Shown in pieces: positions 1 to 64,000 of a stretch of DNA of 64,000 nt (positions are counted from its first letter, which is position 1; the number at the start of each line of letters is the position of its first letter). The notes beneath the pieces are model-generated. The model was given only the letters and a program-made list of their open reading frames with translations. It ran no database searches and was not told the DNA's origin. A program made the translations under genes and the position numbers. Location of the stretch: positions 1 to 64,000 of the IMG/VR virus record IMGVR_UViG_3300042541_000805. One strand, written 5' to 3'. Origin of the DNA: a virus.

Positions 1-24
1 ATCTTGATACGGTGTGTCAGCCAT
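1..24 (-). CDS. Portal protein, N-terminal fragment cut by window edge
   Basis: This is the first eight codons (MADTPYQD) of the portal gene that is complete at 61299-63749. It is present twice only because the window runs past one genome length. The start codon is at 24-22, in the same context as the full gene. Confidence 0.85.
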
Positions 25-48
25 TAATTATTATTTTACTAATATTCA

Positions 49-56
49 CAAAGATA
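49..56 (-). promoter_or_regulatory. TAnnTTTG -7 box for portal operon (left copy)
   Basis: The box reads TATCTTTG on the minus strand, 24 nt before the portal ATG. It is the same site as 63774-63781, seen again in the terminal repeat. Confidence 0.55.
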
Positions 57-74
57 GTGAAAAAATGTCAAAGG

Positions 75-365
75 TTATTTTTTAGTAGATTTACCATCTT
101 TACCCTGACGAGCTCTATTTGAACCTTGTGCCTCTTTAACTAGCTTTCCAGATTTAGTGTGGCTCATATCTTTTCCATCACCAACTTTACTTCCAGCTAC
201 TTTATTAGCTTTATTCAAACCATCTCGGTATTTAATACGTTCAGGTGTTGCATGGTACTCTTTATTGTACTCATTCTTTTTTTTACGTGCTTCAGGATTG
301 TTAGCAAAATACTTTGCTGACTCAGACTTACCTGTTGATTTACCTGCTAATGTGTTACGTGCCAT
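75..365 (-). CDS. Small, very basic phage protein (96 aa)
   Basis: The product is hydrophilic and Lys/Arg/Asn-rich with no membrane segment. A central stretch (about residues 24-50) has alternating basic and aromatic residues (KKKNEYNKEYH, PERIKYRDG), and the tail is KDGKSTKK. I recall similar short basic proteins beside virion genes in other large phages, but cannot name a family. A role in DNA or capsid binding is inference from charge and position before the portal. The ATG is only 4 nt after a TATCTTTG box, so the mRNA is probably leaderless. The second copy at 63800-64000 differs at three residues (K/R, V/L, D/N). Confidence 0.75.
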   Translation of the reverse strand: MARNTLAGKSTGKSESAKYFANNPEARKKKNEYNKEYHATPERIKYRDGLNKANKVAGSKVGDGKDMSHTKSGKLVKEAQGSNRARQGKDGKSTKK

Positions 366-369
366 GCGA

Positions 370-377
370 CAAAGATA
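370..377 (-). promoter_or_regulatory. -7 box, predicted leaderless promoter
   Basis: TATCTTTG on the minus strand matches the Bacteroidota consensus TAnnTTTG. Four bases separate it from the ATG at 365, so transcription should begin at or within the start codon. Confidence 0.65.
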
Positions 378-660
378 AGTAATTTAACTAATACTCCGAA
401 AAAGGTTTGAGGTTTGTGGTAAGTAAAAGATGTTTAACTCCCCTCCCCTCAAAGAAAAGGAATTAAACACTAATACTTACTCTAATACTCGTCAAATAGG
501 AATCGGATATGTAGGCTGTTAAGGGGAAGATGTTTGGCAGCCCTTCTTAACATTTAAAAGTTCGTTATAGATACTGCTATATACAGATGGCGTTAGCCTC
601 ACCTTGTACACCCATAGAGTCAATTGGTTTATGCTTAAAGCTAACCTTATTTCTTGGGGC
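378..660. other. Non-coding, hairpin-rich stretch
   Basis: I see no convincing gene here. Three foldable pieces are visible. Arms 432-441 and 459-468 (GTTTAACTCC / GGAATTAAAC) pair with one mismatch. Arms 517-526 and 541-552 pair as TGTTAAG+GGG with CCC+CTTAACA around a 2-nt bulge. GTTAGC at 592-597 pairs with GCTAAC at 640-645. It lies between a strong minus-strand terminator and the promoter of the 75-365 gene. It may be an RNA of its own or a leader; the strand is not determined. Confidence 0.4.
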
Positions 661-692
661 AAAAAAAAACCCTAAAGTCGCATCTTTAGGGT
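661..692 (-). terminator. Rho-independent terminator of the RNA locus
   Basis: A perfect 9-bp stem (ACCCTAAAG / CTTTAGGGT) with a 6-nt loop is followed on the minus strand by nine T. It would end a minus-strand transcript coming from the tmRNA and folded-RNA genes upstream. Confidence 0.85.
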
Positions 693-825
693 CGGGAGTA
701 AATAAATAATAAAATATATTTAAACCGTTCCCGAAGATATATGCGACTATTTTCGGAAATAAGTTCTGCAAATATACAAAATAATATTTTATATATCCAA
801 ATTTAATTTATACTACAAATCCAAA

Positions 826-916
826 AACCCCGCTAGGGACTTGCACACACCCGAAGGTGAAGGATTAACAATATTCTTGTGCGAACAAAACTGACCCATT
901 CATCCCTAACGGGGTT
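826..916 (-). ncRNA. Unidentified structured RNA (about 91 nt)
   Basis: The ends pair over 14 bp: AACCCCGTTAGGGA at the 5' end with TCCCTAGCGGGGTT at the 3' end, read on the minus strand. The one non-Watson-Crick position is G-U on this strand but would be C-A on the other, which favours minus-strand transcription. Inside is CACC-UUCG-GGUG, a stem capped by a C(UUCG)G tetraloop (again only on the minus strand), enclosed by a GCACA/UGUGC helix. The 3' arm runs into UUUUU. It lies 52 nt downstream of the tmRNA on the same strand and before the shared terminator. I tried to read it as a tRNA, hammerhead, SRP or known riboswitch and none fit. Confidence 0.65.
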
Positions 917-968
917 CTTGATCTATGTAGCAAAAGTGCAAATATAAAAAAAATAAATTATTTTATAG

Positions 969-1259
969 TGGATCTGGAGGGATTCGAACCCTCGTGTCGT
1001 TACACATCCATATTATAGAGTTTTTACAAGGTTATTGGGGTTGCTTAGAACAACCACTCCACCACTTGGTTTAAAGTTCCAAGAAACTTAACATTAGGCT
1101 GCTAACTTGTATTCTACAGTATTAGCTTCAACGTGAGCAAGGATATCCTCGATACCTACACTCGATAATTCTGGTTTGCCATTTAATTGTTTGCAACAAA
1201 AGCCTGTTGCCACTCCTTGTCTATAATACTTACTTGCCCGATCGATTCCAGTCAGACCC
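969..1259 (-). ncRNA. ssrA: Transfer-messenger RNA (tmRNA)
   Basis: tmRNA rescues stalled ribosomes and tags the nascent protein for proteolysis. The 5' end GGGTCTG (1259-1253) pairs with the 3' CAGATCC (976-970), giving seven pairs including G3-U70, the alanine identity element; the discriminator A is at 969. The T arm is GAGGG-TTCGAAT-CCCTC (993-977). The P2 helix pairs TATTATAGA (1228-1220) with TCTATAATA (1019-1011) and continues as CAAGG/CCTTG after a bulge. A GCAACA/TGTTGC hairpin sits at the PK1 position. Other hairpins (CTTGG/CCAAG, GGTTG/CAACC) follow the tag frame. CCA is not encoded (CTA follows the discriminator). At 291 nt it is shorter than the E. coli RNA (about 360). No smpB-like gene is seen, so host SmpB would be needed. 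Confidence 0.9.
1094..1180 (-). other. Predicted tmRNA proteolysis-tag reading frame
   Basis: The frame ending EYKLAA-stop (TAA at 1096-1094) gives the LAA end typical of ClpXP-targeting tags. Read back to a GGC (Gly) resume codon 12 nt after the PK1-like hairpin, the tag would be 28 residues, beginning GKPELSS. Glycine resume codons are usual in Bacteroidota tmRNAs as I recall them. A competing resume codon one base later (GCA at 1179) would give ANQNYRV and then a stop. The LAA frame is preferred because of its C-terminus; the exact resume codon is inference. Confidence 0.6.
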
Positions 1260-1308
1260 ATGCAACAAAAATATAAAAAACATTCGAATTAGAAAAAGTT
1301 ATTTTAAG

Positions 1309-1316
1309 TAAATTTG
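1309..1316 (+). promoter_or_regulatory. -7 box, predicted leaderless promoter
   Basis: TAAATTTG lies three bases before the ATG at 1320. It sits just outside the tmRNA 5' end on the opposite strand, so the two units diverge here. Confidence 0.55.
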
Positions 1317-1319
1317 GGA

Positions 1320-1745
1320 ATGACAACAATAGTAGCAGAATATAGATATATCCCTTTTGGAACAAAGGTTAACATTGTGATTACCAATGATATAACAGAG
1401 GCTGTTAAACTTTACGATAAGGACTACGATGAAACCTTAGATTATTCTACTTGGGTTGCATCCTTTATAGAAGGAGAAGGAAGTTGTTGCTATTTAGTAT
1501 TTAAACCAAATCTTACCATATCTGATATTATACATGAAACCACACATATGGTTCAGTTTGTAATGAAGTACCATTTCGTGCACCTAGCAGACGATTACGA
1601 TGAGAATATGGCTTATGGTATCTCTTATTGGTCAGAGCTTGTTATAGCGACTCTAATAAGGGAAACAGAGCATATATCTCCTTGGATTAGAGAACAGGCT
1701 CAAACTCAGCTTTACGATTCAATCGGAAATATGCCCCAACTCTAA
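1320..1745 (+). CDS. Small HExxH zincin-like phage protein (141 aa)
   Basis: A predicted metallopeptidase-type fold with HETTH at residues 72-76, followed by DENMAYG about 20 residues later; E95 there could be the third zinc ligand. Short proteins with 'ISDIIHE.TH' followed by an E/N-x-AY segment are widespread in phages and usually unannotated. The substrate is unknown. An upstream in-frame TTG at 1314 overlaps the -7 box, so I start at the ATG 3 nt after it. The last 59 bases overlap the end of the convergent gene 1687-2262. Confidence 0.7.
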   Translation: MTTIVAEYRYIPFGTKVNIVITNDITEAVKLYDKDYDETLDYSTWVASFIEGEGSCCYLVFKPNLTISDIIHETTHMVQFVMKYHFVHLADDYDENMAYGISYWSELVIATLIRETEHISPWIREQAQTQLYDSIGNMPQL

Positions 1746-2262
1746 TCTTTTGTTGGATTACATCATATCCTCCAAAGAACATAGTATTAGAATACTTTGG
1801 GATATATAAACCATCTACAGATAGTGAAACTTGTTTGCTATTAAATAGTACTGAAGAGCCTACTGCAAAGGTTGGTTTTACTTTAGGTGCAATAAATACA
1901 GTCTTGGTAATGAATTGATCCATAATATCAATAGAAGCCATTCTAGCAATAATCATATTTTGGGTAACTCTTTCTTTTATTGCAACAGTTGCCTTATCAA
2001 AACGAATAGTATCTATATACTCTGAAGTAGCATAGAACTCATTAATAACGTGTGATGTATCTACATTATTAATAATGGTATCTGTATAATACTTAGTCAC
2101 CGGGACTAACTTAGTAATATATTTAGTTTGGGTAGGTCTAGCCACATACATTGTATCTATTTTAGTTTTAACGACTTCTATAGAAACTTCTTTATTACAG
2201 CTTTGTTGTAAAAGAATAAATCCTAATATGGTAGCAACTACCCAACCTAATATACTTTTCAT
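1687..2262 (-). CDS. Membrane-anchored phage protein with predicted periplasmic domain (191 aa)
   Basis: Residues 1-22 form a signal anchor (GWVVATILGFILL) ending in QQSC, a weak lipobox, so it is either a lipoprotein or a single-pass anchor. The rest is rich in Thr/Val/Ile beta-type segments. The C-terminus (VGSSVLFNSKQVSLSVDGLYI... FGGYDVIQQKIRVGAYFRL) looks like outer-membrane beta strands. I do not recognise the family. An envelope or lysis role is inference. The start overlaps the stop of the upstream gene by one base (TAATG), so translation is probably coupled. Confidence 0.7.
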   Translation of the reverse strand: MKSILGWVVATILGFILLQQSCNKEVSIEVVKTKIDTMYVARPTQTKYITKLVPVTKYYTDTIINNVDTSHVINEFYATSEYIDTIRFDKATVAIKERVTQNMIIARMASIDIMDQFITKTVFIAPKVKPTFAVGSSVLFNSKQVSLSVDGLYIPKYSNTMFFGGYDVIQQKIRVGAYFRLNRKAEFEPVL

Positions 2263-2540
2263 TATTTTAAATTCATTAATATGATTGAAAATTGTTCTTG
2301 TAGTTTTTTAATCTGCTCTTTAATCTCTACGATATTTTCAGCATCTGTTTTAGTATCTTCTTTTGATTTTAATACATAATTAGCAATAGCATCTCCAGTC
2401 ATATTTGTTGCAGACACAGAAGCGATATTTTCTTCATCCTTTGCAAATACGTGTGCATACTTTTCTAAACAAGCACCACAAGGTGACTCGCATTCACAAT
2501 GTTCTAACTTTGCGATTTCTTCAATTTTTAGGTCTTTCAT
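2262..2540 (-). CDS. Cys-cluster coiled-coil protein (92 aa)
   Basis: Four cysteines at residues 15, 17, 21 and 24 (HCECESPCGACLEKY) could bind a metal. The C-terminal third (about 65-92) is a Lys/Glu/Leu coiled coil. It is the middle gene of a three-gene minus operon (2640 to 1687). It is not a family I can name. Confidence 0.65.
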   Translation of the reverse strand: MKDLKIEEIAKLEHCECESPCGACLEKYAHVFAKDEENIASVSATNMTGDAIANYVLKSKEDTKTDAENIVEIKEQIKKLQEQFSIILMNLK

Positions 2541-2640
2541 AAACGATTTTTCTAATTTTAGCTACAATTAAATTTAATTTATTTTCTAATGCTTTTTTTT
2601 CTAACATCAAGGTTTCCAATTCTTTAACCGATTTTCCCAT
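2521..2640 (-). CDS. Short coiled-coil protein (39 aa)
   Basis: MGKSVKELETLMLEKKALEN begins an almost continuous amphipathic helix with leucines at heptad spacing. It overlaps the next gene by 20 nt. The start is the first ATG in frame 17 nt downstream of a TATATTTG box. The function is unknown; it could partner the coiled coil of the 2262-2540 product. Confidence 0.5.
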   Translation of the reverse strand: MGKSVKELETLMLEKKALENKLNLIVAKIRKIVYERPKN

Positions 2641-2657
2641 ATTCTTATCATTAAGCC

Positions 2658-2665
2658 CAAATATA
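2658..2665 (-). promoter_or_regulatory. -7 box for the 2640-1687 operon
   Basis: TATATTTG on the minus strand, 17 nt before the ATG at 2640. It is back to back with the plus-strand box at 2700, so about 75 bp hold two divergent promoters. Confidence 0.55.
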
Positions 2666-2699
2666 GAAATTTTTATTTGATATATATAAAATATTATTT

Positions 2700-2707
2700 T
2701 ACCTTTG
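2700..2707 (+). promoter_or_regulatory. -7 box, predicted leaderless promoter of groES
   Basis: TACCTTTG, then six bases, then ATG at 2714. A TTTG lies about 20 bp upstream, within the AT-rich run ending at 2699, as a possible -33 element. Confidence 0.6.
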
Positions 2708-2713
2708 TTAAAT

Positions 2714-2983
2714 ATGGAACCAAATGTTAGATTATTAGGTGATACTGTTTTAGTTAAAGCAGATAACTTACCAATTGAAAAAACAGAAGCAGGAATCTAT
2801 TTACCTGAGAAACTTCGTGATAAGTACATAACAGGAACAATCTTAGCAACTGGCGATGATGTAAAGCAAGTAGAGCACAACTGCAAGGTGGTGTTTGAAA
2901 AATCATTATGCAGAGAAACTGTTATTATGGGCGAACCGCTATTCATTATCAAAGAAAATCAAATCTTATATAAATTAGTATGA
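2714..2983 (+). CDS. groES: GroES-type co-chaperonin (89 aa)
   Basis: It should cap a GroEL ring to assist protein folding in the cytoplasm, probably with host GroEL since no phage GroEL is present. The start VRLLGDTVLVK matches the 'PLGDRVLVK' opening of Cpn10, and TEAGIYLPEK matches the mobile-loop GGI(V/Y)LP motif that contacts GroEL. GTILATGD and the final LFIIKENQILYKL match the last beta strands. It is slightly shorter than bacterial GroES (about 95 aa). An in-frame TTG at 2705 overlaps the promoter box, so I use the ATG. Phage homologues such as T4 gp31 help fold the capsid protein; this role is inferred here. Confidence 0.85.
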   Translation: MEPNVRLLGDTVLVKADNLPIEKTEAGIYLPEKLRDKYITGTILATGDDVKQVEHNCKVVFEKSLCRETVIMGEPLFIIKENQILYKLV

Positions 2984-3114
2984 AACAATTCAAATCACTT
3001 AGAAGATCATTAAGAAGAGGTAAGGCTAGACTTATCCCTGATGTATTAGGAATGCGTATGCATATCCAACGCAGAACAGGTAGAGGTACATGGCAGACCG
3101 TATCATCAATGTAA
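2980..3114 (+). CDS. Arg-rich mini-protein (44 aa)
   Basis: It starts within the stop of groES (ATGA overlap), so it is translationally coupled. Eleven of 44 residues are Arg, mainly in LRRSLRRGKAR and IQRRTGRG. Nucleic-acid binding is likely from composition; nothing more specific can be said. Confidence 0.55.
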   Translation: MKQFKSLRRSLRRGKARLIPDVLGMRMHIQRRTGRGTWQTVSSM

Positions 3115-3136
3115 ATTTATAAACTAAACATATTAT

Positions 3137-4198
3137 ATGAAAATTCACGTACCCAGAGTAAGATTATCAGCAAAAGAATATGAACTTTTGCAACAACTGA
3201 GAGGGAAAGAAATAGAAAGCGAAGAATCACACGAAGCATTAAAAAATTACTGCGAAGAGAATCAAATTCCATTTACTAACGTGAACCATTATTGGCACAA
3301 GGGTAAAAACTTCTCACTACACGTGAAGAATGATTTACAGCCAACATATATGGAAATGAGAGATGACATCATCTCAGAAATGAAAGCCTATGCACCAGAA
3401 TATAAAACGATTTCTAGACAATCTACAAATACAGATTCACACCTTTTTGTTGTGGATCCTGCGGATATTCATGTAGGCAAACTTTCAAAGTCTTTTGAAG
3501 TTGGTGCTGAATACAATGCAGAGATTGCTGTTAATAGAGTAAATGAAGGCGTAGAAGGGCTTGTGCAGAAATCAGCAGGATTCTCTATTGATAAGATATT
3601 ATTAATTATTGGTAACGATGTATTGCATACCGATAACCCAAAAAGAACGACTACAGCTGGTACATCTCAAGATACCGATGGTATGTGGTATGAAAACTTC
3701 ATTAAAGCTAAACAAATGTATGTGGATATAATCGAAAGGTTATTATCTATAGCAGATGTGCATATTGTTTTTAATCCATCAAACCACGATTATATGTCAG
3801 GGTTCTTCTTGGCTGATTCAATCTATTCTTGGTTTGCTAAATGTGAAAACGTAACGTTTGACGTTAGTATCGTACATCGTAAGTATTATAAGTACCATAA
3901 CAATCTTATTGGTTCTACGCATGGCGATGGAGCTAAAGAGGCAGATTTGCCATTATTGATGGCTCATGAAGCATCAGAGCATTGGGCTAGTTGTAAACAC
4001 AAGTATATTTATACCCACCACTTGCACCATAATAGGTCTAAGGACTATATGGGTGTTAATATCCAGATCATGAGAAGCCCTAGTGAAGCAGATGCTTGGC
4101 ATATGAAAGCAGGCTATGCTCATGCACCTAAAGCAGTTGAGGCATTTTTACATCATAAGATACATGGTAGGATTGCATCCTTCTGTCATATCTTCTAG
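3137..4198 (+). CDS. Calcineurin-like metallophosphoesterase (353 aa)
   Basis: A dimetal phosphoesterase. The five-block signature is visible in order: DPADIHVG (D-x-H, D110/H112), IGND (159-161), NPSNHD (the GNHD block), GSTHGD, and IYTHHLHH (the GHxH block). The first 90 residues are a helical extension. Such enzymes are common in phages and could act on nucleic acids or nucleotides; the substrate is not known. It is third in the groES unit, 22 nt after the previous stop. A 7-bp GGAAAAA/TTTTTCC hairpin at 4200-4222 follows the stop. Confidence 0.85.
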   Translation: MKIHVPRVRLSAKEYELLQQLRGKEIESEESHEALKNYCEENQIPFTNVNHYWHKGKNFSLHVKNDLQPTYMEMRDDIISEMKAYAPEYKTISRQSTNTDSHLFVVDPADIHVGKLSKSFEVGAEYNAEIAVNRVNEGVEGLVQKSAGFSIDKILLIIGNDVLHTDNPKRTTTAGTSQDTDGMWYENFIKAKQMYVDIIERLLSIADVHIVFNPSNHDYMSGFFLADSIYSWFAKCENVTFDVSIVHRKYYKYHNNLIGSTHGDGAKEADLPLLMAHEASEHWASCKHKYIYTHHLHHNRSKDYMGVNIQIMRSPSEADAWHMKAGYAHAPKAVEAFLHHKIHGRIASFCHIF

Positions 4199-4223
4199 TG
4201 GAAAAAGAAATTCGGTTTTTCCG

Positions 4224-4231
4224 TATCTTTG
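4224..4231 (+). promoter_or_regulatory. -7 box, predicted leaderless promoter
   Basis: TATCTTTG three bases before the ATG at 4235. It heads a run of four tiny genes. Confidence 0.65.
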
Positions 4232-4234
4232 TAT

Positions 4235-4363
4235 ATGGCAAAAACAAAATCCCCCTCAAAGTCTGCTAAGGCAGAAAAAGTAAACTTTGGAAAGCGTAAA
4301 GGCGGCAAGGCTGCTAAGGCTAAGAATAAACAAGAGAAACCTTATAATCGTCAAGGAAGATAA
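4235..4363 (+). CDS. Lys-rich mini-protein (42 aa)
   Basis: MAKTKSPSKSAKAEK is followed by a G/K-rich segment (GKRKGGKAAKAKNKQ), histone-tail-like in composition. It is supported by the promoter immediately upstream and the 1-nt TAATG overlap with the next gene. DNA compaction is inference. Confidence 0.6.
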   Translation: MAKTKSPSKSAKAEKVNFGKRKGGKAAKAKNKQEKPYNRQGR

Positions 4364-4632
4364 TGGCAAAACAAGTTGATAAATCAAAAATGAAGTGTAA
4401 CTCTCCAAAGAGTACACCATCTCATCCAAAGAAATCTCACATTGTTAAGGCGTGTGCTAATGGGAAGGAAAAAATTATTAGATTTGGTCAGCAAGGCGTA
4501 AGTGGTGCAGGAGCTAATCCTAGCACACCAAAAGAAAAGGCTAGACAGAAATCATTCAAGGCTAGACACGCATCAAATATTGCTAAAGGTAATATGTCTG
4601 CGGCTTATTGGAGCGATAAAGTGAAATGGTAA
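4363..4632 (+). CDS. Conserved basic phage protein, KSFKARH...YWS type (89 aa)
   Basis: It has the pattern HPKKSHIVKACANGKEKIIRFGQQG, then KARQKSFKARHASN, and ends AAYWSDKVKW. I recall this arrangement (a PKK...K.IRFG block, then K(S/A)F.ARH, then a terminal YW) from small proteins in cyanophages and large DNA viruses, where the function is unknown. It starts one base into the previous stop. Confidence 0.7.
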   Translation: MAKQVDKSKMKCNSPKSTPSHPKKSHIVKACANGKEKIIRFGQQGVSGAGANPSTPKEKARQKSFKARHASNIAKGNMSAAYWSDKVKW

Positions 4633-4654
4633 ACAATTTAAAATATATACAACT

Positions 4655-4792
4655 ATGAAAAAAATGGAATCCAAAAAGGAAGAAATGAAAGAAATGAAAA
4701 TGTCTAAAAAGGCATACATGGCTAAAGAAATGAAAGAAGGTAAAAAGTCTACCTCAATGACAAAGGCTGGTAAAAAAATGTACAAAAAATAA
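4655..4792 (+). CDS. Lys/Met-rich mini-protein (45 aa)
   Basis: Repeated K-x-M-K units (EEMKEMKMSKK, AKEMKEGKK) form a charged helix with high Met content. It lies 22 nt after the 89-aa gene in the same unit. The function is unknown. Confidence 0.5.
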   Translation: MKKMESKKEEMKEMKMSKKAYMAKEMKEGKKSTSMTKAGKKMYKK

Positions 4793-4794
4793 TC

Positions 4795-4842
4795 ATGGCA
4801 AAAAAAATGACCAAAGGTAAAGGAACCAAGAAAGGTTGCTAA
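4795..4842 (+). CDS. Possible 15-aa basic peptide
   Basis: MAKKMTKGKGTKKGC, two bases after the previous stop and 8 bp before the terminator. It shares the MAKKM/KGK composition of its neighbours. Too short to be sure it is translated. Confidence 0.3.
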   Translation: MAKKMTKGKGTKKGC

Positions 4843-4849
4843 CCATAGC

Positions 4850-4879
4850 AAAAAGCCTCATAGAGATATGGGGCTTTTT
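4850..4879. terminator. Bidirectional terminator between convergent units
   Basis: AAAAAGCCTCAT (4850-4861) pairs with ATGGGGCTTTTT (4868-4879): a 12-bp stem with one G-U and a 6-nt loop. A- and T-runs on the flanks serve both directions. The terminase stop codon (4880-4878) touches the stem. Confidence 0.8.
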
Positions 4880-6884
4880 AATTATTAATATCTACCTTAT
4901 ACATCCTAAGCATAGGCTTCTCTACTTTCTCTACTTCCTTCTTTTTAACTACATCCTGCCACGCAAGTAATGCATATCCAAATGCCATGAATCCGTCATA
5001 CGCTGTACGATTGTTTGGATCAAACCTCCTGCATTGGTCAAGTAGCCTTAAACTATAGATATGCTCGGTAAACTCATCCATAAACATCTGAGCTATCTCA
5101 TTCATCCTATTAGCAGCAAACTTATTCTGACCTGATACGCCATACTTATTTTTACCTGACTGCGTTACTTTAGTATTCTTAAAATTAGATCTGGGAATAG
5201 CAGCATCTGGAGTTTCCTTCAAGTACCCTTCAAATCCCTGCTCTATAAACCAATCGACTACTGTAGATGGCGTTGTTTCCGTATTAACCTCACACGAATA
5301 AAACACACACGCTTTTAAGTAATCCTCATGTAGCTCATTTACCGTCTTAGGTCTATGCAAGTATACCACATCAACTATTGCGGTATTCTCTGGGTCGTTA
5401 GGATTATACTTATTAATAATTACAAGTGATCCGTCAGAGGCATCACGCTTATCCTTAAAGTCTGAAGAAGAAAATGGATCGGCTCCTGCAATATATTCAT
5501 GTTGCATCATTGGCTTAATCTTACGCATCTCTAATTTCTGTGCATTAGGATTCTTAGGCATACGAAGGATTTCAAATCTACCATTCTGCACCGGGACTGC
5601 TTTCACACTCTTACCATATTCCACCCAAACTAAATCATACATATTCATTAGCGGTGTAGCCTGCAACTTAATAAAGTTCTCTTGTGCCCTTATTCTTTCC
5701 TCATCAAATAGACATACGCCACTCATTGATGATAACGCCTCATCCTCAGTAAATGGAAACTGACGGATATGCTCATTGAGTCCTTGAATATCATTATTCT
5801 CAATGTATGACCTCCTGATCTCTTCAAGCTCTACCTTAGATTCCTCTACTAAAGAGAAACCAAACTCATCCATCTTGTATCCATCGTATGCAGGAGAAAA
5901 GTATCTGTATACGCCTGAGGCTGTACGACCATTATATAATTTATTAGGATTAGATTTCTCCCAAATAATTTTAAATGCATCCCCTGCTTTTTTATTACCT
6001 GACGATGTCTTATCATTATCTACCTCTCCGACAGTTGACGTAATATAAGTAATCCCTACACGCTTACCTAACTTAGTTAAACAAGTCTTTACAACCTCAA
6101 AGTATTTTGAGAAGTCTACATCTGCTGACCACTTAGCGGTTTCGTCAATAAACAAAAAACGCATACGCTGACCATCATAGGAGTTGACTGCTGTATTCTT
6201 CCACGACACAATTGTATTCAGCCCTGTCGTAGTTTTTTTAGTAGTAGTACCATCAGCTTTTTTTGAACGCTTAGGAGGCTCTGCAAAGATTAATTCTCTT
6301 ACGGGCTTGTCATTACCAGCAACGGTAGGTTTAAGGAAGTCAGGCAGGTTATAAACACCATTGACAACCATTTGTGAGAATATCATCCTAGCGTCATCTC
6401 CAGTCTTAGAAACAATACCAATTTTTTGGAACTTTTCTGAGATACCAATATAGGCAGCAATAGATGATGCAACAGAAGATGAACCACGTCTACGGAACTT
6501 CATGTACAGCATCCCTAAACATTTATCATCCTTCTCACAGATATCCCAAAAATAAAATAGTCTTCTATCGGCATCACGAAAGTCAGGGTATGTTCCATCT
6601 TCTAGCACCCACCATTGTAAAAAGAAATAGTGTTTCCCGGTTAGGTAGTACGGCTTACCATTAATCATTAGCCATAAACCATTATCAATCTTATCGAATT
6701 CTTTTTCTACGAATAGCTCCTGATCTGATACGGCAAGGTTATCCCAACCATCAGGTAAGGGTGTACGTTCCCACTTCTGCTGCTTTTTAGATAGCTCATT
6801 ATTCATAATATCTTTTAGAGCTGGTTGTACAGGCAAAATATATTCAAAGTCCCCATATATCTTTTCTCTATTGCGTTTTGCCAT
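4878..6884 (-). CDS. Large terminase subunit (668 aa)
   Basis: The ATPase-nuclease motor that packages DNA through the portal. The N-terminal ATPase has RRRGSSS (131-137) where the Walker A lies; this lacks the usual GK-T/S ending and is an Arg-rich variant. Walker B is FLFIDE (243-248). The nuclease half starts at YIAGADPFSSSDF (first catalytic Asp). Its last acidic motif is in NNRTAYDGFMAFGYALLAW near the C-terminus. The length fits tailed-phage enzymes with both domains. It overlaps the upstream winged-helix gene by 17 nt. It ends inside the bidirectional terminator. Confidence 0.9.
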   Translation of the reverse strand: MAKRNREKIYGDFEYILPVQPALKDIMNNELSKKQQKWERTPLPDGWDNLAVSDQELFVEKEFDKIDNGLWLMINGKPYYLTGKHYFFLQWWVLEDGTYPDFRDADRRLFYFWDICEKDDKCLGMLYMKFRRRGSSSVASSIAAYIGISEKFQKIGIVSKTGDDARMIFSQMVVNGVYNLPDFLKPTVAGNDKPVRELIFAEPPKRSKKADGTTTKKTTTGLNTIVSWKNTAVNSYDGQRMRFLFIDETAKWSADVDFSKYFEVVKTCLTKLGKRVGITYITSTVGEVDNDKTSSGNKKAGDAFKIIWEKSNPNKLYNGRTASGVYRYFSPAYDGYKMDEFGFSLVEESKVELEEIRRSYIENNDIQGLNEHIRQFPFTEDEALSSMSGVCLFDEERIRAQENFIKLQATPLMNMYDLVWVEYGKSVKAVPVQNGRFEILRMPKNPNAQKLEMRKIKPMMQHEYIAGADPFSSSDFKDKRDASDGSLVIINKYNPNDPENTAIVDVVYLHRPKTVNELHEDYLKACVFYSCEVNTETTPSTVVDWFIEQGFEGYLKETPDAAIPRSNFKNTKVTQSGKNKYGVSGQNKFAANRMNEIAQMFMDEFTEHIYSLRLLDQCRRFDPNNRTAYDGFMAFGYALLAWQDVVKKKEVEKVEKPMLRMYKVDINN

Positions 6885-7356
6885 TTTTTAATCTATTAAT
6901 TTTACTATACTTCTTTGCTGTATAAATAGCACCTTCTAGTCGTGTATATAAATTCTCTCCTTTATCTGTAAGGTAGAAATAAACTCTTTTCCTTTTATAG
7001 CTTACCTCTACAGCATCTATGTATCCGTACTCTCTCATTTGTGAAATAACTTCATAGAACTTATTCTTTCCTGAGTGAAACCTTGACATAAATTGTGCCG
7101 AAGTAAATTTACCTACTTCCTTTGCATAGGTAATAGTAGCTACATGGTATATATCTAGTTTACGATTAATTCTTCGTAGCTCGTGTATAGCAGATATGGT
7201 TGTTGTTATATCTACAATATTCTTCCCATTGTTTACGCTGTTAAGCTGTTTAATCTTAACCTCAGCAACAGCAAGTTTACGTTCTATCGATTTACGTATC
7301 TCGTATTCCTTCTTATACTTTTGTTCAAATCGGTTTAACTTTTTTTTAAAGTCCAT
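6868..7356 (-). CDS. Coiled-coil plus winged-helix protein, possible small terminase (162 aa)
   Basis: Residues 1-45 form a charged coiled coil; residues 60-145 look like a MarR-type winged helix (FTSAQFMSRFHSGKNKFYEVISQMREYGYI, then a beta hairpin KRKRVYFYLTDKGENLY). Its position directly before and overlapping the large terminase suggests the DNA-recognition subunit, but a transcription regulator would look the same. Upstream it abuts the 7356-7967 gene, sharing one base. Confidence 0.5.
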   Translation of the reverse strand: MDFKKKLNRFEQKYKKEYEIRKSIERKLAVAEVKIKQLNSVNNGKNIVDITTTISAIHELRRINRKLDIYHVATITYAKEVGKFTSAQFMSRFHSGKNKFYEVISQMREYGYIDAVEVSYKRKRVYFYLTDKGENLYTRLEGAIYTAKKYSKINRLKNGKTQ

Positions 7357-7967
7357 TACTTCTTTTTACCTTCTTTTTCTGCATTGCGTTGTGCTCTGCG
7401 TTCAGCGAAGTTTATCTTCTCCTCCAAAGGTTTAGATTTCTCCCCTTGTTTAACCAGATCCAAAATATCAAACTCCCCAAATTGTTTATCAAATTCTTCA
7501 CGTATAATTTTTAATTTGTTGTACATTTCAAATGCATTCTCAGCCGCCTTAGCGATACCTTCATATGCAACTTTTTCTTGAGCCTCATCTACTTCCATAG
7601 GTTTGGTTCTTGCTTTCTCTAACAGGTTACTAAATGCCTCATCAAGTGAAACGTAAATTTCAATGACAGGGTTATTAGTAACTGTAAAGAACAATGATAC
7701 AGCCCACCTCAGCTCTTCTAACTGATTACTCTGGATAGCACCTCCGACATCTTTAATGTCTAAAATTTGTAGTGCTTGTGATTTTCTTTCCTTTAGTAGT
7801 ATGCTAAAGATTGGGCTGTGAGAATCATACACTAAACAAGCGTATCGAAATAGCTTATCGGTAAATGGATCCTCAAGATTTTTATATATAGCGAGTTGCG
7901 GATATTGCTCTATTAATACACCCTTACATAAAGGGTCGTACCTCATTTTACTTGTGTCGACTGTCAT
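7356..7967 (-). CDS. Conserved phage protein of unknown function (203 aa)
   Basis: A soluble, mixed alpha/beta protein. The last 60 residues are a charged helix (KINFAERRAQRNAEKEGKKK at the end). The start is chosen at the second ATG of ATGTATATG because GGAGG lies six bases before it; the first ATG directly abuts that motif. A clear Shine-Dalgarno is uncommon in this window. It overlaps the upstream gene by 20 nt. No family recognised. Confidence 0.65.
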   Translation of the reverse strand: MTVDTSKMRYDPLCKGVLIEQYPQLAIYKNLEDPFTDKLFRYACLVYDSHSPIFSILLKERKSQALQILDIKDVGGAIQSNQLEELRWAVSLFFTVTNNPVIEIYVSLDEAFSNLLEKARTKPMEVDEAQEKVAYEGIAKAAENAFEMYNKLKIIREEFDKQFGEFDILDLVKQGEKSKPLEEKINFAERRAQRNAEKEGKKK

Positions 7968-8559
7968 ATACATCCTCCTTATTTAAGTAAACGAAATCAA
8001 TATCAAAGTTACTACCTCTCATTTTGTAATACTTCTTTCCATCAATGTAGATGTCATAGTCTGAGTTTGGTGAGTAGCGAAACCTATCGCCTACCTTTAC
8101 CTCTTTTACTTTAGGTGCTACAGCTACAGCATCGGCAATTAATTTAAGTTCATCAGGATTTGCTTTAAGCATTAGTCCACTTGCAGAAATATAATTAGAC
8201 TCATGCTCCATTACAGGCTCAGAGATAACATACTCATTAAAGGCATCCATTGATCCGTCATCATTCAGACGAAAGAATACCTGTCCTTGATGTATCATGC
8301 ATAGCTCTTTACCATCAGCGTGTACTCTGTTATTTTTATCAAGCATAAAGTGATGGCAATAAACTAAATCACCATCTTTAATGTTATACTCTTCAGCAAA
8401 TTTTGGGGGGCATGAATAGACTCTACCACGCATCACCATAAGCCTGCGGGTATTATCTCGATTGGTTTCAATATAGATATCTATATCACCTAGTTTTCTT
8501 TTTGAATTTTCATCAAAATCTACATCTATAAAAAGATGCTCATTCTTAGCCTTTAACAT
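7948..8559 (-). CDS. GroES-like fold protein, possible second co-chaperonin (203 aa)
   Basis: The C-terminal 45 residues (KVKEVKVGDRFRYSPNSDYDIYIDGKKYYKMR, then SNFDIDFVYL) match the end of GroES: 'VKVGD.V.F......V.IDGEEYLI.RESDILAI'. A similar pattern occurs earlier (IKDGDLVYCHHFMLDKNN..HADGKELCMIHQGQVFFRL), so two Cpn10-like halves may be fused. No clear mobile-loop GGIVL is seen. It is twice the length of normal GroES. It could act in folding of virion proteins; this is inferred from the pattern only. Confidence 0.45.
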   Translation of the reverse strand: MLKAKNEHLFIDVDFDENSKRKLGDIDIYIETNRDNTRRLMVMRGRVYSCPPKFAEEYNIKDGDLVYCHHFMLDKNNRVHADGKELCMIHQGQVFFRLNDDGSMDAFNEYVISEPVMEHESNYISASGLMLKANPDELKLIADAVAVAPKVKEVKVGDRFRYSPNSDYDIYIDGKKYYKMRGSNFDIDFVYLNKEDVYDSRHK

Positions 8560-8582
8560 ATATTTATAATTTACTTGTACTC

Positions 8583-8822
8583 TTAGAATTCAAACTCCAC
8601 CAATACCTTTTGGCGGATAAATGATTTCCATATTTTTGCTTCTCCATCCATACCTTTAGCATAGATATCGTATTTGTCAATATTAAACTTTGTTAAGTAT
8701 TCCATGTCTAATGATATCTCTACAATTGTAATTGAGCCATCCTTAGATTTAAACGATTGGTTCTTTTGGTAGGACATACCAAATTCATAATTCCCAATAG
8801 TGATCTTGCGTATCCTATTCAT
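8583..8822 (-). CDS. Hypothetical protein (79 aa)
   Basis: Mostly predicted beta strands with charged turns (ITIGNYEFGMSY, ITIVEISLDMEYL, VLVEFEF). Four-base overlap (ATGA) with the upstream gene 8819-9235. No recognised family. Confidence 0.6.
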   Translation of the reverse strand: MNRIRKITIGNYEFGMSYQKNQSFKSKDGSITIVEISLDMEYLTKFNIDKYDIYAKGMDGEAKIWKSFIRQKVLVEFEF

Positions 8823-9235
8823 ATTTTATTTTCTATAATTAATGTTAATACTCTTGCTGCATCCATAAACGCCCAAAACTCTGCCTCCATTCTTTGCTTA
8901 AATGCTAGGCTCATATTGGTAGCCTCAAAGTCATCTATGCTAAAAGTGAATAGTCCTTTCTCCTTACCATGGTTAATTGTAAAGATGCTAATCTTGATAC
9001 CATAAGAATCAAAGAACTCATACAGATCCCTTTGCATCCAGATATCTAAATCTTCCTCACCTTCAAACTCGTAATCAATTTCTAGGATACCACCTTCTTC
9101 TTCGGAGATAGATACTTCTACATTTATAGAACCTTCCGCATCGTAGGGTTCCTTTAAAAATTTTAGAAGTTCTTCATATGCAACAGGATATTTCTCTTGC
9201 ATAATCTTGAAGGTTAAATAGAATGTTTCTGACAT
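8819..9235 (-). CDS. Acidic hypothetical protein (138 aa)
   Basis: Rich in Glu/Asp (ISEEEGGILEIDYEFEGEEDLDIW). It has a central beta segment and a helical C-terminus (MSLAFKQRMEAEFWAFMDAARVLTLI). Reads into the next gene by a 4-nt overlap. Acidic DNA-mimic-like composition is noted but a function is not inferred. Confidence 0.6.
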   Translation of the reverse strand: MSETFYLTFKIMQEKYPVAYEELLKFLKEPYDAEGSINVEVSISEEEGGILEIDYEFEGEEDLDIWMQRDLYEFFDSYGIKISIFTINHGKEKGLFTFSIDDFEATNMSLAFKQRMEAEFWAFMDAARVLTLIIENKI

Positions 9236-9276
9236 AGCTTTACTTTAAGTCACAAATATAACAATAATTGTGACAG

Positions 9277-9561
9277 TTAACCTGTGTACTCTTCCCAATC
9301 AGTAGCAAGGATATCAATAGATTTAAACTCATATCCAATAATCTCGCTATCGTTTGTCTTTGCAACGAAGTAAGGTGCTTGAGTTATCTCAGATGTACCA
9401 CCGTTGAATAGTCCCACAGGGATACCATCAATCTTTGCGGTTGTTACTTTAGCATAGTCAGTAGTACCTAGCACTAACTCAACTCTAGTTTGAGCTGACC
9501 AGATTTTTCTACGCATCTGTTTGTTTAACTTCATTATTTCGATTGCTTCTAATACGTTCAT
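9277..9561 (-). CDS. DUF2829-family protein, Tad2-type anti-Thoeris candidate (94 aa)
   Basis: The N-terminus MNVLEAIEIMKLNKQMRRKIW fits the DUF2829 pattern 'F.eAl..lk.Gk.v.R..W', with W21 conserved. The C-terminus SIDILATDWEEY fits the closing 'tDllA.DW'. The length matches single-domain members. Thoeris anti-defence protein Tad2 is a member of this family and sequesters the Thoeris nucleotide signal; not all members are shown to do so. The middle (TDYAKVTTAKIDGIPVGLFNGG) is less typical. It lies with other small genes (4-nt overlap with the upstream gene) between the replication-initiator-like gene and the packaging genes. Confidence 0.65.
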   Translation of the reverse strand: MNVLEAIEIMKLNKQMRRKIWSAQTRVELVLGTTDYAKVTTAKIDGIPVGLFNGGTSEITQAPYFVAKTNDSEIIGYEFKSIDILATDWEEYTG

Positions 9562-9773
9562 ATACCGTTTATTTTTCTTGTTAGTTCTACTTTTAATACT
9601 TTAATCTTATCTGCTGCTGCCGGGAACTCTCTGTTCTTGCAGTTAAAAAATGTACGCTTCATGCGATTAAGCAAAAATACATCATTTTTATCATAGTTCT
9701 CAGGCACTACTACATCCTTTACTTTGTATGTTGCTTTACCTGATTCTATTGTCCAATCGGATAGGTAACTCAT
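9558..9773 (-). CDS. Hypothetical protein (71 aa)
   Basis: Small, basic, with NRMKRTFFNCKNREFP in the centre. Four-base overlaps on both sides tie it into the 10415-to-4878 operon. No recognised family. Confidence 0.55.
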   Translation of the reverse strand: MSYLSDWTIESGKATYKVKDVVVPENYDKNDVFLLNRMKRTFFNCKNREFPAAADKIKVLKVELTRKINGI

Positions 9774-9994
9774 TTCTTACGCATACTTAGCGTTTCAAAG
9801 TCAAAGATAAAGTCATTAGGGTCATGCTCTAGGTTTAACCTTTTCATAATCTTATAGTACACCTCTATGTTTGATCTACGTATCTCGCAGTCAGGTTCAT
9901 GATCCTTCGCCACTACTACTTTACCTTCCATTAGGTCTTGTATCGCCTTATCAATAATTTTAGTCGTCTTCCCTGTGTATCTGTTTTGTTTCAT
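9770..9994 (-). CDS. Small P-loop-like protein (74 aa)
   Basis: MKQNRYTGKTTKIIDKAIQD resembles a degenerate Walker A (G-K-T-T) opening, followed by a beta strand (KVVVAKDHEP), as in short 'GRTTR/GKTT' phage proteins. It lacks the rest of an ATPase. I start at the ATG at 9994 rather than the TTG two codons earlier. It overlaps the upstream gene by 35 nt. Confidence 0.5.
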   Translation of the reverse strand: MKQNRYTGKTTKIIDKAIQDLMEGKVVVAKDHEPDCEIRRSNIEVYYKIMKRLNLEHDPNDFIFDFETLSMRKK

Positions 9995-10415
9995 TGTCAA
10001 AATTTAAATTTGGTGTTATTGGTTTTTTCATATATGCTTTAATCATATTCTTTTTAGTCTGCTTATCACCATACCAAGCTATATCAGCAGGTATCTTTAG
10101 TTGATCCCCGTCTTTAATTATTACTCCTATTTTTAGTAATTCTTTTGTTAGCTTCCATACCTTCTGCCTATCAATCTTTAGCTTCTTGCGTATATCTTCC
10201 TTGTGTATATTTGATAGCTTTAACCTATCATCGTTATAGGTAAGGTACATTACAAGTTCATTGAAGTATTGAATAGCTTGTACAGAGTTGGTACTAAAAA
10301 GTTTCTTTAAACAAGTCTTAGAAATAATATAAAACTCATCATACTTTTCTCTAACAAATGGGATATATACATTATTCCCATCCATGTCTTCTAGCTTCCT
10401 AATTCCTCTTTTCAT
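9960..10415 (-). CDS. Winged-helix protein resembling plasmid/phage replication initiators (151 aa)
   Basis: Residues about 30-130 have the layout of RepL/RepA-type winged helices: a helical part (STNSVQAIQYFNELVMYL), a recognition region (IHKEDIRKKLKIDRQKVWKLTKELLKIGVIIKDG) and then LKIPADIAWYGDKQTKKNM. The ADIAWYG block is like the 'NP.IAW.G' segment of such initiators. Three inverted repeats lie 66 bp upstream of its start, as iterons or operators would. A regulator is the main alternative. The start is the ATG 19 nt after a TACATTTG box; the open frame upstream of it overlaps the promoter. Confidence 0.5.
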   Translation of the reverse strand: MKRGIRKLEDMDGNNVYIPFVREKYDEFYIISKTCLKKLFSTNSVQAIQYFNELVMYLTYNDDRLKLSNIHKEDIRKKLKIDRQKVWKLTKELLKIGVIIKDGDQLKIPADIAWYGDKQTKKNMIKAYMKKPITPNLNFDNETKQIHREDD

Positions 10416-10434
10416 ATCATTAATTAACGTATTA

Positions 10435-10442
10435 CAAATGTA
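10435..10442 (-). promoter_or_regulatory. -7 box for the 10415-4878 operon
   Basis: TACATTTG on the minus strand, 19 nt before the ATG at 10415. The repeat array 10481-10543 lies just upstream, where a regulator or initiator could act on it. Confidence 0.6.
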
Positions 10443-10480
10443 CAAATAAAAATGACAAAGATTAACATTGTTAATAAAAT

Positions 10481-10543
10481 GTAGTCCCACAAGACTACTG
10501 CGGTAGTCCCACAAGTACTACTTTGGTAGTCATACAAGACTAC
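10481..10543. repeat. Three tandem inverted-repeat sites (iteron or operator array)
   Basis: Three copies of GTAGTC-n6-GACTAC start at 10481, 10503 and 10526. Copy 1 is perfect with spacer CCACAA; copy 2 has one extra base in the right arm; copy 3 has spacer ATACAA. The 22-23 bp period is about two helical turns, so the sites face the same side of the DNA. Confidence 0.8.
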
Positions 10544-11395
10544 AAATAAGGGCTAACTACTTGATAATCATATACCCTCTATATCTTATCTATACCTTAA
10601 ATGTTATTAATTATTATTTGTAATAGATTATTTTAATGCGTAAGCATTAGAGTAAGCTATGTCTTATGCTTAAACCTATTATTATATATCCCCTTATTCA
10701 TAGTCATTCGGTTTTTAGGGGTGGTGCATGATTTGGTTTGGATAACCTGAGTGGGGTCATATCTCATCTGTAATGATAAAAGTATATGTAAGGTAGGTAA
10801 TCATACCAACTGATATGTTAAATGTCTTAGAGGGGCTTATTTTAGTTTGTAATTAGATATTAGGGATTATTAATTTCTTTTTAGAATTAAGTAGTAGGGA
10901 TTCCACCACCACCAGCCGGCCACCCTGATCCGGTCAGAAATCGTTTTTGAGCATCGGAGTGGGGTCAAATTCAGAAGAAAATGTAGCAGTTTTTATGTCA
11001 ATTCAACCCCCTTGTATAGCAAATATGACTATCCGAATAGTTGTTTTTGGTTTTGTAACTTGCTGACTATCAATGATTTTTAAATAAATTTCGTGGTGTT
11101 AATTATACTACCGATATTTGTGGTGTTGAGTAAGGGATAACACAAGACACAACACACGATGGATATCGCTAGTCCTCATATAATCCCAACAATCAATAGG
11201 TACTTGTTAATTACACCTTTAAGAATAACTAATTAACCGATTGAGTAAGTCCAACACATATGGCATCAACGCATTCAATAAAAACAGCGAAAGCTATCTA
11301 ATGATGTGATATCAGCAGATGTAGTAAGTAGTGGTAGAATAGGGATTGAAAAGTTACAACATTGATGAGTCTTCGATATTGTTTTAGTGAGTTGA
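10544..11395. other. Non-coding divergence region, candidate replication origin
   Basis: About 850 bp without a credible gene between the minus and plus gene blocks. It holds an AT-rich stretch with a TAATGC-GTAA-GCATTA hairpin near 10635, two direct copies of GAGTGGGGTCA (10749-10759 and 10957-10967), and a short GC-rich island with GCCGGC (about 10916). Together with the adjacent repeat array and initiator-like gene it is the best origin candidate. No clean DnaA-box cluster was seen. Confidence 0.45.
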
Positions 11396-11466
11396 AATAG
11401 GCTCACATTAATGATACAAATACAATAGGTATGGTACAAGCATTGGTTCGATTCCAATGCCTATTG
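11396..11466 (+). other. tRNA-like element with acceptor and T arm only
   Basis: AATAGGC (11396-11402) pairs perfectly with GCCTATT (11459-11465). The T arm is ATTGG-TTCGATT-CCAAT (11442-11458). Total length is 71 nt, right for a tRNA. Between them I cannot build a D arm or an anticodon stem with U33, and no CCA follows (G then CTA). It may be a decayed tRNA, a tRNA mimic in an mRNA leader, or an insertion scar. Confidence 0.5.
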
Positions 11467-11538
11467 CTAAAAATATTAGCAAAAGCTGGTAATCAAATAC
11501 AAATAAATATATCATTTAAACACTCAAAAACAAAGATT

Positions 11539-11724
11539 ATGAATCCAAACACAAAAGAAATGCTAGATACATTGGATATGATTCTAGAGATTAAAACACA
11601 AAGAGAAGCAGATTTAATGGCACTATTAATTGAAGTTCAATACAAAGGTAGAATGTTCTATACCCTACTAAATAGAGAGTTAAAAGACAAAATAGAATTT
11701 ATTAATAACCAAAATAATTTATAA
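11539..11724 (+). CDS. Small helical protein, first of the plus-strand block (61 aa)
   Basis: An all-helical pattern with charged heptads (KEMLDTLDMILEIKTQREADLM). The ATG is preceded by ACAAAGATT, a leader also found at 11742 and 27373. The open frame upstream runs through the tRNA-like element and is rejected. No family recognised. Confidence 0.6.
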   Translation: MNPNTKEMLDTLDMILEIKTQREADLMALLIEVQYKGRMFYTLLNRELKDKIEFINNQNNL

Positions 11725-11741
11725 ACTTAAAAACAAAGATT

Positions 11742-12017
11742 ATGTTCCACAAAGCAAACAAACACTACACACATTTTGCAGTAATTAAAGGCACAAATGT
11801 AATCGTTAATGGATGGGATTATAGAGGCTCTGAAGATGATGACCACAAGTATTATGAGAAGATGGATATTGAAGATTTAGGTTATTATTATAAAGATGTA
11901 AAAGTATTATCTGCAAAGCATTTGATACGAAATAATGTCAATCCATATGACTATCAAAATTGGATTTTTGAACAAGAAAATCAACAAGAATTATTAGACA
12001 AATACATAAAATTTTAA
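11742..12017 (+). CDS. Conserved hypothetical protein (91 aa)
   Basis: It begins with a beta-rich part (HFAVIKGTNVIVNGWDYRG), followed by an acidic segment with three adjacent Asp (EDDDHKYYEKMD). I recall 'FAVI..TNKIVNGWDY' proteins in other Bacteroidota phages, without a function. It has the same ACAAAGATT leader as its upstream neighbour. Confidence 0.65.
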   Translation: MFHKANKHYTHFAVIKGTNVIVNGWDYRGSEDDDHKYYEKMDIEDLGYYYKDVKVLSAKHLIRNNVNPYDYQNWIFEQENQQELLDKYIKF

Positions 12018-12038
12018 TCACTAAAACCACTAAAAAAA

Positions 12039-12146
12039 ATGAAAAGACAATTAACAGATTTTGAAGATGCATTGCTAGGCTTTGCAGTTATTATTATTGG
12101 ATTCGGAGGATTTTATATCTTCTTATTAACTTACTTAAGCAAATAA
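12039..12146 (+). CDS. Single-span membrane mini-protein (35 aa)
   Basis: Hydrophobic residues about 12-32 (LLGFAVIIIGFGGFYIFLLTYL) form one transmembrane helix after a charged N-terminus. It sits in a tight run of small genes. The function is unknown. Confidence 0.5.
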   Translation: MKRQLTDFEDALLGFAVIIIGFGGFYIFLLTYLSK

Positions 12147-12152
12147 AAAAAG

Positions 12153-12323
12153 ATGAAAAACGAGTTACCACAATTCATAAAAATATGTGTAATGATTTTA
12201 CAAGGTGAAAAATCAAAATACGAAATTCAATTAATAATGTTGAAAGCATTAGTTGATAAAGAAATAAGACAAACGGAAGCCGAATTTTTAATTCAATCAT
12301 TAGAAGACTATAAACAAAAATAA
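12153..12323 (+). CDS. Small helical protein (56 aa)
   Basis: Two helices (residues about 5-32 and 36-54) with EKSKYEIQLIMLKALVDKEI in the centre. Six bases after the previous stop and two before the next start. Unrecognised. Confidence 0.5.
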   Translation: MKNELPQFIKICVMILQGEKSKYEIQLIMLKALVDKEIRQTEAEFLIQSLEDYKQK

Positions 12324-12325
12324 CT

Positions 12326-12520
12326 ATGAAAGCTACAAGAGAAAAAATGATGGAAATTACATTGGATGACATAAAAGATTTATCAATTATTATAGTTGAT
12401 AAAATGATTGAAGATGGTATAATAAAAGATTGTGATAATACGGATAACCAAACCGAATTTGAAACGCAAGATATTATAAGAGAAATTTTATGTAATAAAT
12501 TAAATATTCAAAATGACTAA
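12326..12520 (+). CDS. Acidic helical mini-protein (64 aa)
   Basis: A KATREKMMEITLDDIKDLS helix, then IIIVDKMIEDGIIKDCDN and an acidic tail. Overlaps the next gene by 8 nt. Unrecognised. Confidence 0.5.
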   Translation: MKATREKMMEITLDDIKDLSIIIVDKMIEDGIIKDCDNTDNQTEFETQDIIREILCNKLNIQND

Positions 12521-12854
12521 AAATATAAAAATGACATACAATCCATTTGATTTTGATTCGTGTATTAGATACATTGATGATAACAATATCACATTCGATA
12601 ACGCTAGAGATATCTTACAAAAACAAGATTTAGATTTCTTCGATGAAGATGAAGAAGTAAGAAAAATTGCATTGAAAAATGCTAGAAAGATGCTTAATTT
12701 TTACCACGATAAATATTACGATGCAATAAAAGATTATTGCAGAATTGCAGACACATCAACGATAGATGAAATACTTGGTAATTACTTTGAGTACAAAGAT
12801 ATGTACGAACAAGCTATATACGAAAGGATGGTAGAAAAGAATGGAAGAAATTAA
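12513..12854 (+). CDS. Acidic hypothetical protein (113 aa)
   Basis: Asp/Glu-rich and helical (FDFDSCIRYIDDNNITFDNARDIL, FFDEDEEVRKIALKNARKML). A second ATG six codons in is an equal start candidate. Its end overlaps the next small gene by 14 nt. Confidence 0.55.
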   Translation: MTKNIKMTYNPFDFDSCIRYIDDNNITFDNARDILQKQDLDFFDEDEEVRKIALKNARKMLNFYHDKYYDAIKDYCRIADTSTIDEILGNYFEYKDMYEQAIYERMVEKNGRN

Positions 12855-12930
12855 CGACATATCAGTTTACATTGCAGAGGCAATTGCTGATGATTTATAC
12901 AATTATTATTTAACCGAAATTTTAAATTAA
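12841..12930 (+). CDS. Mini-protein (29 aa)
   Basis: MEEINDISVYIAEAIADDLY, one acidic helix. Starts inside the preceding gene in another frame. Supported only by its fit between neighbours. Confidence 0.35.
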   Translation: MEEINDISVYIAEAIADDLYNYYLTEILN

Positions 12931-12940
12931 AAAAAAGAAA

Positions 12941-13234
12941 ATGGAAAATTTAAAAAACAAAAAAATCACAATGGCTACATTAAAATCGTTCATTAAAAAT
13001 GCAAACAATTTATTTGTAGAAACAAAGTCAAGGTTTAATGGAATGTTTGATGGAATAGAGTATTTTAAAGATACTGAAATGATACAAATTGAAAAGGCTG
13101 ATGCAATAGGATACAAGGGTGTTTATTGCGTAGGTCGTAGCAGAGATTATTTTACATACAAAGAGAAAGATGGATACATTGGTATACAAGTATCAAATGC
13201 TTGTGGATGCGAAATTTTATGGACAAAAATATAA
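12941..13234 (+). CDS. Hypothetical protein (97 aa)
   Basis: N-terminal basic helix (LKNKKITMATLKSFIKNANNLF), then a domain with three Cys (GVYCVG..., NACGCEILW). I recall 'MATLKSFIKKN...LFI.V.S.FDGM.D' proteins in other Bacteroidota phages, without a known role. Internal ATG at residue 11 is an alternative start. Confidence 0.6.
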   Translation: MENLKNKKITMATLKSFIKNANNLFVETKSRFNGMFDGIEYFKDTEMIQIEKADAIGYKGVYCVGRSRDYFTYKEKDGYIGIQVSNACGCEILWTKI

Positions 13235-13265
13235 TTAAATAACTAACCTTAAATTAAAAAACGAA

Positions 13266-13763
13266 ATGGAAAATTCAAACAAAAAATACTCGGTAACATT
13301 AGACAGAAGCGTATACGAAAGCAATGATTTAAAACAACTAGAAAAACTAGCAATTGATTATTGCATTAAAATTGATGAGGGATGCGAAGAGTATAACACC
13401 AATGGTGTAATAAAAATTAGTAGCATAGAAAAACATGATTGGGAAGCAGAAAATATTTACTCTTTAATCTATGATAATCTAATGGAGATTGAAGTTAATA
13501 TCAACGCATTAGATTGTAACGATTGGGAGTTTCTAATTAGCGAATTGGCTAATGTTAAATTTCACAATGTATCATACATCAATGATGAATGTGATTCAAT
13601 TGCTAATGTAGAATTAGATTTAATTATCTACCTACCGAATGAAGAATATAATTCATTTCAAATAGATAAATATTTTGACAATGGATTCAATGATAAGGTA
13701 GAACCTAAAACATTTGATAGCCTAGTAGAATTAGTAAAAGAAATTAATAACCTAAAAAAATAA
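13266..13763 (+). CDS. Acidic hypothetical protein (165 aa)
   Basis: Strongly acidic with alternating strands and helices (VIKISSIEKHDWEAENIYSL, IANVELDLIIYLP). No motif recognised. It is among the larger unknowns of the block. Confidence 0.6.
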   Translation: MENSNKKYSVTLDRSVYESNDLKQLEKLAIDYCIKIDEGCEEYNTNGVIKISSIEKHDWEAENIYSLIYDNLMEIEVNINALDCNDWEFLISELANVKFHNVSYINDECDSIANVELDLIIYLPNEEYNSFQIDKYFDNGFNDKVEPKTFDSLVELVKEINNLKK

Positions 13764-13776
13764 GGAGAAAAATAAA

Positions 13777-13995
13777 ATGATTTTAATCAACGAAACATTA
13801 CAAAACATTTTTTATGTATTAAAAATGTATGATTTATGCTACTCAATAAGTATAGATGGTGTTGTATACAAAGTAGGTGCGGTAGTTAGACAAGAACAAG
13901 ATGGATGTACTTTAAATTGGGAGTATGGGACTGATGGTATTAGTAAAGAACATCTTGAAGAGTTAGAAGATTTAATATTAGAAAAATTTTTATAA
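13777..13995 (+). CDS. Hypothetical protein (72 aa)
   Basis: A beta-rich centre (YSISIDGVVYKVGAVVRQEQDG) and an acidic C-terminal helix (EHLEELEDLILEKFL). AAGGAG lies nine bases before the ATG, one of the few Shine-Dalgarno-like sites here. Confidence 0.55.
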   Translation: MILINETLQNIFYVLKMYDLCYSISIDGVVYKVGAVVRQEQDGCTLNWEYGTDGISKEHLEELEDLILEKFL

Positions 13996-14014
13996 TTTAA
14001 AAACAAAAAAGAAA

Positions 14015-14215
14015 ATGAAAGCACTAGACAAAAAGACTATTGAATTAGTAGAAAATTTATCCAATGCTATGGATGAGTTGACAAATCATTGGCAAGAATT
14101 ATCAGATGATGAGTCAGAATTATTATCAAATGGCTACCCATTATTTTGGGGGTCATTTGATGAGAAGTCAGCACAAGTAAATACATGGTTAATTAACTTA
14201 CAAGAAAAAAACTAA
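14015..14215 (+). CDS. Acidic hypothetical protein (66 aa)
   Basis: An acidic helix (IELVENLSNAMDELTNHWQE) and aromatic-rich segment (YPLFWGSFDEKSAQVNTWL). Unrecognised. Confidence 0.55.
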   Translation: MKALDKKTIELVENLSNAMDELTNHWQELSDDESELLSNGYPLFWGSFDEKSAQVNTWLINLQEKN

Positions 14216-14219
14216 AGAT

Positions 14220-14507
14220 ATGAAAGCAAACATTATAGTAACACAAGGTAGTTACGGATTCGGTCACGAATGGACATTAGAATGTGAAACAAAAACAACA
14301 AAGAAATCATTTTATCTAGGGCAAGACATTAAGTTTTGCTCTAGGGTACTAGGGATGGATGCTAGTGATGTTGTTGATGCAATTGGTACTAATAGATTAG
14401 ATACTGAACTAGGCACAAAGAGATTAGCAAGATTCATTGTTAACACATTAGAGTTAAATGGTAGAAATATTAAAAACATACAAGCATGGGATTTATGCTG
14501 TCAATAA
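14220..14507 (+). CDS. Hypothetical protein (95 aa)
   Basis: Beta strands (NIIVTQGSYGFGHEWTLECETK) then helical segments (CSRVLGMDASDVVDAIGTNRL). Starts 4 nt after the previous stop. Unrecognised. Confidence 0.55.
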   Translation: MKANIIVTQGSYGFGHEWTLECETKTTKKSFYLGQDIKFCSRVLGMDASDVVDAIGTNRLDTELGTKRLARFIVNTLELNGRNIKNIQAWDLCCQ

Positions 14508-14515
14508 AAAACGAT

Positions 14516-14677
14516 ATGGAAAATAAAATAATCTTAACAATAGAAATGATAAAAGGTATGTATTGGTGGTCAGTTACACTAGGTAACAAGACAACAAAAT
14601 CTTTCGATGGTTTTAAAACTAAACAAGATGCATACGCAGATTTTAATTATAGGTCAAAATATATAAACTTAATGTAA
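14516..14677 (+). CDS. Small single-domain protein (53 aa)
   Basis: IILTIEMIKGMYWWSVTLGN resembles the 'YYWSVT' strand pattern of small phage beta proteins. The start is taken at 14516, 8 nt after the previous stop, instead of an overlapping upstream ATG. Unknown role. Confidence 0.5.
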   Translation: MENKIILTIEMIKGMYWWSVTLGNKTTKSFDGFKTKQDAYADFNYRSKYINLM

Positions 14678-14682
14678 AAAAA

Positions 14683-15069
14683 ATGAACAAATTAATTGAA
14701 ACGCTAGATAATTGCAAGGCAATTTTATCCGACTATTACGAAAATGATTTAGCAGAAGCAGTAAACGAATACGATGTAGAAAATCAAATTGACAACATCC
14801 ATAGGATAATGTTAATGATAATGCCAAATGAATTTAAATTCGCTAGGCAATGTTCTTGTTGTGAAGATGGAATGAACAAAGGCTATGTGATTGATGGTGG
14901 TGGTGAATATTATTGTAGTGATGAATGCTTAAACACGAAGCATACTGCCGATGAAATAAAAGAAATGGAAATGGGAGAAGAGTGTAATTATTGGACTGAA
15001 TGGGATTCCGATTCGGACATGGAATACATATTAGTACGCAACATATTGATACATGTTGGCGAGGAATAG
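14683..15069 (+). CDS. Putative zinc-finger protein (128 aa)
   Basis: The centre has CSCCEDGMNKGYVID followed by YYCSDEC, spacing fit for a treble-clef or MYND-like zinc site. The N-terminal 50 residues are helical and acidic; the C-terminus is acidic (ECNYWTEWDSDSDMEYI). A hairpin region follows the stop, so it closes the first plus-strand unit. Confidence 0.6.
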   Translation: MNKLIETLDNCKAILSDYYENDLAEAVNEYDVENQIDNIHRIMLMIMPNEFKFARQCSCCEDGMNKGYVIDGGGEYYCSDECLNTKHTADEIKEMEMGEECNYWTEWDSDSDMEYILVRNILIHVGEE

Positions 15070-15099
15070 CCACCTGATCAGGACAGTCCTGCTGGGAAT

Positions 15100-15131
15100 A
15101 AACTGCTCTAATGGTATTGTTAGGGCAGTTT
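15100..15131 (+). terminator. Hairpin ending the first small-gene unit
   Basis: AAACTGCTCTAA pairs with TTAGGGCAGTTT over 12 bp, the one exception being G-U on the plus strand; the loop is 8 nt. It is followed by a pyrimidine-rich stretch rather than a pure T run. Just upstream lie CCTGATCAGG (15073-15082) and AGGACAGTCCT, two further short palindromes, which could be operator sites. Confidence 0.5.
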
Positions 15132-15153
15132 ACTATCCTTTTCTTTCTGCACA

Positions 15154-15185
15154 TTTGGAATTAACAATTAATACAATTAAATTTG
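15154..15185 (+). promoter_or_regulatory. Promoter with -33 TTTG and -7 TAAATTTG
   Basis: TTTG at 15154-15157 and TAAATTTG at 15178-15185 are 20 bp apart, the Bacteroidota spacing. It follows the 15100-15131 hairpin and drives the 15206 gene after a short leader. Confidence 0.65.
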
Positions 15186-15205
15186 AAAAACTAAACTAAA
15201 CTATT

Positions 15206-15379
15206 ATGAAAATTAAAGAACAACCAATCACACAAAACAATTTATTTGAGCAAATGGCTATCATAACTAAAAACAAACTTATTAAGCAAGGTGTTTTACC
15301 TTCTGATGCTAATAAATTAGCTATTGAGTTTGTGAAAGAAAATGGAGAAAAAATTATTATTAATGTACTTAAAAAATAA
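15206..15379 (+). CDS. Small protein, paralogue of the 20256 gene (57 aa)
   Basis: The core KLIKQGVLPSDANKLAIEFV is nearly the same as KLIEKGVLPSDANDLAIEFV in the gene at 20256. Both end in a helix with II.NV.K. Each is the first gene after a -33/-7 promoter. A helical adaptor or regulator is possible; no family recognised. Confidence 0.6.
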   Translation: MKIKEQPITQNNLFEQMAIITKNKLIKQGVLPSDANKLAIEFVKENGEKIIINVLKK

Positions 15380-15384
15380 AAAAA

Positions 15385-15600
15385 ATGGAAAACTTAACAA
15401 ACAAAGAAGAAAAAAAAATAACATTACAAGAATTAAAAGATATTTTAAATGTAATGAATTTTTATAATAGAAATCGTGGCTTTATGGGTTACGACCTTGT
15501 AGGTACTTTAAGATTTTTTGATGGAGAGCCATCGGATGGAGGTATTTATATTACAAAAGAAGATATTAAAGAATTTATAAACGATTACAAAACAATTTAA
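15385..15600 (+). CDS. Hypothetical protein (71 aa)
   Basis: A basic-acidic N-terminal helix (NKEEKKITLQELKDILNVMN), a Gly/Phe-rich middle and an acidic C-terminus. Unrecognised. Confidence 0.5.
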   Translation: MENLTNKEEKKITLQELKDILNVMNFYNRNRGFMGYDLVGTLRFFDGEPSDGGIYITKEDIKEFINDYKTI

Positions 15601-15612
15601 AACTAAAAAGCT

Positions 15613-15888
15613 ATGGAACAAGTATTAAAAGTATTGAAAAGCGAAGAGTACGACAGGTACATTTTTATTACCTACGAAGAAGAAAACATTGTTGGTATAA
15701 ACTTTCATCAAGGTGTTGATGCAATTGATAATTATTTTATCAAGCCATGCCCATACACTACGGAAACATTTATGCGAATGATATCAAACAATCCTATCTT
15801 TAATAAAACCGAAGATGAGATTTTTCAAATCATAAACGATGCTATCGAAGTAGTGTGTCAAGTAATAACTTATACATTTAAAAACTAA
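15613..15888 (+). CDS. Hypothetical protein (91 aa)
   Basis: Mixed alpha/beta (RYIFITYEEENIVGINFHQG; TYTFKN at the end). Unrecognised, in the run of acidic small genes. Confidence 0.5.
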   Translation: MEQVLKVLKSEEYDRYIFITYEEENIVGINFHQGVDAIDNYFIKPCPYTTETFMRMISNNPIFNKTEDEIFQIINDAIEVVCQVITYTFKN

Positions 15889-15899
15889 ACTTAAACAAT

Positions 15900-16232
15900 A
15901 TGAAAAAGTACAAAGAAAATTATGATTTTTATTTATTCTCTCAATTATGTAGTAATGCAGAAATAGATTCAGAGCCTTACGATGTTCAATTTGAAATTAA
16001 AGAAGAATTATTCAATGAATTTATGCCTAGCATTTATAATGATGCAAATGAAAACCTATATGAATGTATAGTAAAATTTGTAGAAGATAAATTTATAGAA
16101 CATAAATTACCACCATCAAAAACTTATGGTGAATATTTATTTAAGGCAATGAACAAATTTGATATTTCTAATCAAGAAGCTAGAAAAAGATACGGACAAT
16201 TTACAATCTCACAATGGAAACAAATATTATAA
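15900..16232 (+). CDS. Hypothetical protein (110 aa)
   Basis: Helical and acidic, with PPSKTYGEYLFKAMNKFDIS near the C-terminus. No recognised motif. Confidence 0.55.
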   Translation: MKKYKENYDFYLFSQLCSNAEIDSEPYDVQFEIKEELFNEFMPSIYNDANENLYECIVKFVEDKFIEHKLPPSKTYGEYLFKAMNKFDISNQEARKRYGQFTISQWKQIL

Positions 16233-16234
16233 AA

Positions 16235-16471
16235 ATGGAAACACAAAAAGTAGTATTCAAAATGATAGATGATGAGGTAATAGCCATCTTTCCTAATAAC
16301 CTATACAGCGAGGTGCTGTATGGTAATACAATGGTAGATTCTTATATGCACATTGGTCAGCATTCAGCTTGTTCAGTAGAATTGATAGATGAATTAGAAG
16401 ATGCATCGGAAGAGCAGTATAAAGATTTAAAAATAGAGTTAGAAGAAATTGGATATAATTTAGAACTATAA
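16235..16471 (+). CDS. DUF-type small acidic protein (78 aa)
   Basis: METQKVVFKMIDDEVIAIFP, then MVDSYMHIGQHSACSVELID. I recall 'I.ALFP......G.....SY.H.GQH....' proteins in other phages and plasmids, with unknown role. Start chosen 2 nt after the preceding stop; an ATG at 16214 would overlap it. Confidence 0.55.
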   Translation: METQKVVFKMIDDEVIAIFPNNLYSEVLYGNTMVDSYMHIGQHSACSVELIDELEDASEEQYKDLKIELEEIGYNLEL

Positions 16472-16475
16472 AAAT

Positions 16476-16682
16476 ATGGATTACTATACACAAATGGCAT
16501 TAACTTTTAAAGACAAAGGATTAACTGCAATAAGGAATGAGGATTGTGATTACATATCTGATTATGATAATAAAAAAAGATATGGAGTTAATATTGAGAA
16601 TGAAGATGGAGATGTATTAGATTATGAATACTTTAATTCAGAAAAAAAAGCATTTAAATTTATAAACAAAATTAAAAACTAA
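16476..16682 (+). CDS. Hypothetical protein (68 aa)
   Basis: Acidic beta pattern (YGVNIENEDGDVLDYEYFNS) with a basic C-terminal helix. Starts 4 nt after the preceding stop. Unrecognised. Confidence 0.5.
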   Translation: MDYYTQMALTFKDKGLTAIRNEDCDYISDYDNKKRYGVNIENEDGDVLDYEYFNSEKKAFKFINKIKN

Positions 16683-16688
16683 AACAAC

Positions 16689-16925
16689 ATGAAAACACAA
16701 GACCAAGAACTATTAAACAAGATTACAAATCTACAAGAAGAATTACATATCTTCTTTGGTACAATGACATTCGATGAATTAGAAAATCAATTCGGCTATA
16801 GTCTGCATGGATTAGAGAATGATGCAGTAGAACTGATGCTAGATACATTGAGGAATGAATGGTACGAATTACCATTAAGAGATAAATATCAAATCGTTGA
16901 ACAAATCACTAAAAAAAGAAACTAA
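16689..16925 (+). CDS. Acidic helical protein (78 aa)
   Basis: Almost all helix (QELLNKITNLQEELHIFFG; VELMLDTLRNEWYELP). Its stop is 1 nt before the next ATG. Unrecognised. Confidence 0.5.
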   Translation: MKTQDQELLNKITNLQEELHIFFGTMTFDELENQFGYSLHGLENDAVELMLDTLRNEWYELPLRDKYQIVEQITKKRN

Positions 16926-16926
16926 A

Positions 16927-17232
16927 ATGGGCTACTACACACAATATGCATTAGAAACACTACAAGGTGGAGATTCTAATATTGATTATCAAAAAGAATT
17001 ATGCGACATGGTAGATTATGAATACCTATTCGATGAACCAACAAAATGGTATGAACATCATGAGGACATGAAAACATTATCTAAAAAACATCCAAAGGTA
17101 TTATTCCTATTGCATGGTGATGGTGAGGAAAATGGAGATATGTGGAGGGCATACTACTATGGTGGTGAATGTAAAGAAAGAATTGAAGCAGAAATTGTAT
17201 TTAAAGAATTTGATTTAACTAAAATAAAATAA
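16927..17232 (+). CDS. Conserved phage protein, MGYYT..YxLE type (101 aa)
   Basis: MGYYTQYALE opening, a central KTLSKKHPKVLFLLHGDGEENGDMW-type stretch, and a YYYGG segment. I recall this as a widespread phage protein of unknown function (start MGYYT, 'F.L.GEGEE.GD.W'). I start at the ATG that gives this opening rather than 30 nt earlier. Confidence 0.65.
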   Translation: MGYYTQYALETLQGGDSNIDYQKELCDMVDYEYLFDEPTKWYEHHEDMKTLSKKHPKVLFLLHGDGEENGDMWRAYYYGGECKERIEAEIVFKEFDLTKIK

Positions 17233-17237
17233 AAGAC

Positions 17238-18323
17238 ATGAATGTATTATCACTATTCGATGGGATGTCATGTGGGCAACAAGCACTACAAAGATCAGGC
17301 ATCCAAGTAACAAATTATTTCGCATCAGAGATAGACAAGTATGCAATCCAAATCACGCAGAAAAATTATCCTAAAACAATTCAGATTGGTAGTGTGATTG
17401 ATGTGCAGGCGGAATCATTACCACAAATAGATTTATTAATTGGTGGAAGTCCATGTCAAAACCTATCATTTGCTGGGAGCAGAAAAGGTTTGACCACTAA
17501 AGAGAATATAGAGATATTAACTTTAGAACATTACCTTGAATTGAAAGCAGATGATTTTAAATTCGAGGGGCAATCGTATCTATTTTGGGAGTACATGAGA
17601 TTGCTTAAAGAAACCAAGCCAAAGTATTTCTTATTAGAGAATGTGGTGATGGGTAAGAAATGGCAAAAAGTTTTTTCGGATGCTATTGGATGTGAACCTA
17701 TCATGATTAATTCTTCATTGGTATCTGCACAAACACGTAGAAGATTGTATTGGACTAACATCCCTAACATCACACAACCACAAGACAAAGGCATATACCT
17801 AAAGGATATATTGGAGGATGATGTAGATGCAAAGTATTTCCTATCTGATAAGGTAACGGAAAGGTACAAGGATTTGGAGTCAAAGTCTTATGTAGGAACT
17901 ACTGCACCATCATTCAGAACGATTGGTCAGAGGGATATAGTATATGGCGAACACAACAAGATGGGATGCCTAGTAGCTACTGATTATAAGCAACCAAAAC
18001 AAGTAAGGATAAGCCAAGTAGAAAGGCTATTGGAACGCACACAAGTAGATGTAAGCAATGTTACCGAGCCTACGATTATGGATGTATACAACAAGAAGTT
18101 AGTTAAAGATGGGAAATGTAACACACTAACATTACCACACCATAACGCACAACGATTAATTGTACCACCATACATTAGAAAACTTACACCTATTGAATGC
18201 GAAAGGCTTCAGACAGTTAGAGATAATTATACCGAGGGCGTGTCTGATTCACAAAGGTATAGGATGTTAGGTAACGGATGGACAATCAATGTAATTGCAC
18301 ATATTTTTTCACACATAAACTAA
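17238..18323 (+). CDS. DNA (cytosine-5) methyltransferase (361 aa)
   Basis: Methylates cytosine C5 using S-adenosylmethionine. Motif I is LSLFDGMSCGQQAL (residues 4-17); the catalytic motif IV is GGSPCQ with Cys73; motif VI is LLENV; motif VIII is QTRRRLYW; and RMLGNGWTINVIAHIF is motif X at the end. The target-recognition part between VIII and IX is about 120 residues. The length is standard for a single-domain enzyme. No restriction partner lies nearby, so it probably protects phage DNA from host restriction (inference). Confidence 0.9.
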   Translation: MNVLSLFDGMSCGQQALQRSGIQVTNYFASEIDKYAIQITQKNYPKTIQIGSVIDVQAESLPQIDLLIGGSPCQNLSFAGSRKGLTTKENIEILTLEHYLELKADDFKFEGQSYLFWEYMRLLKETKPKYFLLENVVMGKKWQKVFSDAIGCEPIMINSSLVSAQTRRRLYWTNIPNITQPQDKGIYLKDILEDDVDAKYFLSDKVTERYKDLESKSYVGTTAPSFRTIGQRDIVYGEHNKMGCLVATDYKQPKQVRISQVERLLERTQVDVSNVTEPTIMDVYNKKLVKDGKCNTLTLPHHNAQRLIVPPYIRKLTPIECERLQTVRDNYTEGVSDSQRYRMLGNGWTINVIAHIFSHIN

Positions 18324-18329
18324 ACTAAA

Positions 18330-18737
18330 ATGAACACAGAAAAAAGAATCTTTGCATCTCTACTAGGTATGGAAGAGCAAACAAAAGAAGAACGCTTACA
18401 ATGGGCAGAAGATAATGGAATGGTATGGTCAGTAGATTGGTTTATAACTAGTATCAATTGTGGGATGATGGTTGATATTAATAAGTACCAATTTGATAGC
18501 TACGAGGCAGAGTTAAATAATTCTATGGTATCAATTAACATCCTACAACTAGCATCAGAGTTAGCAGAAAATCAAACGATGATTGAAATGTTTGATAACG
18601 ATTCGTTAGATGAAGAAGAAGAAGAGCAAATGTATGTAAGCCATTCGGATGGGACTACATCATTTACCGATGAAGCACAAGACATCTTTAATCCGTTATA
18701 CGATTACTATTACAATTTAATTTTAAAATGTCAGTAA
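18330..18737 (+). CDS. Acidic hypothetical protein (135 aa)
   Basis: Asp/Glu-rich with DNDSLDEEEEEQMYVSHSDG in the second half. The N-terminus (EERLQWAEDNGMVWSVDWF) is helical. Six bases after the methyltransferase stop, so likely co-transcribed. Unknown. Confidence 0.55.
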   Translation: MNTEKRIFASLLGMEEQTKEERLQWAEDNGMVWSVDWFITSINCGMMVDINKYQFDSYEAELNNSMVSINILQLASELAENQTMIEMFDNDSLDEEEEEQMYVSHSDGTTSFTDEAQDIFNPLYDYYYNLILKCQ

Positions 18738-18738
18738 T

Positions 18739-19089
18739 ATGAACATAGAAATCAATTTAGACACAACAAATGTCGCATTCCCTATTGTTATCAAGGATAC
18801 TAAAGGGAATGAAATTTACAAACAATGGGAAAGTGGTTATTGGTGCAAATTAACCTATGATGATAATGGCAATGAATTAACCTATAAAAATTCAGATGGT
18901 GATTCTTGGAAATGCACCTACGATGATAATAATAACGAATTAACTTTTAAAAATTCAAGTGGTTATTACAAAATAAAAGGAGAATACGTTACCAAAGAAG
19001 AATACGAAGCATTTATTAATCCAATTCCTGAATACACTATGGATGAATTAATTGTTAAATTAGGACACAACTTTAAAATAAAAAAGTAA
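18739..19089 (+). CDS. YD-repeat-like small protein (116 aa)
   Basis: Two tandem units, CKLTYDDNGNELTYKNSDGD and CTYDDNNNELTFKNSSGY, resemble YD/RHS-type or toxin-immunity-like beta repeats. I recall similar 'YD..GN.LTY.NSDG.W...TYD' proteins in phages. The C-terminus is helical. Its stop shares a base with the next start. Confidence 0.55.
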   Translation: MNIEINLDTTNVAFPIVIKDTKGNEIYKQWESGYWCKLTYDDNGNELTYKNSDGDSWKCTYDDNNNELTFKNSSGYYKIKGEYVTKEEYEAFINPIPEYTMDELIVKLGHNFKIKK

Positions 19090-19274
19090 TGAACTACGAA
19101 AATCGCATACGAAAGGTATCAAGGTTATACCAACAAGCAATCGCTGACCAAATCCCACACAAGATGATGCAAGGTTATTATCTGCTAACGGAACTGAATA
19201 AAAAACAATACGATGACAATTATAGGAAACAATATTTGGAGGAGATAAGACATGGAAGAACTATTCATATTTAA
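19089..19274 (+). CDS. Small basic helical protein (61 aa)
   Basis: Tyr/Arg/Gln-rich helix (ENRIRKVSRLYQQAIADQIP). TAATG coupling to the previous gene. Unrecognised. Confidence 0.5.
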   Translation: MNYENRIRKVSRLYQQAIADQIPHKMMQGYYLLTELNKKQYDDNYRKQYLEEIRHGRTIHI

Positions 19275-19296
19275 GTATAAGAAAGAAGAGATACAA

Positions 19297-19491
19297 ATGA
19301 AGTCAACCTATCAGTACCCAACATTCAAGGAAGCAGTAGAGTACATTAATAGCTTACCTAGTAAGGATAATTACCTGTCTGCTATTCAAGCTGGAAACCT
19401 AAAGCTATATGCAAAGATTGGTAGTAAAACCTATCAACCGATGGGTACATTGAGCCAAACCTTGTACAAGTCACTAGGAGGAACTACTTAA
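19297..19491 (+). CDS. Hypothetical protein (64 aa)
   Basis: MKSTYQYPTFKEAVEYINSL, then a strand-rich part ending SLGGTT. An in-frame ATG at 19252 would overlap the previous gene by 23 nt; I prefer 19297, which follows an AAGAGA-like site. Unrecognised. Confidence 0.45.
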   Translation: MKSTYQYPTFKEAVEYINSLPSKDNYLSAIQAGNLKLYAKIGSKTYQPMGTLSQTLYKSLGGTT

Positions 19492-19574
19492 TGCTATACA
19501 TCATACCCTTATATTTATTGTTTTATTTAATAAAAGAAGAGATTAAAAATTGGAGATTAAGTAACAAAAAATAG
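19491..19574 (+). CDS. Membrane mini-peptide (27 aa)
   Basis: MLYIIPLYLLFYLIKEEIKN: one short hydrophobic helix, then a basic tail. TAATG coupling with the upstream gene supports translation. Confidence 0.35.
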   Translation: MLYIIPLYLLFYLIKEEIKNWRLSNKK

Positions 19575-19662
19575 TTTATAATACTACTGATGTTCAGTAA
19601 AATAGCAAATAAAAATGAATCAATTTAACCAGATCACAAACTAAATTTAAAAACATTAAGTT

Positions 19663-20199
19663 ATGAGCAAACGAATCTATTTAAACGACACACAAACCCT
19701 AGAGATGAAACTATTCTCTTGGAGGAAAGCCATCGGCTTACTTTTACTATCCTCTTTTCTTGGATTTTGGCTAGGTTTCGGTATAATTTCTAACGATATC
19801 GTAATAAATTCCGATGGAATCTATGCAATTCCACACCAAAAGGATATATTTACGGAGCAAAAATTAAAGCAATACCTAATCGAGCTGAATGTAAAATACC
19901 CAAACATCGTATTTGCCCAAGCAAAATTAGAGAGCGGAAACTTTAGATCCAAAATATTTGAGGAGAACAATAACCTATTTGGTATGAAACAACCATCTAT
20001 TAGGGCAACTACTGCGACAGGTGAGCAGTATAATCATGCTACCTACAATTCATGGCGAGAGTCGGTGCTAGATTATGCCCTATACTCATGCAAGTACACA
20101 TCTAACATCAAATCAGAATCGGAGTACATAGCATATTTAGGTAGCAGATATGCTGAAGATTCTAATTATATCAATAAATTGAAAAATATTTTAAAATAA
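19663..20199 (+). CDS. Membrane-anchored glucosaminidase (178 aa)
   Basis: A FlgJ/GH73-type peptidoglycan hydrolase. One transmembrane helix (about 21-42) leads to a periplasmic catalytic domain: FAQAKLESGNFRS with E90 as the likely catalytic acid, then NNNLFGMKQP, and YNSWRESVLDYALY. It cleaves glycan strands next to N-acetylglucosamine. It lies in the plus-strand early-type block, away from the M15 endolysin, which is unusual for a lysis enzyme; cell-wall remodelling or superinfection exclusion are possible roles. Confidence 0.75.
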   Translation: MSKRIYLNDTQTLEMKLFSWRKAIGLLLLSSFLGFWLGFGIISNDIVINSDGIYAIPHQKDIFTEQKLKQYLIELNVKYPNIVFAQAKLESGNFRSKIFEENNNLFGMKQPSIRATTATGEQYNHATYNSWRESVLDYALYSCKYTSNIKSESEYIAYLGSRYAEDSNYINKLKNILK

Positions 20200-20200
20200 A

Positions 20201-20232
20201 TTGCGTAATTAAATTAATAATACATATTTTTG
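20201..20232 (+). promoter_or_regulatory. Promoter with -33 TTG and -7 TATTTTTG
   Basis: TTG at 20201-20203 and TATTTTTG at 20225-20232, 21 bp apart. It drives the 20256 gene, with the same arrangement as at 15154-15185. Confidence 0.6.
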
Positions 20233-20255
20233 TGAACAAACTAAAACTAAAAAAA

Positions 20256-20438
20256 ATGAAAGATTTAAACACAAACCAAATTAAAGCAGATAATGTATTT
20301 GAAGTAATGGCTTCAATGACCAAAAGTAAACTTATTGAGAAAGGTGTTTTACCTTCTGATGCTAATGATTTAGCTATCGAGTTTGTAAAAAAACAAGGTA
20401 TGCAGATTATCAATAATGTTGTTAAAAATAATAAATAG
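20256..20438 (+). CDS. Small protein, paralogue of the 15206 gene (60 aa)
   Basis: Shares the GVLPSDAN.LAIEFVK core with the 57-aa product at 15206, and the same promoter layout. I start at the ATG followed by KDLNTNQ; one further upstream lies close to the promoter. Unknown function. Confidence 0.6.
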   Translation: MKDLNTNQIKADNVFEVMASMTKSKLIEKGVLPSDANDLAIEFVKKQGMQIINNVVKNNK

Positions 20439-20439
20439 T

Positions 20440-20708
20440 AGTAAACTATAAAGAAACGATTTGGCTTTATCTCCAAATAGTATGCCCAATATGATGAGAA
20501 ATGGTGTGATTACCATAAGGGATTGCTAATAGGACAAGGTTCTATTCAGATTGACTATCTGCGGTGAATATCAAAGAGATGTAAAGAACAACGCACTCTC
20601 ATAAGTCTAGTCCTAACCTGAGGTAGTGCTTGGGGACAACCACAACACCTGTAAGTTGGATAAATTAGGGTGTTATTTTAAACAAATCTTAAACTAAAAA
20701 CTAAAAAA
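20440..20708 (+). other. Hairpin-rich gap, candidate non-coding RNA
   Basis: No gene fits here. Visible stems are ATTTGG/CCAAAT (about 20459-20478), ATGGT/ACCAT (about 20501-20516), a long-range TAGGAC/GTCCTA (about 20530 to 20612), TATTC/GAATA inside it, and AACACC/GGTGTT (about 20644-20680), followed by ATTTTA. The base composition is less AT-rich than the surrounding genes. Confidence 0.4.
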
Positions 20709-21035
20709 ATGATAGACTTAAACAAAAAGTACAAGACAAAAGATGGGAATGAAGTAAAGTTATTTGAAATCCATAAAGACAAAGTGATTGGAATGGTAAT
20801 ATTCCAAGTAACATCACCATATCCAACAATGTGGGAATTAGATGGTAAACATTTTTCTATTTGGAAAGAATTTGATTTAGAAGAAGTAAAGAAACCTATT
20901 GAACATTCAGTTTGGATTAATGTCTACGAACAAGGATTCAGTAGATATACACATACTACTAGAGAATCAGCTGATGAAGATGCACAAGAAGGTGTATTGG
21001 ATTGTATCGAAGTAAAATATAGTTCAGTAAAATGA
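20709..21035 (+). CDS. Conserved hypothetical protein (108 aa)
   Basis: KKYKTKDGNEVKLFEIHK is followed by VTSPYPTMWELDGKHF and VWINVYEQGFSRYTHTTRESAD. This 'YKTRDG..V......PV.G....DG..W' plus 'V.W.NVY..G...H.TREEAD' layout is common in tailed phages, function unknown. A 4-nt overlap links it to the next gene. Confidence 0.65.
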   Translation: MIDLNKKYKTKDGNEVKLFEIHKDKVIGMVIFQVTSPYPTMWELDGKHFSIWKEFDLEEVKKPIEHSVWINVYEQGFSRYTHTTRESADEDAQEGVLDCIEVKYSSVK

Positions 21036-21313
21036 AAAACGAAGAAGCATACTTGCACAATGTTGTAGGGATTTATATCCACGCACAAATGCTAATCAAC
21101 CATATATCATGTATAAAAGGTAGTAGTAATACTACCAATTCGCATGACAAGTATGTGTACAACAAGATGGCTGATGTAGAGAAGAACCTACTGAAACTAA
21201 CATCCCCAATCTCAAGGTTTCTGAAGGATCAGGGAAATTTAGAAGACATCGAAGACTTAATAATAGAAATGCACGATATAGTAGAACCAATTTTAAACAA
21301 AATAAACAAGTAA
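21032..21313 (+). CDS. Helical hypothetical protein (93 aa)
   Basis: All-helical, with KMADVEKNLLKLTSPISRFL in the centre and an acidic C-terminus. It sits just before the Rad52-like gene, where recombination accessory proteins often lie, but no motif is visible. Confidence 0.55.
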   Translation: MKNEEAYLHNVVGIYIHAQMLINHISCIKGSSNTTNSHDKYVYNKMADVEKNLLKLTSPISRFLKDQGNLEDIEDLIIEMHDIVEPILNKINK

Positions 21314-21317
21314 ATTT

Positions 21318-21863
21318 ATGACAAATCTAACAAAAGAACAAATCGCATTAATCAACAAGCCACTACCAGCGGAGGCTATCAAAGACCATCCATCAAAGGT
21401 AGGAATGTCAACCATCAAAGCTATCTTTGTAACTGATAGACTCAATGAAGTCTTCGGTGTAGGAGGCTGGCAAATCAGAACACGAGAAGTGTCAATGGAA
21501 AAAATCGAATCAGTAACAAAAGCTGGTAAAGATAGAACAACCTACATGTGCGTTACTCACACCACATTTTCAGTACCTGATCATTCTATTTATTACGAGT
21601 GTATAGCAGGCTCATCAAACGATGACTGCGGTGATGCATACAAAGGTTCAACAACCGATGCTATCACAAAGGTAGGCTCTTATTTAGGCATTGGTGCTGA
21701 CATATGGAGAGGTGTTGAATCAGTACCTACGGAATTTACTACTGAACTATCGGCAGTAAAAAGTGTAGCAGAACTTTCAGCAGTTAAAACCAAGTACACA
21801 AATCTATTAAGTAATAAAGCAGTTGTTAAACTATTAACCGAAAAATATAATGAAGTCAAGTAA
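21318..21863 (+). CDS. Rad52-like single-strand annealing protein (181 aa)
   Basis: Anneals complementary single strands in phage recombination. The N-terminal domain has KPLPAEAIKDHP, MSTIKAIFVTDRLNEVFGVG and GGWQ, then beta strands and SSNDDCGDAYKGSTTDAITK, ending in VGSYLGIGADIWRG. This order of R(L/I)N..FG..GW, then GDA.KGA.TDALTK, then LGIG is the Rad52/Sak signature. The C-terminus is a short helical tail. It overlaps the next gene by 14 nt. Confidence 0.75.
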   Translation: MTNLTKEQIALINKPLPAEAIKDHPSKVGMSTIKAIFVTDRLNEVFGVGGWQIRTREVSMEKIESVTKAGKDRTTYMCVTHTTFSVPDHSIYYECIAGSSNDDCGDAYKGSTTDAITKVGSYLGIGADIWRGVESVPTEFTTELSAVKSVAELSAVKTKYTNLLSNKAVVKLLTEKYNEVK

Positions 21864-22005
21864 AAAAATAATGAGTCCTACAAAGAAACTAATTCAGCTA
21901 ATGAAGAATGGTGTAGGAGCAGATAAGATTGGAATGGAAATGGTCAAATGGCATTTATCGCAAATGGGAATTAAACAGGAGGATGTTAAAGATGTCGCCT
22001 TTTAA
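21850..22005 (+). CDS. Small basic protein (51 aa)
   Basis: Basic, helical, with SPTKKLIQLMKNGVGADKIG resembling a short HTH-like turn. It overlaps both neighbours by 14 nt, which supports coupled translation. Unrecognised. Confidence 0.45.
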   Translation: MKSSKKIMSPTKKLIQLMKNGVGADKIGMEMVKWHLSQMGIKQEDVKDVAF

Positions 22006-22402
22006 TTTACAAAGTAGTCCGTCTGAAGTGATGGACTACTTTAAAAAAATCATTGACCAATATGGTAGTGTACAAGCGTTCTGCAAACTTAATAATCTTG
22101 AGCCAAAGTTTTACCACCGAATGATGAGAGCATCATCTTGCATGGTTACTAGGGCATCTATAGAAACGCTAAACGAATCGCTTAAATATTACCATCCAGA
22201 TGTACGCTTAAAAGAAGAGGTAAGGGAACTTGCAAAGCAAACGCACAACCTGATCAGAAGTAAATATAATTCAGCATTGCAGATGTGTCAGTCACATGAT
22301 ATGATGGAAGACTATCAACGAATTGTAGGGTTTTGCAACGGCAGAAGAAAGAAATTACCAAGAGAATTAATTTTAAAGATTAGAAAAATAACTAGCAAAT
22401 AA
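21992..22402 (+). CDS. Possible DNA-binding protein (136 aa)
   Basis: FKKIIDQYGSVQAFCKLNNLEPKFYHRMM looks like a Cro/XRE-type helix-turn-helix; the rest is helical and basic. Start chosen at the ATG that follows AGGAGG by 10 nt, inside the previous gene. Regulator or replication accessory; not certain. Confidence 0.5.
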   Translation: MSPFNLQSSPSEVMDYFKKIIDQYGSVQAFCKLNNLEPKFYHRMMRASSCMVTRASIETLNESLKYYHPDVRLKEEVRELAKQTHNLIRSKYNSALQMCQSHDMMEDYQRIVGFCNGRRKKLPRELILKIRKITSK

Positions 22403-22406
22403 AATT

Positions 22407-22664
22407 ATGAAAAAAATGTTTAAATATAATGGTTGGAATTATATATCTGGATGCGATTGTACCGTAGCAATAGTAAATCCTAGATTCAAATCTGAAGAGG
22501 TAACAATTTCAACATTAGATTATGAGTTAGGTCAACTAGGGGAACATTTAACAACAAAAGAAAAGCTAGATGGTAGAAGGGGATGGATAACAAAGTATAC
22601 ACATTGCCCTGAATGCAAACAAAAAATCAATTGGAAAGAAATTAAACAAACACTAAACAACTAA
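22407..22664 (+). CDS. Small putative zinc-ribbon protein (85 aa)
   Basis: Two Cys pairs, GCDCT near residue 16 and CPEC near residue 70, could form one zinc ribbon. Four bases after the previous stop. Unrecognised. Confidence 0.5.
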   Translation: MKKMFKYNGWNYISGCDCTVAIVNPRFKSEEVTISTLDYELGQLGEHLTTKEKLDGRRGWITKYTHCPECKQKINWKEIKQTLNN

Positions 22665-22669
22665 AAATT

Positions 22670-23167
22670 ATGACAAAGACAGCATTTAAAATTATTGATG
22701 TAACGAATGAAATGCAAGAAGCAAAAGCATTCGATTTTGAAAACATTACCAAAACAAGTATTGCAAATACGGCTAAAGCAATTGCTATGCCTATCTTGGA
22801 TGGCGAAATGTCACCATCTAGAAAGATGATCCATTTCATGGCGTTGAGAGATATCTTGGATGAAGTTATTAGCGAGATTAGACCATCAGCAATTGATGAG
22901 TTAAGATTATCGAAAGGAACTAACGCCCAGATCTTTGGAGCAAAGATAGAGCCATCGGTAACTGCTAAATATAACTATGCATCGTGTGGTGATTCATTGT
23001 GGGATGCCCTCAACAAAGACCTTGAGATTACAAAGGCTGCGATGAAAGAAAGGGAAGCATTCCTAAAGACATTGAAGTCATCGGTTTATCTACCTGAAAC
23101 AGGAGAAGAGATAAGACCTGCAATCGTTACAGGAGGTGAAACTATAAGAGTCACATTTGCTAAATAG
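22670..23167 (+). CDS. Hypothetical protein (165 aa)
   Basis: A charged helical C-terminus (LNKDLEITKAAMKEREAFLK) resembles the helical region of Gp157-type phage proteins; the N-terminal half has a helix-rich part (SPSRKMIHFMALRDILDEVI). It precedes the helicase group. Function not assigned. Confidence 0.5.
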   Translation: MTKTAFKIIDVTNEMQEAKAFDFENITKTSIANTAKAIAMPILDGEMSPSRKMIHFMALRDILDEVISEIRPSAIDELRLSKGTNAQIFGAKIEPSVTAKYNYASCGDSLWDALNKDLEITKAAMKEREAFLKTLKSSVYLPETGEEIRPAIVTGGETIRVTFAK

Positions 23168-23183
23168 AAAAAGGTTTCCAAAT

Positions 23184-23591
23184 ATGGAAACTTTAAAAAA
23201 CATAGAAAACATGAAAAAGCAAGAAAAAGAATTATACAAAGAGATTGCAAGGCTAGAAGAACTAAAGAATTTCTTTAAGCACCAAGCAGTATTAAATAGG
23301 CGTAAAGCAGGATTTCTATCAGACATATTAGATATAGAAGAAGTCCATATTGATGTGCTTGACAATACTACTGAATACTTAAAAAATTTAAATTGGTTTC
23401 AGAAACTTATAATTGGTTACGATAATTTATACAAAAGCAATGAACGAATTAAAGATAATTATACAAGAGCTACAAGCTATAAGACTAGTGCAAGAGGATT
23501 TAGTCAAGGCAATTTCTCAACTGAGCCAAGCGATGCAAACGAAGAGTCCGAAGCAAAGTGGCTCGATAATTGGATCGAAGGAATCTATTGA
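23184..23591 (+). CDS. Coiled-coil protein (135 aa)
   Basis: Residues 1-60 are a long charged helix (MKKQEKELYKEIARLEELKN). The C-terminus is Ser/Glu-rich. The last 152 nt also encode the start of the next gene in another frame. An ATG at 23184 is preferred to a TTG upstream. Confidence 0.5.
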   Translation: METLKNIENMKKQEKELYKEIARLEELKNFFKHQAVLNRRKAGFLSDILDIEEVHIDVLDNTTEYLKNLNWFQKLIIGYDNLYKSNERIKDNYTRATSYKTSARGFSQGNFSTEPSDANEESEAKWLDNWIEGIY

Positions 23592-23832
23592 GGATAGAGA
23601 TGCTGAATTCAAGCAGTTGTGCTGGTATACATTCAAGGATGAGTTATCAACCAATACAATAAAAGATTTCTATACTTATTGGTCAGAGAGAAGTTCTAAT
23701 TCAAAGAAGATGAGATTCGAGATGGAGAAAGTTTTCGATATTAATAGAAGGATGCAAACTTGGCTAAAAAACAACAACAAGATAATGCCTCAAAAGAATA
23801 TAGGTGCAAGTGGATTTAATATAGGGAACTAA
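23440..23832 (+). CDS. Possible helicase-loader/replication accessory protein (130 aa)
   Basis: It has an N-terminal helix, a Ser/Gln-rich linker, and then a C-terminal domain (FKDFYTYWSERS-like: TIKDFYTYWSERSSNSKKMR, then FEMEKVFDINRRMQTWLKNN). I recall 'F..YW.E......KMRFE.EKTWD...RL..W..N' at the C-terminus of Bacteroidota phage replication proteins. It is directly followed by the DnaB-like gene with a 1-nt overlap. The 152-nt overlap with the upstream gene is unusually long; a later ATG is possible. Confidence 0.5.
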   Translation: MNELKIIIQELQAIRLVQEDLVKAISQLSQAMQTKSPKQSGSIIGSKESIEDRDAEFKQLCWYTFKDELSTNTIKDFYTYWSERSSNSKKMRFEMEKVFDINRRMQTWLKNNNKIMPQKNIGASGFNIGN

Positions 23833-24899
23833 TGGGTAAAGGATATTTTAGAATAAGCGAATTAGCAGATGAAGTTAATAAAAAGTACGATGAAGGAATT
23901 AGTAAAGGTGAAGATGTTGGATTTAAATGTTTGCAAGATAAGTATTCAGTCAAGCTAGGATGTACAACCTATGTGTACGGAAGTCCCGTAAGTGGTAAGT
24001 CAGAGTTTTGGTTTGAGGTGCTGATAAATTTAAGTAGAAGTAAAAATATGGTACACGCAATTTACTCACCAGAAACGGGTAACCCATCTGACATTGCAAT
24101 TGAGCTAATGCATAAGTGGGTAGGTAAACCTTTCTATACTAATCTTGACAGACAACAAAAAGTAAACAGACTTACCAAGCAGGAGGTATATAGATTGACT
24201 GCTGAACTTGACCAATACTTTGTTATCATTGATGCTGGAGAATATGACTTTACCATTGAACAATTTTACAACAAGGTTGATGAGATTGAAACTGAACTAG
24301 GCATGAGAATCCATACAACGATGGCTGATCCATTTAATGAATTTAAGCATGACTTACAAGGCGAGGCTAGAGATATGTATGTAGAGGCAGTATTAGGTAG
24401 GGTGAGAAGGAACGCAAGGAACACGCAAAGACACAATTGTATTTTAACCCATGTGCAAGACCAACAGTTACAACAAACAACAGGTGCTAATGGCGAAACA
24501 ATCTTTTACTATCCTATGCCTACGCCACGCCAAATTGCGTATGGTCAAGCATGGTTTAGAAAAGGTGATGCAATGATTGCCTTGTGGAGGCCGGCTAAAG
24601 GTATGCCTGATGTAGAAAATAATCGTATCTACGATGGTAATGAAGTTATTGTAGCAGTACAAAAAGCAAAGCCAAAAGGTATCGGTTCCGTAGGGTTAAC
24701 AAGGCTATGGTTTGATGTAGATAAATCTTGCTACTACGAAATGCATAACACCTTTGATACTATGTTTAAGTCCTACGCATTTGAGCAGTACGAAAGAGAT
24801 AAGACAATGGATCAGGAAAGACAACGAGTATTAAATAGTAAAGTCACGCAGTCAGAACTTAAACCATCAACACAATTTGATTCACCACCACCATTTTAA
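23832..24899 (+). CDS. DnaB/RecA-fold replicative helicase-like ATPase (355 aa)
   Basis: Walker A is GSPVSGKS (residues 50-57). The strand VHAIYSPETGNPSD and the acidic segment MRIHTTMADPFNEFKHD (Walker B region) follow. ILTHVQDQQ matches the 'THP' block of DnaB-type domains, and ending segments give a RecA-like core. It lacks the DnaB N-terminal domain. The C-terminus FDSPPPF resembles an SSB-type tip. The likely role is DNA unwinding at the phage fork; an annealing or packaging ATPase is a less likely alternative. Confidence 0.7.
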   Translation: MGKGYFRISELADEVNKKYDEGISKGEDVGFKCLQDKYSVKLGCTTYVYGSPVSGKSEFWFEVLINLSRSKNMVHAIYSPETGNPSDIAIELMHKWVGKPFYTNLDRQQKVNRLTKQEVYRLTAELDQYFVIIDAGEYDFTIEQFYNKVDEIETELGMRIHTTMADPFNEFKHDLQGEARDMYVEAVLGRVRRNARNTQRHNCILTHVQDQQLQQTTGANGETIFYYPMPTPRQIAYGQAWFRKGDAMIALWRPAKGMPDVENNRIYDGNEVIVAVQKAKPKGIGSVGLTRLWFDVDKSCYYEMHNTFDTMFKSYAFEQYERDKTMDQERQRVLNSKVTQSELKPSTQFDSPPPF

Positions 24900-24907
24900 A
24901 AAACATT

Positions 24908-25081
24908 ATGAGAAACCTAGTAGATTATTTATTCCATTACAACGAACACACAAAGGTATGGAACGCATTCTTAAGAGAGGATGTAATTACTTACTTTAAT
25001 GATTTCGCAAACTGCAAGTCATTAATCACAAACAAAAGTATAGACACAATTATTGATTTTATCGCAACACAAAATGACTAA
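24908..25081 (+). CDS. Small helical protein (57 aa)
   Basis: MRNLVDYLFHYNEHTKVWNA, then KSLITNKSIDTIIDFI. This 'LI.YLFNYN.YT..WNAF.R' layout recurs in Bacteroidota phages as I recall, function unknown. Overlaps the next gene by 8 nt. Confidence 0.55.
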   Translation: MRNLVDYLFHYNEHTKVWNAFLREDVITYFNDFANCKSLITNKSIDTIIDFIATQND

Positions 25082-25382
25082 ACTAAAAACACCGCAGATT
25101 TTAAATGTAGACAAGGTCGCATTAAAGAATCACACAGAGTACTATGTAGCGTATGCTTACGATGATAAGATACATGAACGCATCATAGAAAAGCAAGACA
25201 TCGTTAAGTGGGTAGAGAAGAACCTGATCGTTGGTGCTAATGGTATGGTTAAGGTAGAGATAGATGTATCCGATGTAAAGCATACCGATACCCCAATCTT
25301 TGTGTACGAGCAGATGGATGAATTCATTGATAAGTACCTTAATGAAATTGTAGAAGACATACTTACAATAAGTGTATCATGA
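25074..25382 (+). CDS. Hypothetical protein (102 aa)
   Basis: Beta strands (EYYVAYAYDDKIHERII) and an acidic C-terminus. Start at the ATGACTAAA within the previous stop region. A 4-nt overlap leads into the next gene. Unrecognised. Confidence 0.5.
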   Translation: MTKLKTPQILNVDKVALKNHTEYYVAYAYDDKIHERIIEKQDIVKWVEKNLIVGANGMVKVEIDVSDVKHTDTPIFVYEQMDEFIDKYLNEIVEDILTISVS

Positions 25383-25681
25383 AGAAGATGCTAGAGAAAT
25401 TAAATGCATTAAATCTTATTGACTTAGTAGGCATCAAGTTCATCATAGCCGCAACAGATACAATGAAGACCAACCCCGAAAAGTCTGAAGAGTACGAGAG
25501 ATACGCCAAAGCTCTGAGCAAGGTTGGCGAATATATTTCTGAGATTGTGGATGAGCTTGATGCTGAATCTAAGCATAATTTAAACCTAACAAGAGTTGTA
25601 GCAGTACAAGAGTTAGAGCTGGAGCAGTTAAGAAACAAAGTAAAGTTATTAGAAAACGAAATTAATTTTAGAGAGTTATGA
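25379..25681 (+). CDS. Coiled-coil protein (100 aa)
   Basis: The C-terminal 45 residues (VAVQELELEQLRNKVKLLEN) are a regular coiled coil. ATGA overlaps on both sides. Placed before the DnaA-like gene; possibly a partner in the initiation complex (inference from position). Confidence 0.5.
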   Translation: MKKMLEKLNALNLIDLVGIKFIIAATDTMKTNPEKSEEYERYAKALSKVGEYISEIVDELDAESKHNLNLTRVVAVQELELEQLRNKVKLLENEINFREL

Positions 25682-26250
25682 TTTACAAATTAAATTACCA
25701 CGTCACACCGAAAGGAATTAAACCTGTATCAGCAATTACCGAAGATGTTATTATTCTTGCAGGAGGATTAAACATTATCAATAAGCTACTCGAAGAAAGT
25801 AAGTACAACGAGTGGAATGATGCTATCTATAAGCATATCCTTGTAGCTATTGAAAATACACTAAGTGTTGCTGAAGTTGAAATACTAGGGAAGTCTAGGA
25901 AGGGTTATATTAAAACGGCACGAATGGTTGCTGGTCATTTGATGTATAGGTTTACCTTGTGGACAAAGCAGAAGGTTGGAAAGAAATTAGGACTCGATCA
26001 TTCGACAATCCTACACTACAATTCTATACTTGGTGACCAACAATTACAGAAGCATAATCCTGATCTATACGCTATCTATAGTAGATGTGAGCAAGAGTTA
26101 TTCTCTATGATGTCAGCGTTTGATATTGATAACCCAAAGGTTCTGGCAACTAAATTATCGCATACTAAGAAGCTAATTGATTCAATTGCTACTACCTACG
26201 ATAAGACATTCAAAGAGATTGTGGAAAAGTATTTAGCTGAAATAGACTAG
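25678..26250 (+). CDS. DnaA domain IV-like origin-binding protein (190 aa)
   Basis: Residues about 70-125 match the DnaA C-terminal DNA-binding domain: GKSRKGYIKTARMVAGHLMY (the 'R....aR.iamyL' helix), KVGKKLGL, then the signature DHSTILHYN (107-115; DnaA 'DHTTVLHA'). There is no AAA+ domain. This is the module that reads DnaA boxes, so it may direct replication to the phage origin or block the host DnaA. Overlaps its upstream neighbour by 4 nt. Confidence 0.75.
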   Translation: MIYKLNYHVTPKGIKPVSAITEDVIILAGGLNIINKLLEESKYNEWNDAIYKHILVAIENTLSVAEVEILGKSRKGYIKTARMVAGHLMYRFTLWTKQKVGKKLGLDHSTILHYNSILGDQQLQKHNPDLYAIYSRCEQELFSMMSAFDIDNPKVLATKLSHTKKLIDSIATTYDKTFKEIVEKYLAEID

Positions 26251-26267
26251 GTTAGCCCATATAGTGC

Positions 26268-26275
26268 TATATTTG
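26268..26275 (+). promoter_or_regulatory. -7 box for the 26299 unit
   Basis: TATATTTG 23 nt before the ATG at 26299, in the only gap of this part of the block. Confidence 0.5.
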
Positions 26276-26298
26276 ATACCGTTCACAATAATTAAAAT

Positions 26299-26553
26299 AT
26301 GTTTATAACGGATAAAAATAGTAAGAGGAGTGCATTATTCACCAAGGGTGATAAAGTAGTTCTAAAAATCAATAGAGAAGGCTTATCAGAGGCTCAATAC
26401 AATGAGGCTAGGGAAATCTTCGGAGAGGTTTGGGAGGTAATGTACTTCTCTTATACGCACCAAAATTGGATATGTCAATCAGAGGCAGGGATACAATGCA
26501 AGTTTAATGAGGACAAGATTGAAAGATATGAGCCGAGTTCGCAAAGTATCTAA
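26299..26553 (+). CDS. Hypothetical protein (84 aa)
   Basis: Beta-rich, SH3-like pattern (ALFTKGDKVVLKINREG; EVWEVMYFSYTHQNWICQSE). Overlaps the nuclease gene by 26 nt. Unrecognised. Confidence 0.55.
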   Translation: MFITDKNSKRSALFTKGDKVVLKINREGLSEAQYNEAREIFGEVWEVMYFSYTHQNWICQSEAGIQCKFNEDKIERYEPSSQSI

Positions 26554-26974
26554 GCCATCTACAGGTGCTGTTAGAAATGCAACAAAGGTTAGCTACGATG
26601 GTATAACATTTGACTCTAAGTTAGAGCAGTATGTGTACGCACAATTAAAATTACACAAAATAAAGTTTGCGTTAAAGTACAAGGTTGTTATCTTTGATAA
26701 ATTTAGATACAACGATGAGTTGATTAGAGAAATAAGTTGGACTCCAGACTTTATACTTCCCGATCATAACATTGTACTAGAAGCAAAAGGTTATGCAAAT
26801 GACCAATGGAGTTTAAAGATTAAACTAATAAAGAAATATTTCTTGGAGGTCGTTGACTTCGTATGTGTTTTAAACGGGGGTTTATTTTACGAAGGAAAAC
26901 TAATCAAGCCACAGATTGTGATTTGTAAGAACCAAAGAGAAGTGTTAGCCTTTGTTTCAAGTTTGAAGGGTTAA
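26528..26974 (+). CDS. PD-(D/E)XK nuclease, DUF1064/endonuclease I-like (148 aa)
   Basis: Catalytic pattern: FDSKLEQYVYAQL (N-terminal Glu), TPDFILPDHNIVLEAKGY (PD...E-x-K core) and then LKIKLIKKYF. This matches the DUF1064/T7 endonuclease I-like family, which resolves branched DNA or trims ends. The ATG at 26528 is chosen; an earlier one lengthens the overlap. It lies next to the SSB, which fits recombination. Confidence 0.7.
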   Translation: MSRVRKVSKPSTGAVRNATKVSYDGITFDSKLEQYVYAQLKLHKIKFALKYKVVIFDKFRYNDELIREISWTPDFILPDHNIVLEAKGYANDQWSLKIKLIKKYFLEVVDFVCVLNGGLFYEGKLIKPQIVICKNQREVLAFVSSLKG

Positions 26975-27020
26975 GCAACACCGCCCTAAGTGTGTTGTAA
27001 AGGTTATAAACAACAAAAAA

Positions 27021-27326
27021 ATGGCATTTATTGCAAACGGAAGACTTAACATAAGTCAAATTGACAAATCAAAAATCATTGAAGGCAAAAATGGTGCCCA
27101 ATGGATTAACATTACAATCTCAGCAAATGATGAACCTGATCAGTATGATAACGACATCTCGATCACCATTGCTAGATCGGAAGAAGAAAGAAAGAAGGAC
27201 TCGCCTACTTTTACAAAAGCTGTGTACTTAGCTAACGCTAAAACAACTTGGAGTAATGGTGTAGCACAAAAGGCTATCAAAAAAGATAAACCTCAAGAGC
27301 CAACAGAAGACGTATTACCTTTCTAA
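27021..27326 (+). CDS. ssb: Single-stranded DNA-binding protein-like (101 aa)
   Basis: An OB-type beta-rich core (AFIANGRLNISQIDKSKIIEG; WINITISANDEPD) and a flexible tail ending TEDVLPF, which matches the acidic C-terminal tip (D-D-I-P-F) by which SSBs recruit partners. Shorter than bacterial SSB (about 170 aa), so the linker is reduced. A hairpin follows its stop. Confidence 0.7.
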   Translation: MAFIANGRLNISQIDKSKIIEGKNGAQWINITISANDEPDQYDNDISITIARSEEERKKDSPTFTKAVYLANAKTTWSNGVAQKAIKKDKPQEPTEDVLPF

Positions 27327-27329
27327 CCC

Positions 27330-27353
27330 TAAGCCCCCTTGATTGGGGGCTTA
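27330..27353 (+). terminator. Hairpin after ssb
   Basis: TAAGCCCCC pairs with GGGGGCTTA (9 bp, 6-nt loop TTGATT). No T run follows, so it may be a weak terminator or an mRNA end-stabiliser. Starts 4 bases after the ssb stop. Confidence 0.5.
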
Positions 27354-27372
27354 CTAATTAAACACAAAGATT

Positions 27373-27978
27373 ATGATAATTGAAGTTATAGAAAAAGATG
27401 GTGCTTACAAACAATATGTAGGTAACATCTATAGAGTATTAAAAGAAGAAGCAAGTCACTATATCGTTAACCATACGATGGGCAATAGAACATACTCTAT
27501 TGGGATATTAAAAAGCCATTGTGTAGAAGTTTTTGACATTACAGGTGCAGGATTTCAAATGATTGTAGGTACAACACCTCCTAGCATTAAATTTGATATT
27601 CAATCCTCTAAAAAAATAAGAAGATTTCCTAGTGGTGCTGTTCGTTCTGATGATACAGGCAGACCTAGACCTGATTGGGTTTCTGCTCTAGCAATTGAAG
27701 CACTTGGAGAACACTTGGCTGGGAACGCTAATGACTTTGGTGCTACCAATTATTTAAAAGGTATTCCTGTGGATGAATGTTTAGCAAGTTTGATGAGGCA
27801 CTATTGTGAATATCAGAAGACAGGAAACTTCGTAGACTTAAGGTCACTAGCATTTAACGCTGTCGCTGCATTACATACCGCCTGCTTGATTAAAGATGGT
27901 GACTATAAGGAAATATACCCCAAGACAGAGTTAGTTGATCAGGAGGCTTATTTAAAGGAGCTTGGTGGTAACATTTAA
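27373..27978 (+). CDS. dATP/dGTP diphosphohydrolase N-domain-like protein (201 aa)
   Basis: N-terminal 65 residues are a small beta domain. From about residue 85 it reads FPSGAVRSDDTGRPRPDWVS, then LGEHLAGNANDFGATNYLKG, then SLMRHYCEYQKTGNFVDLRS and FNAVAALHTACLI. This is the all-helical DUF5664-type pattern (GA.R......R.D.....L......GA..Y...N..KG....S..RH...Y..G), annotated as dATP/dGTP diphosphohydrolase N-terminal domain in phages. Activity here is inferred. The ATG follows ACAAAGATT. Confidence 0.65.
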   Translation: MIIEVIEKDGAYKQYVGNIYRVLKEEASHYIVNHTMGNRTYSIGILKSHCVEVFDITGAGFQMIVGTTPPSIKFDIQSSKKIRRFPSGAVRSDDTGRPRPDWVSALAIEALGEHLAGNANDFGATNYLKGIPVDECLASLMRHYCEYQKTGNFVDLRSLAFNAVAALHTACLIKDGDYKEIYPKTELVDQEAYLKELGGNI

Positions 27979-28083
27979 CACCTACCATACATTTGATCTA
28001 TAGGTGGAATCGACAAGATTTAACACCTGTAAATATTACAAGGCGTGTAATGTCCTGTTTTTTAACGAATTAACTGGACAAAA

Positions 28084-28112
28084 TGCATGAAACTTTACTA
28101 AAAATTCATGCA
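28084..28112. repeat. Inverted repeat copy 1 (TGCATGAA / TTCATGCA)
   Basis: Eight-base arms around a 13-bp spacer (ACTTTACTAAAAA). It differs from copy 2 (28335-28363) by a single base in the spacer. The conserved spacer suggests a dimeric or extended protein site, not just a hairpin. Confidence 0.8.
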
Positions 28113-28218
28113 AACATTTAACAAGCACCAAAAAAACAATTAACAAATGGTGGAATAAGTGTTCATTAAAATTGATTGTTCAAGATTCGTGAACAAATAA
28201 CACCGATAGGGTATAAAA

Positions 28219-28226
28219 TAACTTTG
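28219..28226 (+). promoter_or_regulatory. -7 box, possible promoter of a short RNA
   Basis: TAACTTTG. Downstream there is no reading frame but a GGCTCA/TGAGCC stem and CGTAT-AG-ATACG, ending at the 28303-28321 palindrome. This could be a regulatory RNA of about 90 nt. Confidence 0.35.
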
Positions 28227-28302
28227 TGGCTCATTTTTAATCCCTATTGGGTGCAGTTTTGAGCCGTATAGATACGCATTGATACGAATAATGAGCTTTA
28301 AA

Positions 28303-28321
28303 AGTTCCCAATTTGGGAACT
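28303..28321. repeat. 19-bp perfect palindrome
   Basis: AGTTCCCAA-T-TTGGGAACT, 14 bp before inverted-repeat copy 2. Either an operator or the 3' hairpin of the candidate RNA starting near 28230. Confidence 0.7.
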
Positions 28322-28334
28322 CTAGCAATAAAAG

Positions 28335-28363
28335 TGCATGAAACTTTACTAAAACTTCATGCA
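28335..28363. repeat. Inverted repeat copy 2, over a promoter
   Basis: Same 29-bp element as at 28084. Its right edge is 8 bp before the TATATTTG box of the 28383 gene, so it covers the -33 region and could act as an operator. Confidence 0.8.
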
Positions 28364-28371
28364 AAATTTAT

Positions 28372-28379
28372 TATATTTG
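28372..28379 (+). promoter_or_regulatory. -7 box, predicted leaderless promoter
   Basis: TATATTTG, three bases before the ATG at 28383. It is overlapped upstream by inverted-repeat copy 2. Confidence 0.6.
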
Positions 28380-28382
28380 CGT

Positions 28383-28535
28383 ATGGAACAAGCACTTACA
28401 ATACTTGCACTCTGTGTGCTGATGATATCTACGGCAATATACCTATACCAACCTAGAATCCTTAAAATAAGGGGTAAATATGTGGTTCAGTATATAGATT
28501 CTGAAGGTAACTTTAAGTATGTAAGACTATTCTAA
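28383..28535 (+). CDS. Single-span membrane protein under its own promoter (50 aa)
   Basis: Residues 4-22 (ALTILALCVLMISTAIYLY) form a membrane helix; the short C-terminal part is basic. Because its promoter carries a putative operator, its expression may be tightly controlled. Its end overlaps the convergent endolysin gene by 9 bp. Function unknown; a superinfection or lysis-timing role is only a guess. Confidence 0.6.
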   Translation: MEQALTILALCVLMISTAIYLYQPRILKIRGKYVVQYIDSEGNFKYVRLF

Positions 28536-29015
28536 ATCCTTATCAGACTTATAAGGGATATATTTAGTAACGCCACTAACTTTCTTAGCAACCAATACCT
28601 GTTTCCTTTGCTTACCTGTTGACTCATAAGAAACATGAACCCAAGCTGGATTACCTTTTTCTGGGAACTCTGCGATTAATTGATCGAATGTTAAGTGGTC
28701 TTTAATATAATCGAATACCATCTTATTAGAAACGCCTGTGCCTCTACCATCCTGATCTAAGTCAGCTGCCTCACCAGAACAATGTTGTGATGTTGCACTA
28801 GATCCCGGTGTAGCATCATTTAAAGCCTTAGAACGATACCCTGAAGAAATCCATATAGGTTTACCAAAATGCTCACGAACTTTATCTAGGACGTTTGTAG
28901 CTAGTAATTTTAAGCACTCTAAATGTGCAGGTGTTGGATTGTTTTTGATGCCTAATCTTTTTGCAGTTGATGAAGGTGTTAACTCTCCTAGCGTAAAGTA
29001 TTTTGATAGTTGCAT
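28527..29015 (-). CDS. M15-family peptidase endolysin (162 aa)
   Basis: Zinc D,D- or L-alanyl-D-Glu peptidase that cuts peptidoglycan stems for lysis. SSGYRSKALN (about 58-66) is the substrate loop; SQHCSGEAADLD gives H78 and D85 as zinc ligands; AWVHVSY gives H127. Length matches single-domain M15A endolysins. It has no signal peptide, so it needs a holin; two membrane genes lie just upstream. Confidence 0.85.
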   Translation of the reverse strand: MQLSKYFTLGELTPSSTAKRLGIKNNPTPAHLECLKLLATNVLDKVREHFGKPIWISSGYRSKALNDATPGSSATSQHCSGEAADLDQDGRGTGVSNKMVFDYIKDHLTFDQLIAEFPEKGNPAWVHVSYESTGKQRKQVLVAKKVSGVTKYIPYKSDKDLE

Positions 29016-29018
29016 AAA

Positions 29019-29195
29019 TTACTTTTTGCCTTTTAGAATATCGTCATTCATTAAATAGCCAAGAGCAGCGATACCACCACTAATCACTAACATTAAAATA
29101 GTTTTAGGTGTTAATTGCTCTTCTAAAGAAATTGTACTCCACGCTGTAAGGACTGCTAATGTAGCACCCATTAATGTTGTTTTCCAGTTTTTCAT
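29019..29195 (-). CDS. Holin-like membrane protein (58 aa)
   Basis: Two hydrophobic segments (residues about 7-22 and 32-48) separated by an acidic turn, with a charged C-terminus DDILKGKK, as in short class II holins. It lies between the endolysin and a second membrane protein and shares one base with the latter (TAATG). Confidence 0.6.
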   Translation of the reverse strand: MKNWKTTLMGATLAVLTAWSTISLEEQLTPKTILMLVISGGIAALGYLMNDDILKGKK

Positions 29196-29446
29196 TATTT
29201 AATAATTTTATGGTAAAAATCTCTAGCCTTTAATATCAATGTCATAAACGCAATCATAAAACCGATGAGAATACCCATCTTACTAATTAGATTCCAAAAA
29301 GGATTTGTATCTGCAAAAAATGATGACATTTGTATTAAGTTTATTTGATATATTGCCCATGAAGAAACACCGCTAATTATTCCTATAATCGGCTTATCTC
29401 TCAGTTCTTGAGTGAAGAAATCCATATCTTTTAAAAAGGTTGACAT
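29195..29446 (-). CDS. Second membrane protein of the lysis cassette (83 aa)
   Basis: Helices at about 20-40 (IIGIISGVSSWAIYQINL) and 50-73 (ISKMGILIGFMIAFMTLIL), with a basic end (KARDFYHKIIK). It may be the holin or antiholin, or a membrane anchor for the pair. First gene after the 29464 promoter. Confidence 0.6.
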   Translation of the reverse strand: MSTFLKDMDFFTQELRDKPIIGIISGVSSWAIYQINLIQMSSFFADTNPFWNLISKMGILIGFMIAFMTLILKARDFYHKIIK

Positions 29447-29463
29447 TGATTGTTAAACATATA

Positions 29464-29471
29464 CAAATATA
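29464..29471 (-). promoter_or_regulatory. -7 box of the lysis cassette
   Basis: TATATTTG on the minus strand, 17 nt before the ATG at 29446 and directly downstream of a strong terminator. Confidence 0.6.
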
Positions 29472-29472
29472 A

Positions 29473-29501
29473 TAAAAAAGCCACACATTTCTGCGTGGCT
29501 T
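29473..29501 (-). terminator. Terminator before the lysis promoter
   Basis: AAGCCACGCA-GAAA-TGTGTGGCTT on the minus strand: 10 bp with one G-U and a GAAA loop, then six T. Read from the 29524 gene it ends the fibre unit and insulates the lysis promoter. Confidence 0.85.
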
Positions 29502-29523
29502 AGTTGGGGTCGAGAGAGTACTA

Positions 29524-29982
29524 TTATTTATCCATTACTAAGATAAGTAAGTCCATAAACGTAGGATATGACTCCTCAGTTTCTAGTTCTTTTAACTCAT
29601 CCATAGTAATTTCTTCAAATTCAAACTCAATTTCTTTAGCTAAAAGCTCTTCCATTTTGTTTGCAAACTCTACATACTTAGGGTTGAATTCTTTTACTTC
29701 TGCCTCTGCATCTACATACATAGGGATTGAAATAGAACCATTTTCTCCTTCAGTACCATACTCTTTTATTAACTCTTCTCTCAACTCATCGTTTGCTTTT
29801 TTGATGGTTGATAGGGAGTTAAGTAACATTTTCAGTTTAAACTTGGCGATCATCGGCATTTTATGGCTTAACAAGCCTTTTAAAATCGACTCACCTGTCT
29901 GTTGGTTTTGTAACCCGCCAATCTCTGCCTCTAAAGACATGATTTGAGCAAGTTTTAGCGTAGCTTTCTTCTTTTGATTCAT
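29524..29982 (-). CDS. Helical hypothetical protein (152 aa)
   Basis: Charged helices throughout (LAQIMSLEAEIGGLQNQQTG; KKANDELREELIKEYG) and an acidic C-terminal third. Placed between fibre and lysis genes. Unrecognised; may be a tail-fibre or lysis accessory. Confidence 0.6.
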   Translation of the reverse strand: MNQKKKATLKLAQIMSLEAEIGGLQNQQTGESILKGLLSHKMPMIAKFKLKMLLNSLSTIKKANDELREELIKEYGTEGENGSISIPMYVDAEAEVKEFNPKYVEFANKMEELLAKEIEFEFEEITMDELKELETEESYPTFMDLLILVMDK

Positions 29983-29999
29983 ATAGATTTAAATTTAAA

Positions 30000-30278
30000 T
30001 TACTCTACAATAAGGACTAAGCCTTTTTCATCCGCTACAATCTCGTACAATACTGAGTTATCAGTACCCCAAGTTGCGAATTGCTCGTCAGTCATCTGTA
30101 CGTTACCTTGTAATAATTGCATACCATTAGCGTCAGCTAAGTAGTAATATAATGTACAATTTACAGCTGAAGCTGAGAAGCTATTAGCTTGTACATACAA
30201 TTGAGTAGCTGTTCCTAATGTCGGTACTACTACTGGTTCGATAGGCTTTAAGCCATTTGTCATTGGTGTTGGTTCCAT
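30000..30278 (-). CDS. Small beta-rich virion-type protein (92 aa)
   Basis: Begins Pro/Thr-rich (GLKPIEPVVVPTLGTATQLY), then beta strands (CTLYYYLADANGMQLLQGNV). Looks like a small structural protein, perhaps a fibre cap. Has its own TATATTTG box. Confidence 0.55.
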   Translation of the reverse strand: MEPTPMTNGLKPIEPVVVPTLGTATQLYVQANSFSASAVNCTLYYYLADANGMQLLQGNVQMTDEQFATWGTDNSVLYEIVADEKGLVLIVE

Positions 30279-30294
30279 TTTTTTCTAATTTAAG

Positions 30295-30302
30295 CAAATA
30301 TA
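30295..30302 (-). promoter_or_regulatory. -7 box for the 30278 gene
   Basis: TATATTTG on the minus strand, 16 nt before the ATG at 30278, in the gap after the S74 fibre gene. Confidence 0.55.
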
Positions 30303-30317
30303 AGTATTATTATTTAA

Positions 30318-33300
30318 TTATTTATTTTTTAGTATTTCTATTTCAGCTTGTAACTCTTTTATAAGCACTTGTTGTTCTTTGATAGCTTCAATGAATAGAC
30401 CTGCAAAGTTACCATAAGAAACGCCATATACATCAGCATCTTTAGAGTGGTGAACTACTTCAGGAACATGAGGCTCAACTTCTTGAGCAATTACACCCAT
30501 TTCTCTTTTACCTGAATCCTGATCCTTTTTAGTATATGTAACACCTCTTAGATTAGTTACCTTTTCTAAAGCATTTTCTACTACTTCAACATTCTCTTTG
30601 TTTCTGCCATCCGAGTTAGCAACAATAGCACCTGTGGCATAAATAGCACCTGCAACCCTTAATCTATAAGTTGCATCTATTGCTGAACTCCCTATTGCTA
30701 AACAATTTGCTGTATAATCATAATACATAACCCATCTGCCACCAGTTTGGTAATATAAACCTCCAGATCCAGTTGAGTTAAACATCATGTGTGGTGCATT
30801 TGTTACATTGAATAATAATCCAGTATAACCACCTTTAGCACCTGTTATTTCCCAAAAACCATAACTTGATGTATTATTTGTTTTAAAATACCCATTAACA
30901 CTACTTAAAACTGTTGTTAACCCATAATCTCCTACTGAAATGTAATTACTTGTAACCCCAACACTTCCAAAAAATACAGCTGCACCAGTTTGAGAAATCC
31001 TAAACCTTTCAGTATTATTAGTAAAGAACATTAATGCACCTTGTGTAGCCGCACCACTTTCAAATCCTCTAATTTGTATTTTAGCTGCGTTAGCTGCTGT
31101 TGTACCATATCCACCTCTTAATGTTAAACTACCAGTATCACTCGTATCACTACCACCTAAAATATCACCAGTAGTAGTAATAATAGTTGAAGCAAATGTT
31201 GCTTTACCACTTTCAATTGATGCTATAAAATTATGTGCTGAATCAAAAAATGAATGTTTAGCTGAATTACTAACATTATATACTTCAATAGCAGCATGAG
31301 AAATACCATACCCTCCTGTAGTTGATGATTTTATGCTCCATTCATTTGCATAAAGCCCAGACCCTCCCCCTAATATTAAGTGACAATAGTTAAATCCCTT
31401 AGCATTTAAGTATAAATTACCTCCAGCAGTAATACTTCCGTCTTCTCCAATACTAATTCCATATAGGATATTATTTGCATATGATATCCTAAACATAGTT
31501 CTTGCTTCCACATCACCAGTAGAAAATACTCCTGCTTTCCAAGTAGTTGTACTTGGAGTAGTTGCAAACGATGAATAATATTCAATATAACCTGAAGTAT
31601 ATACATAGTCTTTATTTATTCTAGCATAATTACCTGCGACTGTTAATATATTTGTAACATTCCAAGTGCCTGTTAAATATCCACCATACCCCGCTCCTTG
31701 GTAACAAAGAATACTCGACTCTGCGTCTTGGTCATTTATTATATAAATACCTTCACTTGCTCTACCTATTGAAAACTGTTGAGTATATTGGGTATAGAAG
31801 GCAAGACGAACAGATGTAGTATCATTTGAATTTACAACCCATCCTGCACTTTGACTCCAAAAAGAAGAATTATTTGCTGAGTTTTTTATTCCATAATTAT
31901 CTGTAGAATTTACAAACCAACCATCTGTAGTTAAGTCACCTGATATTGTACCCCCTGATATAGGTAAAGCATAAGAGCCAATGTTACCAGAATGAATAAG
32001 TGTTGCTGTCCAATTAATATTATTGCCATTACCTCCACCAATTTGGGCATTAGCAAAGTAATAATCAACAGCAATAAAACCTTGTGTATCAGCACCTGAC
32101 CAAGCCATCATAGTCCCATAAGCATTCAACCCTGATAATGCTGTTGGTACAGTATTCCACCTCGCTGCTGATATGTTAAAAGTATTAGATGTAAGACCAA
32201 ATAATGTGCTTCTAAAATTTGAAGCAGTTAATCCATCAATATACGCAGGAGCCTGAAGACTATATCTACCTAAATCGTGTGTATGACCAACTAAAGCATA
32301 TCCAGATAATGCAGATGTTGTAGCATAAGCACTCGAATCAACACTACCATCTGCTTTTAAAAACTGAGCGGCTGTACCTCCTGATTTAATAAATGAACCT
32401 GCTGTAACGCTTGAGCTAAATGTTGCTGCACCTGCCCCATTAATAGTTAATCTATCTAAACTTGCAGTTTGTAAAATTAACGCTCTTGCTGAACTATCGT
32501 GACCTATATATAATGCTGAGTCATTTATATTAAAACTTGAAGTATATCCACTTGTAGAATTCCCTTTAAATTCGAAAGTTGCTGCACTTCCTGCTTTTAT
32601 TGTTAATGCTGTAGTATTATTTGCTGAAGTTACTCTCGCTGTCCCGTTTACATCTAACTTAAAGTCTGCGTCTGTAGTTGTGCCAATTAAAACATTACCG
32701 CTTGAAGCAATACGCATTCTTTCTGTAGCAGACCCATTTGTGTAAAATCTAATATTCTTGCTTGTTTCTGCATATAATGCTAAATCCGAAGATGTATCGC
32801 CTAATGCAGCACCACTACCTCCAAAGAATCCCGAAGAAACACCATTCTGTTTAACTGCATAATAAGCCCCACCTGTTGTACTTGATGTATCTAATGATAT
32901 ACCTGTATAACTACCTGAACCAACTATTGTTAGTTTATCAGTAGGATTTGTAGTTCCAATACCTACATTACCATTACCTTTTATTGCTAATTTAGTAGAC
33001 CATCCTGCCCCACCGTAATGAGTTTGAAAAGAAAAATCTACATTATTAGCACTAGTCCAACTCCCAGCTCTAAAGGTCATTCCTGTAGAAGCATCGTATG
33101 TATTTGTTATATAATTATAATAATTACCATCATCATAAGCCCAAGCTAAATTTTCTTGATTACCAAGTTGTACAGTTCCTTCAACGTGTAGCTTTTGCTC
33201 AGGACTTGAAGTACCAATACCAACTTTACCATTAGTAGCAATAAACATAGCATTGGCTATACTATTAGGATGGAATGCAATTGCCCCATTGCTATTAAAA

Positions 33301-33785
33301 ATATTTAATGCTAAAGTCCCTCCATATGAAGAGTATCCTGTCCCTGATTTAAATATTTCTCCAGTTCCGCTATTTGAATATAATACTAAATCTGAATATT
33401 CTGTATTTCCTGAGCCTCCAACATAAACAACAGTAGCAGTACTTGAAGGACTATAAAATCTGGCAGCAATTGTAGTAGCTCCACTATCAACATCTAATTT
33501 ATATGCAGGAGTAGCAGTACCAACACCAAGTCTACCCGCTATAATGCCATATCCAGCTGTAGGCAATGTACCACCATACCCAACTGACAATCCCCCATTA
33601 CTTGCTAATACACCATCTCCAAGCCAAATTGATTTTTGATTTAAAGACCTTATATAAGTGCCATCTTGCATAAACCATCCGCCACCCCAATCACTAAAAG
33701 TTAGTGGGTTGTTTCCAGCAATGTTAATGTCATCTCCTGAATTAATTGTTGAAGCTGTATTTAGGCTTGATATTTTTACTGACAT
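30318..33785 (-). CDS. Tail fibre with C-terminal S74 intramolecular chaperone (1155 aa)
   Basis: Receptor-binding fibre. The body is Gly/Ser/Thr-rich beta repeats, including several 'GIGT..P..KL.V' units and LIGTTTDADFKLDVNGTARV. The C-terminus is a peptidase S74 domain: SDGRNK gives the self-cleavage pair S1058 and K1063, then MGVIAQEVEPHVPEVV, YGVSYG and a terminal coiled coil (IKELQAEIEILKNK). Cleavage would release the last 98 residues after trimer folding. It is 1 nt from the preceding fibre gene. Confidence 0.9.
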   Translation of the reverse strand: MSVKISSLNTASTINSGDDINIAGNNPLTFSDWGGGWFMQDGTYIRSLNQKSIWLGDGVLASNGGLSVGYGGTLPTAGYGIIAGRLGVGTATPAYKLDVDSGATTIAARFYSPSSTATVVYVGGSGNTEYSDLVLYSNSGTGEIFKSGTGYSSYGGTLALNIFNSNGAIAFHPNSIANAMFIATNGKVGIGTSSPEQKLHVEGTVQLGNQENLAWAYDDGNYYNYITNTYDASTGMTFRAGSWTSANNVDFSFQTHYGGAGWSTKLAIKGNGNVGIGTTNPTDKLTIVGSGSYTGISLDTSSTTGGAYYAVKQNGVSSGFFGGSGAALGDTSSDLALYAETSKNIRFYTNGSATERMRIASSGNVLIGTTTDADFKLDVNGTARVTSANNTTALTIKAGSAATFEFKGNSTSGYTSSFNINDSALYIGHDSSARALILQTASLDRLTINGAGAATFSSSVTAGSFIKSGGTAAQFLKADGSVDSSAYATTSALSGYALVGHTHDLGRYSLQAPAYIDGLTASNFRSTLFGLTSNTFNISAARWNTVPTALSGLNAYGTMMAWSGADTQGFIAVDYYFANAQIGGGNGNNINWTATLIHSGNIGSYALPISGGTISGDLTTDGWFVNSTDNYGIKNSANNSSFWSQSAGWVVNSNDTTSVRLAFYTQYTQQFSIGRASEGIYIINDQDAESSILCYQGAGYGGYLTGTWNVTNILTVAGNYARINKDYVYTSGYIEYYSSFATTPSTTTWKAGVFSTGDVEARTMFRISYANNILYGISIGEDGSITAGGNLYLNAKGFNYCHLILGGGSGLYANEWSIKSSTTGGYGISHAAIEVYNVSNSAKHSFFDSAHNFIASIESGKATFASTIITTTGDILGGSDTSDTGSLTLRGGYGTTAANAAKIQIRGFESGAATQGALMFFTNNTERFRISQTGAAVFFGSVGVTSNYISVGDYGLTTVLSSVNGYFKTNNTSSYGFWEITGAKGGYTGLLFNVTNAPHMMFNSTGSGGLYYQTGGRWVMYYDYTANCLAIGSSAIDATYRLRVAGAIYATGAIVANSDGRNKENVEVVENALEKVTNLRGVTYTKKDQDSGKREMGVIAQEVEPHVPEVVHHSKDADVYGVSYGNFAGLFIEAIKEQQVLIKELQAEIEILKNK

Positions 33786-33786
33786 A

Positions 33787-36700
33787 TTATAATAATTTTT
33801 TAAATGTTAATTGATAGTTTGATGCTGCTGAGTTTGTTCCGTTTCCGCTTATCTGTAAATATGTTTTACCATCCGCACTAACTGTGTTTAATGTTCTTAA
33901 ATAAATATATCTTCCATTGTCAGCGTGACCTGTGTGGTGTAATACAATTTCGTTTGCATCTGATCCGTTTGTTGCACCTGCAAAGAAATACATAAGTCCT
34001 GTGTAGGTACAATTATATTGTAACCCACCTACTCCAAAGTCATTAGCGTTGCAAGTTACAAGGTAAACCCCTGTGCCTAAGTTAGCACTACTTACGCCTG
34101 TATTCTGCCATGTAGGAGATAAAGTTACACTTGCTGTATAACTGAATGTGCTACTTGTTGATGTAAGGTATACATTTGAATCCAATGAGCCATCAGCTTT
34201 TAAGAATTGTGCTGAAGTACCACCGGGTACTATGAAGTTGGTAGCGGTAACTGAAGATGAGAATGTTGCTGCACCTGTACCTAAAAACATTAAAGCATTT
34301 ACAGGCGTTCCGTTTGTTCTTGTTCTTATGTATAATCTTCCCGAACCAGCAGAATCATATTTGCTATCAATATAAGAATATCCAGTAGCATTATCAAAAT
34401 ACATATTCATACCAAAATTGGTAGATGCTAAAATTGATATTCCACTATTGTTATCAACAGTTAATTTACCACTCACTCTCGCAGTTCCGTTTACATCTAA
34501 CTTGTAGCTTGAATTTGTGGTGGTTCCAATTAAAACATTCCCACCTCCCGATTGTAAAACTAAATTTCCCCACGCAACCGCTGGTTTTATAGAATTTATT
34601 ACTCCATAATTTCCACTTTCGCTATATCCTATTCTTACCCCATATCCATTTGTACCGCTTCCAAATATTGCTTGTTGGCTATCAGTATCTTCGTTTGTGT
34701 ATGTTGGTAAAACAACTTGTAATTTGCCTAAAGGACTTGTTATTCCTATACCTAATCGACCACTTGCATCCAAAGTCATAGCTTGAACCCAAGTTAATGC
34801 AGCGTTTGCAGTTCCACTTACAGCATAATACCATCTGTGTTGCCCCGCAGTCATTCCATATCTTGTAGCAGTTCCAGTTGCGTAATATTTTGAAGCACCA
34901 TCATAATAGGCGTTTTGCCAAAGTTGTAATTCTCCTGCTGCACCTATTAAACTACCACCTACTGTTTGTAAAGCCTTAAATCCACTCCAAGCACTTGGTG
35001 TAACACCTAAACCTAATTGACCATTTGCATCTAATCTCATATTAGTAGCAAAAGTTATTGCTCCGTTTGCCGTACCGCTTGGTGCAGTATCCCAAATATG
35101 AGAACCTTGACTTTGAGTATATCTTGATGCAAGTAAGCCAGTATTTTTATATAAAGGATTGCCAGCAGAATTAAAATAAGAGTTTAATCCAATAAATATT
35201 GAGTTAAAACTACTCGTTGCTTTTTCACTCCACAAAATACCATTAGCACCTATTTCTAAAGAAAGAGAAGGTGTATAAGAGTTTACTGGAGTTATTCCTA
35301 AACCTAAATTACCAATAGTATCATTAACTAAATTTGAGTTCCCTAAAGCAGTTGAGCCTGTAAACTTTGGTAAATTATTAGTTGAGCCTGTTCCTGTAAT
35401 AGGATTTGTTAAAGCGTTTTGCTTGTTATTAAAAGTTGTCCAATCAGCCGAACTTAAAGCACCTCTATTTGTTGCCGAAGCCGTAGGTAAGTTAAAAGTA
35501 TGAGTAGAAGAAGCAGAAGAAATTCCGAAGTCAGTTCCACTTGTACCTACTGCAAATGTTTGTGTTAAAGCCGTTAATCCGTTTAAAGATGTTATACCTG
35601 TATCGGTATCAGCATAGTTAGGAATGTTTAAAGTTGATCCTACTAATGTAGCAGCACCTGAAGTTCCTATTGTTGTTAATGTTATTGTAGTTTGATAGGT
35701 ATTTGAATCTACACTACCATCTGCTTTTAAGAATTGTGAAGATGTACCGCCACTTTTAATAAGTGAACTTGCTGTTACCGAAGAAGAAAATGTTGCTGCA
35801 CCACCAGTTGCTATTGTTAATTGTGGAGTTCCGTTTTCAGCAATTCTAATAGCAGTTCCAGTTAGTCTATCTAATAATGTACCACCAGAATAACCTAATG
35901 AAAATAAAATACTACCAGCACTATCAAGTCTAAATCCACTTGAAGAATTTGTAGTTACCGCACCTACTATTCTTGCAGTTCCATTAACATCAAGTTTAAA
36001 ACCTGCGTCTGTAGTTGTGCCGATTAGAAGGTTACCATTCATATAATTAGCGGCAGTACCACCCATATATAAATTCCAGTCCCCAGTTCCACTTGCAATA
36101 TTACTAAAAAATCCATATTGTCTTGTAACCGCAGAACCCGCACCTATTGCTACATCATTTGCATAAAAGTGATATAAGTCTGGTAATGTAAATGCAGCAG
36201 CAGCAGTTGAAGGATTACTTCTATAACCAAACATCGAAGTAGTTACACCACTTGAAATCGTAACAAATTGGTCAATACCATAAGCAGTAGTACCACCCGT
36301 AATATTTCCCTCAATACTTATTTTACGATTTAATGGTAATGCAGTTCCACCAATTAATACATTCCCATTAAAATAAGCTAACCCAGTATGTCCATTAATT
36401 TCGAACATAGTGGTAGCATCACTTCTTGTTAATTTTATATCAGCACTATTACTAGCATTATTATTTACTTGAAAGTATGAATCTGTATCATATCCAAAAG
36501 CTCTAAATGTTGGAGCAGTTATTGAACCAGATGCTGCTTTTGAACGAACATCTAAAGTTGCAGTAGGCGTAATAGCCCCTATAACAACATTACCAGTCGC
36601 ATCAACACGCATTCTTTCACTACCACCAGTATAAGTAATAAGAGTATTTGTTGCTAAAATATAAGAGCTTGTTGCTTGTTGATAAAGCTCAAGAGAAGCA

Positions 36701-38094
36701 CCTCCTGTATCTCTTACTCGTATAGATGTATCTGTTGTTCCAACAACGTCTAGTTTTTTACCCGGACTTGAAGTCCCTATACCAACATTCCCTGCGTTTG
36801 TTACAGAAAATATTTCACCTGAATTTGTTTTAATTCCTAGAGCATAATAAGCGTTACTAGTCCCCCCATTAGAGATAAATAATGTAGGTTTATTAGCAGA
36901 TGTCCAAGTTCCTCCTCCATTTTCCGCTACTTCTAATTTACCCGTTGGAGTTGCAGTTCCAATACCAACACTTGTACCATTATCAAAAACTAAAGAGTTC
37001 CCTATTGTACTCGTACCTGTAAACTTAGGCAAGTAGTTAGTTGTACCACTACCGCCAATTTTATTATTGAAAGTTGTCCAATCAGTAGAAGATAAATATC
37101 CATTCGTTGAAGTACTTGATTGAGCAATACTAAATACCCCACTACCATTATAGCTAAGTGGAGATGTAGCAGATAAGTCACCAAAGTCAACCTTTGCATC
37201 AAATGCCGACCAATCGATAGAACTTAAAGCCCCTCTTTTAGTAGCCGATGCTGTAGGTAAATTAAATGTATGCGTATCTGTTACACTTGAAATAGCAAAG
37301 TCACTACCACTTGTACCAACAGCAAAGTTCTGCACTTGAGCAGTTAAACCATTTAACGCTGTTAAGCCTGTAGTAAATGTTGTGATAACTTGACACAAGT
37401 GACCATTCTGTGTATGGAGTGTAATTGTCCTCCCACTATGGTTAACATAAACCCTAACAGCTAACCTATCAGTTAATGTTAAGGTAGTTGTAGGGATTGC
37501 TAATGCAGTAATATATAAATCTGTAGCTGTACCGCCTGTAATAGATTCAGGAGCAGTAGAACCACTTGCAATTAAGGTAAGCGTAGTACCATCGTATTTA
37601 TATAATTCTACATAAAAACTTGGAGTACCACCACCTGAACTTGCAGAGAAAAACATCTCAAAGTTCCAGTTACCACCCGGTATATTTAACAATGCAGGGT
37701 CACCCGCATCCGTTACAAACTGAGCAACATAACCATCTGCATTAATACTAAAATCAGCGTTTGTTCCTATTATAGCAGTTTTGCTCATTTCATAATAAGT
37801 GTTACCACCTATCGTCCCTTGAGAAACACTACCATTCAAATAGTAGTTTACTGATGATCCGCCCCCGCCCCCACCTTGAGAGAACGTAGCCAAGCTACCA
37901 TCACCCCTTACATATTGAGAAGTTGTACCTGTTGGATACGGATAATAGTTTTGATTCTTAACAAAAGCCGTAGTAGCAATGTTGGTAGAATTATCACTCG
38001 TAGTAGGCGTTAATGCTGTAGCGGTGTTATTTAATGTCGTAACACCATCTACAGTTATCCCCGCCTTTGCGTATAAAACAGATAAAAAATTCAT
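33787..38094 (-). CDS. Long tail fibre with internal duplications (1435 aa)
   Basis: Begins with a 'NIATTAFVKNQNYYP' fibre-type repeat. It contains two similar modules of about 100 residues (LTAQVQNFAVGTSGSDFAIS... and LTALTQTFAVGTSGTDFGIS...), each continuing THTFNLPTASAT.RGALSS.DW. It also has many 'VGIGT..P..KLDV' units. No S74 domain at its end, which is KFKKLL-like (NYQLTFKKLL). It likely forms a proximal or alternative fibre for the S74 protein encoded next. Confidence 0.8.
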   Translation of the reverse strand: MNFLSVLYAKAGITVDGVTTLNNTATALTPTTSDNSTNIATTAFVKNQNYYPYPTGTTSQYVRGDGSLATFSQGGGGGGSSVNYYLNGSVSQGTIGGNTYYEMSKTAIIGTNADFSINADGYVAQFVTDAGDPALLNIPGGNWNFEMFFSASSGGGTPSFYVELYKYDGTTLTLIASGSTAPESITGGTATDLYITALAIPTTTLTLTDRLAVRVYVNHSGRTITLHTQNGHLCQVITTFTTGLTALNGLTAQVQNFAVGTSGSDFAISSVTDTHTFNLPTASATKRGALSSIDWSAFDAKVDFGDLSATSPLSYNGSGVFSIAQSSTSTNGYLSSTDWTTFNNKIGGSGTTNYLPKFTGTSTIGNSLVFDNGTSVGIGTATPTGKLEVAENGGGTWTSANKPTLFISNGGTSNAYYALGIKTNSGEIFSVTNAGNVGIGTSSPGKKLDVVGTTDTSIRVRDTGGASLELYQQATSSYILATNTLITYTGGSERMRVDATGNVVIGAITPTATLDVRSKAASGSITAPTFRAFGYDTDSYFQVNNNASNSADIKLTRSDATTMFEINGHTGLAYFNGNVLIGGTALPLNRKISIEGNITGGTTAYGIDQFVTISSGVTTSMFGYRSNPSTAAAAFTLPDLYHFYANDVAIGAGSAVTRQYGFFSNIASGTGDWNLYMGGTAANYMNGNLLIGTTTDAGFKLDVNGTARIVGAVTTNSSSGFRLDSAGSILFSLGYSGGTLLDRLTGTAIRIAENGTPQLTIATGGAATFSSSVTASSLIKSGGTSSQFLKADGSVDSNTYQTTITLTTIGTSGAATLVGSTLNIPNYADTDTGITSLNGLTALTQTFAVGTSGTDFGISSASSTHTFNLPTASATNRGALSSADWTTFNNKQNALTNPITGTGSTNNLPKFTGSTALGNSNLVNDTIGNLGLGITPVNSYTPSLSLEIGANGILWSEKATSSFNSIFIGLNSYFNSAGNPLYKNTGLLASRYTQSQGSHIWDTAPSGTANGAITFATNMRLDANGQLGLGVTPSAWSGFKALQTVGGSLIGAAGELQLWQNAYYDGASKYYATGTATRYGMTAGQHRWYYAVSGTANAALTWVQAMTLDASGRLGIGITSPLGKLQVVLPTYTNEDTDSQQAIFGSGTNGYGVRIGYSESGNYGVINSIKPAVAWGNLVLQSGGGNVLIGTTTNSSYKLDVNGTARVSGKLTVDNNSGISILASTNFGMNMYFDNATGYSYIDSKYDSAGSGRLYIRTRTNGTPVNALMFLGTGAATFSSSVTATNFIVPGGTSAQFLKADGSLDSNVYLTSTSSTFSYTASVTLSPTWQNTGVSSANLGTGVYLVTCNANDFGVGGLQYNCTYTGLMYFFAGATNGSDANEIVLHHTGHADNGRYIYLRTLNTVSADGKTYLQISGNGTNSAASNYQLTFKKLL

Positions 38095-38106
38095 ATTTTA
38101 TTTAAA

Positions 38107-39084
38107 TTATTTTTTTATAATCACCCTGTATTGATTTAAAGATGGTGCAACCGCAAATGTTACGGTAACAACAGCTGTAGAAGTTCTAGCAACATCAGCA
38201 TAAACTGTGTCACCTGTTGAAACCTCTGCAATCTGTACAACAACATCTAATGTATTCAATCCATGAGTTAATGCAAATGATGTAGCAGATGCGTTACCAA
38301 TTGTAACAGCGTAACCACCAACCCTTGCATCTAATAATGTTTTTAATTTTAAAGGTGTAACGATTGTTAAATCATTCGTACCTGTATTTGTTTCTGCTTG
38401 TGTAGCAAGTCTTGCAATACCAGCAACAGTTTCTGTCGCTTGAGTTACATTCGTTTGTAAGATTGTCCAATCTGTAGTTGAACTAACATTTGGATTATCA
38501 ATATTCGCAATAATAACATCCCCAACTTCTAACACAGCACCATTAACAGTTCCAGCAGATGTTACTCTCCAGTAGTCACCCTTGTTTGTTCCACCCGGTG
38601 CAACAGGGAATGTTGAAGCAGAACCTGCAGCAAAACCACCAACGAAGTAACCTAATGAAGCAACCGCAGAGTCTACATAAGTCTTAACAGCATTTTCAGT
38701 TGTTAACTTTACCGATGAGTTACCTGTAATTGAATCTGTCCAAGCAGCTGTAGCTAACTTTGCAAATGTAGTACCACCATCCTTCAAACGGATTGTGTTT
38801 GTACCGATTTCAATAGTAGAGTTATCTACTACTACCTGCAAGGTAATTGCACCTGCTGTACCACCGCCTGACATACCTGATCCCGAAGGAGTAAGTACCG
38901 CTGTGATATCACCAAACGTAGCCCATGCTGTACCATTGTAGTAGTACAAGACATCGTCTGTAGTGTTGTAATAAATTTGACCCTCAACTGGTGATGAAGG
39001 TACTGTTGAACGTGGGTCTACGACAAGGTTTATAACCGTTGTCCCTGATCCCATTTGAATGTCGGTGAGGAATTTCTGTGCCAT
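38107..39084 (-). CDS. Tail fibre/adaptor protein (325 aa)
   Basis: The N-terminus MAQKFLTDIQMGSGTTVINL is followed by GQIYYNTTDDVLYYYNGTAW, a common fibre motif, then collar-type repeats (AGIARLATQAETNTGTNDL). The end (FALTHGLNTLDVVVQIAEVS... LNQYRVIIKK) is the beta domain found at fibre tips. It may link tail and long fibres. Confidence 0.75.
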   Translation of the reverse strand: MAQKFLTDIQMGSGTTVINLVVDPRSTVPSSPVEGQIYYNTTDDVLYYYNGTAWATFGDITAVLTPSGSGMSGGGTAGAITLQVVVDNSTIEIGTNTIRLKDGGTTFAKLATAAWTDSITGNSSVKLTTENAVKTYVDSAVASLGYFVGGFAAGSASTFPVAPGGTNKGDYWRVTSAGTVNGAVLEVGDVIIANIDNPNVSSTTDWTILQTNVTQATETVAGIARLATQAETNTGTNDLTIVTPLKLKTLLDARVGGYAVTIGNASATSFALTHGLNTLDVVVQIAEVSTGDTVYADVARTSTAVVTVTFAVAPSLNQYRVIIKK

Positions 39085-39085
39085 G

Positions 39086-39811
39086 TTAGTTTAAGTATGC
39101 CTCACCTTTTATTGTAGATGAGAATGTTATTGTTAATTGGTTATTTGTGTTGTATGTTATATCTCCATTTACTACATCCCCATCTAAATCTATCACCGTA
39201 ACTGAAGGTCTAAATCCTAAATTATGTGTTATTGTCCACGCAGCACTATTTGCACTTTGTATGTGTCTGTATGACTGCGGTATATCAAATGATAATACCG
39301 AACCATCGCTACTAATTAAATCTACTATGTAAGTTTCTCCCAATGTAACATTGGTGTCTACAAGCATATGATTACTAGCCTCAGTCCACTCTGCAACCCT
39401 AGCATCATTCTCAGCGATCACAATTGGATCGTCAGGGTCTAAAGCTGGAGCTGATAATCTTACGATACCATACGCCAAGTTAGTAGCCTTAGCAACGAAA
39501 CCTATAAAGATTTGGTTGATAAGCTGAGTCATTTGAGGATTATGAACCTCGTAGGTAGTAGAAAGGAAGTTAGCAGGTAGGTAGTCTAGCAATGTATTAA
39601 ACTGCTCATTAATTAACTGCTCCTGCGTTGGCACATAATCAATATTATATTGAATAGTTTTGATTAAAGCCTTTACAATTCTAACCCTACTCCACTCATA
39701 CTCTGTAATGTTCTCACCTGTGCTACTCTTTACTAAAATACTATACCAATACTGTGCAAGAACAATCCTTGCATATACTAAATATACCTGTATCTCACTT
39801 ATTGGTCGCAT
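39086..39811 (-). CDS. Tail protein with fibre-tip domain (241 aa)
   Basis: The N-terminal 110 residues are helical (RIVLAQYWYSILVKS... IQYNIDYVPTQEQL). The C-terminal 60 residues (AAWTITHNLGFRPSVTVIDL, then GDITYNTNNQLTITFS and GEAYLN) are a small beta domain seen on phage fibres and baseplates. Likely joins fibre to tail. Confidence 0.7.
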   Translation of the reverse strand: MRPISEIQVYLVYARIVLAQYWYSILVKSSTGENITEYEWSRVRIVKALIKTIQYNIDYVPTQEQLINEQFNTLLDYLPANFLSTTYEVHNPQMTQLINQIFIGFVAKATNLAYGIVRLSAPALDPDDPIVIAENDARVAEWTEASNHMLVDTNVTLGETYIVDLISSDGSVLSFDIPQSYRHIQSANSAAWTITHNLGFRPSVTVIDLDGDVVNGDITYNTNNQLTITFSSTIKGEAYLN

Positions 39812-39816
39812 CCTTA

Positions 39817-40302
39817 TTAACTACAAACACAAGTTAAACTATATACCGATGGTATTCTATTTAGAAATTCTTGGCTTATGGCTAATATATTAATAGAGGC
39901 ATAAGATACAGCACTATTCCTATAATTGTCAATCCTTTCCATCCTATTTAAAATACAATCAGAACACCCTCCATTATCTAATTTGTCATCCAATTCTGCT
40001 CCTAAACTTCTGTAGTATGCGTCTGTATTGCAAGTGGCTATATATACTATAGTGATATCGTAAAGCTCGTTTACTATCATCTTTATAGACATTGTATAGT
40101 CTTTGTCAATTAAAACTTCAAGCGTATCGCCAGTTCCGTCAACAATAGGAAAGTTAAAAACATCTACAGATGCATCAGAGTAAGTAACCTCTACAGATCT
40201 TGTAGTAGCGGTTATATCATCATAGTTCAATGACGTATCAGTAAGCGTAAATAACTCACAATTAACGGTTTGTGAACAAGAAAAGTTGATTTCAAATGCC
40301 AT
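39817..40302 (-). CDS. Tail-associated protein (161 aa)
   Basis: Beta-rich N-terminal half and helical C-terminal half, with six or more cysteines (GGCSDCIL, LTCVCS at the end). First gene of the fibre unit after a terminator and promoter. No family recognised; a structural role is inferred from position. Confidence 0.6.
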   Translation of the reverse strand: MAFEINFSCSQTVNCELFTLTDTSLNYDDITATTRSVEVTYSDASVDVFNFPIVDGTGDTLEVLIDKDYTMSIKMIVNELYDITIVYIATCNTDAYYRSLGAELDDKLDNGGCSDCILNRMERIDNYRNSAVSYASINILAISQEFLNRIPSVYSLTCVCS

Positions 40303-40324
40303 ATGATAAGGGTATTATTCATAG

Positions 40325-40332
40325 CAAATATA
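40325..40332 (-). promoter_or_regulatory. -7 box of the fibre unit
   Basis: TATATTTG on the minus strand, two bases after the terminator of the ejection gene and 22 nt before the ATG at 40302. Confidence 0.6.
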
Positions 40333-40334
40333 AC

Positions 40335-40363
40335 AAAAAAAAGGGGCTTATTACAGCCCCCTT
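40335..40363 (-). terminator. Terminator after the giant ejection gene
   Basis: On the minus strand AAGGGGGCT pairs with AGCCCCTT (one bulged G), loop 6 nt, then six T. It begins 4 bases after the stop codon of the 3052-aa gene. Confidence 0.8.
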
Positions 40364-40367
40364 AGTC

Positions 40368-43300
40368 TTAATCATCTTTGCCAAATCCATCTTCATTTGA
40401 CTTTCTTATATCCTTTCGTCTATTTTTATATTGCTCAGCCTTAATTTCATATAAGAAACCTTGTGACACTTTATTTAAGTTACCTGCAAAACGAGGGTTA
40501 TAATTTTTATTCCACAATAATACTGCAAGATTTAAAGTTTGTGTTGCCTGCATTGCTACAGCTTCCCTACCTAATTCTTTATCAAATTGCTTACCATTAG
40601 CCATATCAGATATTATATCAGCATTACTAGAAAGTATACCTCCTAGATATGATAATCCAGATATAGCTGATGCAGCTTCTACCCCTGCTACCATTCCAAT
40701 TTTATATTGGGTTGGGTATGAATTTAAAAATAAATTAGCACTTCTACCTGCTTTTATAGCAGTATTATATTTTGCCTCATTTTCTTTTTTATTTTCACTA
40801 AATTGTCCACTTTTCTTTAAGAAGAATAAACTAAGAGCTACAATAGGTCTAGCTATGTTTTGGAATCTACCTAATGACATAGTAGTAATAGCACCTAAAA
40901 AGTCTTGTGTAAATGCATCACCAGTTAGCCATTGCTCTTTAAATTGGTTATATTCCTCAACAAAATATTTAGCATCTAATAATTTTTCTTCATCTCTTTC
41001 GCCAATTGCACTCCCTATTGTTTCGATCCCAGCTGTAATAAGTCCAATAGCAATATCCATTGTAGCAATGTATATCATTTGTGATACAACAGACCTTGAA
41101 ATCCTACCCGCTAAAGCAACTGATTTATTATTTCTATTTCCATTGCCTTTATAGATATCAACCATCAATGCCTTTATAACTTCTGAATCATTATTATTAT
41201 ACCCAGTTAAGTTAAAAATTGTCCTCATCCATTTATCTTTCCTAGGTATTTTCCAACGATTAATAATAGGAATTAACGTAATGTATTCTGCTTTAGATAA
41301 AGGGTTTTTAGATATTAAGTTTTTAGCAATAAATAAATCTGCTTCGTCCCTAGCTTTAGTAAACTCTCTAATGTTATCTAGATAATATTTTTGTGGATTT
41401 TCGTTATAAGCATTTGCGTCAAATTTTGTACCTGATATTTTTTCAAAGTTTTTGATAAATAATGGTAAGTAAGTTTGAGCCACAATAAGTCTATCTGCCC
41501 AAGCTGTTTTAATAGCTTTATTCCCTTGTATCATTTGACCCTGAATACTTGCAGAAGTTTGACCTGCCGTTTTTTCTGCTTCAGACCATAAGAACTCCCC
41601 TCCAAGTTGAGTAGCAATTTCATATGCTGCTTTATCTCTATTATTTAACTCCTCTATATAATCTGCATCATAAGTGTTTGTTAATTTACCAAACTTTTCC
41701 TCAACAAATTTCATCATTATTTTAGCACCTTCTTCAGAGGTAGCTACCTTTTCTAAGTTAGATAGATAATCAGAAGGTTGTCTAATATCATTTGTAACTA
41801 ATAGCGTATTTTGAGTATTTAATAAAGTACTGATTAATTTATCACCACCCTTAGATTGTCCTACTATAAACTCAGTCTGTAGCATTAAACTTATAGAATC
41901 TCTACAAGCCGTTAAGAATCTTTGTTCACCCTCAGACTTAGATTTATTCTCCGCTAATTTTAATGCATCTATTGAGTTTTCTATAATCCCTTTTAGTGAA
42001 TACTCCATCATAACATCGTTAGAATGCATTTGTAATATTCTTTCAGGATCAATAATTCTAGGTGCTAAACCATCACCAACACGACTATAAGTAGCAGATG
42101 AATTTTTCTTTAAGTTTTGAAACGCATCAGAACCTTTGCTTATAGATTCTGCAAAATCTTTCCCTGTTATATCTTTACCTATAGCCCCTGTAGCATATTG
42201 TCTTGGTGCATAATTAATAGCAGCAAGGTATTGCTCACCTTTTTTAATTGAGTTAATCTCAGTAAAAGATTCGTAAGACTTAATAGTTTTTCTAAATACT
42301 TTTATATAATTACCTAGAACCTCATCAATCCCTCCTAATTTATTTATTACTTTTTCAACTCCTTCTGGTGTATGTAAAATTGAATTTTCATTTCCTACAG
42401 AAGGATCAAGTCTTTTAATAATATCATATGCTTTTTCATAATCTTTCATTAAGTCTTCTATTCTCTTAGTAGCATCATCACTTTTAGCATTTTTTATAAA
42501 ACTATTTTTGTTTTCAATAACATAGCCAGCATAATCTTTATATTTTGCCTTTTCTGCATTAGGTAAATTTGATATATAATCTAGTTGTTGTATTAAAATA
42601 GCTATTGCGTGTTTAACATCTTGCATAGATTTATCATATCCAACAACCTTACCTATATCTGAAGTCTTTAAAGAACCTACTACCTTGCCAAAGAAAACTC
42701 CTTTTTTAACTTTTACACTTACTTTAAGTTTATCTACTGCATTACTTATTTTTACAAATTCAGTATTATTTTTAGCTGTAATAAAATCTTTTCTCGCTAA
42801 TGCTGTACCATATGGTTGATATATATTATTGTAATATAAATTCACATCACCCATTCCTAAGAATGAATCCACATTATGCTTAGCATGAGTAGTCATGATG
42901 TTAGATAAATCAGACTTAGTTTTAGCCCCATCATATTCAGAATCCATTTTTTTAATATCTTTAGCAAAAGCAGTATCACCTTCAATAACCTTAGCTAAAT
43001 CGCTTGTAATATCATTCTTAAATAGAATGGTTGCTACTTTGTTATATGAATCATAAATCTCAGGATGTACGTAACCTTCCATTGCCTGTTCTGAATAGAA
43101 CATAAAATCAGCAATCTCTTCTATTGACATCTCATTTAATACATCTTCAGTAACGCTATTAGCAAAGGCAGATAAATCAGAACTTAATAATGTAAATGTA
43201 TCATCACTAACATCAGCATCTTCTTTAAATTGCTTAGATAATGTGTAGTCTTTTAAATCAACTGCTATATCAGTAGCATCAGATACTATAGATTCTTTAA

Positions 43301-46300
43301 ATTTAGCTATCTCTTCTCTAATAGGTTCAGATAATTCATCTTCAATACGACCTTCTACTTCTGATAATAAAATAGGATCAGCTTTAAAATCTGGTAATAT
43401 TGAATTTATTTTATTAAGTACTCTATTGTATGCTTTAATAGACCTTTTTAATGATAAATAATCATCCAAACTTTCTATCTCTTGCTCTGAATCAATAAAT
43501 TCATTAATATTATCATATGTTTTATTTAATGATTTTGTAAGGTTCTCTTTAGCGTATTTAACCTCTACTTCTGTTGCCTGATCTTTATTTATTAAGTTAA
43601 GTTCTACGAATTTATTTAAATTTTGATAAATCTCTTTTATGTTCATAAACTTACCACCATCAGCAGTTTCAGCACCCAAACTATTATAAGTTCTATCTAA
43701 CGCTTCTTTTAATGATGTTTGCTCAGCAGATAACACCTCATTTATTTTATCTACTAAACTAGCCATATTAGGCTTACTTGTTAATAGTTGTTTAGAAACA
43801 TCAATAAAGTTATCAATATCATTTTCAGATAAGTATTTTAAATTTATCGTCTTTAATCTAGCAATCAATTGGGTAGCATTACCTTTATTTTTTGTAGATA
43901 ATGCCTTTTTAATTTTTTGTGCTGTAATATATTTCTCAATAAATTCAGCTTTAGCCATTATGCTATCTACTTTATTTATAAATAAGTCTAAATTCTTTGT
44001 AGAAGAAACTTTAGCAGCTTTAGTAATAAGACCCTTTAAAATGTTTTGTTTAACAATTCCTATTTTTTTAGATTTTAAGTAATCTATAGCTGTATTAAAT
44101 ATTTCATCAGAGATTTTCATCTTAGCCTTAGATGTTTCCCTACCTTCAGCTTTACCTTGTTTATAAGATATATTTCTGTCTTTAAGGTAGTCTTCAAAAC
44201 TCATTGAAACTCTTTCTTTTTCTCCTAAGAATTTAACCTTTGCATCATCATATATTTTAGTTAATTCAGTTGGGGTATTTCTACCAAAATCTAAATTAAA
44301 TTTCTTTTTTATTTCTGCTTTAAAGTTATCTATAGATTTTATAGTTTTGTTTTTAATTCCTTCATAAGCATATTGAGTTAAGTCATTTGCTAAAGGTGAT
44401 TCTTTTATAGCCTTTCTAGATTTTTGTTCATCTGTAAGTTCTATCTTTTTTGTTTCATCCTTTATCTTTCTAAATAAAACTTCTTTCGTTTTTTTACTAG
44501 CTTTAAACGAAACTTCTTTAGCCCCTAAGATATCTTTTAATGCACCATCAATAAACTCTTCTAGCGTTAAATTTTCAACTTGTTTAGGTGTAAGGTTTTT
44601 TAAAGAGGGGAATTTTTCTTGAATATATTTATATAACCCAACTAACCATTCTTTAAATTTACTCTTTTTAGCTGCATCTGTGATAGATTCTCCTCTATTA
44701 CCAATTAATATAGCTAATGCTTCTTTTTTGGCTTTTAGAGTATCTCCATACATTTCAGTAGCATCAGAAAACTCTTTTGTTCCTTTAACTAAATCAAGTC
44801 CTTTATTAAATAAAGCAGAGTTACTATTTTCAAGTAAATCAATCCAAATGTGACCAACCTCGTGAATAGGAGTATTTAAACTACTAAACTCTGGGTTTAA
44901 ATATACGTGACCATCTTTTGTTAATCCATATACAACTTCATTTTCTTTTACAAATTTCTTAACATTTTCTGAATCTAAAACATCACCCCAAGTATTTTCA
45001 TCTGTAAAGAATTGCACTTTAGGAAAAGATAATTGTAAATACCCGATAATTTTATTTAAATCATTTGGAGATTCTCCAATAGGTTTATTCCTTAATACAA
45101 CATTGTTTAATGCAGCTGGTAGCCCAGCGGAAACCATTTCATTCCCACTAACTTTTTTACCTTTTCTTTCAGCAGTTAATAATTTATTTACAATATTTCC
45201 ATATGCAGCTGGCATTACACTAGCTAAATGTGAAGTTTCTTCCAATACGCCTAATCCTTGACCTTTTAAAGCAGCAGGATAATTAGGATGTGTTTTAATT
45301 ATAACTGGCTTATCTTCACTTATGTCTATACCAACAAAACTAATAATATGTTTATCGGGTACATTCTCTAGTGATTTATCAGCTAAATTATCTATTAAGT
45401 TACCAAGATTAATTCTTTTTATTTCTGCTTTTGGAAGATCTCCTATTAATGCTTTTGCAACATCTTTTTTAACAGTTAATTTACTTTCACTTGGTATAAG
45501 ATCTGCCTTACCACTCGTAAATCTAGATATTAATAATGGTCTAGTCCCAATGTCTAGTTCGGTTGATCTTTTTAAAAGTTCATCAAAAGATTTTACAGTC
45601 TTTAATAACTCTAATATTTTTTTATAACCCCTACTTGAAGCCATATCTGCTGGAGTAGGATCACCATTTGCTTTATTAATTCTTTTTTGTACTACACTTA
45701 ATTGGTTTTTAATATCTCCTTCAAGTAAATTAAATGCATTTACTTTATTTTCTTTAGGGATTACACCATCTGATAAGTTGTCAATTATTTGTCTTATTAC
45801 TGCTTCATTAGATGACATTGCAGATTTACCCATTTTAACAACAGCAACAGGTATATGATTTTTAGGCAATTTGCCATCTGCCCATAACTTATCAAATAAT
45901 TCTTGGTTATTATTATAAATACTTTTAGCCACATTTAATGTATCTGTAGCTGTATCTGTATCTGTATAAGCCCACGCATATCCAGTATTACCTTTTGAAT
46001 AAGGGAATAAATTACCTCCATTTAAATTATCAATTTTATTACCAGTTATTGGATTTACTACATCACCAGTTGTTAATTCATCTGATATAGTAACCATTAT
46101 TGGAATACCTTTATAATCAGCTATTGTAACAATATTTGGCTGTTTAGCTAATCCTTTTCTATTTTTGATAGATTTAATGTCTAATTTACCTTTTGATAAG
46201 GTAGACTCAGAAGGATCAACTTCTATATTAACCCCTTCTAATTTATTTATTTCATCTACAATACTTTCTGTATCTTCAATTACATATTGTTTTTTACTAA

Positions 46301-49300
46301 ATGCAACATCTTCTTTTTTAGCAATCTTTAATTTTTTACCTTGTGATTTATTAATAACATTTACAATGTCCGCAATTGTATTCTCCAAAGAAAGTATAGC
46401 AGCCTTTTTAATTTTTACCTGCTCACTAGTTAGTTTACCCTTAGCTAAATTTAATGTAGCTCTCTTTAATCTTTCTCTTTTTTGGTTTAATAAATCAAGA
46501 AATTGTTTTTTGTTTAAAGAGTTAGGATCACTTTTATATTTTACTTCAATATCACTAAGTGGTATTGGAGCTTCTACTACTTCTTGTTTCTTTTCAGCCA
46601 ACCCTTTTGGGTTTTCTTTTTCAGCAATTTTAGCTTTTTTAGCAGCTTCTTTTTCAGCAGCTTTAGCTTGTCTTTTAGCTTCTTTATCAAACTCTCTTTT
46701 TTGGATTTTATTCCACTTATCTACAAGACCTTTTTGTGCTTCTGCTTTTGTATCAAAACCATCTTCCGATAATTCTTCCCCATTTAAATCTTCAGCATTC
46801 CAAGTAACATTACCTTCCTCATCAATATTCTTGATTAAATTACCAATTGAATCCCCATCATCTGTAATTAACTCTACTGCTATTTTTGATATATATTCAT
46901 ACTCTCTCCCATTCTCACCTGTCTTATAATCATAATCATAATCTACAGCATTATCTTTTGTAAACTTCTCATGACTTACTTGTTTTTCTGTAATTGGAAT
47001 ATATTGTTCAACTTCAATAGTAGGTTCAGCAACCACTTCAGCAACAGGTTCAGCAACTTTCTCAGCAACTTCTACTACTTCTTGTTTCTTTTCGCTGCTG
47101 ACAGGGCGATTGCGATTATCTGCTTTTGGCTTCTCGGCTTCCCTTGTGCTCCCTTTTCTTTCCCCTGCTTTAGGTTGTCTTTCTTTAGTTCCTTTACGTT
47201 GAACGATACCGCCTTGCTCACCGCCTTGGGTGATTGGCTTGATGCTGATTTCAATGGCATTTTTTTCTTCTTTTAAGTTAGTTATTTCTTCTTCTGTAAG
47301 ACCATCAGGTTCTGCTAACATAGCATCAATTTCTGCAATCTTATCTTGTTGTTCTTCTGTTAATGCTAAAGGAGTAGTTACTTCTTGAGCTAAAATAGCA
47401 TTTATCTCACCTGTTTTATCTGTGAAAATAGCATTTTCTTTTTCAGTTAATTTTGATTTTTCTTTTACTTTATTAGCAATATCATTTAATCTTTTTTCTG
47501 TTACAATACCTTTGTCAACAAAATTATTATATTCTTTTTCAGAAACTACCTCTAATGGTTTACCTTTTTCTAAAGTTGATTCTAGTTTTATCCCTTTAGG
47601 TTTATTTAACTCCGCCTCTTCAAATAACATAATTCCTTTCAACGGAGAGTCAATAGGAGTTATTTTACCATCTATTTCTTTTTCTACACCATATTCTGTT
47701 TTACGATATATAATTTCTTTATTATTTTCTATAGTAAAAGCCTGATCATTATAAAAATCAATTTGTGCTTCTAAATTAACTCTCTCTAATCTATTTTCTC
47801 GTGTTGGGTTTAAATTTAATTCATCTAATTTTGATTGTGCTAAATCAATATTATCAATAATTTTTTTAATCTCTACAGGTTTTTCAATAGAAAGTTCAGA
47901 TATACTTTTGAGTTGGTTATCTCTTTCTGCTATCTGAGATTTTATATCATCAATATTAAATTGAATAGGTGCTAGTAATGCAGGATCAATTCCTTTTGCC
48001 TTTTCTTCTTCTTGAGCTAAAGCATCTTCCAATACAGTCTTTTCATTTAATATCTCTAATGCCTCACTTCTTTTTTCCTCTGAAATATTATCAGGGATTT
48101 TAAAGTTATTTGTAGCAGATAAGTTAATATATTGTAATGCCTCATCTGCTTCCTCTTGAGTTATTTGATTTGATTCAGCTTGTTTTTTAATCTCATCAAC
48201 CATAACAGGTATAGCTTCAGCTCCATTAGGTGCAGATGCTACAGACGCTAAAGTTCTTTTATCAGTTAAATCTCCTGATATTACAGAAGCAAATCCACCC
48301 ATAAATCCACCACCAATAGCTTCTTGACCTGCAGCTTTAATAACTCTGCCCATCATGCTACCCATAGAGCCATTATCAAATATTGCTTTACCTTTATATT
48401 TGTTAAGAGCCTCTTCAAGACCTATAGTAGCGGCTTCTTGTGATCCTCCTGTAAGACCTTCTATTAAAGCAGCGTCTGTAATTCTTATCCCAGACTTAAT
48501 CGCTTTTTTAGAAATGGTATTAATAACATTAGAAGCCTCTTGAGATATTAATTTAGCTGTTATTTTTTTCCCTTGTGATGCTAATCTATCAATAATTAAT
48601 CCAGTTAATTTATCACTAAAAGCATTAAATGCTTTTGATTTAGAAAACACTTTATCAAGACCGTATTTTTCAAGCATAGAATTAACACCACCTACACTAA
48701 GTGCAAACATTGATTTTTCAGTTTCAGATAAATCATTAGCAAATTTTGAGTTATTAATACTTTGAAGACCCGAATCATATCCTTGAGCAAATAGCCCAAT
48801 ACCACCGGGAATAAGCATTGCAGGAACAGATTCAGCTAAACCTCCTATAGAGCCTATAACAAAATCATCATCATATAATTTCTTTTGTTCTTTTGATTGC
48901 TCTGCTCCAATGGTTTCACCTATAATCTTACGTAGATAAGGAGTTACGCTATTTCTAATTGCAATTGCTGTTGCTTCTTTTGGAACATATGAAGGAGCTG
49001 CTTGGGTAATAAAATCTGTAGCACCTGCTACTACGCTACCTGTTCCAGTTAAAAGTTTATTATATAGATATTTACTAAATTCAGCTACACCGCCTGTTGC
49101 AGCCATTCCCATACCTTCTACGGGAGCATATTGAGAGCTAACTAAAGGTGCATTTTTAACTTGCTTTTCAGCTTTTCCACCCATACCCTGTACAGGTGCA
49201 TACATTGAACTAGCAAGTGGGGAAGGAACGGAGCCATTCGAAGACTCGAACCCAATATCTTTTTTTTTTAATCCAAATATATTATTGAAATCTTCTACAG

Positions 49301-49526
49301 ATGAACCTATTTGACTTTTATCAAAGAGGCTTCTATCACCAAACTCAGCTTTAGGCGTTAATAAAGCATCATAAAGCGTTTTAGCGTTATCTGCATTTGA
49401 TAAGATTTTAGCAAATTCTTCTGGGTTTGATCCTATTTGAGATTTATCAAATAAAGCCCTATTTTGAGTACTTGCAGATGGAGTTACCAACGCATTATAA
49501 AGGGTTTTTAAATTTTCATTATTCAT
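40368..49526 (-). CDS. Giant internal-virion/polyvalent protein with zincin motif (3052 aa)
   Basis: Probably packaged in the capsid and ejected into the cell, like T7 gp16, since it follows gp14- and gp15-like genes. N-terminus: two repeats of about 45 residues (KTLYNALVTP...LFDKSQIGS and KTLYDALLTP...LFDKSQIGS), then two S-x-YAPV-x-GMG motifs and hydrophobic helices (about 150-480). Residues about 760-960: Lys/Glu/Ala coiled coil. A metallopeptidase-type HEVGH lies at 1555-1559. The second half is long helical regions. The C-terminus (about 2800-2990) is rich in membrane-type helices (MIYIATMDIAIGLITAGIETIG). Large multi-domain 'polyvalent' phage proteins with such zincins are known. No transglycosylase motif was found. 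Confidence 0.8.
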   Translation of the reverse strand: MNNENLKTLYNALVTPSASTQNRALFDKSQIGSNPEEFAKILSNADNAKTLYDALLTPKAEFGDRSLFDKSQIGSSVEDFNNIFGLKKKDIGFESSNGSVPSPLASSMYAPVQGMGGKAEKQVKNAPLVSSQYAPVEGMGMAATGGVAEFSKYLYNKLLTGTGSVVAGATDFITQAAPSYVPKEATAIAIRNSVTPYLRKIIGETIGAEQSKEQKKLYDDDFVIGSIGGLAESVPAMLIPGGIGLFAQGYDSGLQSINNSKFANDLSETEKSMFALSVGGVNSMLEKYGLDKVFSKSKAFNAFSDKLTGLIIDRLASQGKKITAKLISQEASNVINTISKKAIKSGIRITDAALIEGLTGGSQEAATIGLEEALNKYKGKAIFDNGSMGSMMGRVIKAAGQEAIGGGFMGGFASVISGDLTDKRTLASVASAPNGAEAIPVMVDEIKKQAESNQITQEEADEALQYINLSATNNFKIPDNISEEKRSEALEILNEKTVLEDALAQEEEKAKGIDPALLAPIQFNIDDIKSQIAERDNQLKSISELSIEKPVEIKKIIDNIDLAQSKLDELNLNPTRENRLERVNLEAQIDFYNDQAFTIENNKEIIYRKTEYGVEKEIDGKITPIDSPLKGIMLFEEAELNKPKGIKLESTLEKGKPLEVVSEKEYNNFVDKGIVTEKRLNDIANKVKEKSKLTEKENAIFTDKTGEINAILAQEVTTPLALTEEQQDKIAEIDAMLAEPDGLTEEEITNLKEEKNAIEISIKPITQGGEQGGIVQRKGTKERQPKAGERKGSTREAEKPKADNRNRPVSSEKKQEVVEVAEKVAEPVAEVVAEPTIEVEQYIPITEKQVSHEKFTKDNAVDYDYDYKTGENGREYEYISKIAVELITDDGDSIGNLIKNIDEEGNVTWNAEDLNGEELSEDGFDTKAEAQKGLVDKWNKIQKREFDKEAKRQAKAAEKEAAKKAKIAEKENPKGLAEKKQEVVEAPIPLSDIEVKYKSDPNSLNKKQFLDLLNQKRERLKRATLNLAKGKLTSEQVKIKKAAILSLENTIADIVNVINKSQGKKLKIAKKEDVAFSKKQYVIEDTESIVDEINKLEGVNIEVDPSESTLSKGKLDIKSIKNRKGLAKQPNIVTIADYKGIPIMVTISDELTTGDVVNPITGNKIDNLNGGNLFPYSKGNTGYAWAYTDTDTATDTLNVAKSIYNNNQELFDKLWADGKLPKNHIPVAVVKMGKSAMSSNEAVIRQIIDNLSDGVIPKENKVNAFNLLEGDIKNQLSVVQKRINKANGDPTPADMASSRGYKKILELLKTVKSFDELLKRSTELDIGTRPLLISRFTSGKADLIPSESKLTVKKDVAKALIGDLPKAEIKRINLGNLIDNLADKSLENVPDKHIISFVGIDISEDKPVIIKTHPNYPAALKGQGLGVLEETSHLASVMPAAYGNIVNKLLTAERKGKKVSGNEMVSAGLPAALNNVVLRNKPIGESPNDLNKIIGYLQLSFPKVQFFTDENTWGDVLDSENVKKFVKENEVVYGLTKDGHVYLNPEFSSLNTPIHEVGHIWIDLLENSNSALFNKGLDLVKGTKEFSDATEMYGDTLKAKKEALAILIGNRGESITDAAKKSKFKEWLVGLYKYIQEKFPSLKNLTPKQVENLTLEEFIDGALKDILGAKEVSFKASKKTKEVLFRKIKDETKKIELTDEQKSRKAIKESPLANDLTQYAYEGIKNKTIKSIDNFKAEIKKKFNLDFGRNTPTELTKIYDDAKVKFLGEKERVSMSFEDYLKDRNISYKQGKAEGRETSKAKMKISDEIFNTAIDYLKSKKIGIVKQNILKGLITKAAKVSSTKNLDLFINKVDSIMAKAEFIEKYITAQKIKKALSTKNKGNATQLIARLKTINLKYLSENDIDNFIDVSKQLLTSKPNMASLVDKINEVLSAEQTSLKEALDRTYNSLGAETADGGKFMNIKEIYQNLNKFVELNLINKDQATEVEVKYAKENLTKSLNKTYDNINEFIDSEQEIESLDDYLSLKRSIKAYNRVLNKINSILPDFKADPILLSEVEGRIEDELSEPIREEIAKFKESIVSDATDIAVDLKDYTLSKQFKEDADVSDDTFTLLSSDLSAFANSVTEDVLNEMSIEEIADFMFYSEQAMEGYVHPEIYDSYNKVATILFKNDITSDLAKVIEGDTAFAKDIKKMDSEYDGAKTKSDLSNIMTTHAKHNVDSFLGMGDVNLYYNNIYQPYGTALARKDFITAKNNTEFVKISNAVDKLKVSVKVKKGVFFGKVVGSLKTSDIGKVVGYDKSMQDVKHAIAILIQQLDYISNLPNAEKAKYKDYAGYVIENKNSFIKNAKSDDATKRIEDLMKDYEKAYDIIKRLDPSVGNENSILHTPEGVEKVINKLGGIDEVLGNYIKVFRKTIKSYESFTEINSIKKGEQYLAAINYAPRQYATGAIGKDITGKDFAESISKGSDAFQNLKKNSSATYSRVGDGLAPRIIDPERILQMHSNDVMMEYSLKGIIENSIDALKLAENKSKSEGEQRFLTACRDSISLMLQTEFIVGQSKGGDKLISTLLNTQNTLLVTNDIRQPSDYLSNLEKVATSEEGAKIMMKFVEEKFGKLTNTYDADYIEELNNRDKAAYEIATQLGGEFLWSEAEKTAGQTSASIQGQMIQGNKAIKTAWADRLIVAQTYLPLFIKNFEKISGTKFDANAYNENPQKYYLDNIREFTKARDEADLFIAKNLISKNPLSKAEYITLIPIINRWKIPRKDKWMRTIFNLTGYNNNDSEVIKALMVDIYKGNGNRNNKSVALAGRISRSVVSQMIYIATMDIAIGLITAGIETIGSAIGERDEEKLLDAKYFVEEYNQFKEQWLTGDAFTQDFLGAITTMSLGRFQNIARPIVALSLFFLKKSGQFSENKKENEAKYNTAIKAGRSANLFLNSYPTQYKIGMVAGVEAASAISGLSYLGGILSSNADIISDMANGKQFDKELGREAVAMQATQTLNLAVLLWNKNYNPRFAGNLNKVSQGFLYEIKAEQYKNRRKDIRKSNEDGFGKDD

Positions 49527-49545
49527 ATCAATATCTATATAGATA

Positions 49546-49553
49546 CAAATATA
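49546..49553 (-). promoter_or_regulatory. -7 box before the giant gene
   Basis: TATATTTG on the minus strand, 19 nt before the ATG at 49526, in the only gap between the ejection genes. Confidence 0.55.
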
Positions 49554-49580
49554 TGATAATTTTTAATGATTTTACTAGCT

Positions 49581-50846
49581 TTATTTTACTGGTTTAAAGC
49601 CTACATTTCCTAATATAGGAGTTGTAGCTTTAGTTGAAGTAGCTTTAGCATTTTCTTTAATAATCTGTACTATAGGCTTCCTATATTTAATTTTATTTTC
49701 TGTATTTTCAAATGTTTTTTCCATTACAGGTTTTAATATCTCATAGTTAACATCTGCATAGCCTCTTTTTGTACCAGATGTTTCAAGTAATCCATTTACA
49801 TTAAATGCATAATCAAAAAACTTACCGACTTTAGGTATTTCTATAACCTTATATTTAGCAAATGTTCCATCTGTATTATATTCTGCTCTTTTAACAACAT
49901 CTTTATTTAAACCATGCTCTACTTTAGACCCTTCAGGTAAGAATTTCATATACATATCCCAAGCTGATTTATCTCCCTCATACATACGTTTTAATAAAGC
50001 ACCTCTTTCTACAGCAGTAGCTACCTGATATGGCTTAATACCAATTTGGTCAAAATAGTTTTCTTGTTTGCTAGTACCTGTAGTTTTAGATTGGTCAGCT
50101 ACACCTATGAAGTATCCAACTAAATCATCTCTATATGCTTTATTTATTTCTTGTATTTTTTCGGTTTCAGATAAATTTTTTGTTTTATCTTTTAAATATT
50201 CTTCATTTCTGCTTATAAATTTCTGAATTGCCTTTCTACCAGTTTCCGTATTTGCTATAGCATTTATATAATTATCTGCTGCGACAATAATTTTAGGCAT
50301 TAAATTAGCAGTATTCTTATATGTAACATTACCAATTTCCTCAGTAACACTCTTACTAGCAAATCCTTTTTTGATATCTAATTCGTAATCTTGATCATCA
50401 ATACGTTTAAGTCTATTAAAATCAATTCCCCCTAATTTACTTGTAGGAGTTGCAATAATTTCATCAATATAAGCTGAACTTTTAGGGTCAAAATCTTTTT
50501 CAAATCTTCTTCTTAATAATGGAACATCATATTGTTCTTTAGCTGATTTTGAAATATTAACGAATGCATTTAATTCATTTAACTTTCTAGCTACTTCTGT
50601 TTGACCCTCAATGCTTTGTAAATCAGCTTTTGAGCCATAATTTATAAGATCATTATATTTTTCTTTAAATATATTTACATCACCCTGTCTTAAATTAGAT
50701 GAGTCAATCTTAGCCATTTGATTAATAAAGCCAGCTTCTCTTTTATCCTGATCAAATTTTTCTTTAGCCATAAGATTACCAGCCATAGAAATTAGCTTAT
50801 CATTATTTATAATCGTTGCTGGTGCTTGTAATGAATCGAATACCAT
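49581..50846 (-). CDS. Internal virion protein, gp15-like position (421 aa)
   Basis: Mostly helical and charged (MAKEKFDQDKREAGFINQMAK; YLKDKTKNLSETEKIQEINK), with no membrane segment. The likely start is MVFDSLQAP (7 nt after the upstream stop); an ATG 42 nt earlier would overlap that gene and add an unrelated leader. The order small Ala-rich, medium and giant protein matches the gp14-gp15-gp16 ejection set of T7-like phages; the identity is by position and composition. Confidence 0.65.
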   Translation of the reverse strand: MVFDSLQAPATIINNDKLISMAGNLMAKEKFDQDKREAGFINQMAKIDSSNLRQGDVNIFKEKYNDLINYGSKADLQSIEGQTEVARKLNELNAFVNISKSAKEQYDVPLLRRRFEKDFDPKSSAYIDEIIATPTSKLGGIDFNRLKRIDDQDYELDIKKGFASKSVTEEIGNVTYKNTANLMPKIIVAADNYINAIANTETGRKAIQKFISRNEEYLKDKTKNLSETEKIQEINKAYRDDLVGYFIGVADQSKTTGTSKQENYFDQIGIKPYQVATAVERGALLKRMYEGDKSAWDMYMKFLPEGSKVEHGLNKDVVKRAEYNTDGTFAKYKVIEIPKVGKFFDYAFNVNGLLETSGTKRGYADVNYEILKPVMEKTFENTENKIKYRKPIVQIIKENAKATSTKATTPILGNVGFKPVK

Positions 50847-50853
50847 AGTTATA

Positions 50854-51579
50854 TTAATAATTGTACATAGTGTTATAAGCAGTTTCATTTAAACCTTGGC
50901 TAGGACTAATTTGATTACTCATCATACCAAAACCCATATTAAATGAAGATGGTCTTAATCCCATCGTATTAGGTGCACTAGGAGGTAAAGGACTCATTGT
51001 TTCTAATTGATCTATACCATTTTTTTCTCCAAATGTAGTAGCATTTTTACCTAAACCATAATATTGTTTCATCATATCATTCATACTATATGCTTGACCT
51101 GCTCCAACAATATTCTGTATACCTGCACTCATTAATGCAGAGTTAGCTTGTGCTCTTCTTAAATAATCTTGTTGTTGAATAGCAAACTGCTTATCTTTAG
51201 CACCTGCAATAGCGGCTCTAGCATTAGCAACCTGAAGGTCACCTCTAAGTCTTGCATCAGCATCCATAGCAGCTAATTTATTAGCCTGATCTGCTTGTGC
51301 TTGTGCTAATCCAGATACACCTGTAGCAACCATATTTCTATCTTGCAACTTAGTTAAGCCTGCCGCAGTACCACGAGCCATTTGCTGTTCTGCCAATTGC
51401 CTAGAAGCAGATGGTAATCCACCAGCAGCTCTCATTTGAGCAGCAGCTAAATTTTGTTGATACTCACCCGGCATTGTATATTGCGGGGCTTTATTTTTAG
51501 AAGCAGCCATTAGACCTCCAATTCCTTGGATAGCTCCTAATCCTGCTTGTACTCCTAATAAGGCTAATGGTAAAGGCAT
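50854..51579 (-). CDS. Internal virion protein, gp14-like (241 aa)
   Basis: Hydrophobic N-terminus (PLPLALLGVQAGLGAIQGIGG), then an Ala/Gln-rich helical body (LAAAQMRAAGGLPSASRQLA; QANKLAAMDADARLRGDLQV) and a Met/Pro-rich tail. This composition is typical of small podovirus ejection proteins that form the outer-membrane channel. First gene of the ejection unit. Confidence 0.7.
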   Translation of the reverse strand: MPLPLALLGVQAGLGAIQGIGGLMAASKNKAPQYTMPGEYQQNLAAAQMRAAGGLPSASRQLAEQQMARGTAAGLTKLQDRNMVATGVSGLAQAQADQANKLAAMDADARLRGDLQVANARAAIAGAKDKQFAIQQQDYLRRAQANSALMSAGIQNIVGAGQAYSMNDMMKQYYGLGKNATTFGEKNGIDQLETMSPLPPSAPNTMGLRPSSFNMGFGMMSNQISPSQGLNETAYNTMYNY

Positions 51580-51598
51580 AGTTATTTAAATAATATTA

Positions 51599-51606
51599 CA
51601 AATATA
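51599..51606 (-). promoter_or_regulatory. -7 box of the ejection unit
   Basis: TATATTTG on the minus strand, 19 nt before the ATG at 51579. Confidence 0.6.
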
Positions 51607-51627
51607 ATCAATTTTATTGGATAGCGT

Positions 51628-54600
51628 TTATTTAGATACTACAAAACCAACCGATGTTGAGTATAGCCCAATATCGTCTGTAGAACCATTTGTTAATGTT
51701 GTTTTAATCCAAACACCCTTTAGTGTATCTCCGTTAAGCAGAGGGTCTGTTACAGGTGTTGTTGTATCTCTCCAAAATCTTGAAAGATAGATACCTTCCA
51801 TTTTTTCAAAGTCAGAAACAATTAAGTTACTTAGTTGACCTAACGAAGTGGTTATATAAGGAACAGCCCAAATAGATGGGTCTACACCTGTATATATACC
51901 ATCGTATCTATCAGCAGGCAACATTGCTGCCTCTTGTGTTATATTTAAGTATGACTTAGTCATCTCTGGTGCTATTGCAGAAACATACTCTATTGAACGA
52001 ACTGCTTGATTTCCATAGAATAAATTCCTAGTATTATTATTGTTATGCCTCCACATTTTAGCATTAATGCTTGTCCAAGAGAATAATTCTCCAAAAACTC
52101 CAACAATACAACTAGGGTATATTTCAAGTTTACTTGTCCATCCACTTACCACCTCATTAAATACAATAGATGGGTAAACAATAGGGTCTTCCCCTTGTGA
52201 TAAAACTTCAGGGCATAAAACATATAAACTATTATCTTCATCCCAAGCACCATAAAATCTAGGCTTTTGAGTTGTTAATGTTAAATTAGCATCTTTATAA
52301 GTATTAAACATATCTGTAAAGTATGACTTCATACTCATATCAGAAATCTTAATAATCCCATTACCTCCTATTTTACAAACTGCATTATTCTTAATGTCAA
52401 CAAAATATTTATTAAATTGGTTGTATGCAAATGACTCAGGGTTATTATTAATACCACCTACATAGTCATAGTATCTACAATCGTTTAGTAATGTGTTAGA
52501 TAAGATAAGACTTGATGAACCATCTTGGTTATAAACCATTTGTCTATTTACAGGAATTGTACCTGTTTTATTTTCTTGGAAGTTGTAAAGCATAAATCCA
52601 TCTAAATGGAATAGTTTTATAGCCCCAAATGTTTGGTCATAATCTTTAAATGAAGTAGCGTATACTCTATTGATATTATTTACATTAGAATCTGCATAGT
52701 ATGCATCTGAATGATATGCTGTAGCTTTTCTAAACAATTGCCTTGCATCCTGATCAAATGCATTTGCACGACCTATATTAGATGTTTTAACAGGATATCT
52801 ATCTGATTGGTAATCTGATTCTAATATAGTAATACTACCTAATGCTACTGGAGTTAAATAAGTCGGAGCAGGTTTATTAACTAATAATTGTGTTGATTTA
52901 TACCATACATCTCCCTCAACAGATTGCATTACCAATGGAATATCTAATGGGCTTAAAGATGATTGCGTTTGGTCTACTCCTGATTTGTTATCAGGGATAT
53001 GGTATCTTGTAGATAATCCAACATCGCCAATAGTTCCACCCATTGCAATTTCATAGAATAATTCATTTTCTGCATTTAATACAGTATATAAATTAGGTCT
53101 ATAAACCTCAATAATAACACCTTTAAAAGCATCTTCATTATCTGTTGGAAATGTTGTTGGCAAAGGAATTTTTAAACTACCATTTGTATTTACTCCCAAT
53201 ATTGGCAAATCCTCATGACTTGTAATATAAGTACCATTTGCATATCTAATAAACCTAAGCCTATCTCCTTCTGCAAACTCATAAGATAACTTAGATCCTG
53301 TTAGATTATTATAATCAGGTAAATTAGATAATGCATTGTTAAAATTCAATTCAAATATAATACCATTAGTAGCAACATTATTAACAGTAAACTGCAAGAA
53401 TGAATTTACTATTCTTCTTTTAGTTCTTAATATTTGAAATCTTTCAGCCCATACAGGCGGTCTAGATTTAACTGTAATTACAGCATTAGGTATTCCTTTT
53501 TCTGGTGCAAATGGCACACTTACCTCACATAATTGATTCGTTACAACTGTTGAAAGTTTACCTGTTCTATCTAAATATTCAATAGCATATCTATATGAGT
53601 CGCCATTTTTAAGCCCATTTTTAATAAAACCTCCCGATGTTAATACACTTGCACTAGCTACTAAAGATTTTTCTACTACATCTCTCTCTTGGTTTGTTGC
53701 AAATATCTTTATAGAATAAGGATCACCAATTGTTTGGTATGAAACAATACCAATATTATTAATATTAATTTTTGCTGTTAACCCAAGAATACAATCATTT
53801 AGGGTATCCCCTTGCTTAGAGTCATAATTATAAAAAAACTTTTCACCTTGATATGTTATATTTACTAAAAATAAAGTTCCTTCTGGGATTACAGCATTTA
53901 TTAGAGCTCCTGAAAATGTAATATTAGACCCACTATTTGTATATACAGTTCCTGTAATAGCAGGATCTATTGAACCTGTTACCTCTTCATCAACCAAATT
54001 ATTATATCTAGGTAAAATAATAATAACATTATTATGTGGTCTATATATTTTTAAATTTGGGTTTGATAACAAAAAGTTAATATAAACAGTATTATCTAAA
54101 TCAGAAAATGAAGCTGGAGGAAGAGTAAAACCAGCTCCATTGCCTGAAGGTATTTCTGAAAATGATACTGAATAAGGTATTAGTAGCGTATTACCATAAG
54201 TTCTATATACTGCCATTTGTGCAACAGTAGCACTTGTTGTTATTGTAACGCTATTTGGGGTAGCTGTATTATTAATAGATGCTAACATATCTATTACAGG
54301 TAAATCATACCCTTCTGTAACACCACCATATACTACATTTGAACCATTAACTAGTTCTTGTGCTTCTGATTTTAATGGAACCCTATCATATTCTAAATTT
54401 GATTCAGCAACATCTAGAGCAATTAATTGTCTATTATTACTAAATAAATAATTATTGTAAGTAGATATACTAATTGTAGGTATTGATGATAATGTAATTT
54501 GTTGTGTTTTTGCTGTTTCTGCTACTGGAACATATTCTGTTACAGTAAATAAAAACCCTGCATTACCAACAAAATAAATAATATTAGTATTAGGCTCCAC

Positions 54601-55623
54601 ATAAATTGACATATTACCACTAGTAACATTTTCGGTAAAATTAAACTGTGTAACTAAATCTAATGCAGCAGCATATAATCCAATTGTAGATGTTGTTGTT
54701 TTTGTAACATAACCACTACCAGTATCAACTCTTAATGTAACTCCATTTTCACTTGCTGTTAATATTTGAACAGCTACTTTAACATAATTCTTTTGTACAT
54801 CTGTATCAATAATATCACATATACCAAAATCTCCACTATTCCCTAATCTTGAAGCTAACTCAACACGTTTAATTTCAGTATTAGGAATTAAATATTTGAA
54901 GTTTAATGCGTTATTAATATAATTTGGTTGAGTTTGTTCTGTACTTGGGAAAAATAAATCACCCATTGTAGATATCTCAGATATAGGAGAAAATGTAGAC
55001 TTAGTATTATCTTGATAAACGTATCTATATTTAAATTGAAAAAAGTTTCCTCTAATATTATTCCCAGAAAATGTAAAATTAGTTATAGGCGTAACATCTT
55101 TAGGTTCTTCTAAAGGAGGTTGTTTAGCTGCTAAAATCTGCAACTCTGTAGTTAACTCTCCTGCCTTAGCTCTAACAATATCAATATTCCTAGGCTCATT
55201 AATAGTATCTGTATATAATAGATATTTACCATCAACAACATTAGCCCCTGTGATACGCATTGTATCGGTGAATTTTAATATGCTACTTTTTATAACTTGA
55301 GTTACAACTCTTGTTTGAACATCTACTTCATAGATTGCGTGATTAGATGTACTAGTTGAACAACTAACAAAATAATATATTTTATAGTTAGGTAAATCAA
55401 CACACTTACCTATTACCTTTTTAGCAGCTACTGTTGAATAAGATGTAGTTACTTCTGTGGTGCCTTTAAAGCCCTTTACAAGACCTATACCACTATCGAT
55501 GGCACTTAGTATTAAACAATTGTATGCATCGCTGTAATCGCCTCTAAACTTATCTAGAGAGAACAAGCGTTCATCAATATCCGAGTTTAATCGACCAGTA
55601 AAGTTTTTTCTATCTGTATTCAT
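51628..55623 (-). CDS. Large tail (nozzle/tubular B-like) protein (1331 aa)
   Basis: Begins MNTDRKNFTGRLNSDIDERL and has YKIYYFVSCST, then LLYTDTINEPRNIDI, a pattern ('Y.TD..NEPR.I') I recall from large tail proteins of Bacteroidota podoviruses, including crAss-like phages. It is beta-rich throughout with a C-terminal WRDTTTPVTDPLLNGDTLKG part. The size and place after three connector genes fit the tail nozzle (P22 gp10/T7 gp12 type). It lies 2 nt after its neighbour. Confidence 0.75.
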   Translation of the reverse strand: MNTDRKNFTGRLNSDIDERLFSLDKFRGDYSDAYNCLILSAIDSGIGLVKGFKGTTEVTTSYSTVAAKKVIGKCVDLPNYKIYYFVSCSTSTSNHAIYEVDVQTRVVTQVIKSSILKFTDTMRITGANVVDGKYLLYTDTINEPRNIDIVRAKAGELTTELQILAAKQPPLEEPKDVTPITNFTFSGNNIRGNFFQFKYRYVYQDNTKSTFSPISEISTMGDLFFPSTEQTQPNYINNALNFKYLIPNTEIKRVELASRLGNSGDFGICDIIDTDVQKNYVKVAVQILTASENGVTLRVDTGSGYVTKTTTSTIGLYAAALDLVTQFNFTENVTSGNMSIYVEPNTNIIYFVGNAGFLFTVTEYVPVAETAKTQQITLSSIPTISISTYNNYLFSNNRQLIALDVAESNLEYDRVPLKSEAQELVNGSNVVYGGVTEGYDLPVIDMLASINNTATPNSVTITTSATVAQMAVYRTYGNTLLIPYSVSFSEIPSGNGAGFTLPPASFSDLDNTVYINFLLSNPNLKIYRPHNNVIIILPRYNNLVDEEVTGSIDPAITGTVYTNSGSNITFSGALINAVIPEGTLFLVNITYQGEKFFYNYDSKQGDTLNDCILGLTAKININNIGIVSYQTIGDPYSIKIFATNQERDVVEKSLVASASVLTSGGFIKNGLKNGDSYRYAIEYLDRTGKLSTVVTNQLCEVSVPFAPEKGIPNAVITVKSRPPVWAERFQILRTKRRIVNSFLQFTVNNVATNGIIFELNFNNALSNLPDYNNLTGSKLSYEFAEGDRLRFIRYANGTYITSHEDLPILGVNTNGSLKIPLPTTFPTDNEDAFKGVIIEVYRPNLYTVLNAENELFYEIAMGGTIGDVGLSTRYHIPDNKSGVDQTQSSLSPLDIPLVMQSVEGDVWYKSTQLLVNKPAPTYLTPVALGSITILESDYQSDRYPVKTSNIGRANAFDQDARQLFRKATAYHSDAYYADSNVNNINRVYATSFKDYDQTFGAIKLFHLDGFMLYNFQENKTGTIPVNRQMVYNQDGSSSLILSNTLLNDCRYYDYVGGINNNPESFAYNQFNKYFVDIKNNAVCKIGGNGIIKISDMSMKSYFTDMFNTYKDANLTLTTQKPRFYGAWDEDNSLYVLCPEVLSQGEDPIVYPSIVFNEVVSGWTSKLEIYPSCIVGVFGELFSWTSINAKMWRHNNNNTRNLFYGNQAVRSIEYVSAIAPEMTKSYLNITQEAAMLPADRYDGIYTGVDPSIWAVPYITTSLGQLSNLIVSDFEKMEGIYLSRFWRDTTTPVTDPLLNGDTLKGVWIKTTLTNGSTDDIGLYSTSVGFVVSK

Positions 55624-55625
55624 TA

Positions 55626-56390
55626 TTACAATTTAGGAGCCATGTACACACTTCTTCTTGATGTATCGTAAGCATCACCAATTCTAAATGGCTTCATACG
55701 ATTACGAGCAACTCTTTTTTGGTTATAATATTCTTGTCTTGCTCTCATCTTTTCATTAGCAGGAGTATCCTTTCTTTTAGAAACTGCTTTCCAATAGATA
55801 TAATCTTCTAATGCTTGTTGGCAAAAAATATGGATGCTATGTGTATCACACTCACAAGCTAACGGATCTACAACGTATTCTAATATAACATCAGACTTAG
55901 TAAACTCCGAGCCTAATACAATTAAACCATTTTCTTCGTCAATATTAAACTGAGCCACATCTGCAACTGAACCTCCTAAACCAAATAAATTATAGTTCAT
56001 TCCTTCAGTCCAATAGTTATGGTAGTCAGGTGATTCTAATCTAGTAAATCCTCCTTCAATAAATGTTCCGGGAGATACAACTCTATTAGTATTTGTATCG
56101 TTATATAATGTGATTGATTTATTTAAAGCTAAAGTATAAACTTTACCATCGTGAGTTAAAATACCAACCTTAGACCAATTAATATAGTCTGTTGGTAATG
56201 TAACCGTATTATTAGCGTTCTTAGCAAGAAGCACAGTTTTAACATTACCTGCAACGTCAAACCATAGCTCCCTTAATCCAGTTACTCCAATTTGGTATAA
56301 TCTAGCATAATCTCTATCGTCAGAATCAATCTGATTCATTACAGAGTTTACTATATAATTAAGGTCTACGTATTTTCCTGCTATACTCAT
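55626..56390 (-). CDS. Head-tail connector/tail tubular A-like protein (254 aa)
   Basis: Has LYQIGVTGLRELWFDVAGNV, then VTLPTDYINWSKVGIL, a layout seen in connector proteins of Bacteroidota podoviruses. The C-terminus is basic (RARQEYYNQKRVARNRMKPF). Spacing to both neighbours is 2 nt, so this is a tight morphogenesis operon. Confidence 0.65.
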   Translation of the reverse strand: MSIAGKYVDLNYIVNSVMNQIDSDDRDYARLYQIGVTGLRELWFDVAGNVKTVLLAKNANNTVTLPTDYINWSKVGILTHDGKVYTLALNKSITLYNDTNTNRVVSPGTFIEGGFTRLESPDYHNYWTEGMNYNLFGLGGSVADVAQFNIDEENGLIVLGSEFTKSDVILEYVVDPLACECDTHSIHIFCQQALEDYIYWKAVSKRKDTPANEKMRARQEYYNQKRVARNRMKPFRIGDAYDTSRRSVYMAPKL

Positions 56391-56392
56391 TA

Positions 56393-57019
56393 TTATCGAT
56401 TAATTGAATCTACACCATCTAAAACTTTATCTTGAGGAATATTTCTTTCTCCCAATAATTTTTTAAGAACAATTTCAATTACTTGTTCTTCCATATCTTT
56501 AGGCATCATTAACTCATCTGACATTATATTTGAGCTGTATGCTACCATTCTAATTACAACAGTAACCAAATCTGCCGTAGCACCATCAAAGTATATTCTA
56601 CCATTTTCTTCCCATCCAACAATTCTATTTGGGATAGGTGTTAAGTTTTTATAAATAGATTTCTTGTTACCTTGTAAAATAATTACAGGTGTAACTGATT
56701 TATTTAATGGTTTTAATATTTCTATAATACCTCTATTTTTAGGCAATCCAATTGGATCAGCTGGTAATACGCAATATTTAAGACCTAATGTAGGATCTGT
56801 GTCTATTGTATTCCCTGTGAATGTAGAAACGAACTGATCGTTTACATAAGAAGTACCTTCAAATTTATAATTTTCTGTATAGTTTACTTTTGCTAAAAAA
56901 GCAATAGCTGAATTAACATGAAGACCAACTTCACGAATATCAATTGAAGCATCATTAGGTGGCGTACCATTGTATGCTAATCTAAGTATTCTTTCTGATA
57001 ATTCTCCTCTTGTAGCCAT
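56393..57019 (-). CDS. Head-tail connector/ring protein (208 aa)
   Basis: MATRGELSERILRLAYNGTP, then DIREVGLHVNSAIAFLAKVN at the N-terminus (helical), a beta-rich middle (YCVLPADPIGLPKNRG) and a helical end. AAGGAG lies 5 bases before ATG. One-base overlap with the upstream gene. Identity by position and style. Confidence 0.6.
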   Translation of the reverse strand: MATRGELSERILRLAYNGTPPNDASIDIREVGLHVNSAIAFLAKVNYTENYKFEGTSYVNDQFVSTFTGNTIDTDPTLGLKYCVLPADPIGLPKNRGIIEILKPLNKSVTPVIILQGNKKSIYKNLTPIPNRIVGWEENGRIYFDGATADLVTVVIRMVAYSSNIMSDELMMPKDMEEQVIEIVLKKLLGERNIPQDKVLDGVDSINR

Positions 57020-57750
57020 TATACTCCTTGTCTTTGTTTAAGTTCTGAATATTGCATTAAATCATTATCTTTTAGGTTAATACCTAAGAATGATAATATT
57101 CTAACAGCTAAATCATTAAAGTTTTGTTGATTCCATTCTAAGAATTCTGAACTTACACCGGGTATAATACCAACTGCTGTAATTACAGGTCTTCCTCCAG
57201 ATACAGTATATCTAACTACCCTATTGTCAGGTCTTTTTAAATATGTTAATTTATATGCTGAATATGTAACATTTGATGACGCAGGGTATACTTTTATAGT
57301 AGCATTATTAACCATATAGTATGGATTTTCTAATGTCGGTTGAGCTATACTTGAACTTAATTGTTTAGCTAATCTTTGCTCATTTACTCTAGTAGAAGGA
57401 TAAACTACTTCTTGCCCACTTATTGTTTGATACCTATATAAATCTGTAGTATAACCATAATTAGGTAATGCCTGTAAGTCAATAATTCCGCTAGAATCTG
57501 CCGTAACTGCTGTTAATGGAATCCTAAAAGGAACCATATCTGCCTCAATCTTATTTGTTTTAGCATAAGCCACAGGTGGTATAGGATTACCATATTGGTA
57601 TCTTTGTATCTCACCAATGTATTCCTCCCATAACTGAACACTAGCAGCATATGCAGCTATATTATATTCAGGAATAGTGAATGCTCCGTCTTGTGCTTTA
57701 TTTGCTAAAACACTAACAAAGTTATATAAATCAACACTACTTATTGCCAT
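57019..57750 (-). CDS. Head-tail connector/adaptor protein (243 aa)
   Basis: A helical N-terminus (VDLYNFVSVLANKAQDGAFT; YNIAAYAASVQLWEEYIGE) precedes a mixed beta domain with FRIPLTAVTADSSGIIDLQ and YLKRPDN. The ATG at 57750 is 4 nt after the -7 box; a TTG five codons upstream lies in the box and is rejected. First gene of the connector-tail unit. Confidence 0.65.
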   Translation of the reverse strand: MAISSVDLYNFVSVLANKAQDGAFTIPEYNIAAYAASVQLWEEYIGEIQRYQYGNPIPPVAYAKTNKIEADMVPFRIPLTAVTADSSGIIDLQALPNYGYTTDLYRYQTISGQEVVYPSTRVNEQRLAKQLSSSIAQPTLENPYYMVNNATIKVYPASSNVTYSAYKLTYLKRPDNRVVRYTVSGGRPVITAVGIIPGVSSEFLEWNQQNFNDLAVRILSFLGINLKDNDLMQYSELKQRQGV

Positions 57751-57754
57751 AAGA

Positions 57755-57762
57755 CAAAGATA
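57755..57762 (-). promoter_or_regulatory. -7 box, predicted leaderless promoter of the connector unit
   Basis: TATCTTTG on the minus strand, 4 nt before ATG and one base after the terminator's T run. Confidence 0.65.
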
Positions 57763-57763
57763 C

Positions 57764-57799
57764 AAAAAAAAAGAGCCACCTTTTTTAGGGGCAGCTCCT
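57764..57799 (-). terminator. Terminator of the 58728 gene
   Basis: On the minus strand an imperfect hairpin (AGGAGCTGCCCC with GGTGGCTC) ends in nine T. The stem has a bulge, so it is weaker than the one after the capsid gene. Confidence 0.65.
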
Positions 57800-57855
57800 T
57801 AACTAAAACTAAAACTATTACTATGATATTAAACAAAGACTCACAAAAATAGTAT

Positions 57856-58728
57856 TTATTTTGACAATTCCAAAACTTTCTCTTTTAGTTCTTCAAAAGT
57901 TTTTTGGTTTTCTGTAGCCATTAAGAAGTCTGCTAAGTAATCAGACGCATCTTTACCAGCTGGTAATATAGTAATCAATCCCTTTGTATCACACCAAACG
58001 ATTTGACCTGCTACATCTCTAGAAGATACAACATTCTTATCTAAGGCTGTCATAGCGAAGTATTTAAATTCGTTTCTAGGTGACTTATGGAACTTCAAGA
58101 ATAACTGAGGATTTTTTTCAGCCTTATCGATATACTTGTTAATTACTTGTTTTTCTGTTAATTTAGAGGTATCAATACCTAATACACGAGCATAGTGATA
58201 CATTGCCTCTAAGTTATTATCTACATCATACCAAGCAGCTTCTACCGCTTTACGTTTACCAGTAATAACATCAAAGTTATCTTCTGCTTCTTTTTCGATA
58301 TTTAATTCTCTAAATACAGGCGGTTTATTTGTATTTCTTTGCTTATTAGCTTCATTTTGATTTGTTGCACGTAAAAACTTTAGTAATGAAACTTGCGTTT
58401 TAGGTACAATTAAACGACCTCTATGGAACTCAATATCTCCAGCTTTAGTAAACTCAGGGTCTACATTCTGCTCATCAGCAAAAATAGAAGATGAACCTGA
58501 TAGATATCTAATGGTTCTTTCAGTTTCCGTTTCAGGGTCATAGATAAAATCTTTTGACGATGCAATATGCAAAGGTCTAAAAGGTCTTAATGGATCATTA
58601 GATCTATCAATCAATTCAAAAATTACGTGATTTTTTTCTTTTGAAGTAGGTGCTTTATACACATTACTCGTAGGGGCTTTCTTCGCACCGAAGTTAGGAT
58701 TCCCTTTTTTTGGGGTTTGTTCAGACAT
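57856..58728 (-). CDS. Virion-type structural protein after the capsid gene (290 aa)
   Basis: N-terminal basic, Pro/Ser-rich tail (PKKGNPNFGAKKAPTSNVYK), then a folded part with RPLHIASSKDFIYDPETETE and a helical C-terminus. Transcribed alone between two terminators. A capsid decoration, head-completion or virion-DNA protein is possible; no family recognised. Confidence 0.6.
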   Translation of the reverse strand: MSEQTPKKGNPNFGAKKAPTSNVYKAPTSKEKNHVIFELIDRSNDPLRPFRPLHIASSKDFIYDPETETERTIRYLSGSSSIFADEQNVDPEFTKAGDIEFHRGRLIVPKTQVSLLKFLRATNQNEANKQRNTNKPPVFRELNIEKEAEDNFDVITGKRKAVEAAWYDVDNNLEAMYHYARVLGIDTSKLTEKQVINKYIDKAEKNPQLFLKFHKSPRNEFKYFAMTALDKNVVSSRDVAGQIVWCDTKGLITILPAGKDASDYLADFLMATENQKTFEELKEKVLELSK

Positions 58729-58762
58729 TTTTACTTGTTATTTAATTTATAATTCTTTTATT

Positions 58763-58792
58763 AAAAAAGGGGGGTACAATTAGCACCCCCCC
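58763..58792 (-). terminator. Strong terminator after the capsid gene
   Basis: On the minus strand GGGGGGTGC pairs with GTACCCCCC (9 bp, one G-U), 5-nt loop, then six T. Located 14 bases past the capsid stop. Confidence 0.85.
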
Positions 58793-58806
58793 TAGTTTTG
58801 ATATCA

Positions 58807-60147
58807 CTATGCTTTGTAAACTCTAGCAAAACGGTTAACACCGAATACTTGTAAGCCTTCTTTAGCAATGTGTGAAATAGTCAATTCCATTTTACCTGAA
58901 GTAGGTACTTTTGCAAGTCCTCCAGTATCAAATTTGTAGAATCTTTGACCATTGTACAATTGGTAACGTAAACCAAATGAATTAACTGATTCGCCACTAG
59001 CAGCGTCACGTTGTGAATCCATAGGAATTAATACTCCGTTATCATCCCATTTAGATGAAGCAACACCGTATTGAGCTCCTGCGTTGAATCCCATGTATTT
59101 CTTCATGTGGAATGTACGACCATGGATAGTGTATGACGTGAATCCTTGAGCGATAGCAATTTCTTTGCTACCATTGAAAGATCCGTAGTTAATAGCACCA
59201 GCATTGTATTTGTTTTGGATGAAGTTTTGAACAGCAATGTATTGATTTGTGTCCATTAACCAATGATACTCATTAGCACCAACTTCTTTATCTAATCCTT
59301 TTGCGATGTTATCCAAAGCAGTTGCATCAAATGAAGAGTAAGTAACAGCGATACCACCATCAATGATTTGAGGAATTAAACCTGCTGAAGTTTGAGAAAC
59401 TCCTGTGTTGTTAGACTCTGTACCAAACATATGTTTAGCCTCACGAGCATCCATAAAACGCATATCAGCAGTTTGAATACCTCTGTATGAGTAAGCACCT
59501 ACTGTGTTTTCAGGGAAAACTCTTTCAGCTAAAGCTCTGTCAGTAGTAGTGTAGTCTTCACGAACTTCAGTACATAAACCATTAACGGTAATGTCTTGAC
59601 GTTGTAATGAACCACCAACTTCTGAAGCCTCACCTACTGCACGACCTCTGAACAATAAATTTGTTTCAGCACCGTTACAAGAGAATGATTGAGTAGATAA
59701 TAAAGGTTTAACTACACACTCTGTATCAGAGTTAACAGCTGTAATTTGACCTTGAACACCAATAGCAGCAGCAGTAGCTGTGTTATTAGCGATTTCAACG
59801 ATCTCACCAACACGTAATGGAGATGATGAATCAAATACAAATGAAGAATCAATTGTAATAGTAACTGCTGCACCCGCTGCTGGAGTTTCAGTTGAAGCTG
59901 AAGCTACCAATACGTAAGGAGCACGTCTATTTGCAGGCTCTACATGAGAAAATGCTTGGTTAGGAGAGAAAGTTTCTTTTCCAGCCAAAGTAGTTGTGAT
60001 CATGTAGTAATCATTCCACCACTTGTATTTGTCTACGTATTTCTCGTAGTAGTTAGGGGTAATTAAGTCTAATGTAGACAATAATCCCTGATTTGCAGCT
60101 CCTACGACAGCGGTAGGATTAATTGCACTTGGGTTAGTTAACGCCAT
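58807..60147 (-). CDS. Major capsid protein (446 aa)
   Basis: The HK97-fold candidate: right length, follows portal and scaffold genes, and is closed by the strongest terminator. The N-terminal arm (LLSTLDLITPNYYEKYVDKY) precedes a beta-rich insertion (about 85-170). Then come EVREDYTTTDRALAERVFPE, a spine-like helix region, and a C-terminal beta domain with SGKMELTISHIAKEGLQVFG. Its codon use and evenly spaced G/A-rich codons differ slightly from its neighbours, as for a highly expressed gene. Confidence 0.8.
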   Translation of the reverse strand: MALTNPSAINPTAVVGAANQGLLSTLDLITPNYYEKYVDKYKWWNDYYMITTTLAGKETFSPNQAFSHVEPANRRAPYVLVASASTETPAAGAAVTITIDSSFVFDSSSPLRVGEIVEIANNTATAAAIGVQGQITAVNSDTECVVKPLLSTQSFSCNGAETNLLFRGRAVGEASEVGGSLQRQDITVNGLCTEVREDYTTTDRALAERVFPENTVGAYSYRGIQTADMRFMDAREAKHMFGTESNNTGVSQTSAGLIPQIIDGGIAVTYSSFDATALDNIAKGLDKEVGANEYHWLMDTNQYIAVQNFIQNKYNAGAINYGSFNGSKEIAIAQGFTSYTIHGRTFHMKKYMGFNAGAQYGVASSKWDDNGVLIPMDSQRDAASGESVNSFGLRYQLYNGQRFYKFDTGGLAKVPTSGKMELTISHIAKEGLQVFGVNRFARVYKA

Positions 60148-60167
60148 TTTGTTTGTTATTTAAGTTA

Positions 60168-61244
60168 TTAAAAAAGTTTATTTGCAATAAAGTCTGCAAT
60201 ATCATCGTTTTTTTGAATAACAGGAGCTGAAGGGTTGGGTGACATTTGAGTATTCTTAATACCTTTAAGCCAGTCATCTTGTGCTTTTGCAACTTGTTGC
60301 GTTACAGCACTTCTTACTATAGCTTCTTTATTTCTAAGGAATGCCATGTCTTCTGCTAATTTACGAGCATTAACTTTGCCATCCTCACTTATATATGGTT
60401 TAAAAAATACGCTTACATCTTTGCCAAGCATTTTCATATCTTCAATCAATGGACTCATCACATCTTCGCCTACAGCAAAATCAAACTGTTCGTTTTCTCT
60501 TAATGCAATTGAAATTTTGTTAAAATCCTTCATCGATTCTGATACCGAACTTTCCCATTGCCTATTAGCCTCTTCGACTTGTGCTTGTAATTCTGCCTGA
60601 TCAATTACAGGTTCATTACTTACCGGGTTTAAGTTTGGTAACTTAATCTCTGATTTTTTTGATTCAAAGAACTGTAATGCTTCCTTAGCATCTGCTTTCA
60701 GTTTTCGACCATAAGCTCTTCTTTCCTGATCGGTTAAAAGGTCTTCGTCTAAACCTAATCCATACGTTGATGACATTTCATCCTCGATGTCCTCTGTTGT
60801 CCATTCGGGGTTTTGTGCTTTTAAAAACTCAGCAACCAATTGGTCTTGAGATTTAGAACTATAATCTTGAGTCTGTACAGACAAAAAATCATTTAGCTCT
60901 TTTAGCTTACCTTCACGAATGTAGTCATATATTACCTTGCTATTCTCATCCAAATCTGATTGGCTCATAGAAGTTAACTTTGATTCAAGCTCTGCCTTTT
61001 CAGCAATAACTTTTTCATAGTCACTCTTGTTAACCACTTCATTTACTAATTCCTGTTCAGGAGTAGTTGGAGTTTGATTAGTTTCAGTTGTCGGTTGTGT
61101 TCCTTCTACCTGTTCGGTTTCATGTGGAACAACTTCCGTTGACTCTTTAAATTCATTTAAAAAAGATGTATCCGTTGATGCATCTGTTGTTTGGGTTCCA
61201 GTTACGTTGAAAGCCTCAAACGGGAAATCGTTAAGTTCTGACAT
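60168..61244 (-). CDS. Scaffold-like protein (358 aa)
   Basis: Acidic, low complexity in the first 90 residues (Thr/Glu/Gln-rich), then charged coiled coils (YEKVIAEKAELESKLTSMSQ; LKADAKEALQFFESKKSEIK). The C-terminal basic helix (VTQQVAKAQDDWLKGIKN) could bind the capsid protein. Place between portal and capsid is the usual one for a scaffold. Confidence 0.75.
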   Translation of the reverse strand: MSELNDFPFEAFNVTGTQTTDASTDTSFLNEFKESTEVVPHETEQVEGTQPTTETNQTPTTPEQELVNEVVNKSDYEKVIAEKAELESKLTSMSQSDLDENSKVIYDYIREGKLKELNDFLSVQTQDYSSKSQDQLVAEFLKAQNPEWTTEDIEDEMSSTYGLGLDEDLLTDQERRAYGRKLKADAKEALQFFESKKSEIKLPNLNPVSNEPVIDQAELQAQVEEANRQWESSVSESMKDFNKISIALRENEQFDFAVGEDVMSPLIEDMKMLGKDVSVFFKPYISEDGKVNARKLAEDMAFLRNKEAIVRSAVTQQVAKAQDDWLKGIKNTQMSPNPSAPVIQKNDDIADFIANKLF

Positions 61245-61269
61245 ATATTTATCTTTATAATTCTGTTTG

Positions 61270-61277
61270 CAAAAATA
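61270..61277 (-). promoter_or_regulatory. -7 box of the scaffold-capsid unit
   Basis: TATTTTTG on the minus strand, 25 nt before the ATG at 61244. Confidence 0.5.
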
Positions 61278-61298
61278 CTGAAAAAATCAATATATTTT

Positions 61299-63749
61299 TT
61301 ATTGCATCATTTTGGGGTTTTCACCACCTTGTTGTTCCATCATCATTTGCTCCTCTTCACTCATCATCTGCTCTTCACCACCTTGTTGCATACCTTGCTC
61401 CATTGCTTGTTGCTCTTGCATCATAGCTTGTTGTTGAGCCATAGCTTCTTGCTCTTGTTGTTGTTGTGCATTAAGCATAACAGCTAAAGGAACCTCTGCT
61501 AATATCTTTTGTTCCATAGCTCCATTAGATTTAAGAATCTCTTCTAGTATCTTAGTTTGTTGAGCCATTATACCTTTCATTTCTTCAAGACCCATCATTG
61601 TTTGACCTTTTAACTGCTCTTTCAATTGAATTAATTGAGCATCAGCTTGAGCCTTAGCCATTGCAGCACCTTGTTGTTGCTGTACAGCGTATTCGGTATT
61701 CTTTTGTGCGTCTTCTTGTTTTTCTTTACGATACTTGTTTTCTGTTACCTTTAAGTATTGGTAAGCTACCTTAATATTAGGGATAGACATTAACATATAC
61801 TTATCAGAAGGTTTAATAGTACCTGCTTGAATAGAGATATCAATAGCTCTAGCTAATTCTTCTTTTTTAGCATCGTCAGGTAACATTTCTAAAGAAACTC
61901 CAAAGTTAATATTAGCAGCATCCTTATTAAGATGAATGAATTTTAAATCATCACCACCAACAACTTTAGCATAACCTTCATAAGCCTTACCTTTAAGACA
62001 TACAATGTCTTGAACTAATATAGCACACTTCTTTAATGTTCTATTCATAATATCTACAAATGCATCGTAGATAAATGATGTTGCGTTATTAGAAGCGTTT
62101 AATGCTAACTGAGTAGTTCTAAAACCAGCTCTAGCATCTACTGCTGCTCCATCTGAAGCCTCATTTAATCCTGTATCATCACGTAATGTACCTAATAAAT
62201 AGTTATAAGTAGCAATTAATTCTTGTAGTTGGTTACCCATACCATTTGGTAAGGTTTCAATAGGTCTGAACTGCTTGTATGAACCATCTTCATTAATAGC
62301 CCTATAGTAGTAGTTACCTGTTTGATCGTAAATTTCTTGCAGTTCTAATGGTGATAATGAATTACCTAAACCTAAGTCTACATCTTCTAAGCCATCAATA
62401 GCAACTGCAAGTCCTGCTGGTCTAGCCTTTGCGATTAAGATTTGTAGCTTGTACCTAATCATTTGCATCTGATCGATTGTAGGGATCATTGACTCTATCA
62501 AAGGCTTATTATTCATTTGATAGTTATTAGGCATATAGATTGTAATCGGCAATTGTACTTCTGATAAATCATCCTTAGATTTAATCATATCAGTTTCCAA
62601 GCCATAGTTGAACATATAGTCAGTTTGTAAAATTAAACTAAACTTATATACAACCTTATCTTTCATTTCAATAATCTCACGCTTGAACTTAGAGTTTTTA
62701 GGAGCCTCGTAAGAAGCATCTCTTTTATTCACCGTAAACCCACCATAAGCATTTTCTTTCTTTTCAAACTTTTGATTTCTTGTAGTTATGTAATAACCAT
62801 TTAAAACCATGATATTTGAATCATCGTATGGTCTGTATGTATTGTTAGCGTATGCAGATGCGTTATTATAAAACACATTTCCATTACCCCATACTGATCT
62901 TACTTTATTTGCAATGTCTTGGTATTCTGCTTCTGTAAACTGATTTCCAGCTGCTAAACGTAAATCGTGTAACGACATAGGAATAACTTCCCCTGCGTAT
63001 ACAATATTACTAAAGTCAGACTCTTCGCTATAAGATGTAACTAAGTTCTCAGGCTTAATCCTTTTAATAGTTACTCTACCTTTATAGTCAATAAAAGTAC
63101 GTGTACCCGCTACACCACATTCAATGGTATCTCTAATCAAACGTCTTTTAAGTTCTGGGTATTTATTCTCATTAACAATTAATTGAAGGATCTCTTCAAA
63201 TACAATCTCTTCAGTTTGCTTGTTATTTAAATCAAAATATAAATCGATTTCTGTATCTGACTCTGCTTCTCTAACGTGTTCAGGCATTAATTGAAGACCA
63301 CTCATTTCTTCTAATTGAGCAATATCTTCTTTTTTACGCATCATAAACTTAGACTTTTCTTTCTTCTGCATCTTTTCAGCAGCAATTACCGGGTCTAGGT
63401 TAGTAGCAGAAACTTTCTCATCACGCTTCATAAAACCATTAGTAATAATTTCTACGAATTTAGGTGCAGGAGAAGTAATCTTCCATGAGATATTAGCAAA
63501 AGCTGACGGCTTATTCTCAAGACCTATACGTGGTAAGTATTGTTCTACAGGTTGTGAACCTAAAGCATATAGCCTATTCATAGAAAAACGAGCTACCCTT
63601 TGGTTATAAGCCTGTCCGTCTAATCCAATAGATTTTCTTTCTATATACTTTGCAAACGAAAATATGTAATCCTTAGAACTTTTAATTTCATCAGGAGCAT
63701 ACGGATTAGGTAAACTCATACCTAAATCTTGATACGGTGTGTCAGCCAT
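61299..63749 (-). CDS. Portal protein (816 aa)
   Basis: The dodecameric ring at the packaging vertex. It has a basic N-terminal part (IERKSIGLDGQAYNQRVARF), a core with GVAGTRTFIDYKGRVTIKRI and IYMPNNYQMNNKPLIESMIP, and long helices near 500-600 (LNEASDGAAVDARAGFRTTQ) as in P22-type portals. The last 150 residues are Gln/Met-rich (for example QQQQEQEAMAQQQAMMQEQQ), probably a barrel-like coiled coil. Length is near that of P22 gp1 and large podovirus portals. Confidence 0.85.
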   Translation of the reverse strand: MADTPYQDLGMSLPNPYAPDEIKSSKDYIFSFAKYIERKSIGLDGQAYNQRVARFSMNRLYALGSQPVEQYLPRIGLENKPSAFANISWKITSPAPKFVEIITNGFMKRDEKVSATNLDPVIAAEKMQKKEKSKFMMRKKEDIAQLEEMSGLQLMPEHVREAESDTEIDLYFDLNNKQTEEIVFEEILQLIVNENKYPELKRRLIRDTIECGVAGTRTFIDYKGRVTIKRIKPENLVTSYSEESDFSNIVYAGEVIPMSLHDLRLAAGNQFTEAEYQDIANKVRSVWGNGNVFYNNASAYANNTYRPYDDSNIMVLNGYYITTRNQKFEKKENAYGGFTVNKRDASYEAPKNSKFKREIIEMKDKVVYKFSLILQTDYMFNYGLETDMIKSKDDLSEVQLPITIYMPNNYQMNNKPLIESMIPTIDQMQMIRYKLQILIAKARPAGLAVAIDGLEDVDLGLGNSLSPLELQEIYDQTGNYYYRAINEDGSYKQFRPIETLPNGMGNQLQELIATYNYLLGTLRDDTGLNEASDGAAVDARAGFRTTQLALNASNNATSFIYDAFVDIMNRTLKKCAILVQDIVCLKGKAYEGYAKVVGGDDLKFIHLNKDAANINFGVSLEMLPDDAKKEELARAIDISIQAGTIKPSDKYMLMSIPNIKVAYQYLKVTENKYRKEKQEDAQKNTEYAVQQQQGAAMAKAQADAQLIQLKEQLKGQTMMGLEEMKGIMAQQTKILEEILKSNGAMEQKILAEVPLAVMLNAQQQQEQEAMAQQQAMMQEQQAMEQGMQQGGEEQMMSEEEQMMMEQQGGENPKMMQ

Positions 63750-63773
63750 TAATTATTATTTTACTAATATTCA

Positions 63774-63781
63774 CAAAGATA
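63774..63781 (-). promoter_or_regulatory. -7 box of the portal gene
   Basis: TATCTTTG on the minus strand, 24 nt before the portal ATG; repeated at 49-56 by the terminal overlap. Confidence 0.55.
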
Positions 63782-63799
63782 GTGAAAAAATGTCAAAGG

Positions 63800-64000
63800 T
63801 TATTTTTTAGTAGATTTACCATTCTTACCCTGACGAGCTCTATTTGAACCTTGTGCTTCTTTAACTAGCTTTCCAGATTTAGTGTGACTCATATCTTTGC
63901 CATCACCAACTTTACTTCCTGCTAATCTATTAGCTTTATTCAAACCATCTCGGTATTTAATACGTTCAGGTGTTGCATGGTACTCTTTATTGTACTCATT
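63800..64000 (-). CDS. Small basic protein, second copy cut by window end
   Basis: Codes for the last two-thirds of the same basic protein as 75-365, with three substitutions (K to R and V to L in adjacent codons, and D to N near the C-terminus). Its start would lie beyond the window. It most likely represents another strain's version of the same gene. Confidence 0.75.
   Translation of the reverse strand, partial: NEYNKEYHATPERIKYRDGLNKANRLAGSKVGDGKDMSHTKSGKLVKEAQGSNRARQGKNGKSTKK

Follow-up and report, generated by a model that had tools for sequence, protein, structure and literature searches.

The stretch of viral DNA studied here (the window: 64,000 nucleotides of a 64,054-base virus record) encodes, on the minus strand at 969-1259, a one-piece phage tmRNA. 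In bacteria, RNAs of this type release ribosomes that have become stuck and mark the incomplete protein for destruction. We consider the one found here quite likely to be an active tmRNA of a phage of Flavobacteriia, whose structure and 28-codon tag frame are shown below, and which would be charged by the host AlaRS, resume translation at GGC and pass the rescued protein, with its 28-residue tag, to proteases of the ClpXP type, presumably to the benefit of the phage. Phage tmRNAs are of course already known; what appears to be new is the conserved long-tag form, and its presence in many flavobacterial phages. The original prediction of a short, one-piece, phage-encoded tmRNA with a long tag has been borne out by an Rfam match, by covariation and by its place in a virus record, whereas its remark that such genes are rarely reported is outdated, since a survey found tmRNA in 402 of 18,146 phage genomes and proposed the tagging of host proteins (PMC9004378).

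Identity and fold of the tmRNA

The tmRNA family RF00023 is the sole Rfam match within the 64 kb, at 966-1259 on the minus strand (55 bits, E 7.5e-19, against a gathering cut-off of 47 bits), and sister copies score 48.4 and 55.3 bits. ARAGORN, the other search named in the original prediction, called neither a tmRNA nor a tRNA in the window, so the gene stands outside any tRNA array; on the sister copy L282, which is 92% identical to the window's, the same program does report one, and gives it precisely the tag of 28 residues. The parts of the molecule are collected in Table 1. Predicted from the letters and found again here are the length of 291 nt, the frame ending in LAA and a stop, the acceptor stem with its G3-U70 pair, the T arm, the PK1-like hairpin and the lack of an encoded 3' CCA (CUA follows the discriminator A), while P2 is indeed a long helix in two parts, with 10 + 5 rather than the supposed 9 + 5 base pairs.

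Table 1. Parts of the phage tmRNA and its upstream sequence, in window coordinates
Feature	Position	Strand	Support
Phage tmRNA (ssrA), 291 nt to discriminator base, CCA not encoded	969..1259	-	RF00023, 55 bits; covariation in four copies
Acceptor stem P1, 5' strand GGGUCUG, pairs with 970-976; G3-U70 alanine identity pair	1253..1259	-	
Acceptor stem P1, 3' strand CAGAUCC; discriminator A at 969	970..976	-	
P2 helix, 5' strand (10 + 5 bp)	1215..1229	-	
P2 helix, 3' strand (1010-1019 + 1027-1031)	1010..1031	-	
PK1-position hairpin GCAACA/UGUUGC	1193..1210	-	C-G to U-A compensatory change
Tag frame: resume codon GGC 1178-1180, 28 codons GKPELSSVGIEDILAHVEANTVEYKLAA, stop UAA 1094-1096	1094..1180	-	
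Hairpin within tag-frame end: GCUAA/UUAGC, inner UGUA/UACA	1101..1126	-	Invariant between copies
Single downstream module: stem CUUGG/CCAAG, GUGGUGGAG, stem GGUUG/CAACC; host PK4 position	1039..1083	-	G-C to A-U compensatory change
T arm GAGGG UUCGAAU CCCUC	977..993	-	G-C/A-U compensatory change
TATTTTTG, matching Bacteroidota -7 box TAnnTTTG, 6 nt upstream of tmRNA G1	1266..1273	-	

Covariation was followed across four distinct copies, namely the window (identical in 3300042381_000191), 3300042567_000926, 3300020043_005467 and 3300042377_000359. All 52 assigned base pairs are kept in all four (208 of 208 cells paired), and in controls with slid partners pairing falls to 36-43%. Four pairs change on both sides, one each in PK1, the T stem, the downstream stem and the seven-pair acceptor stem P1, where L282 has C-G in place of U-A. 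Among 34 relatives with related tags, the equivalents of the long P2, the T stem and the downstream stem covary widely, and the third acceptor pair is G-U in 33. The hairpin at the PK1 position is backed by a compensatory change and would be the first part of a putative pseudoknot. PK2 to PK4 are common in tmRNAs, although they are known to vary; here PK2 and PK3 appear to be absent, judging from the spacing in host-type sequences, because there is no room for them between the stop codon and the downstream module. The minimum free energy of the tmRNA by itself is uninformative (z -1.6). As a promoter-box candidate the -7 match is suggestive only: three of the four window-group copies have it, which are near-identical and thus count as one event, and L282 does not.

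A different structured element lies close by, at 810-932 on the minus strand, about 100 nt long with a long closing stem (AACCCCGUUAGGGA/UCCCUAGCGGGGUU) and a folding z of -5.75 against shuffles; it is missing from 3300020043_005467, which keeps the tmRNA, so the element is separate from it.

The tag frame

The window's resume context, UUAAAUGGCAAACC, places GGC in the AAAYGGC setting of Bacteroidota host-type tmRNAs, whose contexts are closely similar at GGC (for example, UCAAAUGGC and UCAAAUGGCGAAAAC), and the same context recurs in the phage tmRNAs of cr10_1 (UUUAAAUGGCAAU), phi38:1 (UUUAAACGGAAAC) and L182, among others; it is this sharing with host-type and phage tmRNAs that sets the 28-codon frame. 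The chance of an open frame of 28 codons at such composition is 14%, so it is the comparisons, and not the openness of the frame, that support the tag. Among the four copies only two tag sites vary, and both changes are synonymous in the 28-codon frame (2 synonymous, 0 nonsynonymous), as against 0 synonymous and 2 nonsynonymous in either alternative frame; variable columns number 2 of 87 in the tag and 20 of 203 in the rest of the gene (Fisher P 0.028). An AUG within UUAAAUGGC was considered as a start codon and ruled out, since phi38:1 and L042 have AAACGG there. A tblastn search with the 28-residue tag against phages gave no match.

The phage, its host and the movement of the gene

Portal and terminase of the window phage show about 30% identity to their counterparts in Cellulophaga phage phi38:1 and the Flavobacterium elemoviruses (29% for the portal against one of the Callevirus kind), and this likeness makes a member of Flavobacteriia the probable host. 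Megablast of window positions 1-20000 against phage records gave zero matches, and blastn against plasmids gave short matches only, nearly all within the T arm. On the plus strand, the window also encodes a 143-residue protein, divergent neighbour of the tmRNA, with a zinc-peptidase-like HETTH (HExxH) motif and no Pfam match (1314-1745), a GroES/Cpn10 homologue (2705-2983; PF00166, 41.9 bits) and a C5 cytosine DNA methyltransferase (17238-18323; PF00145).

The tmRNA gene is mobile. The phage that carries L282 has a portal just 31% identical to the window's, and this, set against 92% identity in the tmRNA, reflects a recent horizontal exchange of the intact gene. In a close relative, 3300021961_000116, flanks that are 92-98% identical enclose no tmRNA and hold an HNH_3 endonuclease gene in its place (L027 7489-7947), so the tmRNA is accessory and dispensable. 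SmpB is encoded in none of 40 phage records (the window and 39 others), and these phages would therefore depend on that of the host.

Long-tag relatives in other phages

We scanned IMG/VR with a pattern in which UAAAYGGNAAN precedes codons that spell A-(Q/H)-(I/V)-E-A-N, and it matched 81 viral contigs. At 79 of the 80 places that were read there is a long tag in tmRNA-like context, with 28-45 residues and 43 distinct peptides in all; 41 of the 42 complete distinct tags end in AA or VA, an ending that the pattern did not demand, and phi38:1 is the exception. Most have the core A-Q-[IV]-E-A-N-M, which host-type tags lack, and outside the window's own group the core is followed by conserved residues that were likewise not in the pattern (M, then N/S/T, V, and F or H). 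L032 and L036, which came in through a pattern search, contain tRNAs only, and we take their ANTVEY peptide as a coincidence; two places from a scan of genome contigs for the 3'-domain motif were also rejected as not tmRNA.

Several of these phages are in culture, and they belong to Callevirus, Crassvirales and Fipvunavirus. The Cellulophaga phages phi38:1 and phi40:1 share a 30-residue tag and are identical over the gene, phi14:2 has a 38-residue tag (GNDTDNTQLKANMTVVHNILNGSDALIGSSVQKLAMVA; Rfam 46 bits, just below the cut-off), and a tag of 35 residues (58 bits) occurs in 29 phage records from Flavobacterium psychrophilum, Fpv20 among them. Except for Calle, the records mark nothing at these loci, or hypothetical proteins. 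The unannotated tmRNA of phi38:1 (L319 1501-1862; KC821614 26803-27164), with its tag end VGV rather than AA, overlaps gp041, a probably spurious CDS on the opposite strand. Neither phi14:2 nor Fpv20 has a match to the window's portal. The 35-residue relatives have a pN/pS of 0.58 in the tag frame, as against 1.0 and 1.37 in the other two frames, and relatives with longer RNAs (up to 439 nt) keep long tags too. Among other phage tmRNAs, some have different long tags that lack the core (for example, GNVNIHNKKEKGAKVFNLARTIARPSYVRVAA), and in others the tag is short, as with GDTELKMAA; the tag of the crAss-like phage cr128_1 appears to be GNTYRAAA. For Maribacter phage Panino, ARAGORN predicts a permuted tmRNA (L164 1498-1830; tag GKVMNVSFAPTVRQFA) whose Rfam score lies under the cut-off.

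Where the window stands with respect to this family needs some care. Its tag shares the Gly resume codon in UAAAYGGN and a length of at least 28 residues, and contains AHVEAN, a possible diverged form of the core; because the pattern had been designed to let AHVEAN through, the recovery of the window in the scan proves nothing. Clear membership of the core family was not upheld by shuffle tests (peptide P 0.12; codons P 0.24-0.35), in which the window tag comes no nearer to the family than chance, and its kinship to the core is not statistically established. For the part after the stop the relation to the family is clear, with a local score of 52 against a shuffle maximum of 30 over a region that includes the T arm common to all tmRNAs. 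The architecture that we claim the window and the family have in common is thus a long tag, a Gly resume codon and one downstream module.

Comparison with known tmRNAs

Eight host-type Bacteroidota tmRNAs taken from IMG/VR contigs (about 395 nt; tag GENNYALAA or GETNYALAA) have in common with the window's a one-piece form, G3-U70, P2, GGC in an AAAYGGC-like context, a PK4-like UGGUGG module, an LAA end and an unencoded CCA. The window's RNA is shorter, at 291 nt, with 28 tag codons rather than nine and only one module after the stop. The tmRNA of phi38:1 and Calle_1 (Callevirus) is similarly phage-borne and in one piece, with a GGN resume codon and a long tag, and differs in its length of about 360 nt and its 30-residue tag with a VGV end (GNNTNAVNAQIEANMEAVNAILNLEVAVGV), of which ARAGORN reports only the last 22 residues. 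Those of the crAss-like phages cr10_1 and cr272_1 are also borne by phages of Bacteroidota and resume at GGC (AAAUGGCAA in cr10_1), but are permuted (two-piece) with tags of 14-15 residues. Compared by description, the tmRNAs of mycobacteriophages and phage G are likewise phage-encoded and full-length, in another host group (PMC4131195).

Tags of 8-35 residues have been described (PMC8012679), a range that includes the window's 28 and is exceeded by relatives here, which reach 45; the commonest length is 10 (PMC11915505). The Calle tmRNA has been counted without a tag (PMC8776804), and in the open-licence literature we found no account of long conserved tmRNA tags. In 62 long-tag regions, some of them cut by contig ends, ARAGORN gave the full tag once, a shortened tag 31 times and another result once, and missed the remaining 29. 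Since the standard finder misses or shortens almost all members, surveys have overlooked long-tag tmRNAs, and published phage tmRNA counts and tag lists are biased against them.

Weighing other readings

The original prediction had left the tag at either 28 or seven residues, and a ribosome resuming in the other frame would add ANQNYRV, which has no degron, so that ribosomes would be rescued and their peptides left stable. That frame begins GCA AAC CAG, resembling the E. coli start GCA AAC GAC, but two of the four copies change its CAG to CTG (Q to L), the G of AAAYGGC is where the tag begins in host-type and in all related phage tmRNAs, and ARAGORN picks the 28-residue frame in L282; together with the synonymous changes, these comparisons resolve the ambiguity in favour of 28 residues, and we regard the seven-residue tag as extremely improbable. 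Another thought is that the RNA is a decoy whose tRNA-like domain competes for SmpB and AlaRS and so reduces trans-translation in the host, a role reported for the TLD-only RNA of phage DS6A (TLD, tRNA-like domain), or else a leftover of an integration site, the tag frame being unimportant in either case. Its compactness, the seeming loss of PK2 and PK3 and its absence from one close relative would fit, but the tag frame is under purifying selection and the rest is folded with compensation; moreover, the RNA of DS6A consists of hardly anything beyond its TLD (PMC4131195), whereas the window gene is full-length and swapped intact between phages. A decoy or relic is, we think, very unlikely.

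Two further readings accept the long frame and differ on what it is for, and each of them strikes us as somewhat unlikely. The extra codons might act mainly as RNA, a spacer or structure replacing PK2 and PK3, with peptide content secondary. In the 35-residue group (for example, L182; tag codons 13-25) the core codons are nearly invariant even at synonymous sites, which may reflect an RNA-level constraint added to the peptide role, and hairpins can be drawn within the tag; against this stand the frame-specific synonymous bias, the long tags of relatives whose RNAs are themselves longer, and a tag-end hairpin that does not covary in the window group. Alternatively, the core might serve for docking, with a phage or host factor binding there and altering which protease takes the tagged proteins, or how fast. 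The core spans phages of unrelated families, and a 35-residue tag is predicted to form a single helix (mean pLDDT 76, a value of little weight for a lone peptide), but a PDB search with two tags gave no match to solved structures, the window's own likeness to the core is not significant, and the degron end is ordinary.

What the long tag may mean

In the active, host-charged tmRNA that we favour, G3-U70 would lead the host AlaRS to attach alanine, host SmpB would carry the molecule to ribosomes stalled on broken mRNAs, and translation would resume at GGC, giving the rescued peptide an alanine and then the 28 tag residues. An LAA end fits ClpXP-type recognition, so the tagged peptide would probably be sent to proteases of this kind. 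The likely benefit is that ribosome recycling and the clearance of truncated proteins would continue while host RNAs are degraded, and the long N-terminal part of the tag would be kept as peptide, possibly as a longer unstructured or helical lead, or as a docking site.

More tentatively, and with rather more doubt than conviction, we suggest that phages of Flavobacteriia have a distinct class of tmRNA, in which the tag, at 28-45 residues, has a conserved peptide module peculiar to phages that comes after the junction and ahead of an ordinary degron. Proteins rescued during infection might then be steered by a signal of the phage's choosing, and we suggest further that this module moves between unrelated phages. 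The finding bears on the question of why lytic phages carry a tmRNA of their own. The phage tag is strongly unlike that of the host, so tagging by phage and by host could be separated by mass spectrometry in infected cells, and a cultured phage-host pair with a long-tag tmRNA, Cellulophaga baltica and phi38:1, already exists.
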